Assembly: GCA_022538095.1 (NCBI GenBank)
Contig: JAKYXN010000051.1
Coordinates: 1 to 38,043 of the forward strand
DNA length: 38,043 nt
Reading direction: 5' to 3'
From: Puniceicoccaceae bacterium K14
Lineage (GTDB): Bacteria; Verrucomicrobiota; Verrucomicrobiia; Opitutales; Opitutaceae
In this document: positions 1-38,043 of the stretch, piece after piece
Numbering within the stretch: position 1 is the first letter of the stretch
Layout of the letters: the number at the start of each line of letters is the position of its first letter
Program-made: the position numbers and the translations under genes
Notes under the pieces: generated by a model
What the model saw: the letters and a program-made list of their open reading frames with translations, nothing else
What the model was told of the DNA's origin: nothing
Databases searched by the model: none

Positions 1-84
1 TCGATTTACCATTGAATTCGAGGAAAGAATGCCTCTAAACTACAAATAACCGCGCATCAGAAAAAGCTAGTTACACAAAATAAC

Positions 85-390
85 TTACACCTCCAACATT
101 GCTGCCATAAGTCCTGAAATTACTATTACACTTCCAGTTATAAGATTTTTCATACTATTTTCTATTGAGATTAACGGATCAATTTTTCCAAATTCATTGC
201 CCAAAACGTGTGATTCTCCCAATGAGTCCACGGCTGATCGAAAGGCTGCTTCATTAGCCATAGTCGCTTTATTTGCCTCGTACGAATCCAAGAGATGCGA
301 TTCGAGCTCTTCCATAATTTCAGGCGAGAGCCTTCGGCTTTTCTCTACCCGGCGTCTCCAAAGATTCAATTCTTTCTCGATATCAAACAT
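85..390 (-). CDS. HAAS-type (permease prefix domain 1-like) small membrane protein
   Basis: A 101-residue protein. The first ~65 residues are charged and helical and resemble the HAAS / permease-prefix domain that sits beside PadR regulators and at the N-terminus of PadR-linked ABC permeases. It starts MFDIEKELNLWRR and continues through an EELESHL segment. One hydrophobic segment at about residues 80-100 ends the protein. Its ATG lies inside the end of the PadR gene (8-bp overlap), so the two are translationally coupled. HAAS proteins are usually longer or fused to a permease; here the protein stops right after one membrane span and no permease follows in the remaining 84 bases of the window. 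It could be a truncated relic or a minimal membrane partner of the PadR regulator. Family assignment is by pattern and moderately sure. Confidence 0.6.
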   Translation of the reverse strand: MFDIEKELNLWRRRVEKSRRLSPEIMEELESHLLDSYEANKATMANEAAFRSAVDSLGESHVLGNEFGKIDPLISIENSMKNLITGSVIVISGLMAAMLEV

Positions 391-730
391 AGCTCTCTCC
401 CCACAGTTTGCCCAAAGTACTGTTTACCGCGTCCCATTGGCGTCTTTCTTCTTTGAGAGCCTTCACACCCGCACCTTTTAAGGAATAATACTTCCTTTTC
501 CGACCTGTTTCGGAAACGCGCCAGGTCGATTTTATCTTTCCCTCTTTTTCCAAGCGATGAAGGACAGGATACAACATTCCATCGGTCCACTGAAGCTCAT
601 CATCCGAAAGCTCACGAACCCGTTGAATAATCTCATACCCATAACTCTCGCCCCCCTGCAATATCAGCAAAATCAGCGGCGTGGAAGACGCAGCAACCAA
701 ATCTTTCTTAACCATTGAACTCTTATGCAT
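383..730 (-). CDS. PadR-family transcriptional regulator
   Basis: A winged-helix repressor of about 115 residues. The core pattern is typical of PadR: a helix ending LILLILQGGESYGYEI, then a wing region with DGMLYPVLHRLEKEGKI and GRKRKYYSL. These regulators bind DNA as dimers and usually repress the adjacent transporter or membrane-protein gene. The open frame extends upstream to 835, but the conserved domain begins only around the ATG at 728-730, which has a purine-rich GAAGAG just before it; a second ATG at 713-715 is also possible. The gene overlaps the HAAS gene by 8 bp (stop within ATGTTTGA), so the pair is one operon. The inducer is unknown. The family call is secure and the exact start less so. 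Confidence 0.85.
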   Translation of the reverse strand: MHKSSMVKKDLVAASSTPLILLILQGGESYGYEIIQRVRELSDDELQWTDGMLYPVLHRLEKEGKIKSTWRVSETGRKRKYYSLKGAGVKALKEERRQWDAVNSTLGKLWGESYV

Positions 731-840
731 AGCTCTTCTATGTACGGCGAGTTCAATCTGACCTTTAATAAAATTTCGCCCACGATCCATTCCAATTAAA
801 ACATCTACTCTTAAAACAGAGCACTCATTTTCCAATTTTG

Positions 841-940
841 TCAGGGTTCCTTCTTGTCACGCCATATGAATCAAAAAGGCGGACGGAACACAGGTTAGCC
901 AGGGCCAAACAGATTTCACTCGCCCTGAAAAACAGAACCT
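841..940. repeat. Dispersed ~95-bp repeat, copy A
   Basis: The first 23 bases, beginning TCAGGGTTCCTTCTTGTCAC, are identical to those at 2762. Similarity continues patchily (shared GGACG.AACACAGG, GGCCAAACAG and TTCACTC blocks) to about 940. Both copies are in the same orientation. The copy lies just upstream of the PadR gene and is followed by a short TGTCGCGACA palindrome at 940-949. The rest of the gap to 1081 shows no gene. It is probably a member of a genome-wide intergenic repeat family, but only two copies are visible here. Confidence 0.7.
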
Positions 941-1081
941 GTCGCGACAAAGGAGCGATCCTGCCTGAAGCAACGCGAAGTTACCGAGCTAGAAAACTGA
1001 CGACACTCGTCGACTAGAAGGAGTAAGACATTCAGTGAGATAGCTACGATGCCAAAACAAACAAGAATTCAACTTATAAAG

Positions 1082-1426
1082 TCAACTATCCTGGGGAGCT
1101 AATACCCCTTCTTCCAATCGATCGACGAGCTCCTTAGAATATTTTTCCGAGCTCTCCAAAATAATCTTATCCAGTGCATTTCGCAAAGCCTTCATCGACC
1201 TATATTTTTCCCACAAAAGGATACAATGCATATGATCGTGTTCGTATTCGGGGTATTCAATCTTTGACTCTTTCAGCTCCTTCAAAGCAATCTCGTAAGC
1301 TTTTCTTTTTTCTTCGATCGGCTTCTTATCGAATTCTTCAAAGAATAGCTTCTTTACTTCTTCGTTTATTTCTGAATACAAAGAGGTAGAAATTAATAAC
1401 GCAAATAGGCTTAGGAATAACTTCAT
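1082..1426 (-). CDS. Hypothetical small secreted protein
   Basis: A protein of about 114 residues with a clear signal peptide (MKLFLSLFALLISTSLYS, cleavage expected near SLYS-EI) and a highly charged, helical mature part rich in Glu and Lys. I recognise no domain. The frame opens 5 codons earlier (MEKKT, from 1441), but the inner ATG at 1424-1426 is preferred: it begins the signal sequence and has GGAAAAG at a usable distance. The single Cys of the mature part (HDHMHCILLW) sits in a His-rich stretch and could bind a metal, but that is speculative. It is likely periplasmic. It sits with the next gene between the two copies of a direct repeat and has no obvious functional partner. Confidence 0.55.
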   Translation of the reverse strand: MKLFLSLFALLISTSLYSEINEEVKKLFFEEFDKKPIEEKRKAYEIALKELKESKIEYPEYEHDHMHCILLWEKYRSMKALRNALDKIILESSEKYSKELVDRLEEGVLAPQDS

Positions 1427-1478
1427 AGTTTTCTTTTCCATTTTCTAGGGCTTAGACACACAAAATTTCAAGTAAGGT

Positions 1479-2015
1479 TCACCCATCCTTATTGAGGAGC
1501 TTGTTGGCAATTTTATCGAGACCCGAGCCGAGAAAAGTCCTTTCCACCTCTAAACGCTTTTCTATTTCTTCCTCAGCCCAAGATTGCTCAACGTAACGGG
1601 GGTCGATAACTGAAAGGGATATCAACCCGAATCGTGGAATCTCAACTCTCCCGAGATTATCAGTTCGTTCATTCCTGACTTCGCTTTTCGTCGTGATCAC
1701 AACCTCAGCATACGGAAGACTGTGCCCATCACTCGCAACAATCTGCACCTCTCGATCTTTAATCTCCATTATAACCAAAAAGACAACAGCTAGGACGATA
1801 ACCACTAGCGAACTCCATCCAGAAATTTGAGAGCTCCTATTCTTCCACTCCTTCCGTTGGATTCTCTTAGTTTTGTATCCATGAATAAAGATACCTATAA
1901 CCAATTCGATAATCACAAGAAACAGATTTGTGATTCCTATGAAGACACACAAAATCGCCATAACGATGGGCTCTACAATTGCGGCAAATAGGGCTGCGAT
2001 AGCGTCAAATATCAT
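1479..2015 (-). CDS. Membrane protein with C-terminal carboxypeptidase-regulatory-like domain
   Basis: A 178-residue protein. Residues 1-45 are almost continuously hydrophobic (one or two membrane spans), a short basic segment follows (KTKRIQRKEWKNR), and another membrane span covers about 66-86. The remaining ~90 residues read like a small beta-sandwich of the peptidase-associated / CarboxypepD_reg type: VQIVASDGHSLPYAEVVITT, a turn with TDNLGRVEIPRFG, then a strand LISLSVIDPRYVE. Such domains are carrier or adhesion modules, not enzymes. The C-terminal domain probably faces the periplasm, but topology is not certain. No operon partner is evident: it is separated from the toxin gene and from the small secreted-protein gene by 30-50 bp. 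The function is unknown. Confidence 0.55.
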   Translation of the reverse strand: MIFDAIAALFAAIVEPIVMAILCVFIGITNLFLVIIELVIGIFIHGYKTKRIQRKEWKNRSSQISGWSSLVVIVLAVVFLVIMEIKDREVQIVASDGHSLPYAEVVITTKSEVRNERTDNLGRVEIPRFGLISLSVIDPRYVEQSWAEEEIEKRLEVERTFLGSGLDKIANKLLNKDG

Positions 2016-2049
2016 AACTTAGATTCCATACAGATGTATACCTTGCACT

Positions 2050-2448
2050 CTAATTTATTTGCGAAGGCTCCTTCGCCGGAATTTCCGACTTCTTGAAATC
2101 TCCAATATTTCGTGTGGCTATCAATTCGATGTTGTTCCCGATTGATACCGCTTCAATGACAGCATCCTCGAAATCTGATATTTGACTTTCCAAAGCCCGC
2201 TTGAATGTTTGTCGCGACATTTTACCTACTTTGCAAATACTAATGAGCTTATCCAGAAGCTCTCGCGTCTTCTGTTCTCCAAGCACCTTCTTACCCAAGC
2301 AATGAAGAGTCGTTATCGTCGTTGGGCATATCCATCCTTCCATCTGCTTCTTCTCCACCTTAGCCAGTAAGATGGCTGAATCCTTCCAAAACGGCTCACG
2401 GGCCAACCAAACGTCGAGAATCACGTTCGTATCTAACAAAACTTTCAT
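2050..2448 (-). CDS. vapC: PIN-domain toxin of a type II toxin-antitoxin pair (VapC-like)
   Basis: A 132-residue PIN-domain ribonuclease. Acidic residues expected for metal binding are visible: D6 in MKVLLDTNVILD, D95 in the DFEDAV motif and D117 in TRNIGDF. The ILDVWLAREPF start and DFEDAV motif place it in the PIN_3-like subgroup. VapC toxins cleave tRNA or rRNA when freed from their antitoxin. The ATG overlaps the antitoxin stop codon (ATGA, 2445-2448), the standard coupled arrangement. All key residues are present, so it should be active. The RNA target cannot be predicted. Confidence 0.85.
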   Translation of the reverse strand: MKVLLDTNVILDVWLAREPFWKDSAILLAKVEKKQMEGWICPTTITTLHCLGKKVLGEQKTRELLDKLISICKVGKMSRQTFKRALESQISDFEDAVIEAVSIGNNIELIATRNIGDFKKSEIPAKEPSQIN

Positions 2449-2687
2449 AGATATTTATCTTCAAGATGCTTGCCATAGTCATCTTCGTCTACGTCAACAC
2501 CTCTCTTTCGAATCGCTCCTAACATCGATGCCGTTACCGGAGGAAGGTCATCGCTCGGAAGATCATCCGTCTGCGTCGCAATAAAATCGCCAAAAATCCG
2601 AGAAACAGACGTCCCCCTCTTCTTGGCGAGCAACTTAGCCTTACGGATGACTGCCTCCTCCACTCTAAGTGTCAGCTTTGACTGCAT
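2445..2687 (-). CDS. vapB: Antitoxin of the VapBC-type pair (DUF6364/RHH-like)
   Basis: An 80-residue protein. The N-terminus MQSKLTLRVEEAVIRKAKLL followed by AKKRGTSVSRIF has the strand-helix-helix layout of ribbon-helix-helix antitoxins of the DUF6364 type. The strongly acidic C-terminal part (DVDEDDYGKHLEDKYL) would wrap the toxin active site. It precedes and overlaps the toxin gene by 4 bp. A perfect inverted repeat abuts the start codon, consistent with autorepression by the toxin-antitoxin complex. The first codon is only ~18 nt from a TATAAT-like element, so the mRNA leader is probably very short. Confidence 0.8.
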   Translation of the reverse strand: MQSKLTLRVEEAVIRKAKLLAKKRGTSVSRIFGDFIATQTDDLPSDDLPPVTASMLGAIRKRGVDVDEDDYGKHLEDKYL

Positions 2688-2715
2688 GACGTATATTTCA
2701 ATAAAATTATACGTC
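2688..2715 (-). promoter_or_regulatory. Promoter/operator of the toxin-antitoxin operon
   Basis: A perfect 8-bp inverted repeat, GACGTATA (2688-2695) and TATACGTC (2708-2715), lies directly against the antitoxin start codon (2685-2687). On the minus strand a TATAAT element (2706-2711) lies within the right arm, and the transcription start should fall between the arms. A ribbon-helix-helix complex bound here would block the promoter. The repeat is seen directly; its role is inferred from family behaviour. Confidence 0.6.
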
Positions 2716-2761
2716 TTGTCAATTTTTTAGTGGGATAAGCCTGTTGCGACAATTGGATTCG

Positions 2762-2855
2762 TCAGGGTTCCTTCTTGTCACGCCGTGTGGAAGAATAGCC
2801 GGACGAAACACAGGCCGCCCAAGGCCAAACAGGTTCACTCCCTAAAACAAAACCT
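2762..2855. repeat. Dispersed ~95-bp repeat, copy B
   Basis: Direct copy of the repeat at 841-940. The first 23 bases are identical and the remainder is diverged with small indels. Together the copies bracket the two hypothetical genes and the toxin-antitoxin pair. A minus-strand open frame crosses it (2762-2989) but has no coding character. Confidence 0.7.
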
Positions 2856-2933
2856 ACCGTCGCCTCATCCCCCCCATTTCTGCCGTAATCCATGAAGGCG
2901 GATGCGTCTCTGAACGAGCCTCTGGCAATTTCC

Positions 2934-2969
2934 CTTCTTCGTGTAGTTTCGTGTCTTCGTGGGATTAAA
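2934..2969. repeat. Short 'ttcgtg' intergenic repeat
   Basis: Three close TTCGTG units (cttcgtgtag, tttcgtgtc, ttcgtggg) followed by ATTAAA. Motifs of this style recur between genes in many PVC and related genomes; only this instance is visible here, and no function can be read from it. Confidence 0.4.
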
Positions 2970-3000
2970 TAAAACATTACCAGAATCACACCGCAATTAG

Positions 3001-4260
3001 CTATTTGTCAGATTGTAACCTCAAATAAACAAACGCTCCCACTCCATAAATCGCTTCTGCAACCAACAACGAGCCATATGCTCCCAAGGCTCCCCAATAG
3101 TAGCAACTTGGGATTAAAAGGATAACACTGGCCACGGCTGTGGTAATTCTCAACCGCGTCGCAGCTTGCGCTCCCTTTTTGCCGAGGACTTGGAGGCCGA
3201 TCATTTGCATGCTGGTCATAGCATCAATTGTTCCGTAGGCCAAAGCAAAGGGAAGAAGGATTCCTGCACTTTTTAGGGAGTCTCCAAATACAAAGATCAT
3301 GGCTTCGGTTCCGAAAAAAGCCGAAAATAAGACCCCTGCCCCACCACAGGCACCGAGCAAGGCGTTGACTCGACGTGCGAGCGACTGAAAAGATTTTTTG
3401 TCGCCTCTATTATGATACAAAGCCAATCGGGGCCTCAACATTCCGCCGAGGGCTGCGGTTAGCATACGAATGGGACCCACAAAAGTCCAAGCGGCTCCGA
3501 AGCTCGCGACGGCTATACTGCCTCCTAGAGTTTTAAGGGCGAAGGGTTGTACGCGGGAACAGGCGGAGTTCGCCACTGAGCCGATGAGCATCGTGCTTCC
3601 AATTGATTCCAGGGAACGACTATCAGCCTCTCCTAGTTCATCAGAGTCGTTCGGAGAGCCCTTTTCGGAGTTAGGATTCATCAAAATTATCGATACAAGA
3701 CTCCCAACCACACTGCCCCACCAAAAGAATAAGACAGGAAGCTCGAATAAGACGATTCCTCCAGCGAAGATTATTCCCATGATCGCAATGCCAGCGGCGT
3801 CAGCCAAGGCTCCTCGCTTCATCTCGAAACCGATTTGCAATTGAGTTCTTAGTCGATAGCGTTCGAGCTCTAAAACGGACGCCAAGCCAAAGCCAAGAAG
3901 AACCAACCAAGCGATGGCCCCCTCAGCCACAAAGATTCCCGCAACTAGAACCAAACATAGAGCAACTAGATGAGTCCTACGGATTCGAATGCGTGCCCAA
4001 TGATATACCTTTCTTCGTTCATCTCTACTTCGCCCTGCAGCCAAATTCGACAGAGGTGTGATAAAGCGGGAAGAGACCAAGTTAGTGAAAATCACAGAAA
4101 TCGCGGTAAACAGAATGTACTGAGAAAAGTCATCTACCCCACTCGTCCGGGCTATCACAACCCCAACAAGCAATCGCGACACCGATAACATTGCGGCATC
4201 AAACATTGAATACAATTTATCGAGGTTTCCCAATTTCTTTTTAAAATTCTCTAGAACCAT
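3001..4260 (-). CDS. wzx: Polysaccharide flippase (Wzx/MATE-type, oligosaccharide flippase family)
   Basis: A 419-residue, strongly hydrophobic protein with about 12 predicted membrane segments. The N-terminal block (SRLLVGVVIARTSGVDDFSQYILF) matches the start of oligosaccharide flippases: a first helix with conserved Arg, then the G.....FGQY-like motif. A hydrophilic loop at about 198-220 (EKGSPNDSDELGEADSRS) separates the two six-helix halves. The role is to flip lipid-linked repeat units across the inner membrane. It is the last gene of the EPS operon, 15 bp after the GT4 gene. The frame can open at a TTG at 4266, but the ATG at 4258-4260 is preferred. Substrate is unknown. Confidence 0.8.
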   Translation of the reverse strand: MVLENFKKKLGNLDKLYSMFDAAMLSVSRLLVGVVIARTSGVDDFSQYILFTAISVIFTNLVSSRFITPLSNLAAGRSRDERRKVYHWARIRIRRTHLVALCLVLVAGIFVAEGAIAWLVLLGFGLASVLELERYRLRTQLQIGFEMKRGALADAAGIAIMGIIFAGGIVLFELPVLFFWWGSVVGSLVSIILMNPNSEKGSPNDSDELGEADSRSLESIGSTMLIGSVANSACSRVQPFALKTLGGSIAVASFGAAWTFVGPIRMLTAALGGMLRPRLALYHNRGDKKSFQSLARRVNALLGACGGAGVLFSAFFGTEAMIFVFGDSLKSAGILLPFALAYGTIDAMTSMQMIGLQVLGKKGAQAATRLRITTAVASVILLIPSCYYWGALGAYGSLLVAEAIYGVGAFVYLRLQSDK

Positions 4261-4275
4261 ACTCAAAATCGAACC

Positions 4276-5517
4276 CTAGTTGCGTAGGAAATTGTTTTCT
4301 CCCCTTTTGATGATCGTTTTAGCGTAGAGTCGGACGAGTCTCTGGGCATGCACATTTGCTTTAAAATTCAACTCATACTTAGCTCTCGCAGCTCTCCCTA
4401 TCCGCCGGGTACGTTTGGAGTTAATAAGGAGGCCGGATAGAGAGGCTGCTAAAGCCTGAGAATTTTCAGGGGGTACTAAAACGCCGTCCACATTGTCGTC
4501 GATAAGTTCTTTAGGTGCGCCAATGTTCGAAGCGACGACTGCCTTCCCCGCAGCCATCGCTTCGATTATTCCTAATCCAAAGGGCTCTGCCCACCGACTT
4601 GGAAAAACCAATACAGAGGCTTCGCTCAGCCGATGCATCGCTTCATCGTGTGGAAGCTGACCGGTAAATTCTATGTTCGCACAATCACCTGCCAACTGCT
4701 TGAGTGTTGGGGACGCATCTCCTTCTCCAATTATTGTTAAATCCTTGCTTCCATTCCGGTGAGAAAAAATCGACTCTTGTTGCAGCTGCTTCCACGCCTC
4801 GATCAAGACATCCACTCCTTTTTCATCGACCAAGCGACCGAGAAAAACGACGCCTCCGTTTCCTTCATCGTCTTGCTTATCAAGCAGCAATCGCCCGGGG
4901 TCTTCGCAGGCATTCCAAATCACTGATATTCTTTCTTTCGGAAGACCCATCTTTAGGTGACGTTGAGCAACCTCTTCGCTGGGACAAATATATTGATCGA
5001 CTTTCTCAATCACTACCCGGTCGCCCCAGATCTTATCCATTATTCGCTTCCAAGAGTAACTACCGACTAGACTTTCCCGATAACAACGATGTTTGACTGC
5101 ATTCATTTTTCCGTGACACAAACATTTCTCACAAGCAGCTCCATTGCGTCGGTACGTGCCGTTAGCACAGCCGAGACGGTAATTGTGCAAAGTCTGAACG
5201 ACAGGAATGCCAAAGTCTTCATGCGCTCGATAAATCGAAGGACTAATAACAGGAAACCAATTATGAACATGTCCAATATCAGGTTGGTGTGTATTCAAAA
5301 ATTCAAAAACATCGTAGTAACTATCTCTATTGTTTGGAGCTTCCCACGCTAAACGAGCTTTTCCGAACAAAGATTTCCCAGCGAGCACTTTATCATTATT
5401 GACTGAATACGTTACTACATCATGTCCTAACCTTTCAAGTTCGCGACATTCCATTTCGAAAATCTCGTCTTCGCCGCCTCTTTGGGCATAATAATTATGA
5501 AATAACGCTACTTTCAT
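4276..5517 (-). CDS. Glycosyltransferase family 4 (GT-B fold)
   Basis: A 413-residue GT-B enzyme. The N-terminal domain starts MKVALFHNYYAQRGGEDEIFEM and contains HVHNWFPVISPSIYRA; the C-terminal nucleotide-binding domain has VFLGRLVDEKGVDVLIEAW and the EX7E motif region FPSRWAEPFGLGIIEAMAAG. These are hallmarks of GT4 retaining transferases. A Cys-rich stretch at about residues 115-145 (CANGTYRRNGAACEKCLCHG) is common in a GT4 subgroup whose ~four cysteines may bind a metal. It would add a sugar to the lipid-linked repeat unit at the cytoplasmic face of the inner membrane. The ATG overlaps the preceding gene by 4 bp (ATGA), so it is translationally coupled. Confidence 0.85.
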   Translation of the reverse strand: MKVALFHNYYAQRGGEDEIFEMECRELERLGHDVVTYSVNNDKVLAGKSLFGKARLAWEAPNNRDSYYDVFEFLNTHQPDIGHVHNWFPVISPSIYRAHEDFGIPVVQTLHNYRLGCANGTYRRNGAACEKCLCHGKMNAVKHRCYRESLVGSYSWKRIMDKIWGDRVVIEKVDQYICPSEEVAQRHLKMGLPKERISVIWNACEDPGRLLLDKQDDEGNGGVVFLGRLVDEKGVDVLIEAWKQLQQESIFSHRNGSKDLTIIGEGDASPTLKQLAGDCANIEFTGQLPHDEAMHRLSEASVLVFPSRWAEPFGLGIIEAMAAGKAVVASNIGAPKELIDDNVDGVLVPPENSQALAASLSGLLINSKRTRRIGRAARAKYELNFKANVHAQRLVRLYAKTIIKRGENNFLRN

Positions 5518-6839
5518 ACTGCTCCTAAAGTTTCAAATTCACGGTTAATATTGTTTCGATCACGGTTGGATAACAACAGGGTGATCCACAAAAGAATGAA
5601 AAAGGGAAACGCATCCATTCGCAGGAAAAAGCTCTGCCCCATAGCATAAAACGACATGTAGCTAAACGCAACTGCGAGCATAGAAGAAGCCGCTTTTCTT
5701 TGCCAAGTACCGTACTTCCCTGCGACTCTCCCCCATCTTAAGATTAAAGTCAGTGGGAAGACGAAAAGGAAAACAATCAGTCCAACAACACCCAAGTCAA
5801 CGAGGATATCAACATACGCATGATGCGACTGGCGCGGATTCCATGTTTGCACCAGTTCACGCCCCTTCCCTTCGGTCCAGAATGCTCCGAATCCGTGACC
5901 GATAAGCGGTTCTTTCTTTACCTCGTACATCACAGTTATCCAAAGTTCGTCACGACCGGACAAGGACTCGTCTCGGCCCACAGCATCGAAGAAAGAACTT
6001 TTCAGCGTGCTCACACCCAACAAAGAAACGATCAAAAAGACAAAGAAAGCCATGATTTGCAAACTTCCCCTTTCATAAGCATTACTCGACAAAAATATGT
6101 AGACGGAAATTCCAATCAAAGTCGTAACGATAGCTGTGATGGAAACAGTCAACATAAGAGCCAATACCAGGAATATTTGAATACTGCGAAGTAACAAAGT
6201 CTCGTCCTTATTAGTATGCTGAAAGCCAAAAGAAAGCATCAGTCCAATCGAGAGAAATGGAGCCAAAGTGTTTGGGTGGATCGCTACTCCAGCAAGACCT
6301 GGACGACCTGGATTGACCGTGCACGCACTTGGCAATATGAAGTAAAACACAACCGACAAAAACGCCACCGCTCCACAAAAGAACACCACTGTACGAATCA
6401 TAAAACGAACGGGATTCGTTGAACTATGCAAAATACAGGCGAGAGCTAGAAAACCGAAAATATATATCGAAGAACGTTTGAGCGTTAAGCCCATTCGCTC
6501 GGACCACACTGCTGAAAATACAATCAACCCTCCAACCAAGAACACAGGCCAGTGAATCATACACACAGCTCCGAGTGAACGAGTAACCAATAAGCGCCAC
6601 ACTGCCAAGAAACCACACCCAGCAAAAATCACCTGGCGAATTGCTCCACCCGCATTTTTGTCAGAAAGCAAAATCTCCTGGGTCGGTAAGCGGAAACTAT
6701 TCACCATATAAAGCATCCACAATACAATACCTACTGTTAGAAAAACGCTGACACCTGTATTCCGCAAACGCTCTAAATCAACGGTTAGATCAGGAGCTGG
6801 AGTTCTCAGCTCGCTTTTAATCGTATGTGAAGACTCCAT
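5514..6839 (-). CDS. O-antigen ligase/polymerase family protein (Wzy_C)
   Basis: A 441-residue inner-membrane protein with around 10-12 spans. A periplasmic loop carries the family signature: GRDELWITVMYEVKKEPLIG, then HGFGAFW and NPRQSHHAYVDILVDLGVVG. In an operon with a flippase, chain-length protein and exporter, its most likely job is Wzy-type polymerisation of the EPS repeat unit; ligation to a lipid acceptor is the alternative. A GTG at 6842 could start it, but the next codon is an ATG (6837-6839) whose A overlaps the stop of the Wzz-like gene as TGATG, a usual coupling junction, so I start it there. Confidence 0.8.
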   Translation of the reverse strand: MESSHTIKSELRTPAPDLTVDLERLRNTGVSVFLTVGIVLWMLYMVNSFRLPTQEILLSDKNAGGAIRQVIFAGCGFLAVWRLLVTRSLGAVCMIHWPVFLVGGLIVFSAVWSERMGLTLKRSSIYIFGFLALACILHSSTNPVRFMIRTVVFFCGAVAFLSVVFYFILPSACTVNPGRPGLAGVAIHPNTLAPFLSIGLMLSFGFQHTNKDETLLLRSIQIFLVLALMLTVSITAIVTTLIGISVYIFLSSNAYERGSLQIMAFFVFLIVSLLGVSTLKSSFFDAVGRDESLSGRDELWITVMYEVKKEPLIGHGFGAFWTEGKGRELVQTWNPRQSHHAYVDILVDLGVVGLIVFLFVFPLTLILRWGRVAGKYGTWQRKAASSMLAVAFSYMSFYAMGQSFFLRMDAFPFFILLWITLLLSNRDRNNINREFETLGAV

Positions 6840-8137
6840 CACGATGCCTCTTCCCGGGTTGCCTTAACTTTCATGAGTTTCTTCAGTTCAGAAAATTTGG
6901 CTGATATGTATTCGCTTTTTAGTGCTTTTTCGACTTGTAGACGACACAAAGCATACGCTACCGCTAAGAAAATTGATAGTCCCAAGAAAATGCCTATCTC
7001 ACGCTTTTTGCTCGGTCCAGCAGGCCGCTCGGGAGCCAAAGCAGATCGCACGACAACCAAATTTCCAATGGGTTGCTCTGCCCGAATTCGATAAATATCA
7101 GCCTTTGTTCCAAGGGCTGAAACGAGGTCGCGTTCGAAACGTACCTTTTGCTTCAGATTTTCATGTTGCACCAACAATTGTCCGTAATCACCTTCACCGA
7201 TCGTACCTACAATCCGGCTACGAGCATCCGCTTCCATTTTTTCTAATGAAGCGATTCGCGAGCGCAATTTTTGTACTTCGTATGACTTTTCTGAATAGCT
7301 GAGTAACGCTTCGTTCAATTCAGAGGTAGCTTCGTCTCTTTTGGCTACCAACTCCCGGATACTGCGCAATTGATTGCTCGCTTGCATATTAGGATCGATC
7401 ACTCCTTTTTCCGAGGCAAAGCGCATGAGCTCAGCTTCCGTCCAAACAAGTCGGCGGCCGGCATTTTCAAACGCTTCATGCATATGATTGGCCTGCTTTA
7501 GTAATAGTTCGCGTTCAATCGCTTTACTAGCTCGGCGACACTCCTCAAAAAGTTCGTTTGCTATCTTAGCGGAAAGTGTCCCACTTTGACTTGTGACGGA
7601 CACAGTAATGAGCCCCTCTTCTGTTGAGGTTAATTCGATCATCGACTTGAGCTGATTCACCACCTCGTCTGATCGATCGTTCTCTGACAAATGGCTTCTC
7701 AGTTCGTCTCCATACTTATCCGCAATTTGCGAAATGATCGAGCGAGACTTAATCAATGTTGTATAGAGAGTTGGGTTCGCCGGAAGCATCAAACTACCCG
7801 TAGTACTTTTACCGGCACGATCATCTCCCGTTTCTACAGAACTCGTATCAACTGTGATATCAAGCGCAGGTTTTTCCCGAGGCAATAGCACCGCAACCGC
7901 AGAAGCAGTGTATTGCTTAGGAAGAGTCGCGAAGCGCGCCACTCCCAACGCCACACCAATAAGAATTATAGATAGGACAAGCCACTTGCTCGCAGCAATC
8001 GCGCAAACAGCGTCCATTAGAGGCACCATCCAGCCTACAGCCTCGGTGGCATTCCTTGCCCTTTCCGACATTGCTTTCGCTTTTATCGACTCGCTACTGT
8101 GGAAATTTTCCGGGCCAGTATTACTGTCTTCTTTCAT
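6839..8137 (-). CDS. Wzz/GumC-like polysaccharide chain-length protein without kinase domain
   Basis: A 432-residue protein of the polysaccharide co-polymerase type. A first membrane segment lies near residues 52-72 (WLVLSIILIGVALGVARFA), a large periplasmic part is rich in coiled coil (about 180-320, with LRSRIASLEKME), and a second span lies near 380-400 after the proline-rich stretch SALAPERPAGPSKKREIG. The N-terminal periplasmic pattern YTASAVAVLLPREKP is typical of Wzz domains. It sets chain length and couples the polymerase to the exporter. The protein ends ~30 residues after the second span, so the fused tyrosine autokinase seen in many Wzc proteins is missing; no stand-alone kinase or Wzb phosphatase gene is in the window. 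It lies 12 bp downstream of the exporter gene. Confidence 0.8.
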   Translation of the reverse strand: MKEDSNTGPENFHSSESIKAKAMSERARNATEAVGWMVPLMDAVCAIAASKWLVLSIILIGVALGVARFATLPKQYTASAVAVLLPREKPALDITVDTSSVETGDDRAGKSTTGSLMLPANPTLYTTLIKSRSIISQIADKYGDELRSHLSENDRSDEVVNQLKSMIELTSTEEGLITVSVTSQSGTLSAKIANELFEECRRASKAIERELLLKQANHMHEAFENAGRRLVWTEAELMRFASEKGVIDPNMQASNQLRSIRELVAKRDEATSELNEALLSYSEKSYEVQKLRSRIASLEKMEADARSRIVGTIGEGDYGQLLVQHENLKQKVRFERDLVSALGTKADIYRIRAEQPIGNLVVVRSALAPERPAGPSKKREIGIFLGLSIFLAVAYALCRLQVEKALKSEYISAKFSELKKLMKVKATREEAS

Positions 8138-8149
8138 TAATAAACCCGG

Positions 8150-10870
8150 TTAAAACTTACCATCGAGGAGGAGCTCACCGTTGATACCCGAGCCTCTTCC
8201 TGTCGTTGGGCTGACAAGTGTCATATCGACGTCTTTGCCAATTTGAGAACCGATCACCGCTGTCTCTGCTGCATGACGCAGAAGAGAAATTGCGTCGGAC
8301 AATTCAGCGCCGAGGGTGCGCTCTACGGGAGCTCGTGGAACCATCAAGACATCGCCTGCAAGCAACTTACTCCGCTTACCTTTGGACTTTAGGTTTTCAA
8401 CACTGCCGTCGGCCCGGACGATGTAGAGCAAGCGGTTGTCAGCGAATTCGGTCAATCCTCCAGCACTCTCCAATGCATCAGGCACATCCATCTCGCCATT
8501 GATTACTAAACTGATTGGACGAAAAACGTGCCCTACGACACTGATTGTACAATGAGCCTTCGGTATAGATAGAGAATCTCCGTTTTCTAGAACCAGGTTG
8601 TAGCCCGTTTCAGGAAATTCAGGATGATCAAACGGAATCACAATACGTCCGTCTGCCTCCACATTTTTCATACGACGCAAAGTGTCTTTCGTCTGCTCTA
8701 AAGCGATTTTGGCTGCTAAGCCTTCTCTCATTTGCCCTGTTTGCACGAGACGCTCAAACGATTGCTCATAAAGACGACGCGTACGCTCTGTTAAATGGTT
8801 CATCCGCTTCTGCTGAAGATTTTTGGTCGACTCACGAGTAAATATAGCTGCTCTTAAGTCTGCATCCGACAAGATGCCGCCAGCAGCAGCCACCAAATCC
8901 GAAATATTCGCGCCAGCAGGGAAAATGTATTCACCTGGAAACGGCACGCGCCCTCCTATTTTTACTCTTACTTGGGCTTGCTGAAGCTCTCGAATCACCA
9001 AGCGATCACCGCTTGCTAATAACGGATTATTTGTATCTGAATAGGCATTCTCAGAATCGAGTGCACTGCGTAAGTCAAAACGATAGCGACGTACATCAAG
9101 GCGTTTTGTCCGTTCATCGAATACGCGACGAATCAATTCCGCTTGGTCGTAGTAAACCTCTTGTTTAAGATTGTTCGCCACAGCGATCAAATCCGAGACT
9201 CGCATGCCTGCCGTGAGTTCGTAGACGCCCGGTCTTTGAACAGAACCGATGATTTCTACCTCTGCTCTCTCCTGAGCCTCAAGGATAGAACGCACTGTAA
9301 CATAATCCAATGGGTGTAGCTCTATGTCGTGGGTCGCGTCACCGGAAATAGCCTTGCCTAAGTCAACAACCAAAACCCTTCTAGTATTGCTTTGGCTGCG
9401 TCTTCCGGGAACAAGTTCTATTTCCGAGGAGTCTCCCAACTGTCGCGAAATGATAGCCTGCGGTAAATAGGCATTCACCGTTAATCCATCGGCTCGTTTC
9501 ACGAGATCACTTATCTTCATCCCTACTTGGAATTGGAATTCGCCCGGGCGAGCTACTTCTCCTTCGATATGCACCAAAGGCTGGCGGGCATCATCCACTG
9601 CTTCAATCATGAGCAGCTCGCCGTTACCCATCTCCAAAGTCATTGTTTCTTCTGTAAGTTCAACATCGATACGCTCTCGACCGCGACCGTTAACCGTACG
9701 CTCCAAACTCGCTAAAGGCATAAAAGAAAATGGAGTCAATCCACCGGCATACTCAATCGCGTCAGCAACCGTCGTCTTGTCTCCCAATAGCTCGTAGATT
9801 CCTGGTTTTTGCACATAACCCGCTATACCTACAGTCGCTCCGATCGTCGGTACGATGATAGTATCCCCTTCGCGTAGCGAAAGATTGGATAATTGGGACT
9901 CTGGTCCATTTAGGAAATCATAGAGATCAATCTGGATCAAACGCTGTTCGCCTCCCTCGTTTCGACGTACCGACACAGAGCGCAGTGAACCATCTTTCCT
10001 CGGGCCACCAGCTGCTACAAGAGCGGTTAGCGGTGTCGCCAAAGCAGGTACTTCTACCTGTCCTGGTTGGTTGACTTGACCCACTACGTTAACTTGGATC
10101 ACACGTAATTTACCAAGAGATACGCTCAATTCAAACCCTCGGCGAGTTTCTTGCATAAATGACACCAAGGCATCGTACAAGTCTTCATAAGTTTGATTCG
10201 CCAGGGGGATCTGTCCAAACTCTGGTACGCTCAAGATCCCATCACGGTCAATCACGAGACGGTGAAACGCTTCCACGCCTCCAGTTAAAGAGATCAAGAC
10301 TTCGTCCCCAGGTCCCAAGACATAGCTACTTGGGATTGGTCCAATGGTTGAACTCGTATCAACTCCATTTTCGAAGAACGCATAGCCAAACTGCTCAAGA
10401 TCACGACTGGCTTTACGTTCGATATTGCCTCGATAAAGATCTTCTAGTCGAGAACTCTCTTCTTGGCCTACCGTATCCGCATCCTCTTCTTTTTCTTCAT
10501 TCGAGTTAATATTTACTATAACTGATCGTCCGTATCCGGATCCCCCCTTTCCTTCTTTTGTTTCCTCCCTAGCAGAATCGTTTTTCTTCGTAGCAAGCTT
10601 TTTCCCTACTGGATTCGTCAAGTTCTTAGGACTTCCCCATGGCAATGCGTCACTCACATATGATTTACTCGTTGGAGTGACCAACGGCGCTTTGTTGCCG
10701 ACGTTCTCCACCGGGACTGTACCCACTTCTTCATGAGCGGACTGAACCCATGAGTACGGTCCCTTACCCGTGCTGACGATCCTGCTCTGGCATCCCACTA
10801 ACAAAAAGGACGCTGCGAGAGCAAAGGCACACTTCATCCAAGCGATGTCTGTTTTCGAACTCGTTTTCAT
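8150..10870 (-). CDS. Wza-like outer-membrane polysaccharide exporter with multiple SLBB domains
   Basis: A 906-residue lipoprotein; the family member Wza of E. coli has about 380 residues. The signal ends in a lipobox (FLLVGC, Cys27). After a linker rich in charged residues, the Poly_export domain starts near 180 (YVLGPGDEVLISLTGGVE). A string of SLBB-type units follows, each with a V.G.V..PG.......M...DL...AGG pattern: near 255, 345, 435, 535, 635 and 775. The first carries VVGQVNQPGQVEVPALATPLTALVAAGG-like spacing. The C-terminus has an amphipathic segment (LSDAISLLRHAAETAVIGSQ) that could form the outer-membrane helix barrel. The extra SLBB domains predict a long periplasmic tunnel. It overlaps the upstream GT gene by one base (TAATG). 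Confidence 0.85.
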   Translation of the reverse strand: MKTSSKTDIAWMKCAFALAASFLLVGCQSRIVSTGKGPYSWVQSAHEEVGTVPVENVGNKAPLVTPTSKSYVSDALPWGSPKNLTNPVGKKLATKKNDSAREETKEGKGGSGYGRSVIVNINSNEEKEEDADTVGQEESSRLEDLYRGNIERKASRDLEQFGYAFFENGVDTSSTIGPIPSSYVLGPGDEVLISLTGGVEAFHRLVIDRDGILSVPEFGQIPLANQTYEDLYDALVSFMQETRRGFELSVSLGKLRVIQVNVVGQVNQPGQVEVPALATPLTALVAAGGPRKDGSLRSVSVRRNEGGEQRLIQIDLYDFLNGPESQLSNLSLREGDTIIVPTIGATVGIAGYVQKPGIYELLGDKTTVADAIEYAGGLTPFSFMPLASLERTVNGRGRERIDVELTEETMTLEMGNGELLMIEAVDDARQPLVHIEGEVARPGEFQFQVGMKISDLVKRADGLTVNAYLPQAIISRQLGDSSEIELVPGRRSQSNTRRVLVVDLGKAISGDATHDIELHPLDYVTVRSILEAQERAEVEIIGSVQRPGVYELTAGMRVSDLIAVANNLKQEVYYDQAELIRRVFDERTKRLDVRRYRFDLRSALDSENAYSDTNNPLLASGDRLVIRELQQAQVRVKIGGRVPFPGEYIFPAGANISDLVAAAGGILSDADLRAAIFTRESTKNLQQKRMNHLTERTRRLYEQSFERLVQTGQMREGLAAKIALEQTKDTLRRMKNVEADGRIVIPFDHPEFPETGYNLVLENGDSLSIPKAHCTISVVGHVFRPISLVINGEMDVPDALESAGGLTEFADNRLLYIVRADGSVENLKSKGKRSKLLAGDVLMVPRAPVERTLGAELSDAISLLRHAAETAVIGSQIGKDVDMTLVSPTTGRGSGINGELLLDGKF

Positions 10871-13032
10871 TACGCAACATTTGTTGATTTTTCTACAACG
10901 TGTTCAAAGTCTCCGCCCCAAGCCATTTCTGCTGCATGCCGGAAGCTGTTAGCCAAATTTACAGTATTGAATCCTCTTATACTTTCTTGTGCTGCTTTGC
11001 CCAAGGCTTCTAAGTCGTCACGCACCAGAACTCTTTCTAAATAGTCAGAAGAGTTCTTTGAATCCGTAAAATCTATACCAAATCCATCGACCCCTTCGTG
11101 GATCAAGTCATCATAGCAACCCGCGTAAACAGAGCAAAGGCTAGGTGTTCCACACACACTGGCTTCGTTTACAACAAGCCCCCACACGTCTCCACAACTC
11201 GGGAAAATGTGTAAGTCAGCTGCTGTGTACCAAGCTGACATTTCCTTGGAATCCACATAACCAACATGGGCAATACTCTCGTCACTCGTTTCTTCTATCA
11301 TCGCAGCCAAGGGTCCGCTTCCAACAAAAACAAGTCCCCACTCATCGCGTGTTTTTTGACTCATGTTTTTCCAGGAGTGCAACACTTGCTCGATCCCTTT
11401 CAAGGGGATTAGTCGTCCTACAACAATTGCCAATTTTTTATTTTTCGCATAAAAATTTTTGATACGATCTACTTCGTACGAAAAACGAGGGTTTTCTTGG
11501 CATTGCCTCAAGCTGCGATTGTCCGCCGCATTAAGAGCATCAACAATTCTTGCCTTTGGCACACCCCATCCGCTCAAAACTTCGTGAGCTTGCTTGCCCA
11601 TTCCAAGGGCATAGCGAGCACGCCTTAACAACCACTTACGCAAAAGGAGGCGTGCCCCCCCTTGGCTAGCGCTAACACGTGATTGGTACGCCCATACAAC
11701 TAAAGGAACTCTGCGAATTATACAATAGATAGCAGCAAACAGGGTACGAAACCCAAGTTCGTGGCTTATTACTAAATCTGGTTTCTGGGCGAAAAGGTCA
11801 CGCACTAAGCCATAAGGGATGTGCAACGTAATCGTTTGATCAAACCGCACCGGTTTGAAATTACGTACAATTCGCTTCAGACTGAAAGTATTTGCTTTCT
11901 TCCACTCAAAACCATTGCGATCAACTTTCCACTCTCTATCAAATTCGTTTTCGGCATCCACAAACACTTTGAAATTCCAACCTGGAGTAGCCGCCAATTC
12001 TTTGAAGACTGGTGCACGGTAAGGACTTATTATATTGGTTAAAAAAGCCACATTCTTCGTTTTAACATTAGACTCTAGTTCGCTTTTGTTTTTATACTCA
12101 ACGTATCCAAAAGTTGTTTCTTTTCTTATCCATGTTTTTACACCGCCAAACATCAAAGGTATGCGTAACAGTGCTTTCAATGCCTTTTCCGGTTTACCAA
12201 CGATTGCCGCTGGCATTGCTACCGCCAATTTAATTACGGTCGCTACAATTCTCTTAGCCGCACGTAATACGGGAAAACGATTCTCTCCCACCATTTTTGA
12301 GACACGGTCAAATACTAGGCCATTGCGATACCAGCGATTCCACAACCATTTAAAGTTGGCACGTTCTACTGGCACTTCTTCAAATACTACCGCCTCTTGA
12401 CACGCGACAAATTTCGCTCCGATATTCTTCATCGTAGCAAATAACATCGTATCGGAACCTCCGCTACGCCCAAATCGAGGATCAAATCTCACAGCATTTT
12501 TTCCATGGAACCAATTTCCTCGAACAATCGTGTTGCTGGTTCTCGTTTCCTTCCAATCAAGTTCAGTTCCTGTTGCTGGTGTCTCTTTATTAAAAAAATT
12601 TCCTCTAAGCACCCATTCTTCTGCCTCATCGGGACAAATTCCATAGACCGGTCCGAAAACTGCATCCACCTTGTACTCTCTATATGCACCCCATAACAAT
12701 AACAACCAAGCCGTATGAACGACTTCGTCATCGTCTACGAATACATAGGCCTCTGCCGGTCCTATCGCAATCGCTGTATTTCGAGCGAGAGCGATATTCT
12801 GCTCATCCTGAATGCGATATTCAATATCATCAAACGGATGATCAGTGCGGCAATACTCATCCACAATCACATTGCTGCTCCCATCAGAATCGTTGTCGAC
12901 TATCCGCAACTCCAAATAGATGCCCACTGGAACCGCCATTTCGGCTAAGCTATTCAAAAGGTTACGCAACATCTTTGGGCGGTTGTAAGTGGCCACGCAG
13001 ATAGCGACTTTCTTCTTCAAATTTTCATTCAT
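10870..13032 (-). CDS. Bifunctional glycosyltransferase: GT2 domain fused to GT4 domain
   Basis: A 720-residue protein with two transferase domains. Residues ~8-300 are a GT-A/GT2 domain: VAICVATYNRPKMLRNLLNS at the nucleotide-binding strand, DNDSDGSS, and the metal-binding DXD as VFVDDDEVV. Residues ~335-700 are a GT-B/GT4 domain beginning VAFLTNIISPYRAPVFKELA, with VVGRLIPLKGIEQVLHSW and the late acidic motif FPSCGDVWGLVVNEASVCG. It could add two sugars in sequence. It is the first gene of the EPS operon. A strong GAGGAG ribosome site lies 7-12 nt upstream of the ATG, and a sigma-54-like promoter lies ~70 bp upstream. The fusion of inverting GT2 and GT4 modules is unusual but the frame is continuous and all motifs are present. 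Confidence 0.85.
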   Translation of the reverse strand: MNENLKKKVAICVATYNRPKMLRNLLNSLAEMAVPVGIYLELRIVDNDSDGSSNVIVDEYCRTDHPFDDIEYRIQDEQNIALARNTAIAIGPAEAYVFVDDDEVVHTAWLLLLWGAYREYKVDAVFGPVYGICPDEAEEWVLRGNFFNKETPATGTELDWKETRTSNTIVRGNWFHGKNAVRFDPRFGRSGGSDTMLFATMKNIGAKFVACQEAVVFEEVPVERANFKWLWNRWYRNGLVFDRVSKMVGENRFPVLRAAKRIVATVIKLAVAMPAAIVGKPEKALKALLRIPLMFGGVKTWIRKETTFGYVEYKNKSELESNVKTKNVAFLTNIISPYRAPVFKELAATPGWNFKVFVDAENEFDREWKVDRNGFEWKKANTFSLKRIVRNFKPVRFDQTITLHIPYGLVRDLFAQKPDLVISHELGFRTLFAAIYCIIRRVPLVVWAYQSRVSASQGGARLLLRKWLLRRARYALGMGKQAHEVLSGWGVPKARIVDALNAADNRSLRQCQENPRFSYEVDRIKNFYAKNKKLAIVVGRLIPLKGIEQVLHSWKNMSQKTRDEWGLVFVGSGPLAAMIEETSDESIAHVGYVDSKEMSAWYTAADLHIFPSCGDVWGLVVNEASVCGTPSLCSVYAGCYDDLIHEGVDGFGIDFTDSKNSSDYLERVLVRDDLEALGKAAQESIRGFNTVNLANSFRHAAEMAWGGDFEHVVEKSTNVA

Positions 13033-13099
13033 TCTTCTCTCCTCTGTTGTTGTGTTGTTGCGATCTCTGAAATCAGAAATCTTTTTTTGCCTAGAAGAG

Positions 13100-13117
13100 T
13101 GTCAATTACCGTGCCAA
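13100..13117 (-). promoter_or_regulatory. Sigma-54-like promoter of the EPS operon
   Basis: On the minus strand the sequence is TTGGCACGGTAATTGACA. The -24 element TTGGCACG matches the sigma-54 consensus exactly. The -12 element is TTGA instead of TTGC, with the expected 10 bp between GG (13114-13115) and GA (13102-13103). It would place the transcription start near 13088, about 55 nt before the ATG. Two palindromes upstream at fixed spacing support it as an enhancer-dependent promoter. Confidence 0.75.
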
Positions 13118-13140
13118 TTCGCTCAAAAATTCCATTACCT

Positions 13141-13196
13141 TATGCTTATTAACAACTTACGAATTCATTAAGCATATCCACAGATTTAATGAATTC
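13141..13196. repeat. Overlapping inverted repeats between core promoter and enhancer palindromes
   Basis: Two nested inverted repeats: TATGCTTA (13141-13148) with TAAGCATA (13169-13176), and GAATTCATTA (13161-13170) with TAATGAATTC (13187-13196). Both are perfect and mutually exclusive as hairpins. The position between core promoter and upstream activator sites is where a DNA-bending protein or a second regulator would act. The repeats are seen directly; the role is inferred. Confidence 0.5.
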
Positions 13197-13203
13197 TCAT
13201 TTA

Positions 13204-13218
13204 CAGTAAAATTTACAG
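13204..13218. promoter_or_regulatory. Upstream activator palindrome, EPS operon, proximal site
   Basis: CAGTAAAATTTACAG has a 6-3-6 layout with one mismatch between arms. It lies 89 bp from the -24 GG of the EPS promoter. The equivalent site of the second EPS operon (15626-15640) lies at 90 bp. An activator of the NtrC type is expected to bind here. Confidence 0.65.
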
Positions 13219-13253
13219 AGTGCATTCGCACTTTTCTGTAAAAGGTTCGATGA

Positions 13254-13268
13254 CTGTAAAATTTACAG
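13254..13268. promoter_or_regulatory. Upstream activator palindrome, EPS operon, distal site
   Basis: CTGTAAAATTTACAG is a perfect palindrome (6-3-6) that starts 50 bp after the proximal site. A half-site CTGTAAAA lies between the two at 13236-13243. The pair is reproduced in spacing and order upstream of the second EPS operon. Confidence 0.7.
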
Positions 13269-13330
13269 TTTTCAGATATATCATAACCTCGAAATCACCT
13301 TCCATCTAATAGCGAACGGACACGCATAAA

Positions 13331-13357
13331 CGCCCTATGATCAAAGACCATAGGGCG
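13331..13357 (-). terminator. Strong hairpin downstream of the WecG-type gene
   Basis: CGCCCTATG (13331-13339) pairs perfectly with CATAGGGCG (13349-13357), a 9-bp GC-rich stem with a 9-nt loop. It lies about 60 bp past the stop codon of the 13419 gene. There is no long U tract, so termination may be weak or Rho-assisted. It separates this operon from the EPS enhancer region. Confidence 0.55.
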
Positions 13358-13369
13358 CCCAACAACAGC

Positions 13370-13397
13370 CCCTTGTCGTTAGCGTGGATAACAAGGG
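13370..13397 (-). terminator. Second hairpin downstream of the WecG-type gene
   Basis: CCCTTGT (13370-13376) pairs with ACAAGGG (13391-13397), with a 14-nt loop. It lies 21 bp after the stop codon and in tandem with the 13331 hairpin. The two probably act together to end transcription or protect the 3' end. Confidence 0.4.
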
Positions 13398-13418
13398 AAA
13401 TTCGCAATTTCGAAAGAA

Positions 13419-14261
13419 TCAGTTCGATCCGGCAAAAAACATTCTTGAGTGGACATACTTTTTTCTCACCAAAACCTTCGCCATCAATTGCTTAGCAGCT
13501 AAAACGATAAAAACAGGATTCGTTGAAATGTAGCGTTTAAACAAACGTTTTGGCTCGCGATAAAGTCGGTAAGCCCATTCCAACCCCATTGACTGGATAC
13601 GAGCCGGCGCTTGCTTAACCGCCCCCGCGTGGAAATCAAATGCAGCTCCCACGCCAATCATCACCCCTCGAATTTTCGGAGAATGATCTTTCATCCATAT
13701 TTCCTGTTTTGGACAACCAATTCCTACTAAAATAACGTCCGGACGGGCATCTTGCAATTGCTTAGTGAAATCATCATCCTCTTGCTTCGTTAGAGGGCGA
13801 AACGGTGGCGATATAACTTTGACTACTTTCAAATCCTTAAAATCTGCTTTCAATCCAGAAACCAATTTATAAATACGGTTCGTGTGGCCGCCATACAATG
13901 CCACTCGAAGCCCTTTCTGGTTACAGCGATTCATCAATTCCAGCATTAGATTGGGCCCATACACACGAGATGCACTACGGTAACCTACGGCTCGCTGCAT
14001 CCACACTAATGGCACTCCATCCGCTATATTCATATCTGAACTCTCCAAGGCGTCCTTTAGTTCGGGCATCCATCTGGAGGACGTTAATGAGTGTACGTTG
14101 CACACACACACATAGCGTTTTTCTCGGCGATCCGCCCAACGTTCGATCTGGTCGACCGTTTGCGCATAATTCATATTCGCTATTGGGTAACCAACGACTT
14201 CGCTTTCCTCAAAGCGATCCACCTGGACTCCTGGATAATTGTTTTCTTCCAAATTCTTCAT
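13419..14261 (-). CDS. WecG/TagA/CpsF-family glycosyltransferase (GT26)
   Basis: A 280-residue protein with the GT26 signatures: YVCVCNVHSLTSSR, ADGVPLVW, RVYGPNLM, ALYGGHTN, PDVILVGIGCPKQEIWM and GVMIGVGAAFDFHAG, followed by the C-terminal basic region GLEWAYRLYREPKRLFKRY that contacts the membrane. These enzymes add the second sugar (for example N-acetylmannosaminuronate or a related residue) to undecaprenyl-diphosphate-linked sugar. The gene follows the initiating sugar transferase by 16 bp with AAGGA upstream of the ATG, so the two gene products should act in consecutive steps. The exact sugar cannot be read from sequence. Confidence 0.88.
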   Translation of the reverse strand: MKNLEENNYPGVQVDRFEESEVVGYPIANMNYAQTVDQIERWADRREKRYVCVCNVHSLTSSRWMPELKDALESSDMNIADGVPLVWMQRAVGYRSASRVYGPNLMLELMNRCNQKGLRVALYGGHTNRIYKLVSGLKADFKDLKVVKVISPPFRPLTKQEDDDFTKQLQDARPDVILVGIGCPKQEIWMKDHSPKIRGVMIGVGAAFDFHAGAVKQAPARIQSMGLEWAYRLYREPKRLFKRYISTNPVFIVLAAKQLMAKVLVRKKYVHSRMFFAGSN

Positions 14262-14277
14262 AATTTAATCCTTCTAT

Positions 14278-14934
14278 TTATCTCAACGTACCATTTTTTT
14301 TAAATACATACATCATCGTCATAAATATCATTAAAATGTCGTACTCTACGCATTTGTTCTTCAAATAGTGCAATTCGCCACTAAAACGCTTACGCCAGTC
14401 ATCCACCATCTCTTTGCCCACTGCGTTGTCTTCGATACATATCTGTCCGATACTAGTGAGGCCCGGGCGCACTTGATATCTCATAGCAAACCCGCTGATG
14501 GATTTTCTAAGCTCCCGATCCAAAGTCAGAGGCAATGGCCGGGGCCCTACAAACACCATTTCGCCCATCATTATGTTTAAGAGTTGGGGGATCTCATCCA
14601 ATTTGAGAGCCCTTAGAACTCGTCCAACGCGCGTGATACGAGGGTTCCTATTTGTCACGCCCAACGCAGTCGTCTCCTCACTTCCAACGGACATTGTGCG
14701 AATTTTATAGATAATAAATTCCTGCCCTTTGAGACCCGCTCGTTTCTGGCGAAACAGAAACGGTCCCGGCGATGTCACTTTAACTGAAACAAACAACGCT
14801 ACCACCAAGGGCGATAAAACAATCAGCATCAAAAGAGCTACAGACCTCTGGATCCACTCCCAGAAGACTTCCCTTCTTTTGGACACAGACGCGTCAAAGG
14901 CTGAAAAACCATGTACTAAATTTAAGTAGTCCAT
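14278..14934 (-). CDS. Undecaprenyl-phosphate sugar phosphotransferase (bacterial sugar transferase family)
   Basis: A protein of about 219 residues. One N-terminal membrane helix (about residues 28-52) is followed by the catalytic domain of monotopic phosphoglycosyltransferases: SPGPFLFRQKRAGLKG, FIIYKIRTM, RITRVGRVLRALKLDEIPQLLN and GEMVFVGPRPLP. It transfers a sugar-1-phosphate to undecaprenyl phosphate and starts repeat-unit assembly. It is the short form without the CoA-binding/four-helix N-terminal part of WbaP. A GTG at 14976, inside the receiver gene, opens the frame, but the ATG at 14932-14934 lies at the natural beginning of the domain and follows the receiver stop by 16 bp. Confidence 0.88.
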   Translation of the reverse strand: MDYLNLVHGFSAFDASVSKRREVFWEWIQRSVALLMLIVLSPLVVALFVSVKVTSPGPFLFRQKRAGLKGQEFIIYKIRTMSVGSEETTALGVTNRNPRITRVGRVLRALKLDEIPQLLNIMMGEMVFVGPRPLPLTLDRELRKSISGFAMRYQVRPGLTSIGQICIEDNAVGKEMVDDWRKRFSGELHYLKNKCVEYDILMIFMTMMYVFKKNGTLR

Positions 14935-14950
14935 AATCAAGCGTAGACAC

Positions 14951-15454
14951 CTACTTGGCTGTCTCCTCCTTAGCACTACTCAAACATTGATTCCACGAGC
15001 CCAAAAGATCTTTCATCGAATCCATGATCGACTTGAAGTTAGTCCGCGTCCGGCTCGGTGATTTGCTTCGCTTAACCTCTTCTATATAACGCTTAATGAC
15101 CTTGTGAGCCTCTTCCGAGGCCTCCTGCGAACACTTGTCGTACACCGCACAACAACCGCGATTCACCATATCTCTCAGAGTCTTGAGGTCCAATGTAGAT
15201 GACAAAGCGACAATCAGAGCTTGTGGCGCAATCTCCCGAATCTCCCGCATCAACGCATGGGCCATCTTTTCCCCATCGAAGTCATTGTCGATAAAATAGA
15301 TATCATACCCCGCTTCAACAACGGGGTCATTCGCAACAGTTACTTCAACACCTGGATAAGACACTTGCATCCTATGTCCTAACACTTTGGTGACAACGGG
15401 GTCATCATCTATAATAAGGATACGGAGACGATAATCTCCAAACAATTCATCCAT
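14951..15454 (-). CDS. Stand-alone receiver-domain response regulator in the EPS initiation operon
   Basis: A protein of about 167 residues. The receiver domain (~10-125) has the acidic triad LRILIIDDDPVV, phosphoacceptor Asp56 in YFIDNDFDG, Ser in ALSST (about 85-86) and Lys107 in VYDK, so it should be phosphorylatable. No output domain follows: only a ~40-residue basic/polar tail (EEVKRSKSPSRTRTNF...). It is the first gene of an operon with the initiating sugar transferase and the GT26 enzyme, suggesting it adjusts their activity or acts as a phosphate partner of the nearby kinase. The frame can open at GTG 15526 or ATG 15487; the ATG at 15454 is preferred for its GAAGAAGAG ribosome site and because the longer starts overlap the core promoter. 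Confidence 0.75.
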   Translation of the reverse strand: MDELFGDYRLRILIIDDDPVVTKVLGHRMQVSYPGVEVTVANDPVVEAGYDIYFIDNDFDGEKMAHALMREIREIAPQALIVALSSTLDLKTLRDMVNRGCCAVYDKCSQEASEEAHKVIKRYIEEVKRSKSPSRTRTNFKSIMDSMKDLLGSWNQCLSSAKEETAK

Positions 15455-15520
15455 CTTCTCTTCTTCAGTTCCAATACTACTATTCATGACATATTTAGGG
15501 GTTCTGGTTTCCCATTCATT

Positions 15521-15538
15521 TGTCACAAATCATGCCAA
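15521..15538 (-). promoter_or_regulatory. Sigma-54-like promoter of the second EPS operon
   Basis: On the minus strand the sequence is TTGGCATGATTTGTGACA. The GG (15535-15536) and GA (15523-15524) are separated by 10 bp, as in the promoter at 13100-13117, with which it shares TTGGCA and the terminal TGACA. The -12 half is weak against the general consensus. A start near 15509 gives a ~55-nt leader to the ATG at 15454. The two palindromes upstream are at the same spacing as in the EPS operon. Confidence 0.65.
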
Positions 15539-15548
15539 CTGGACTAAA

Positions 15549-15565
15549 AATTACTTTATGTAATT
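15549..15565. repeat. Palindrome between core promoter and activator sites
   Basis: AATTAC (15549-15554) and GTAATT (15560-15565) form a perfect inverted repeat with a 5-nt centre. It sits between the sigma-54-like core and the two activator palindromes, in the position occupied by the larger inverted repeats of the EPS operon. Confidence 0.4.
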
Positions 15566-15625
15566 CACTATAAACAGTTTACAAGCCACCAGACAAAACC
15601 CAACAGATCGAAACTCTTCAAGAAG

Positions 15626-15640
15626 CAGTAAAAATTACTG
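15626..15640. promoter_or_regulatory. Upstream activator palindrome, second EPS operon, proximal site
   Basis: CAGTAAAAATTACTG is a perfect 6-3-6 palindrome, 90 bp from the -24 GG at 15535-15536. It also lies ~95 bp upstream of the H-NOX start, in the divergent intergenic region. Confidence 0.65.
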
Positions 15641-15655
15641 TATCCGTTCCTCAAA

Positions 15656-15684
15656 TTGACGATACCACTTGCAGACTGTAAGTT
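15656..15684 (+). promoter_or_regulatory. Possible sigma-70-type promoter of the H-NOX operon
   Basis: TTGACG (15656-15661), 17 bp, then TAAGTT (15679-15684). The -35 is good and the -10 is poor. The -10 lies inside the palindrome at 15676-15690, so binding of the activator there would block this promoter. Confidence 0.4.
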
Positions 15685-15690
15685 TTACAG
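15676..15690. promoter_or_regulatory. Upstream activator palindrome, second EPS operon, distal site
   Basis: CTGTAAGTTTTACAG is a perfect 6-3-6 palindrome, starting exactly 50 bp after the proximal site, as at the EPS operon. It overlaps the putative -10 of the plus-strand H-NOX operon and ends 29 bp before its ATG. Confidence 0.7.
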
Positions 15691-15719
15691 CACTTTGGAA
15701 AAAACCAAACTATCGCGTT

Positions 15720-16265
15720 ATGAAAGGTATAGTATTCACCGAGTTTCTTGAAATGGTCGAAAAAGAGTTCGGCTTTGAAGTAGTCGATAAGATTACATCT
15801 ATAACCAATCTACACGGCCAAGGGGCTTACACAGCTGTCGGGAACTATCCTCACTCAGACATCCTTGCTATGGTCGGCAAACTAAGCGAGTCAGTTGGAC
15901 TATCGCCCAGCGACCTCACTCTTACATTTGGGCGCTATCTGTTCAAAACGTTCTCAAGGGAGTATAAGGATTTCTTTCAAAATGTGAATTCCTCCAAGGA
16001 CTTTCTTTTTGGCATTGAAACTGTAATACATAGCGAAGTCCGAAAACTATATCCCGACGCATTACTGCCTTCTTTTGAATGCGAAGTGTTATCGGACGGT
16101 AGTCTTGTTATGGACTATCACTCCATTCGTCCCTTTGCTGACCTCGCCGAAGGACTCATCTTAGAGTGCATAGAGCATTTCAAAGATGGTCGCTCCCTTG
16201 AGCGAATTGAAGGCAAGACTGAAGACGCGCACAGCGCTCGTTTCATAATAAAACCCTCTCAATAG
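15720..16265 (+). CDS. hnoX: H-NOX heme protein, nitric oxide sensor
   Basis: A 181-residue single-domain heme-nitric oxide/oxygen-binding protein. The proximal heme ligand is His104 (ETVIHSEVRKLYPDALLP), the conserved Pro of the family is Pro117, and the heme-propionate motif YxSxR is Y133-H-S135-I-R137. The position equivalent to the distal Tyr that stabilises O2 in anaerobe H-NOX proteins is occupied by Leu142, so it should discriminate against O2 and respond to NO. It is the standard length of a stand-alone bacterial H-NOX. The frame opens at a TTG at 15669, but the domain starts at the ATG at 15720 (MKGIVFTEFLEMV). It is followed 10 bp later by the hybrid kinase gene. Stand-alone H-NOX proteins typically inhibit or modulate such a kinase depending on NO binding. 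Confidence 0.92.
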   Translation: MKGIVFTEFLEMVEKEFGFEVVDKITSITNLHGQGAYTAVGNYPHSDILAMVGKLSESVGLSPSDLTLTFGRYLFKTFSREYKDFFQNVNSSKDFLFGIETVIHSEVRKLYPDALLPSFECEVLSDGSLVMDYHSIRPFADLAEGLILECIEHFKDGRSLERIEGKTEDAHSARFIIKPSQ

Positions 16266-16275
16266 AAAAACAACC

Positions 16276-18768
16276 ATGGGTTCAAACGAGCTAGAAGCAA
16301 TAAAGCGAATTCTACAGCGCGAACGCGTTGCTCGAAAAGAAGCTGAAAAGCTACTCGAGGAAAAATCTAGAGAGCTCTATGACACCAACGAAAAACTCAA
16401 AGGGTTTGCCACTGAACTCGAGGGCAGAGTCAACAAAAGAACACAAGAGCTTGCCACCCAGAACAATCTACTTACTTCAATCTTTGGGTCGATCAAAGCT
16501 GGAATTCTTTCTGAAGACATAGGAAATGACAATGTATTGGTAAATCAGTACATGTGCGACCTGTTTTCCTTAAAGCTGTCTGCAAAGGAAGCCAATCAAC
16601 TAAATGTTGAGGAATTTTCCCAACTAATAAATGGGAAAATATTAAATCAGTCTGCATTCGCACTAAGCACTCTGCAAATCCTATCCAATCGCGTACCGAC
16701 CTCCGAAGAAGAATGGCTTTTGAAGGACGGAAGGTATGTTAGCAGACTCTTTATTCCTCTAAAAATTGGATCCAAATACCAGGGCCCGTTTTGGATGTAT
16801 ACAGATGTCTCTTACAGCAAAGAACTAGAAAGCTCACGCGCAGCCGCTCAAGCGGGAACCGAAGCCAAGTCCATATTTTTGGCGAATATGAGTCACGAGA
16901 TTCGAACACCTCTAAACGGCATAATTGGCATGAATCGTTTGTTAATCGAAGATGGCCTTAAGCCGAGGCAAATGGACTTCGCCATGTCTGTTAACGAGAG
17001 CGCTCAATCTCTGTTACAAATAATCAATGACATCCTCGATTTTTCCAAAATAGAAGCTGACCGTCTTGACCTAGAAATTGTACCGTTCTCAATTATCGAC
17101 ATGGTCGATTCGGTTTTTGAATTGCTTCAGGTAAAATCAAACAACAAAGGGCTTAATTTCAATGTCATTTACGACCCACAAATTCCACCAGTCTTAAGCG
17201 GCGACCCAAGTCGACTCAAACAAGTTCTCTTGAACCTTCTAGACAATGCTATAAAATTCACACACGAGGGATCGGTAACACTAAGGGTTCAGGCTTACAG
17301 TGCGACCGACGACACTTGCATCGTAAAATTCCTCGTCGAAGACACCGGAATTGGCATGGGCAAACAAGACCTGTTTGATCTCTTCAAACCCTTTTCCCAA
17401 GCAGATGCTACTATATCCAGAAGATTTGGCGGCACAGGACTGGGACTCGCCATATCCAGAAGGATACTACACATGATGGATGGTGATATTGAGGTTTCTT
17501 CCGAAAAAAGCAAAGGCACCATATTCACTGCGACTGCTAAATTTCCAATCGATGAATCTTCAGACAAAAAACCGACAGTCCTCTCAGACACACCCAGTTT
17601 TGCAATCATCATAACAGCAGCTAACTCTGAGCAAAAGCAATCTCTATCAAGCATGGTTGGGTTAGAAGGGTGTTCCCCAATATCGACCTCCAACGTTTCT
17701 GAAGCTCTCGAAATCTTAGACAAAAGCAATAATGATAGAACACTTTGGGTCGTTTCCTGCGATAAGATGGATCCCAAAGACCAGGCCAATCTTAGAGGGA
17801 TCATTCAAACTATTAGCCCTAAATGCACACCCATTTTCTTGTTACGCAACGATAAACAAGCTGAGCAGCTCTACCTTACGCAATACTCCACAATTCACAT
17901 GCCCATCAATCGCAAGAATCTTTTGCGACGTATTGGTAATGCAATGGATGTTGGCACCCTGCCCCATATCCAACTTGAAGGAAACGACGATGAGACAATA
18001 AGCTCTCTTAACCTCAAGCAAATACGAGTTCTGCTAGCGGAAGACAATAGCATCAACCAGCAAATGGGACGTATTACCCTAGAGAGAATGGGAGCCAAGA
18101 TAGATGTGGCTGCCAACGGTCTGGAAGCCATCCAAATGCACAACAAAATTTCCTACGATGTGATTATAATGGACATACACATGCCGGAAATGGACGGCGT
18201 AGAAGCCTGTAAACGAATTCGAGGCGCCGGCTCCGACATCCCAATTATCGCCTTAACGGCAAATGCAATGAAAGGAGACAAAGAACGCTTCCTTGACGCA
18301 GGAATGGACGAGTACCTTAGCAAGCCGCTAATACATACTGACCTCATAAAAATTTTCCAAAAGCTCTTTTCTGAAGGTTCCGAGGAATCTTTTAAAGAAA
18401 AGCGACCTACAGAGGACCTGTCTGCCAAAAGCATAATAGATTACGAGGCATTCCTAGCCACAATTGGTGGTGATGTAGAAATCGCAAAAGATGTAATGAA
18501 CACCTTTTGCCTGCAAAAAGAGGAAATACTCCAGACTCTGGAAGACGCCCAGGAAAGTCAGGATTGGAAGAAAGCTCGAGCCAATGTTCACCGTCTTTGT
18601 GGTAGTAGCTATTCCATACACGCACACGAGATTGCCCAAGCAGCCAGCGAGATGGAAGCACTCTTGGACGAATCTCCTAACCACAGCACAGCACTTGAAG
18701 AATCGATTGAACAGCTCAAAATCGCTCTCTGTCGGTTCGACAAATGCTTACAAAACATTTCATTCTGA
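16276..18768 (+). CDS. Hybrid histidine kinase with receiver and Hpt domains, H-NOX-associated
   Basis: An 830-residue soluble kinase with no membrane segment. Order: coiled coil (~5-65, ERVARKEAEKLLEEKSREL, the start typical of H-NOX-linked kinases); PAS-like region (~66-180); HisKA with His207 in MSHEIRTPLNG; HATPase with N324 (LLNLLDNAIKFT), DTGIGM and GGTGLGLAIS; a degenerate receiver (~440-560) lacking the Asp pocket; an intact receiver (~583-700) with LLAEDNS, Asp633 in IMDIHMPEMDG and Lys in LSKP; and an Hpt domain (~720-830) with His772 in VHRLCGSS. It thus carries an internal His-Asp-His relay able to pass phosphate to a separate receiver. It is 10 bp from the H-NOX gene and its stop is adjacent to the ATG of the activator gene (TGAATG), which points to these as input and output. 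Confidence 0.9.
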   Translation: MGSNELEAIKRILQRERVARKEAEKLLEEKSRELYDTNEKLKGFATELEGRVNKRTQELATQNNLLTSIFGSIKAGILSEDIGNDNVLVNQYMCDLFSLKLSAKEANQLNVEEFSQLINGKILNQSAFALSTLQILSNRVPTSEEEWLLKDGRYVSRLFIPLKIGSKYQGPFWMYTDVSYSKELESSRAAAQAGTEAKSIFLANMSHEIRTPLNGIIGMNRLLIEDGLKPRQMDFAMSVNESAQSLLQIINDILDFSKIEADRLDLEIVPFSIIDMVDSVFELLQVKSNNKGLNFNVIYDPQIPPVLSGDPSRLKQVLLNLLDNAIKFTHEGSVTLRVQAYSATDDTCIVKFLVEDTGIGMGKQDLFDLFKPFSQADATISRRFGGTGLGLAISRRILHMMDGDIEVSSEKSKGTIFTATAKFPIDESSDKKPTVLSDTPSFAIIITAANSEQKQSLSSMVGLEGCSPISTSNVSEALEILDKSNNDRTLWVVSCDKMDPKDQANLRGIIQTISPKCTPIFLLRNDKQAEQLYLTQYSTIHMPINRKNLLRRIGNAMDVGTLPHIQLEGNDDETISSLNLKQIRVLLAEDNSINQQMGRITLERMGAKIDVAANGLEAIQMHNKISYDVIIMDIHMPEMDGVEACKRIRGAGSDIPIIALTANAMKGDKERFLDAGMDEYLSKPLIHTDLIKIFQKLFSEGSEESFKEKRPTEDLSAKSIIDYEAFLATIGGDVEIAKDVMNTFCLQKEEILQTLEDAQESQDWKKARANVHRLCGSSYSIHAHEIAQAASEMEALLDESPNHSTALEESIEQLKIALCRFDKCLQNISF

Positions 18769-20166
18769 ATGCGAAAGAAACGAATATCAAATCTTCTAAT
18801 TGCGGATGATGATGCCGTCATCAGAAAACTAGTACACTATAATTTTGAAAAAGCAGGATTGTACTGTGACGTCTTCGAGGATGGTCATGACTTACTGAAA
18901 GTCGCGAGCGAGGAGACGCATGTTTGCGTTTTAGACATAGAGATGCCACGGCTAGGTGGTCTAGAATGTTTGAAGAAACTCAAGAAGACCTACCCGCACA
19001 TCGAAGTAGTCATTCTAACAAACGTAAACCAAGCGGCGGAAGCTCTCGAAGCGATTCGCTCTGGAGCGTTTGATTACCTCACTAAACCGTTTGACCCCAA
19101 CACCCTTATACGGGCCGTTCGCAAAGCAATTCAGCTAAGCAAAAAGCAAAGAGAAAATGACGACCTGAGAAGCACATTGGTCGACAGCCCCGTAGTTTCA
19201 AATGCCCTTGGAGAGTCCGACGCCATGGCACGTATCAAAAACCTTCTTTCACGTATTGCTCCATCGGACAACGTCGCCCTCTTCACCGGACCAAGCGGCA
19301 CCGGCAAGACTCTTCTGGCTCGCGAACTCCATTCAAAGAGTAAGCGAGCAAATGGCCCTTTTATCAGCGTGAGCTGCCCATCCCTTCCGGGAGAATTGCT
19401 CGAATCCGAAATGTTTGGCCACGAGAAAGGATCCTTCAGCGGAGCCACCCAAAGGCGACTAGGACGAGCTGAATTGGCTCATAGCGGAACGCTTTTCTTA
19501 GATGAGATCGGTGAAATGTCGCTTCCTTTGCAAGCTAAATTACTTACGTTTTTGCAAGAAAAAACATTCTATCGTCTTGGCGGTGAAAAACAAATACAGA
19601 GCGACATTCGAATAGTAGCCGCAACCAACCAAGACCTCGAAAAATCAGTCCGGGAAGGCAAATTCCGAGAAGATCTTTACTTCCGACTAAACGTATTGCC
19701 TATCCACGTTCCCACTCTAAGCGAGCGAAAGGCCGACATACGACTTTTGCTAGACCATTTCTTAAGCCGAATAGCCACAAGTGAAGGCCAGTCTACACCA
19801 ATCGTCTTAGAAGAAACTTACGTGGCATTAGAAAACTATTCCTGGCCAGGCAATATCAGAGAATTAGAAAATGCAGTCATTCAAGCATATACACTTCGTT
19901 TGGATACAGACACGCTACAGTCTAGCGACTTCACTATGCTCCGCAAAGAGTCAGCAAATCCAGAGAGCAGTCAGACCTCAACGACAGTTACCAAAGCGAA
20001 CTATTTATCCGGATTGCCCCTGGCTGAAATAGAGAAACTGGCGATCACCCAAACCCTCGAAATGTGTCATAACAACAAGAGCGAAACTGCTCGGATTCTC
20101 GGCATCGCCGAAAAGAGCATCTACAACAAGATGAAGAAACACGGAATAGTAATCCCCAAAGCATAA
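18769..20166 (+). CDS. NtrC-type sigma-54-dependent response regulator
   Basis: A 465-residue activator. The receiver (~5-120) has Asp56 in VLDIEMP, Thr84 and Lys106 (LTKPF). The AAA+ domain (~148-385) has Walker A GPSGTGK (174-180), the sigma-54-contact loop as GSFSGA (221-226) in place of GAFTGA, Walker B LFLDEIGEM (242-250) and the arginine-finger region REDLYFRLNVLPI. A Fis-type HTH_8 ends the protein (~420-465, AITQTLEMCHNNKSETARIL then GIAEKSIYNKMKKHGI). It begins directly at the stop codon of the hybrid kinase, so it is its probable partner. It is the best candidate to bind the four C(T/A)GTAA-N3-TTAC(A/T)G palindromes and activate both EPS promoters. Confidence 0.9.
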   Translation: MRKKRISNLLIADDDAVIRKLVHYNFEKAGLYCDVFEDGHDLLKVASEETHVCVLDIEMPRLGGLECLKKLKKTYPHIEVVILTNVNQAAEALEAIRSGAFDYLTKPFDPNTLIRAVRKAIQLSKKQRENDDLRSTLVDSPVVSNALGESDAMARIKNLLSRIAPSDNVALFTGPSGTGKTLLARELHSKSKRANGPFISVSCPSLPGELLESEMFGHEKGSFSGATQRRLGRAELAHSGTLFLDEIGEMSLPLQAKLLTFLQEKTFYRLGGEKQIQSDIRIVAATNQDLEKSVREGKFREDLYFRLNVLPIHVPTLSERKADIRLLLDHFLSRIATSEGQSTPIVLEETYVALENYSWPGNIRELENAVIQAYTLRLDTDTLQSSDFTMLRKESANPESSQTSTTVTKANYLSGLPLAEIEKLAITQTLEMCHNNKSETARILGIAEKSIYNKMKKHGIVIPKA

Positions 20167-20247
20167 CACTCGAATTTTCAAATCATTTTCGCTTTATCAT
20201 TCACAATTGCCACACCACGCTGAATAACAATGGGCTGAGATAAAAAT

Positions 20248-22296
20248 CTAATTCGAATCGCAAACAGCCATTTCGTATTCAGGATTATTCACTCTGCTTT
20301 GATCAAGGGGTATTTTGATAATAAACGTTGTACCCTTTCCTACTTCACTTTCGATTTCAATAGAACCATTGTGTTTTTTGATCACGCCATAGGCTATCGA
20401 TAAACCTTGTCCCGTTCCCTTACCCACTGCCTTTGTTGTAAAGAATGGGTCGAAGACCTTTTCTACAATTTCATCAGACATCCCCGTCCCGTTGTCTGTT
20501 ATACGGATTTCGGCATTTTCATCACCTGTTCGAGTAGAAATGTGTATCAAGCCCATCTCCTTGCCGTCATTCGAGTCTTCAATCGCATGAGCAGCGTTGA
20601 CAACTAGATTGATTATTACCTGACCAAAATTATTCGCGTAGCACAAAACCTCAGGTAAAGATTCCTCTAGCTCCGTCTCTACCTTCGAAACGTATTTCCA
20701 CTCATTCGCTGCTACTGCAATAGCACCTTCTATCGTTTCATTAAGATTAGTCGGACGGGCGCAATTTTCTCCTGGATGAGAAAATGTCTTCATTGACGAT
20801 ACGATCTTACGAACCTGCCTCACCCCAGAGAGCATTTGATCTGACGCTTTAGGGGCCTCTTCTTTCAAATATTCGAAATCAATATTTTTTTTAGTATCTT
20901 CAAATCGATTACTCAATTCTCTGATTTCAGAAAACGTCGGCTCTTCTTTCAAAACATCAGAGGCAACATCGATCAAGCATACGAAGTCTTGCACACATTC
21001 TTGTAAGAACTCACTGTTATCACCGATATACTGGATCGGCGTATTGATTTCATGAGCGATGCCTGCAGCCAATTGCCCCACTGCTTCTAATTTTCGAGCC
21101 TGATTAAGGTTGGACTCTATCTGCTTTCTTTGAGTTATATCATGAAGCATCACAACATAGCCCATATCTCCCGCTCCATTATCCACTGAATTGAATGAAA
21201 TTTCTACGGGAAAGACTTCTCCACTTTTTCGAATCGCCTCGCTTTCGATGTTCATAAAAGAATTTTCCAGACGACGTTTCTCCAGAAAATCAATTGGATC
21301 TGAAACTCCAGTTAGAATATCCGTCAAATTCAGCTGTAACAACTCGTCTTCCAAATAGTTGAACATATGTTCAGCCGTATGGTTCGCCAAAAGTATCTCC
21401 CCTCTGCCATCTAGTGAAAAGATGGCATTGGGAGCTGTATCTAAAATATCCTTAACACGACGTTCTGCGACCGCTGCGTTTTTCGCCTCATTCTCAGCCT
21501 TTGCTTTTGCTGCTTCCAAGTTGATGGAATAATCATATAGGCTGTCTCTTAGGCGTTGAACCTCGTAAGGTCCCACCAAATTTGAAGAAGAAGAAAAATT
21601 TTGATTTATACCACTACGCGCGGCTCGGGAGAGTTCCTCGATTGGCTTAACCGTTCGAATAGTGGCCCAACGCCAACAAAGCAAAATAGACAAAAAGTAG
21701 GTCGCTACGGCAAAATACAGTTTTCTAAACATTCGCGTTTCCGCTTCTACTATCCTTTCTTTCAAGCCAGCGGAAATCATATCAGCAGCCTGAAAAACAG
21801 TTTCGACATTCTCGATAAACTGCATCGATTTTTCATCAAAATCTGACAGCGAACGATTCCAATTAATCATAAGTTCATCATTCCTTCCAATAACTGCACC
21901 CATTGTTAGATTCATGATAGAGGCGACATCCTCTTCTAATTTTCGGATACGCTCATGCTGACTTTCATCCAATACGTCCTTGTCAATTTGTTCCAAAACC
22001 GAAATCAAGTCCTTTGATTGTCGTTCGATTCCTGAAATCAAGTAAGTTTGTTCGTATCCGAAAAATAGATCTATCGTGACAAACCACTGGGAAGACATAG
22101 TTTTAAATCGTTCAACATCGCTTCGAATTCCCGTCTCGCTCTTTTCCAATGTCCGCAAGGTCTCAACTCTTTTGTATTCATAACCAACGACTATAAACGA
22201 CAGAAGGGCTCCAAGCGAACACACCAATACAACCACGAGTGTTTGGCTATAGATACGCATACCTTGATTAAGGTGTCTTTTTATGATTCTCCTCAT
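20248..22296 (-). CDS. Membrane sensor histidine kinase with HAMP-like and PAS domains
   Basis: A kinase of about 682 residues. It has a transmembrane helix at ~20-40, a helical periplasmic sensor (~45-190), a second helix at ~193-212, a HAMP-like linker, coiled coil (~255-285), a PAS domain (~283-390, [20 protein letters not shown]) and a DHp with His415 in [12 protein letters not shown]. The HATPase has a good N box ([13 protein letters not shown]), DNGTGM and the [11 protein letters not shown] lid. The HEINTPIQ form is typical of kinases working with stand-alone receivers. A GTG at 22302 opens the frame, but the ATG at 22294-22296 with AGGTGGG before it is preferred. It is the last gene of a four-gene operon with the FMN-binding-like protein, porin and receiver. 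Convergent with the activator gene; no clear terminator is visible in the 80-bp gap. Confidence 0.88.
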
Positions 22297-22302
22297 ACCC
22301 AC

Positions 22303-23331
22303 CTATATGATGCTTTCTGCTTCTTGGCAAAAGACAAGGACTTCGAACGCAATTAGATCTATTTGAGACGAACAATTCCAATACTCGTCCAACCTCTTCC
22401 CCTCAATTTTATTAAACAAGCGCTGTACATCGAGGCCGACACCATCCACGTGTACACTAAAGATTGAAAAATCAGAAGATATGTTCCAAGAAGATCGGTA
22501 CTCTGCATTTTGGATTTTCACTTGAGCCTCCAAGGTTAACCCAAGAAGCTCATTTTCTTTATCAAGAAAAATCAAGACTTCCGCCGCCGCGAGATTCAAG
22601 TCCGTCCCCACCCTTTCAATTCCATTTTGCACCAACTTAGGTAAAAAATCTTTGCAGTGAAGGACTCGGTCACCCGTAACCTTAATAACGCGATCAACCT
22701 CAGTTCCCTTTATCCACACATTGGCTCTCGCTCTACCAATATCCTCGTTCCACGCTAACTCAGTTACTAGCAGCGTTTTCAATCCACAAAATACAAGCGA
22801 CTTAACCAAAGCTTCAGAACCTGCTGGAATCGGCAGCGATTCGGGTATCAGACCATCCCCATCACTCCTCACCTTTTCCTTCAAATCTGCGAAGTTCAAC
22901 CCCCGTAAGTGTTCCCTAAAAGAGTCTGCCTCGATTTTACCTCGATTTTTGTCTCTGCAACGCTGCAAGCGAAAATCCTTAATTCGCAACCCCATGTCCA
23001 TAGCCCACGCCACCTCCATCAATCCCCAATTTGTTGATTCAGAACGGACTTGCACAAAACCAATTGTAGTATCGTATTCTTTTACGATATACAGCGTATG
23101 TCTTCCTAATTCTCCAAAATGCAATGTCTGAGGAGGCAACACTTCTGCTACGTCTGCTCGTGTCGTTTTGTCTATCACTCGTACAATAGAACGAAACGAT
23201 GTCGCTTCTGGATACATTTCTCGGATAGCCACCTCAGGATCTCTCAACGCACAATAAGCTTGGCTATAGGAAACTGATACTCCTGCGAAAATCACCCACA
23301 ACAGAAAAAGGCTTATAGTTATGTTTTTCAT
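22303..23331 (-). CDS. Secreted FMN-binding-like protein, sensor-kinase operon
   Basis: A 342-residue protein with a signal peptide (ISLFLLWVIFAGVSVSYSQA). The segment ~30-200 follows the layout of FMN_bind domains: MYPEATSFRSIVRVID, LYIVKEYDTTIGFVQV, AWAMDMGLRIKDFRLQRCR, then a helix beginning PAGSEALVKSLVFCGL where NqrC/RnfG-type domains have their S/T-G-A-T flavin site. The canonical Thr motif is not clear, so covalent flavin is not assured. The remaining ~140 residues (after TELAWNED) show no domain I recognise. The gene directly precedes the membrane kinase with no spacing, so it probably supplies the periplasmic signal or redox input to it. The domain call is a pattern judgement. Confidence 0.45.
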   Translation of the reverse strand: MKNITISLFLLWVIFAGVSVSYSQAYCALRDPEVAIREMYPEATSFRSIVRVIDKTTRADVAEVLPPQTLHFGELGRHTLYIVKEYDTTIGFVQVRSESTNWGLMEVAWAMDMGLRIKDFRLQRCRDKNRGKIEADSFREHLRGLNFADLKEKVRSDGDGLIPESLPIPAGSEALVKSLVFCGLKTLLVTELAWNEDIGRARANVWIKGTEVDRVIKVTGDRVLHCKDFLPKLVQNGIERVGTDLNLAAAEVLIFLDKENELLGLTLEAQVKIQNAEYRSSWNISSDFSIFSVHVDGVGLDVQRLFNKIEGKRLDEYWNCSSQIDLIAFEVLVFCQEAESII

Positions 23332-23362
23332 AAATTTCTCCTTCCAATTTAAATTTCTAGTT

Positions 23363-24385
23363 TTAGTAACGGTATCTCAATTGAATGCCTACGTTGCTCC
23401 CCCGACGAGATTCAATCGTCTGCTCAACCACTTCAGAATACTGAGCACTGAATGCCCAATTACTATCAGGAGCATAGCGAAGCCCGAACGAGCCAGACAA
23501 ATCGGAGCTCTTTGAATAACCCAAACCGACTTGATGGTATTTAGCCTGAAGATACAAAACGAATGCCTCGTGTTGCGTCTTCCAACCTACTTCAGAAAAC
23601 GCGTTCAGAACTTCGCGATTTTCGTTCTCTCCCAATGATAATTCGTTCATTACATAGTAAAGCCCTAAATGGATTGTATGGTCGTATGCAGCACGCCAAC
23701 GATCCATACCGTTCACGTTCGACGTATAGGCAGACAGACCGTGTGATATCATTTTCCCACCTTCGCTCCCGACCCGTCCAGAAATAGCCCAAGGCTCATT
23801 CCGACGGTGAAACTCTTGCCCCGTTCCTCGAGTCAAAGTAACCTCATATCGGAGAGAATTAGATTCGCCTATTATCCCAATCCCCCAGTCTGCCTTTAAG
23901 CCCAAATTGCGGCCATTTGTGAACTGCCTCAATGTGCCATTCGTATTAATTTGGTTCTCTATGCCAAAAGGCAATTCCAAGTGGCCCAATTGAATTCGAG
24001 GCCTTCCTATACCTCCAAAAGGTTTTAGTTCCAGCTTGAATATTCTGTAAGTGAATTCCCAATCGTTTTCACTTTCAAAGAATCCAGGCCGCATGATCAA
24101 ATTATCAATACGCAGCAGGTACCCTTGAAAGGTCAATGAACCCCAATCTCGATCTGGAGTCTGAAGCACTTGATAAATATCCAGACCCAGCCAGTTCATA
24201 AATCCTACTTCATCGGCAGGTTCAAAATTAACAACCCTCACACTTGCATCAAGCGCTAGACGTAAATCATCATTGGTATCCTTAACCAAGTAATTTCTTC
24301 CAAATGTATCGCAGGACAAGATTAATGTAACGATGTAGGTAGCAAGGGGCAGCAATACTATTCTTATTTTCATGGCAAATGACAT
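23363..24385 (-). CDS. Outer-membrane porin-like beta-barrel protein
   Basis: A 340-residue protein with an N-terminal hydrophobic signal (MKIRIVLLPLATYIVTLIL) and a mature part of alternating amphipathic strands rich in Tyr, Trp and Phe. Long runs such as LGLYYVMNELSLGENENREVLN, FVLYLQAKYHQVGLGY and FGLRYAPDSNWAFSAQYSE are typical of transmembrane barrels, and the protein ends in aromatic residues (LRYRY), the usual outer-membrane insertion signal. A start at the second Met (24373) would give a more compact signal peptide. It is located between a receiver gene and the FMN-binding-like gene, so this operon joins an outer-membrane protein, a periplasmic protein, a membrane kinase and a receiver. 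Ligand unknown. Confidence 0.65.
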   Translation of the reverse strand: MSFAMKIRIVLLPLATYIVTLILSCDTFGRNYLVKDTNDDLRLALDASVRVVNFEPADEVGFMNWLGLDIYQVLQTPDRDWGSLTFQGYLLRIDNLIMRPGFFESENDWEFTYRIFKLELKPFGGIGRPRIQLGHLELPFGIENQINTNGTLRQFTNGRNLGLKADWGIGIIGESNSLRYEVTLTRGTGQEFHRRNEPWAISGRVGSEGGKMISHGLSAYTSNVNGMDRWRAAYDHTIHLGLYYVMNELSLGENENREVLNAFSEVGWKTQHEAFVLYLQAKYHQVGLGYSKSSDLSGSFGLRYAPDSNWAFSAQYSEVVEQTIESRRGSNVGIQLRYRY

Positions 24386-24480
24386 TTCGATTAAAACTCA
24401 ACGCTCCAAGATATTGTACTTCGCTTTTCATCTTATAAAAACGAATACAATGCACAACAAAGCTAAAGAACCCCAATAAG

Positions 24481-24846
24481 TCAGCTATCCCCGATAAAAA
24501 GCTCTATGGTCTTCTTCAGCTTATTCGAATCACACGGTTTATCCAAAAATGTCTGAGCGAGTTTTTTAGTACGAGCATCCGTTTCCTTTTCAGAGTATCC
24601 AGACAAAGCGATTCTAGGCATTTTAGGATACAATTCCTCTGCTGTCCTCAAAACTTCCATTCCATCTACCACAGGCATCTTCATATCGGTAACCAAAAGA
24701 TCATAGGTTTCGCTTCTGATTTTCTCCAAAGCCTCTTCGCCTCCATTCGCGTAGTCAGCATTCCAACGTTTCCGTTCCTTTCTCATCATACGGCTTATGC
24801 TACTCAAAATAAATGGCTCATCATCAACAAATAATATAGATTTCAT
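24481..24846 (-). CDS. Stand-alone receiver-domain response regulator
   Basis: A 121-residue receiver with no output domain. It has MKSILFVDDEPFIL with the acidic pocket, phosphoacceptor Asp54 in LLVTDMKMPVVDG, Ser in IALSGYS and Lys in FLDKPCD. The ATG at 24844-24846 is preceded by AAAGGAG, a clear ribosome site; the frame opens earlier at 24918 but that would add a non-homologous leader. It is the first gene of the operon that continues with porin, FMN-binding-like protein and membrane kinase, so it is a natural partner of that kinase. Without an output domain it must act by protein contact or pass phosphate onward. Confidence 0.85.
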   Translation of the reverse strand: MKSILFVDDEPFILSSISRMMRKERKRWNADYANGGEEALEKIRSETYDLLVTDMKMPVVDGMEVLRTAEELYPKMPRIALSGYSEKETDARTKKLAQTFLDKPCDSNKLKKTIELFIGDS

Positions 24847-25036
24847 AACAATTAGACTCCTTTCGTAGTTATTTCCGAAAAGCCAGACCCCCGATAAAAC
24901 GCCAACAGACTTGATCAAAACTGTCTCAAAAACATTTAGTTAATAGATCACCGAGAAGAGTTCAGGCTAAGAAAACAAGAGTAAGGCGTTAAGACTGGGG
25001 ATGCTCTAGGCGAACTAAGACTCGATGCCCTAGATT

Positions 25037-25051
25037 ATATCGTAACGATAT
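25037..25051. promoter_or_regulatory. Palindrome in the divergent intergenic region
   Basis: ATATCGTAACGATAT is a perfect 7-1-7 palindrome. It lies midway between the receiver gene start at 24846 and the receiver-HD gene start at 25236, so it could be an operator for either operon. Confidence 0.4.
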
Positions 25052-25160
25052 GACTAATACAATTGGTAGTTTCAGCGTATTTTTGAATCAAGAGACCATA
25101 TTCTCCTAAGCGCTTTACTCTAATTACCTTATAAGTACGTCAGGCATTTATTTTTTAGTT

Positions 25161-25188
25161 TTTTGTACCGATATTTCATGATACAAAA
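25161..25188. promoter_or_regulatory. Inverted repeat upstream of the receiver-HD operon
   Basis: TTTTGTA (25161-25167) and TACAAAA (25182-25188) form a perfect inverted repeat with a 14-nt centre, ~50 bp before the ATG at 25236. The rest of the 390-bp gap holds no gene. Confidence 0.4.
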
Positions 25189-25235
25189 TGCTCGATCAGT
25201 ATCGAACATAGAACGACGTAAACGAAAATAAAAAA

Positions 25236-26366
25236 ATGAATAAGTATTCAGAAACAATATTATGTATTGATGACGAGATGAGTGCACTAAACAGCATCAA
25301 AAGATCATTGCGAGGTTTATGTGAAATCGAATTTGCTGACAGTGCGGAAACCGGACTTGAATATATAGAGCATTCTGGGCCGTACGCAGTGATCATCTCT
25401 GATATGATGATGCCAGGCATGAACGGAGTCGATTTTTTGAAGAAAACAAGAAGCGCTTCACCAGACAGTGCCCGAATCATGTTAACGGGAAACTCTGATC
25501 AAAGCTCAACAATTGATGCCCTTAATAAGGGCGACCTATTTAGGTTTTTAAAGAAACCCTATTCTAACGAAGAACTCGCTACCGCTATTGAATCAGGGAT
25601 CAAACAATACAGGCTAGCTACCGCAGAAAAAGATCTCTTACAGCGAACACTAAAAGGAAGCGTACAAGCATTGGTCGATCTATTGTCCATCGCAGACCCG
25701 TTAGCATTTAGAATGTCAGGAAGATTGAAAGAGGTCACAAAGCAAATTTGCATGAGCCAAAAATTGCAACCGATGTGGTTGGCGGACATCGCTGCAATGT
25801 TGGCACCTGTTGGATATGCTACCTTATCCTTGGATTATAAGTCATTGGATACAGATGACAAAGAAGAGCAGATAAGCATGAAAGAAGCGTGGAAAGTTTC
25901 TTCTCAAATCGTAAGTAGAATACCACGACTAGAAAAAGTAGCTCGGATCATCGAGCTCGCCACCGCAGATGATATAGAGAAACACGAGAAAAGCGCTCAA
26001 ATTGGCAGTATAGCAGCGGCCCTTAAGATGGCATATCACTACACTCGTATAAGAAGAGTCAGTATTGATAATAGTGAGACACTACAAGAGCTAGCAGAGT
26101 ATTCTGGTAAAATGGAGCAAAAAGCAGCTATCGCCCTTTCTCACATCGACCTCCCCGAAGACCATTGCGTCGTTGAAGAAATACTCGTCGATGAAATCAA
26201 AGAAGGTATGATTTTCGCAAAAGACATCCAAACAAAAGATGGGTTGTTCCTCGCTCCAAATGGAGTAGCAGCCAGTTCAGCGATCATTAGCAAAATAGTA
26301 AATTTCGGAAAGGTTAAGCGCTTACCCTCAACACTTCCAATTCTAGTAAAACCCGCCTTAGCATGA
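25236..26366 (+). CDS. Response regulator with receiver and degenerate HD-type output domain
   Basis: A 376-residue protein. The receiver (~7-125) has ILCIDDE, Asp56 in IISDMMMPGMNG, Thr in MLTGN and Lys in LKKPY. Residues ~140-290 match the layout of receiver-HD regulators (LLQRTLKGSVQALVDLLSIADPLAF, then MWLADIAAMLAPVGYATL and a VSSQIVSRIPRLEKVA segment), but the His-Asp pair of an active HD phosphohydrolase is not visible where expected (LADIAAMLA), so hydrolysis of cyclic nucleotides is unlikely. The C-terminal ~70 residues (VVEEILVDEIKEGMIFAKDI..) resemble the tail of the same family. It overlaps the next gene by ATGA. It is probably a phosphorylation-controlled adaptor. Confidence 0.7.
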   Translation: MNKYSETILCIDDEMSALNSIKRSLRGLCEIEFADSAETGLEYIEHSGPYAVIISDMMMPGMNGVDFLKKTRSASPDSARIMLTGNSDQSSTIDALNKGDLFRFLKKPYSNEELATAIESGIKQYRLATAEKDLLQRTLKGSVQALVDLLSIADPLAFRMSGRLKEVTKQICMSQKLQPMWLADIAAMLAPVGYATLSLDYKSLDTDDKEEQISMKEAWKVSSQIVSRIPRLEKVARIIELATADDIEKHEKSAQIGSIAAALKMAYHYTRIRRVSIDNSETLQELAEYSGKMEQKAAIALSHIDLPEDHCVVEEILVDEIKEGMIFAKDIQTKDGLFLAPNGVAASSAIISKIVNFGKVKRLPSTLPILVKPALA

Positions 26367-27094
26367 ATACTACAGAATCCAAACTCGAACAAGCCTACCA
26401 CGCTAACACCGGACGCTTAGTGCCAGGGATCGCCCACGAGTTGAATAATCCAATCGGTTTTGTAGGCAGTAACTTGGAATCTCTCGGGAAATACATAGAG
26501 GAAATCCAAACCTTTATCATCAGCTATGAATCCCAACTCACCGCAACTACAAAGGAAACGTTCCAATCTGCCGTACAAAAAGCAGATTTGGAATTTATAC
26601 TGCAAGACATCAAAGAGCTCTCAGATGAATCATTGACGGGTGTCATGAAATTGAAAGAAATCGTATCCAATGTCCAGACTCACTCGCTCTCAACATCAAA
26701 TGGCTCTAGTAGACTCTCGCCCGACTCAATCTTAAAGCGAGAAATCGATTTTCTGCATAACGAGCTCAAGTATTCCGTAACTGTGGAATATGTCGGAAAT
26801 GAAACTCTCGAAACTAATGCAAACGAAAGAGAACTATCTTTTGTCATACAATATTTGATATCAAAGTGCTTCGAAGAAATCGAAGGGTACGGATCTATGG
26901 TAATAAAACTACAAGAGGATGAAGCCGACTGTGTCATCTCTATAAACTCCACTCTCCAAGAGTGCAACGATTGCAAACCCGCAAAACTCCTGAACAAGGA
27001 AAACAAAAACTTATGTCATTTGATAACAGAAAAAAACAAATGGCAGATAACCCATAAAAACAATGAACATGAATTGCGAATCAACCGAGCGTAG
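26363..27094 (+). CDS. Histidine kinase-like protein with degenerate ATPase domain
   Basis: A 243-residue protein with no membrane segment. The DHp helix is well kept: His25 in LVPGIAHELNNPIGFVGSNL, similar to the H-box of membrane kinases that pair with lone receivers. The second helix (LTGVMKLKEIVSNVQTHS) is present. The following region has the length of a HATPase, but the N box is replaced by FVIQYLISKCFEEI, and no DxGxG or GxGLG motif is visible; the final ~60 residues are unrelated. It is therefore unlikely to autophosphorylate; it may receive phosphate from a partner or act as a phosphotransfer or phosphatase module. Coupled to genes on both sides (ATGA with the receiver-HD gene, 32-bp overlap with the next). 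Confidence 0.65.
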   Translation: MNTTESKLEQAYHANTGRLVPGIAHELNNPIGFVGSNLESLGKYIEEIQTFIISYESQLTATTKETFQSAVQKADLEFILQDIKELSDESLTGVMKLKEIVSNVQTHSLSTSNGSSRLSPDSILKREIDFLHNELKYSVTVEYVGNETLETNANERELSFVIQYLISKCFEEIEGYGSMVIKLQEDEADCVISINSTLQECNDCKPAKLLNKENKNLCHLITEKNKWQITHKNNEHELRINRA

Positions 27095-27542
27095 TCAAAG
27101 AATCGATATCCTCTTCGTGGACGATGATCGAATGGCAAGAAATGCCTTAAATCGCCTTTTCAAACGTGACTCGCTCACGATTCGCATATGCGGATCTGCT
27201 GAAGAGGCACTCTTTTATTTGGATACCCCAGTACGTATTTTAGTTGCGGACCACCAAATGCCTGGCATGTCTGGTCTGGAATTGCTCAAATACTTCGCAA
27301 ATAAAGGCAAAGACACAATCCGCATACTCCTGACAGGGTTTGCCAACGTCGACACTATGGCAGCTGCAATTAATGAATCTCAGGTTCATCGCTTTATTTC
27401 TAAGCCATGGATAAACGAAGATTTCCGCCAGACAGTATTTGAGTCTCTGGCTAACTACAGCTACTTATCCGCTGAACGCCACAAGCAGCGACAGTTGGAA
27501 GAAAAGCTCAACGAAACAAAAAATCATTTATACGAAGTATAA
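27063..27542 (+). CDS. Receiver-domain response regulator with C-terminal coiled coil
   Basis: A 159-residue protein. The receiver has ILFVDDDRMARNAL, Asp63 in VADHQMPGMSG, Thr in LLTGFAN and Lys in FISKPW, all intact. A ~25-residue helical tail (SAERHKQRQLEEKLNETKN) could dimerise; in related regulators this position leads into an output domain, so it may be a truncated relic or an intentionally output-less form. The start lies inside the kinase-like gene (32-bp overlap), with two in-frame ATGs at 27063 and 27069. It is the third member of a three-gene signalling operon. Confidence 0.8.
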   Translation: MNMNCESTERSQRIDILFVDDDRMARNALNRLFKRDSLTIRICGSAEEALFYLDTPVRILVADHQMPGMSGLELLKYFANKGKDTIRILLTGFANVDTMAAAINESQVHRFISKPWINEDFRQTVFESLANYSYLSAERHKQRQLEEKLNETKNHLYEV

Positions 27543-27621
27543 AACCACGCTCAAGCCTCTTCATGAAATCGATAGCGACTAATACAAAATCTGACACTAG
27601 GGCAGCACCACGTGGAGGTAA

Positions 27622-27837
27622 TTAAACTAGCAATTTTCCCAACACCCAAGGTACGTGACACACATTTTGCCTATTGAAATTTACCCATCGAATTCGAACT
27701 GATTCTCTCGCAATATTATAATTCCCAAACCTCGTATAAAACGCCACAGAGTAAGCGAACGAAACAACGATGACACCTCTTTCTTCCCGTTTCCAACAAT
27801 TCAGATTATCTGTTTTTTCAGACTCCAACGATAACAA
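27622..27837 (-). pseudogene. Decayed partial copy of the neighbouring alpha/beta hydrolase gene
   Basis: The translated segment EERGVIVVSFAYSVAFYTRF followed by GNYNIAR aligns with EEKGIVVVSPHYSKEFYPRF followed by WNYNMAR of the hydrolase at 27888-28793, and the similarity is also visible in the DNA (27705-27800 against 28485-28555, same strand). The flanks do not match, there is no signal peptide, no nucleophile elbow and no complete fold. It is a fragment of a tandem duplication, now decayed. The region 27543-27887 contains nothing else that I can recognise. Confidence 0.6.
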
Positions 27838-27887
27838 AGAAGGCGAAGAACCACGGCATTACAGTAGCAAGGAGTTAGTCTTAGAGC

Positions 27888-28793
27888 TCACTGAGCATAC
27901 AAAAATTTCGATGCCGCAACACTCATTTTTTTGTAGTCGTGCCCGACTCCCGGAACAACTATTTTTTCCCAATTGAATTCATAGCCCTGAACTCGGGCTT
28001 GCTCTCTAGCTGTACCGTAAAAATAATTACATCTCTCTAAACGATGCAGCCCTCGCTTATTCATCCTCTCATTTTTAACCAAATGCCCCCTAGTTTCGTT
28101 TTCATCGTCTAATTCACCCAGAAATACGACCAAATTTTTAGAAAATACCTGTTTGAGATCTCCTTTCGAAATCGGGGCATTTACCAAACCAGTCGGAAAT
28201 TCAGTGTCATAACTGGGTACGGTGTACCATCCCGAGTTGGACGACACTATTCTATTTACCTTTTTGGAAGAATTAAAGATGGCAAAACGATGGAGGATTT
28301 GCCCTCCAGCTGAGTGGCCGAATATATCGTACTGTTCCGTCTCGAGACCTAACTTAGCTTTTACGATATCGAACATTCTATCGAAATCACTGAATATCCA
28401 TTCATCTGGTTTTTTAGAAATCGAGAAGCTTTCAAAATCCGTTTTCTCCTTGTTGATTTCTACATTTCCGATCATTCTAGCCATATTGTAATTCCAAAAT
28501 CTCGGATAAAATTCTTTCGAGTAATGAGGCGAAACAACAACGATGCCTTTTTCTTCCGATTCTGCTTCCCAAGCATCTCTGTAAGACCATCCATTTCTTC
28601 CTGCTCCCGGAACAACAATGACGACTGGAGAATCCTGCTTCCAAGTTTGAGGCACATGATAATACAAGCGAATTTCCTTCTCGGATCGCCCTTTTCCACC
28701 TGGAATAGCAAAATCGCCAGACCCTTCACTAAGAGGCTCCGCAAAGGCTAAAGATGCAAAAAACAAAAAGACTAGGCTAAGATAAGTTTTCAT
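27888..28793 (-). CDS. Secreted alpha/beta hydrolase (esterase/PHB-depolymerase-like)
   Basis: A 301-residue protein with a signal peptide (MKTYLSLVFLFFASLAFAE). The alpha/beta-hydrolase features are VVIVVPGAGRNGWSYRDAW (oxyanion strand-loop), the nucleophile elbow GHSAGG with Ser161, and the late His in VVPGVGHDYKKM; the Asp/Glu of the triad is probably in VVFLGELDDENETRG. The layout resembles small secreted esterases related to PHB depolymerase or feruloyl esterase. The frame can open at 28835 but the inner ATG (28791-28793) begins the signal peptide. It is monocistronic, divergent from the next gene. Substrate not predictable. Confidence 0.75.
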   Translation of the reverse strand: MKTYLSLVFLFFASLAFAEPLSEGSGDFAIPGGKGRSEKEIRLYYHVPQTWKQDSPVVIVVPGAGRNGWSYRDAWEAESEEKGIVVVSPHYSKEFYPRFWNYNMARMIGNVEINKEKTDFESFSISKKPDEWIFSDFDRMFDIVKAKLGLETEQYDIFGHSAGGQILHRFAIFNSSKKVNRIVSSNSGWYTVPSYDTEFPTGLVNAPISKGDLKQVFSKNLVVFLGELDDENETRGHLVKNERMNKRGLHRLERCNYFYGTAREQARVQGYEFNWEKIVVPGVGHDYKKMSVAASKFLYAQ

Positions 28794-28998
28794 ATATGTG
28801 GGGTCGTATTTAAAAGGATGCATACTTTTCCTCATCTATTATAAATACTTCCGCGACCCGGAATCGTTACACGATCTGAGTAAGTTTTTGCTAATCTGCA
28901 ATAGGTCCGTCTAACTCTTCGTATTATCCCAAGTAATCCTTAGGTCTCTCTACAGCCTATCGGTCCTCATCGACTCTTCATTCAAACTAAATCAATTA

Positions 28999-29853
28999 AT
29001 GAATTTCGTGCGATTAACTACACTCGCTCTCGTCGCTATCACATCCATCTACGCCGATTCCCAAATCCGCGACTTTTGGTTCTCCGGCGCGGAGATAAAT
29101 CGCTACGACTTGCAGCAAATGAGATATGGCGAGTCACGCCCAGGGCATGCCGAGTTTATCTTCGTTACAGAACCGTTCTTGACGGACAAACGAGTCAAAC
29201 ACGAATACGGAAGCGGAGCGAGTACAGAGGTTCTGAAGCTGAACGCGCTGAGAACGTTCAATACCGGCATCTATCCGTATCGCGTGATGACCAGTACCTT
29301 TCAAGCGATTGATTTAGAACAATTCCCCCACGCGCTCAAAACCAATACCAGCATCCAAGATTGGTGCGGACAAGTCTTTCAGCAGATTAACAAATCAACC
29401 ACTGGCTGGGATTTGGAACTCCGCTCTTACTTTCAAAAAGAAGCTGACCGCGATTTTTCCCTCGGAAATCATTGGATAGAGGACGAGCTCTGGACCCACC
29501 TCCGGCTCAATCCCAAGAGTTTGCCAATCGGAAAATTTCAACTCGTGCCCGGAGCAATTTTGACTCGCTGGACTCATATTCTTGCTGAACCACACGAGGC
29601 AGAAGCGTCGCTAAACTCTAGCGAAGAACAATCTATTTATACAGTCGAGTATCCAAATTTAAAGCGCAAACTCGTTATTAAATTCGACACAGCTTTTCCC
29701 CATATCATTCGTGAATGGGAAGAACACGAGCCTGATGGCATTACTAAAGCCATCCTCACTCACCGTCTCATGAACTCAGAATACTGGTCAGAACATAGGC
29801 TCAAAGATGCTGGCAAGCGTAAGCTCCTCGGACTTGAAGAAGAACCAAACTAG
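28999..29853 (+). CDS. Secreted protein of a family often labelled 'septum formation inhibitor Maf'
   Basis: A 284-residue protein with a signal peptide (MNFVRLTTLALVAITSIYA). The pattern IRDFWFSGAEINRYDLQQMR, then GHAEFIFVTEPF, VLKLNALRTFNTGIYPY, WCGQVF and YTVEYPNLKRKL matches a family common in Bacteroidetes and PVC bacteria which databases often name 'septum formation inhibitor Maf', although it lacks the Maf pyrophosphatase motifs. It probably resides in the periplasm. Function unknown. Followed by a thioredoxin-fold gene (37 bp later) and a lipoprotein, on the same strand, which may form an operon. Confidence 0.65.
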   Translation: MNFVRLTTLALVAITSIYADSQIRDFWFSGAEINRYDLQQMRYGESRPGHAEFIFVTEPFLTDKRVKHEYGSGASTEVLKLNALRTFNTGIYPYRVMTSTFQAIDLEQFPHALKTNTSIQDWCGQVFQQINKSTTGWDLELRSYFQKEADRDFSLGNHWIEDELWTHLRLNPKSLPIGKFQLVPGAILTRWTHILAEPHEAEASLNSSEEQSIYTVEYPNLKRKLVIKFDTAFPHIIREWEEHEPDGITKAILTHRLMNSEYWSEHRLKDAGKRKLLGLEEEPN

Positions 29854-29890
29854 CAAGCGGCTTTTCAAATTTAGAAAACAAAAGACAATC

Positions 29891-30436
29891 ATGCCATCAC
29901 TGAAACTCGATTCAGGAGGAATCTTTCCACACATTTCACTTCCACTCGTCGGAGGAGGCGAAACTAAACTCGGCCAATCCGACGACCCTAAAAACTGGCG
30001 GCTCGTATTCATTTATCGGGGGCTACATTGCCCGGTGTGCCACAAATACCTCAAGAAGCTGGACTCCATGAAAGACAAGTTTCTCGACGCTAAAGCTGAA
30101 ATCATCGTCGTCTCTGCCGACCCAACAGAAAGAGCAGAAGCAATGGTCAACGAGGAAGACTTGAGCCTTCAAGTATGCTATGGCCTCAGCATTGAGCAAA
30201 TGCAAAGCCTCGGCCTCTGGCTTTCTAAACCTAGACCTACTGACGACGTAGACCATGTATTTCCTGAGCCCGCTCTTTTCGCCATCAATACCGATAGGAA
30301 AATTCAATTGATTGATCAGTCGAACACACCTTTTAACAGAGCTGACTTAGACGAACTACTCGATACCATTATATGGATACAAGAAAACAACTATCCAACC
30401 CGAGGCACCTACGGCCAAAAAGGCTCGACCGTTTAA
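29891..30436 (+). CDS. AhpC/TSA-type peroxiredoxin-like protein
   Basis: A 181-residue thioredoxin-fold protein. The active-site region is LVFIYRGLHCPVCHKYLKKL, with Cys47 and Cys50 in a CPVC motif, followed by EIIVVSADPTERAEA and FPEPALFAINTDRKIQLID. This layout is of the AhpC/TSA 'peroxiredoxin-like' group, in which CxxC replaces the PxxxTxxC site of classic peroxiredoxins. No signal peptide, so cytoplasmic. The frame starts at 29807 within the preceding gene, but the domain and probable ATG start at 29891. The true substrate (peroxide or disulfide) is not determinable. Confidence 0.8.
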   Translation: MPSLKLDSGGIFPHISLPLVGGGETKLGQSDDPKNWRLVFIYRGLHCPVCHKYLKKLDSMKDKFLDAKAEIIVVSADPTERAEAMVNEEDLSLQVCYGLSIEQMQSLGLWLSKPRPTDDVDHVFPEPALFAINTDRKIQLIDQSNTPFNRADLDELLDTIIWIQENNYPTRGTYGQKGSTV

Positions 30437-30508
30437 ACACTTTCAAATTAAACACGATACTAACACAACCGCAGCAAGCCTTTTTGCAGTATGCGGAAAA
30501 CAATCAAG

Positions 30509-31342
30509 ATGAAGACACTCAAAGCAATATCAGCCATAACAGCGCTAAGCGCTCTATTTGCATTTAGCTCCTGCAAGCCCGGAAGCTCAGATGCCGAAGC
30601 AAAGCAACCACTCAATCCCGGAAAAGAACTCCTCTACGAGTCTATCGAAGCACACGGTGGAATTGAAAAATGGCGCAGCAACGGATTGTTTAAATTTCGC
30701 TGGACCTACCATATGACTGATCGCGGAGCGACTGTTGACTCTATCCAAACTATCGACCCAGTCAACTTCACCGCAGTGCACACGGTTCCAAACAGCGAAA
30801 CCACCTTTGGGCGAAGCGAAGAGGGGCGTTATTGGATACACCCTGCAGATGCTAGTTTTATGCCTCCTGTACAGTTCTGGACGCTCACCCCTCTATATTT
30901 CATCGGTATCCCGTTTGTCTTTCATGACGACCAAATTACCTTTGAACTACTGGACGAAACCAAAAAATTCGAAGGCAAAGACTACCCGCAGGTCAAGCTT
31001 AGCTATAGTTCAAGCGCAGGTGAGTCTCCAGATGATTACTACGTCTTGCTAATCGACCCAGATACAAAATTAGTGCGCGGAGCCTATTATACCGTTACCA
31101 ATCCGCTTGTATTCAAAGGCGGAACCCCGGTAGAAAAATTTATCACCTTAGACAATCTTCAAGAAATTGGCGGACTCAAAATTGCAGGAGGCCACAAGAC
31201 CTACGCAATGCCCGATGGTGAAATCGCGGAAGAAATGCGTTACACCGATGTAAGCGAAGTTGCCTTTATCGAACGCGGCATGGCCAACATGGCACCCCCA
31301 GAAGGAGCCAGTTTCCTTGATGCAGTTCCAACCGCCGAATAA
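30509..31342 (+). CDS. Lipoprotein, DUF6503-like
   Basis: A protein of 277 residues. It starts with a lipoprotein-type signal (MKTLKAISAITALSALFAFSSC) followed by a flexible linker. The mature part begins LLYESIEAHGGIEKWRSNGL and has WIHPADASFMPP and FVFHDDQITFELLDE, then YVLLIDPDTKLVRGAYYT, the layout of the DUF6503 lipoprotein family (a LolA-like or barrel fold). Found mostly in Bacteroidetes and PVC genomes, function unknown. An upstream ATG (30491) is possible; the one at 30509 has GGAAAA nearby and gives a cleaner signal. A strong hairpin follows. Confidence 0.6.
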   Translation: MKTLKAISAITALSALFAFSSCKPGSSDAEAKQPLNPGKELLYESIEAHGGIEKWRSNGLFKFRWTYHMTDRGATVDSIQTIDPVNFTAVHTVPNSETTFGRSEEGRYWIHPADASFMPPVQFWTLTPLYFIGIPFVFHDDQITFELLDETKKFEGKDYPQVKLSYSSSAGESPDDYYVLLIDPDTKLVRGAYYTVTNPLVFKGGTPVEKFITLDNLQEIGGLKIAGGHKTYAMPDGEIAEEMRYTDVSEVAFIERGMANMAPPEGASFLDAVPTAE

Positions 31343-31365
31343 GGTTACGAGTTAATAAACATTGG

Positions 31366-31384
31366 GTCCCTTGGATCAAGGGAC
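31366..31384 (+). terminator. Hairpin after the lipoprotein gene, convergent region
   Basis: GTCCCTTG (31366-31373) and CAAGGGAC (31377-31384) form a perfect 8-bp stem with a 3-nt loop, 24 bp after the stop codon. It is located between convergent genes and can act in both directions. No U tract is visible. Confidence 0.5.
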
Positions 31385-31429
31385 TCAAGCTAACCTCCTC
31401 TCAAGCTTCCTATTTAGAAAGTATAGTTC

Positions 31430-32095
31430 TCATTTAGGAGAATTTCCTGCTAAAACCTGTAGTGCCGAAATAATGTCATCCGGTTCCGCCCTCATTCGAT
31501 AATCTACATCGACAAAGCGCCATACCACCCGGCTGTCGCAACCGAGGACAAATACCCCAGGAATCGGCAATATGCTTCCGTTGCCATTGTTGATTTCTTC
31601 TAAATCAAGCTTTCGGTCACTACGCATGTGTTCCAAAATCAGATCAGGAACTTTCCAGGCAACGCCATAATCCGCCGCCACACGAGCATCTTGATCCGAT
31701 AGCACATGAAATCGCAAAGCCGCCTTCTCTGCTTCCGACAACGAATCGTCCGGCTTTTGAGGACTTATCACGACAAGTTCAGCTCCCAGTGATTTGATTT
31801 CGGCTAACCTAGCTCGCAGAGCTTGAGTCTCTAGATTGCAATAAGGACACCAACTTCCACGAGAGAAACTCACCACCACTGGCCCTTTCTCAAGCAAAGC
31901 TGCAAGCGAAACTGTTTCGCCCACTGCATTTGGCAACTCAAAGCCAGGAGCCGACTTCCCTACTCCGATAGCTTCACCACCGTCCCCAAACGCACGAGCA
32001 AACTTCATTAAACTCTCAATGGCCTGCATAAATTTCGGGTTCGCCCGGCGCGATTTTTCGATCTGCAATTTAGTCAGCTCTCTCAGTTCCTTCAT
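31430..32095 (-). CDS. Peroxiredoxin-like AhpC/TSA family protein
   Basis: A 221-residue protein. A helical N-terminal stretch (~1-45) precedes the thioredoxin fold: APGFELPNAVGETVSLAALL, then VVVSFSRGSWCPYCNLETQA with Cys83 and Cys86, LVVISPQKPDDS and FHVLSDQDARVAADYGV. This is the peroxiredoxin-like group with a CPYC site and N-terminal extension, thought to reduce peroxides. The apparent GTG start at 32110 lies within a GGTGGAG ribosome site; the ATG at 32093-32095 is the real start. Convergent with the DUF6503-like gene. Its upstream region 32096-32365 has an imperfect sigma-54-like element but no gene. Confidence 0.85.
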   Translation of the reverse strand: MKELRELTKLQIEKSRRANPKFMQAIESLMKFARAFGDGGEAIGVGKSAPGFELPNAVGETVSLAALLEKGPVVVSFSRGSWCPYCNLETQALRARLAEIKSLGAELVVISPQKPDDSLSEAEKAALRFHVLSDQDARVAADYGVAWKVPDLILEHMRSDRKLDLEEINNGNGSILPIPGVFVLGCDSRVVWRFVDVDYRMRAEPDDIISALQVLAGNSPK

Positions 32096-32365
32096 AATTT
32101 TAGTCTCCACCTAGCAAACGCTCAGAATGATCATATAGATGCAACTACATGTGCCAATTAGCCCGGTTCCCCAATTCCTTGTATACGTACCCTTACCTGG
32201 AGGTTTTCCAATGCTCTAACAGAGCGTATAGATCAATAGATTCTATGGGTCAATTTTGAATAGCGTTATCACCCCTTTACCCAAATAGCTGAACGCCATA
32301 GACCACCTCACTTCGAATCTTCATTTCGATGAACGATCCAAACGTTTGGCTCTGTGTAGGTACCG

Positions 32366-32695
32366 CTATCCTGTTCTATGCTTACTTGAATCGGATTGAG
32401 CCCGCCCTTCACCAAATATTCCCCCGAACAAGGAAAGACCTGCCCATCCCCCGTCCGGTAGTTCATCTAAAGGGAAATCAATTTGGATTGTCTGAGTATT
32501 AATGATCGCTTGCATTTCCTCGCCATCCATCAACATCAGTTGAATATCCTTAAATTCTTCAACAAATGTATCCCAGTGCTCATTCACATTCTTATTATTC
32601 AACATGAATTCTGGCCAAGCTGAGCATAGGATTTCATCTGCGGCGGGGTAGAGTTCAAAACGCTCTCCCCAAATGACCACTTTATATTCCTTCAA
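32366..32695 (-). CDS. Hypothetical protein, small, TTG start
   Basis: A 109-residue acidic protein that I do not recognise. It begins MKEYKVVIWGERFELYPAAD with hydrophobic strand-like segments followed by IQLMLMDGEEMQAII, and ends in a Gly-rich tail (GGWAGLSLFGGIFGEG). There is no signal, no membrane segment and no catalytic motif. No ATG is available: the frame opens at TTG (32693-32695) with GAGCTCGAG upstream, and an in-frame stop lies ~30 bp further upstream. It may be real, as part of a series of small minus-strand genes, but coding is not assured. Confidence 0.4.
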   Translation of the reverse strand: MKEYKVVIWGERFELYPAADEILCSAWPEFMLNNKNVNEHWDTFVEEFKDIQLMLMDGEEMQAIINTQTIQIDFPLDELPDGGWAGLSLFGGIFGEGRAQSDSSKHRTG

Positions 32696-32787
32696 TCTCG
32701 AGCTCTTTTTTGAAAATTGCGATACCTAACAGACTACCAGGGAGCGGATGTGGTCGTTTGTATCTAAATTACCAAATACAACCTAAT

Positions 32788-33030
32788 TCATTTACTCAAG
32801 AACCGCTCAAGAAATTCCTTAAGTTGAGTGTCTTCCAAATAAAAAAGGTCATAGCCTACTTTCACGAACCCATCCTTATCGACTTCCTGTATTCTCCCCT
32901 TCCCATTATTTTCACCAGAGTACAAAGACTGCAACATGTGAATCAACTGCATAAATCTCATATCCGGATACCGCTTCCACACCTGTCGAAGCAAATTGTT
33001 GATCTCATCAATTCTCTCTGGGGGTCTCAT
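32788..33030 (-). CDS. Small protein, YihD/DUF1040-like
   Basis: An 80-residue protein. The N-terminal stretch MRPPERIDEINNLLRQVWKR followed by YPDMRFMQLIHMLQSLYSG resembles the family of small proteins of about 80-90 residues with RDPxRIxxIL and P(D/N)LRLxQLI motifs (YihD/DUF1040-like and relatives), and the end FYLEDTQLKEFLERFL matches their acidic C-terminus. No biochemical role is known. ATG start with purine-rich AGAAAAG upstream. Present among small genes of unrelated function. Confidence 0.6.
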   Translation of the reverse strand: MRPPERIDEINNLLRQVWKRYPDMRFMQLIHMLQSLYSGENNGKGRIQEVDKDGFVKVGYDLFYLEDTQLKEFLERFLSK

Positions 33031-33070
33031 CTTTTCTGCTATCTAACGTTAAACTTTCACCGCTTGAAAT

Positions 33071-33481
33071 TCAGGTTATCCTCATATACATACCTGCGGA
33101 CTTTGGCAGCTCAGCTTTGGAAAATCCGTACTTGCTATAAAATTCTGGGGTACCGTGATCTGCAAAAAGGCTTACGAATGCAGTGCTAGGTGCGTTCTTC
33201 TCCAAAAAATCAACCAATGACTCCATGATCAGTCGCCCTACTCCTTTCCCTTGGTGATCTGGCAATACAGCCACATCTGTAATTTCAAAGAAGCACCCTC
33301 CATCACCAATAACTCGCCCAATCCCAATTCTTTCATTTTCACAATATGCTACAACAGAGTGGATACTATTTGATAGACCAACCCTAGCTGCTTTTTCGGA
33401 CTTCCTAGACAAACCAGCCTTCAGTCGAATTTCAATGTAGTCAGATACTGGAGGAATCTCTTCTTTGATTTTGTAGTCCAT
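33071..33481 (-). CDS. GNAT-family N-acetyltransferase
   Basis: A 136-residue acetyltransferase of the GNAT superfamily. The acetyl-CoA-binding motif A is ITDVAVLPDHQGKGVGRLIM (the Q/R-x-x-G-x-G loop at ~77-82), and motif B is EFYSKYGFSKAE near the C-terminus. Compact one-domain form, with all the core elements present. Acceptor substrate is unknown: candidates include small amines, aminoglycosides or protein N-termini. Gene sits between the RDD membrane protein and the DUF1040-like gene on the same strand but with gaps of 40-56 bp and no obvious joint function. Confidence 0.85.
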   Translation of the reverse strand: MDYKIKEEIPPVSDYIEIRLKAGLSRKSEKAARVGLSNSIHSVVAYCENERIGIGRVIGDGGCFFEITDVAVLPDHQGKGVGRLIMESLVDFLEKNAPSTAFVSLFADHGTPEFYSKYGFSKAELPKSAGMYMRIT

Positions 33482-33537
33482 ATTTCACTGTCAAATTAAA
33501 CCACATCCACAGAAATCGTTTTCGAGCCATAGCCTAT

Positions 33538-34038
33538 TCATTGTTTAATTACAACAGTACCAGCAATGTAATCATGTAACGCCCGTCTTTTCGAATTCGT
33601 AAGCATCGTTATGATTTCGAGGCCAAACCAAAAAAGCGAACCAAGGGATATTGCTAAGCCAATAGTGTCTGCTCTGTCTTCCGTGTAAGAGTCGGTTAAA
33701 GTATGGAATAGGTAGTAAAACATCGTTACTACATTGATTCCAATGTAAACTGAATCTCTTAGAAATGACTGACGATAGGAAAGGCCTTTCGTTTCACTTA
33801 CATCTACTACATGTATTTTCATGACCATTTTCCCCAGTGTTTGGCCGTATTTTTTGTGGAGGATGACACTATAAAGCCAGTAAACCTGAAAGCTCAACGC
33901 CACCCAAGACGCCAAGGCTAACTCGTGAGTAATTGAGCTAGAGAGCCATTCATCCAACAAATTGAACGGCATAAAAACAAATCCATCTAAAATTCCAGCT
34001 AGAAATCGGGCACCACCTGTTTGATATCTGTTTTCCAT
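33538..34038 (-). CDS. RDD-family membrane protein
   Basis: A 166-residue membrane protein. The first segment, GGARFLAGILDGFVFMPFNL, carries the R..A...D motif that defines RDD proteins; three or four membrane spans follow (ASWVALSFQVYWLY, a span near 95-115, and IGLAISLGSLFWFGLEIITM). The stretch YGQTLGKMVMKIHVVD is the other family signature (TxGKxxxxxxVV). RDD proteins may transport ions or small compounds; the exact role is unknown. 15 bp downstream of a small lipoprotein gene, which could be its partner. Confidence 0.82.
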   Translation of the reverse strand: MENRYQTGGARFLAGILDGFVFMPFNLLDEWLSSSITHELALASWVALSFQVYWLYSVILHKKYGQTLGKMVMKIHVVDVSETKGLSYRQSFLRDSVYIGINVVTMFYYLFHTLTDSYTEDRADTIGLAISLGSLFWFGLEIITMLTNSKRRALHDYIAGTVVIKQ

Positions 34039-34053
34039 TTTTTAATCTGTGTT

Positions 34054-34455
34054 CTATTCAGACGCACAGTTTGTTTCCATTGAGTCAGTCAATATACGCT
34101 CGTTGTTGTAAAGTTTTGCGGTCAGCTTGTTGAGTGTTTTTAGAATCTCTTCATATTCATATCCATTTCTAAATGACACATCCAATCCATACCTTGTGAA
34201 TGCTTCGGCATTCGAGCCGTGATAGAGTTCACCTTTAAAACCTCTCCCCTCGAACCTAATTTTGTATTTTTCTTTCCATACTTTCGTTGCTATTCCCGAG
34301 TCTCGAATGGCCAATTCTGCCTCGTCTATTTCTATTGGCACAGCCCTATAATGCGAAGTCGTTATATTAGACGAAGTGCAACCAATCAAAAGAAAACCAA
34401 TTAATAGAACTGCACCCAATTGGGGTAACTGCCGAAGGCCAAGACATATTTCCAT
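34054..34455 (-). CDS. Hypothetical lipoprotein
   Basis: A protein of about 133 residues. The signal LPQLGAVLLIGFLLIGC has a good lipobox (LIGC, Cys~26). The mature part is short and charged, with IEIDEAELAIRDSGIATKVW and a basic strand KYKIRFEGRGFKGELYHG; no domain is recognised. The frame opens at 34569, but the extra N-terminal part is very basic and unlike a signal, so I start at the ATG at 34453-34455. It lies 15 bp upstream of the RDD gene, likely in operon. Confidence 0.55.
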   Translation of the reverse strand: MEICLGLRQLPQLGAVLLIGFLLIGCTSSNITTSHYRAVPIEIDEAELAIRDSGIATKVWKEKYKIRFEGRGFKGELYHGSNAEAFTRYGLDVSFRNGYEYEEILKTLNKLTAKLYNNERILTDSMETNCASE

Positions 34456-34664
34456 TTTGCCAAAGAAGATAATGCAACATCGTTCTAGCCAAACGAGTAA
34501 ACACAAGTATTTTCTACGTCTTAAAGTTCGAGTGCTCACGATAGAGCAATCTAGTCCGTCCCTAACCACTCACAGTTCAATCGACAGGACACCACGCCAA
34601 AAATTGGGCTCTAATCGGGTAAGAATATAAACATTAGGGGCACAGCCAAAAGCCCAATATCCTT

Positions 34665-34692
34665 GCCTTTATCTGCGTACATCTGTGGGCCA
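34665..34692. repeat. Short 'tctgcgt..atctgtggg' intergenic repeat
   Basis: Sequence TTTATCTGCGTACATCTGTGGG, a form common between genes in PVC genomes. It lies in a ~690-bp gene-free stretch (34456-35144). That stretch also holds two perfect palindromes: AACTTGCAAGTT (34787-34798) and GACAC-AAC-GTGTC (34803-34815). I see no gene in it. Confidence 0.35.
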
Positions 34693-35144
34693 CAAACCGT
34701 CTGCATGAGCTCTATTCTAAAAATTCTCAAGTAATTTTAATTCAAATACAATTTCTCGCAGTTTTCTGCTCTCTCAAAACTTCATCAACTTGCAAGTTTT
34801 TAGACACAACGTGTCGTTACAAGACCGCCCCATCACATTGTATCAGTTTTTCGGATTTTTTTAAAGTGAGGCCAACCTCAGGTTTGCAACAAATTCATTC
34901 GATTTTAAGTCCAACAAATAGCTGTCACAATAACTTTTTCCGATTTTCCAACGGCAGTAATTTCCCCTGTTTTTAAGATATTTTCCACCTTTTAAAACTA
35001 TAAGAAAACCCAAATCCAAACTAGCTGAACGCTGGGAGCAGCGGTCATCTATGACAGGCTATTGATCCGCTTCCATCAGCTCATTCTTGACAATTTGTCT
35101 TATTTTGAAATCCATCTCACATTCCGATATTTACAATCTACCCT

Positions 35145-37778
35145 ATGAAGTTTTTTACTCTGCACTCATCATCTTTTTGTCTTGGCTTAGTGCTCGCCTT
35201 CACGGCACACTCAAATTCTTCCGAAGATTCGAATTCACCTGCCACTTCAGAAGCGCCCATAGATGTTACCTCGCACAATACAATCGCACTCTCACCCGAA
35301 GAAGCGATTGCAGGGATGGAGCTCAAAGAAGGCTATGGGCTTGAAACCGTCTTGGCAGAACCGCTTATAGCTGAACCTGTTTTAGTCGTGTTTGACGCCA
35401 ACGGACGTATGTACGTAGCAGAGATGCGCACATACATGCAAGATATCGACGCAAACGGCCAATTCGACCCCATAAGCCATGTGTCAATGCATGAAGATAC
35501 TAATGGCGATGGCAATTATGATCGCCATACCGTATTTGCAGACAGCCTCATGCTGCCGCGCGTCATTTTGCCTCTCGACGACCGAATAATTATCGGTGAA
35601 ACCAACACCGAAAAACTCTACTCTTACCGCGATACCGATGGTGATGGTGTGGCCGATGAAAAGAAGCTCTGGCTCGACGGGGGGGAACGTGACGCCAACC
35701 TCGAACACCAATCTTCCGGCCTCATTTGGGGGATGGATAATAACATCTATCAAACTAGAAGCAATTATCGATTACGAATCAAAGACGGCGTACCTGTAAA
35801 AGAATCAATTCCAAAGGATGAAGGACAATGGGGGCTTACACAGGACGACCACGGAAAAGTCTGGTACGTTGACGCTGGCGGGGAGCGTGGCCCCGTTCAC
35901 TTTCAACAACACATTCTTTATGGTGCATTCGACCTCAACGGCCAATATAAAGACGACTTCAAAGAAGTCTGGCCTATCGACAACATACCCGATACTCAGG
36001 GCGGGCGCTTTCAACTGCGTCCAGATAATACTTTAACTCGATTTACTGCTACCTGCGGTCAAGATATCTTTCGAGGAAACCGGTTGCCTGAAGATTTACG
36101 TGGAGATCTCCTCTTTGCCGAACCAGTCGGTCGTTTGATTCGTCGAACGGAAATTTCAATAGTCGACGGAATGACGCAACTTTCCAACGCTTACGACAAA
36201 TCTGAATTTATTCGAAGCGCCGATCCTCTCTTCCGTCCCGTTAATATGGTTACAGCTCCAGACGGCACCTTATATATCGTCGATATGTATCGAGGCATTA
36301 TTCAAGAAGGACAATGGACCCGAGAAGGCTCCTACCTACGCGAGGCCATCAAAGAAAACGATCTCGAAAAAGAGATTGGGCGAGGCAGAGTCTACCGATT
36401 AGTTCACGAAGACTTTGAACCATCTAGAAAACAGCCGAGAATGCTCGACGAGACACCTGCCCAGCTCGTGCGCCATTTGTCTCATCCCAATGGCTGGTGG
36501 CGCGACACCGCCCAAAAACTTATCGTTCTGCGAGGCGATACCTCTGTCGTACCCGCTTTGAAAACCCTTTTCGCGGAATCTCAAGACCTTCGTACCCAAG
36601 CACACGCCCTCTGGACTGTCGATGGACTCGGAGAAATGGATGCAGAGTTACTTTTCCTCGCGCTGAACAGTAATAAAAGTTCAATACAGGCACACGCGAT
36701 TAGGCTAGCGGAATCATTTTTAGAAGAGTCAAATATAAACCAGGCTGTACTGGAAAAAGTAAAATCCCTTCTAGAAAGCGATGACCCCACTATTGTAATA
36801 CAAGCAATGGCCAGCCTCAAAAAAGCAAATATCGCTGATGCCGAGCTGCTTTCAAAGGAAACAGCAGATAATTCGGAGTACTCTGCTACTTACGCGATTA
36901 ATGAGCAGTTATGGAAGAAGGAAGTAGAAGACCCCTACCTCATATCTCAACTCGGACCAAATGGCTTGAAATCCTATCGTCGCGGCCAAGCCTTCTACCG
37001 ATCGATCTGTATAACCTGCCATGGAGAAGACGGCTTAGGCGTTCCATCTGTAGCCGACAAAACGATAGCTCCCCCTCTAGCAGGGTCAAACCGCCTTCTG
37101 ACCTCGGAAGCAGCTAGTATCAAGATTTTATTACACGGGCTGCAAGGAGCTATTGATGGCGTAGAATACGGCAGTGCAATGATTCCAATGGGCTCCTATT
37201 CAGATGAAAAACTCGCTGATGTAATCACCTATGTCGGAAACAGTTTCGGCAATCGAGCTCCAGTTGTCGAACCCAGTGCGATCGCCGAGATCAGAAAACA
37301 ACATCAAAGTCGTGTAAGCTTCTGGACTATGGATGAACTTGAAGCCGAGCACCCTAAGCTACTAGCCCCTCGTGATCGTTTTGAAAAACAAGACCAATGG
37401 ATCGTATCGGCTAGTCATAATAACGAAAAAGCTGTTTTCGCAATCGATGGTGATAGTGAAACTAACTACAACAGTCCATCTATCCCATACCCTGGTCAAT
37501 GGTTTCAAATTGAACTTCCAGCTAAAAGCGCAATTAGCTCCATAATTATGGATACTGGAAACAAAAAACTGAGTTTTCCGGAATCCTACGAGGTTCACTT
37601 CTCAAACAACGGAAACGACTGGGGCGAAGCCGTCCACAGCGGAAAGGGCGAGCCCCTTACTCGTATTTATTTGGAGAAACCAACCACGACTCGCTTTATT
37701 AAAATTACCATCACCGACAAAACAAACTGGCGTAAATGGCAAATTCAAAGCCTAGACTTCTACGGCGCCGAAGGCTAG
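35145..37778 (+). CDS. PVC-type membrane-bound dehydrogenase/c-type cytochrome with discoidin domain
   Basis: An 877-residue exported protein. A signal peptide (FTLHSSSFCLGLVLAFTAHS) precedes a beta-propeller of the PVC membrane-bound dehydrogenase type: GLETVLAEPLIAEPVLVVFD, RMYVAEMRTYMQDID, DTNGDGNYDRHTVFAD (Asp-rich, Ca-binding-like), and PLFRPVNMVTAPDGTLYIVD then MYRGIIQ. HEAT-like repeats cover ~430-590. A c-type cytochrome domain holds heme motif Cys622-I-T-Cys625-His626, with Met in SAMIPMGSY as likely axial ligand. Residues ~745-877 form an F5/8 type C (discoidin) domain (AVFAIDGDSETNYNSPSIPY, WFQIELPAKSAI, FIKITITD). These proteins probably oxidise sugars or polysaccharide-derived compounds in the periplasm; the discoidin domain may bind glycan. 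Confidence 0.88.
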   Translation: MKFFTLHSSSFCLGLVLAFTAHSNSSEDSNSPATSEAPIDVTSHNTIALSPEEAIAGMELKEGYGLETVLAEPLIAEPVLVVFDANGRMYVAEMRTYMQDIDANGQFDPISHVSMHEDTNGDGNYDRHTVFADSLMLPRVILPLDDRIIIGETNTEKLYSYRDTDGDGVADEKKLWLDGGERDANLEHQSSGLIWGMDNNIYQTRSNYRLRIKDGVPVKESIPKDEGQWGLTQDDHGKVWYVDAGGERGPVHFQQHILYGAFDLNGQYKDDFKEVWPIDNIPDTQGGRFQLRPDNTLTRFTATCGQDIFRGNRLPEDLRGDLLFAEPVGRLIRRTEISIVDGMTQLSNAYDKSEFIRSADPLFRPVNMVTAPDGTLYIVDMYRGIIQEGQWTREGSYLREAIKENDLEKEIGRGRVYRLVHEDFEPSRKQPRMLDETPAQLVRHLSHPNGWWRDTAQKLIVLRGDTSVVPALKTLFAESQDLRTQAHALWTVDGLGEMDAELLFLALNSNKSSIQAHAIRLAESFLEESNINQAVLEKVKSLLESDDPTIVIQAMASLKKANIADAELLSKETADNSEYSATYAINEQLWKKEVEDPYLISQLGPNGLKSYRRGQAFYRSICITCHGEDGLGVPSVADKTIAPPLAGSNRLLTSEAASIKILLHGLQGAIDGVEYGSAMIPMGSYSDEKLADVITYVGNSFGNRAPVVEPSAIAEIRKQHQSRVSFWTMDELEAEHPKLLAPRDRFEKQDQWIVSASHNNEKAVFAIDGDSETNYNSPSIPYPGQWFQIELPAKSAISSIIMDTGNKKLSFPESYEVHFSNNGNDWGEAVHSGKGEPLTRIYLEKPTTTRFIKITITDKTNWRKWQIQSLDFYGAEG

Positions 37779-37987
37779 GCGCCCACCTGTTACATTAATT
37801 ATCCAAAGTAGGCTTCCACTTTAATCCTGTATTCGTAAATGCAGGAAAGGGCTCCGGCGTAAACTCAGTATTCGCATGCTGTATCGTTTTTTCGGATTTC
37901 TTTGGAAAATGGTTTTTACCAGGCAGTCGTCTGCTCAGCCCAGATCGCCTAGAGCAACTTTCTTTAAAATAGTCGCATTTTAATAGC

Positions 37988-38004
37988 GCTTTTTCTCAAA
38001 AAGC
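37988..38004. terminator. Possible hairpin in the right margin
   Basis: GCTTTTT (37988-37994) and AAAAAGC (37998-38004) form a perfect 7-bp stem with a CTC loop. The stem is A/T rich; it could be a terminator for a gene further right or left. The stretch 37779-38043 has no complete gene. Confidence 0.3.
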
Positions 38005-38043
38005 AGTTAGGGTGCCTCTTCCATGAAACCGTTAAGCATGGAT

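Follow-up and report, generated by a model that had tools for sequence, protein, structure and literature searches.

The exopolysaccharide (EPS) gene cluster on a 38,043-nucleotide stretch of DNA from Puniceicoccaceae bacterium K14 (the whole of this stretch is called the window below) is split between two operons, and their two sigma-54-type promoters are probably served by an NtrC-type activator (18769-20166), which would itself be governed by an H-NOX-controlled kinase. This conserved switch may tie surface slime to nitric oxide (NO). The direct observations in this analysis are the sites, their geometry and uniqueness, the gene content of the window, and the recurrence across families of the sites, of their distance to the core and of the activator together with the sensor and the kinase. 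The features concerned are the following.

3001..4266, minus strand: hydrophobic protein, a putative flippase by its position, with no family match
4276..5517, minus strand: GT4 glycosyltransferase (family match)
5514..6842, minus strand: O-antigen ligase-type polymerase (Wzy_C)
6839..8137, minus strand: Wzz-like chain-length protein (weak match, below cut-off)
8150..10870, minus strand: polysaccharide export protein (SLBB / Poly_export)
10870..13032, minus strand: GT2-GT4 fusion glycosyltransferase (family match), first gene of the downstream operon
13100..13117, minus strand: sigma-54-type core of the downstream EPS operon, GG-N10-GA, read in the sequence
13204..13218, no strand: putative proximal enhancer site, downstream operon, near edge 89 bp from the GG
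13236..13250, minus strand: weak middle half-site, ending TTTTACAG, 3 mismatches, edge 121 bp from the GG
13254..13268, no strand: putative distal enhancer site, downstream operon, edge 139 bp from the GG
13327..13361, minus strand: 16-bp hairpin 3' of the WecG gene, terminator-like, with a short U tail (z -3.73 in a 111-nt stretch)
13419..14261, minus strand: WecG/TagA/CpsF-type glycosyltransferase (family match)
14278..14976, minus strand: initiating sugar transferase (Bac_transf)
14951..15487, minus strand: small receiver-like protein, first gene of the upstream operon (Response_reg 19.7 bits, below the cut-off of 30.2)
15521..15538, minus strand: sigma-54-type core of the upstream EPS operon, GG-N10-GA, read in the sequence
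15626..15640, no strand: putative proximal enhancer site, upstream operon, near edge 90 bp from the GG
15676..15690, no strand: putative distal enhancer site, upstream operon, edge 140 bp from the GG
15720..16265, plus strand: H-NOX heme sensor protein (HNOB 132.4 bits, cut-off 25.5)
16276..18768, plus strand: hybrid histidine kinase (HisKA-HATPase-REC-Hpt)
18769..20166, plus strand: NtrC-type activator (REC, sigma-54 AAA+ with the loop GSFSGA, Fis-type HTH)

The earlier note on this DNA had assigned both promoters to EPS operons, and exopolysaccharide genes indeed lie downstream of each. Both minus-strand cores that it described are present, namely TTGGCACGGTAATTGACA, read from 13117 down to 13100, and TTGGCATGATTTGTGACA, read from 15538 down to 15521, each with the TTGGCAY context around the GG at -24. 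Transcription would be expected to start at about 13090 in the downstream operon and at about 15511 in the upstream one; a longer GTG start of the receiver-like protein, at 15526, would precede the predicted start of the transcript. Measured again, the palindrome starts are 50 bp apart in both pairs, and the distances of 89 and 90 bp from the GG to the first palindrome hold when counted from the first G to the core-facing edge of the proximal site. The four 15-bp palindromes begin, as reported, at 13204, 13254, 15626 and 15676, but the first of them, CAGTAAAATTTACAG, is imperfect, with a mismatch at position 2. The weak half-site, at 121 bp, occupies the position of the distal site in most relatives. 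The hairpin was not picked up by a simple terminator scan, and a simple scan for sigma-70 promoters and terminators gave no more than shuffles did. The protein encoded at 15720..16265 is a member of the H-NOX family by domain and residues, with predicted heme and NO binding: the proximal His and YxSxR are both found in 7 of 8 aligned proteins, including that of the window (they are absent in L024), and solved H-NOX structures are among its relatives.

So could the agreement between the two promoters be a product of chance, or the remnant of a recent duplication? Chance would be favored by the count of the single 15-mer CWGTAANNNTTACWG, which is no commoner in the genome of 5,719,191 bp than its reversed control (6 matches against 5), four of the six being the window's sites and the other two lying inside long open frames. 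In contrast, when the pair of 15-mers at 50-bp spacing is sought with as many as 3 mismatches allowed, the 5.7 Mb yield two matches and the reversed control none; the same strict pair has no match in 371 other genomes of the order searched, a search that is blind to the spacing of 52 bp in the genome G105, which belongs to another family. These counts led us to reject a random scatter of the pair. Once sites and cores are masked, an alignment of the two regions scores no higher than shuffled sequences do (18.0 against a shuffle mean of 18.9, with 210 of 300 shuffles as good), so that recent duplication of one promoter was rejected as well; beyond sites and cores the two regions have no common sequence. 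Given also that the layout recurs in other families, the pair count, the masked alignment and the cross-family core distances already largely exclude chance and duplication, to which we attach a negligible probability. The claim that such agreement is unlikely by chance is thus borne out for the pair, which is not scattered without promoter association. The proposed regulon motif, C(T/A)GTAA-N3-TTAC(A/T)G, marks both operons, but it is looser in relatives and its 50-bp spacing is lineage-specific. A whole-genome scan with the pair, suggested as a route to other members of the regulon, returned the window's two operons and no further EPS or NO-related targets in this genome, the exact module being confined to that pair of operons.

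A counterpart of the locus is found in G105, where the same gene order is retained, 10 proteins are 36-57% identical (the receiver-like protein is 43% identical to its counterpart), and two sites 52 bp apart lie 87 bp from the GG. The palindromes that accompany relatives of the activator in three further families resemble those of the window and lie almost equally far from the core, which supports the assignment of the sites to the activator 18769-20166 as the protein that probably binds them. In families f29 and f142, the genes of these relatives stand together with those of an H-NOX nitric-oxide sensor and of a hybrid kinase, and in the f29 genomes sites and cores precede GT2 or PEP-CTERM genes; over all relatives, the genes preceded by sites are those for GT2, WecG, flippase and PEP-CTERM proteins. 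In G063, the ortholog of the activator (50%) ends an EPS/exosortase cluster with three site-plus-core promoters. We collected 16 promoters by hand, 10 from pair patterns and 6 by reading upstream of genes, and in 14 of the 16 the near edge is 86-93 bp from the GG; the six read upstream of genes have proximal distances of 87 (G105), 86 and 78 (G063 b and c), 103 (G715 b), 92 (G633) and 89 (G938), the sites of G938 and G633 being poor, with 2-3 mismatches at the proximal site. Within pairs, the two window promoters have a spacing of 50 bp each and the G105 promoter one of 52 bp, against 30-34 bp in 13 other promoters; the 50-bp spacing is a property of the window/G105 lineage. The motif, too, is looser in relatives than the window's 15-mer. 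The 31-bp spacing and the looser motif had been taken from G063, G715, G599, G596 and G962 before the pair scan of relatives, which newly found G715:C44, the G962 pair at C129:2210 and G633:C21. A GG-N10-G core, searched with a pattern that accepts any -12 letter and was drawn up once several of these cores had been seen, stands at 88-93 bp in 10 of 11 tandem pairs, with 0.31 expected, and in 8 of 9 when the window's two pairs are left out. G866 encodes activator, H-NOX and kinase, yet 20 kb of it contain no site at up to 1 mismatch, nor was a pair found; in G939 there is a single site but no pair.

Alternatively, the palindromes could be operators of another regulator, for instance a repressor of the divergent H-NOX operon, with the cores served by other sigma-54 activators. 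Such a role would fit the closeness of the distal site to the H-NOX start (29 bases between the end of 15676..15690 and the start codon in the window, 11 in G105), and the genome has at least 5 other activators that match P0002, the window activator, at E <= 1e-60. However, the pair 13204/13254 does not adjoin any regulator gene, and both the genes that follow the sites in relatives and the distance held in 14 of 16 promoters argue against operators of this kind, which we regard as very improbable.

H-NOX, kinase and activator occur together in 10 genomes of 4 families, in differing gene orders, and in a tree that took in 24 of 28 paralog loci, a branch of support 100 parts the 10 H-NOX-linked activators from the 24 paralogs. 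The H-NOX neighborhoods read were those of 23 of the 33 H-NOX genomes, and in 13 of the 23 no such activator was found. G075 falls within the activator clade, yet the 40 kb read there contain neither H-NOX nor sites; no H-NOX was found in the 54 kb read of G063, and an H-NOX search of 56 relatives with a single query was unproductive.

Neither window promoter has the consensus GC at -12, and as both have GA we call them sigma-54-type. Among the 16 collected promoters, the -12 dinucleotide is GA in 9, GT in 4, GC in 2 and GG in 1. A wider look at how general GA is at -12 in these genomes, with the pattern TTGGCACG-N4-TTGNW, gave 9 matches in 6 genomes against 6 in the reversed control (GA in 5, every one in G715 and one being among the 16 promoters above; GC 3; GG 1). 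One rpoN was found in the genome (Sigma54_DBD match, 202 bits), and the window activator has all three domains of a response-regulator-type enhancer-binding protein (EBP). It has GSFSGA in place of the exact GAFTGA loop, and its G105 counterpart has GAFSGA; GAFSGA and GSFTGA occur in the list of EBPs shown in PMC4641369, which does not include GSFSGA. Co-variation of the GAFTGA loop with the -12 letters is not supported, given that G596, G962, G633 and G063 combine GAFTGA with a GA promoter.

In the proposed switch, each promoter would consist of the -24/-12 core and the tandem dyads with their near edge 89-90 bp upstream of the GG, and the activator would bind these dyads. Phosphate would pass from the His of the neighboring hybrid kinase to its REC domain, to Hpt and on to the REC domain of the activator; Hpt lies within the kinases of the window and G105, is found as small separate proteins in G599 and G633, and is weak in G715. 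If characterized H-NOX kinases are a guide to the sign of the response, NO bound to H-NOX would turn the kinase, and therefore the operons, off.

The closest known systems are V. fischeri HnoX-HahK-SypG-syp and the proteobacterial PrsK/PrsR boxes. In the V. fischeri circuit, the Hpt domain belongs to SypF or LuxU, and SypG has a different site, whereas here a single locus encodes the sensor, a kinase with a built-in Hpt domain, the activator and the EPS proteins (SypG being compared by description). The likeness extends to the H-NOX/kinase pair, the predicted phosphorelay, the response regulator and the EPS genes: according to PMC12369376, an hnoX-kinase operon acts through a phosphorelay on the DNA-binding response regulator SypG and hence on EPS genes, and NO inhibits biofilm via HnoX, SypG being described as a sigma-54 activator (PMC10162802). 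Shewanella HnoC (PMC8738867) is likewise a transcription factor phosphorylated in an H-NOX pathway, as the window factor would be, but it is a repressor of the hno genes whose repression is lifted by phosphate, whereas the window factor contains a sigma-54 AAA+ domain and presumably targets EPS genes. NorR shares several enhancer sites and NO control of sigma-54 transcription, which is predicted here, but is regulated by its own GAF domain, whereas here a separate H-NOX and a phosphorelay would sense; the NorR model gives the window activator 300.3 bits (cut-off 476). In the open-licence literature, H-NOX and Verrucomicrobi appear together in two papers, PMC9500659, in which the one mention is of a methanotroph enzyme, and PMC6667727.

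The likeness to PrsK/PrsR raises the question whether we are dealing with a divergent branch of that control of exosortase-type EPS, to which H-NOX would be an add-on nearby in some genomes. There, too, an NtrC-like activator is found near EPS genes, and the predicted PrsR box also ends TTTACA and is sometimes repeated ahead of a sigma-54 motif (PMC1569441); PrsR is one of the three best-scoring models for P0002, in the G063 cluster an exosortase is accompanied by an EpsI-like DUF3485 protein, and a PEP-CTERM protein is one of the G715 targets. PrsK is not among the best 25 of the 149 families matched by the window kinase. Against such a branch, P0002, P0004 and P0005 reach 375.6, 394.7 and 368.2 bits where the PrsR (TIGR02915) cut-off is 502.6, and the recurrence of H-NOX with kinase and activator in varied gene orders speaks against an add-on. 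The PrsR-type box is reported only in Proteobacteria, with a spacer of 62.8 nt on average (32-92) and a GG/GC core (PMC1569441, PMC9850573), unlike the near edge mostly 86-93 bp from the GG and the mostly GA -12 found here. We therefore consider a PrsK/PrsR branch unlikely and favor the H-NOX-linked switch.

A broader possibility, which we advance only tentatively, is that surface polysaccharide and PEP-CTERM genes of the PVC group form an NO-controlled sigma-54 regulon extending across the class, with its own activator clade and promoter grammar (dyads 86-93 bp from the GG; GA or GT, not GC, at -12). Under this reading the activator might regulate the operon of its own sensor as well, since the distal dyad of the window and of G105 is displaced outward by about 18 bp and sits next to the sensor's start codon. 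We know of little in print on gene regulation in this bacterial group, for which the present findings suggest a testable route by which NO sensing may reach matrix production. They also extend the enhancer-box idea, seen by Haft et al. only in Proteobacteria, and supply natural promoters with one distance held, another changed and an unusual -12, which are suited to asking what sigma-54 enhancers need.

Both sigma-54-type cores (GG-N10-GA) and all four 15-mer dyads, C(T/A)GTAA-N3-TTAC(A/T)G, were re-located at the positions reported in the earlier note, with the same geometry, namely a spacing of 50 bp in both pairs and distances of 89 and 90 bp from the GG to the near edge of the proximal site. 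The locus is organized as follows.

13100-13117, minus strand: core of the 13.1-kb promoter
13204 and 13254: its proximal and distal sites
Downstream, in order: GT2-GT4 fusion, SLBB export protein, Wzz-like protein, Wzy_C protein, GT4 transferase, hydrophobic protein
15521-15538, minus strand: core of the 15.5-kb promoter
15626 and 15676: its proximal and distal sites
Downstream, in order: small receiver-like protein (14951-15487), initiating sugar transferase, WecG-type transferase
Divergent genes: H-NOX; hybrid kinase with REC and Hpt; NtrC-type activator P0002 (18769-20166, plus strand)

The count of the single 15-mer is unremarkable, with six matches genome-wide versus five for the reversed control, and the remaining two matches sit within long open frames. 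By contrast, the pair, at up to three mismatches, occurs twice in 5.72 Mb, both times at these promoters, and its control not at all. Thus, the claim that such agreement is unlikely by chance holds, the pair, for which the earlier note proposed a genome scan, being confined to these two promoters. Because the two promoter regions are unrelated outside the sites, recent copying is ruled out as the source of the shared geometry. Overall, the account in the note describes a real and conserved arrangement and is mainly right.

WecG is followed by a strong hairpin whose U tail is short, in keeping with two transcripts, and one rpoN was found in the genome. The best match of the window H-NOX among solved H-NOX proteins scores 126.7 bits, the matches including records named NO-binding sensor. 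No family match was obtained for the hydrophobic protein in the flippase position. The receiver-like protein falls under the Response_reg cut-off and is kept in G105, a genome of another family of the order (43%); it may act as a sink for phosphate or in feedback. Elsewhere in the window lie a second signalling cluster (20248-27542: PAS histidine kinase, receiver-only proteins, a receiver-HD_5 protein and two secreted-looking proteins without family match), a PVC-type heme-binding protein (35145-37778; 161.9 bits, over its cut-off of 122.2) and a PIN_3 protein (2050-2448), possibly the toxin of a toxin-antitoxin pair. Given the PVC-type heme-binding protein, the host probably belongs to the PVC group, and the class is presumably verrucomicrobial.

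Does the arrangement extend to relatives? At E <= 0.001, 33 of the 384 genomes searched in the class contain a match to an H-NOX profile, and the neighbourhoods of 23 of them were read (18, four more and the window), the H-NOX of G866, G938, G783 and G812 being unlabelled by gene calling and placed from the profile search. An activator, counted if it scored >150 bits with P0002 or was a blastp match of P0002 within the stretch read, is present in 10 of the 23 (G000, apparently the window's genome, G105, G596, G599, G633, G715, G866, G938, G939 and G962); the other 13 have none within that stretch. At another locus (L024, 9949-10470), a Crocinitomicaceae H-NOX homologue lies beside a sigma-54 activator, with Arg replacing the proximal heme His of the other aligned proteins.

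The most telling neighbourhood is that of G105. Its gene order is the window's (receiver-like protein, Bac_transf, WecG, GT, SLBB, Wzz, Wzy; divergent H-NOX, kinase, activator), ten proteins are 36-57% identical to their window counterparts, and the intergenic region carries two sites spaced 52 bp, 87 bp from a GG-N10-GT core. The WecG to GT gap is 34 bases, and G105 therefore seems to have a single promoter where the window has two.

Among 94 other genomes searched, the best activator match is in G063, from another family of the order (50% full-length, E 1.7e-148; runner-up E 2e-94), as the last gene of an exopolysaccharide and exosortase cluster in which similar palindromes and a GG-N10-G core precede three operons. 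When 387 genomes of the phylum were searched with a profile, five activators besides the window's reached E <= 1e-130. Four belong to one family, f29: in G633, G599 and G596 the operon order is activator - H-NOX - kinase, and in G715 H-NOX and kinase lie ~14 kb from the activator. The fifth, in G075, is surrounded by flagellar-type genes, and the 40 kb read there contains neither an H-NOX match nor a site (<=1 mismatch).

In a tree of 38 activators (a quick build in which SH-aLRT is the sole support measure and some branches, including G939 and G075, are long), a branch of support 100 sets the 10 H-NOX-linked activators apart from 24 others in the order; the ten together with G063 and G075 form a set of 12, also with support 100. 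The recognition helix, EKSIYNK in the window, has the form EK(S/T)(I/V)YNK in all 10 compared of the 12 clade members and in none of the 12 paralogs compared of the 24.

A pair with 31-bp spacing (<=3 mismatches, 13 genomes) gave nine matches in six genomes, versus two for the reversed control. Seven are no more than ~25 kb from the activator on its own contig (three in G962; one each in G063, G715, G599 and G596); the pair on contig C44 of G715 (one mismatch) has its own core, and that on C21 of G633 (three mismatches) lacks one. None was found in the window's genome and G105, where spacing is wider, or in G866, G938, G939, G932 and G909. Adding the window's two pairs, a core accompanies 10 of 11 (8 of 9 without them), always at 88-93 bp within the 60-140 bp scanned beside each pair, against 0.31 expected from dinucleotide shuffles; the 31-bp spacing and the core pattern were both drawn up once several of these promoters were known. 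Across 16 hand-collected promoters (nine genomes, four families), the proximal edge lies 86-93 bp from the GG in 14 (exceptions 78 and 103); the distal edge lies at 139-140 bp in G105 and both window promoters, whereas 11 of the remaining 13 have it at 118-124 bp and the last two at 111 and 133 bp. A half-site occurs at 121 bp within the 13.1-kb promoter. The -12 dinucleotide is GA in nine, GT in four, GC in two and GG in one. The G633 sites and the G938 proximal site are poor (2-3 mismatches). The f29 promoters (G962 at loci L114, L124 and L128, with three such promoters on one contig; G599; G596; G633) precede GT2 genes; in G599, HlyD and a PMT_2 protein of 1116 aa come next.

There is a likeness to the PrsR system, including one PEP-CTERM target in G715. 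Haft et al. described a 17-nt box ending TTTACA, sometimes repeated, with a sigma-54 motif 32-92 nt further on; of the species they covered, Proteobacteria alone had it upstream of PEP-CTERM genes, and they proposed that PrsR binds it (PMC1569441). The present activators, however, fall under the PrsR cut-off and are therefore not classed as PrsR.

From joint recurrence in four families, and from Vibrio fischeri, where hnoX-hahK is reported to feed SypG and NO inhibits biofilm via HnoX (PMC12369376), we infer that H-NOX and the kinase act on P0002. On the favoured reading, the H-NOX-controlled kinase would phosphorylate the activator by way of REC and Hpt, and the activator would bind the dyads and open sigma-54 RNA polymerase at both cores. 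The H-NOX start lies 29 bases past the end of the distal site in the window and 11 in G105, a proximity suggesting a second role; our guess is that this site also controls the sensor operon. Beyond the earlier note, the findings add an H-NOX-linked activator clade, a near-constant site-to-core distance across families, a mostly non-GC -12 element and a lineage-specific pair spacing.
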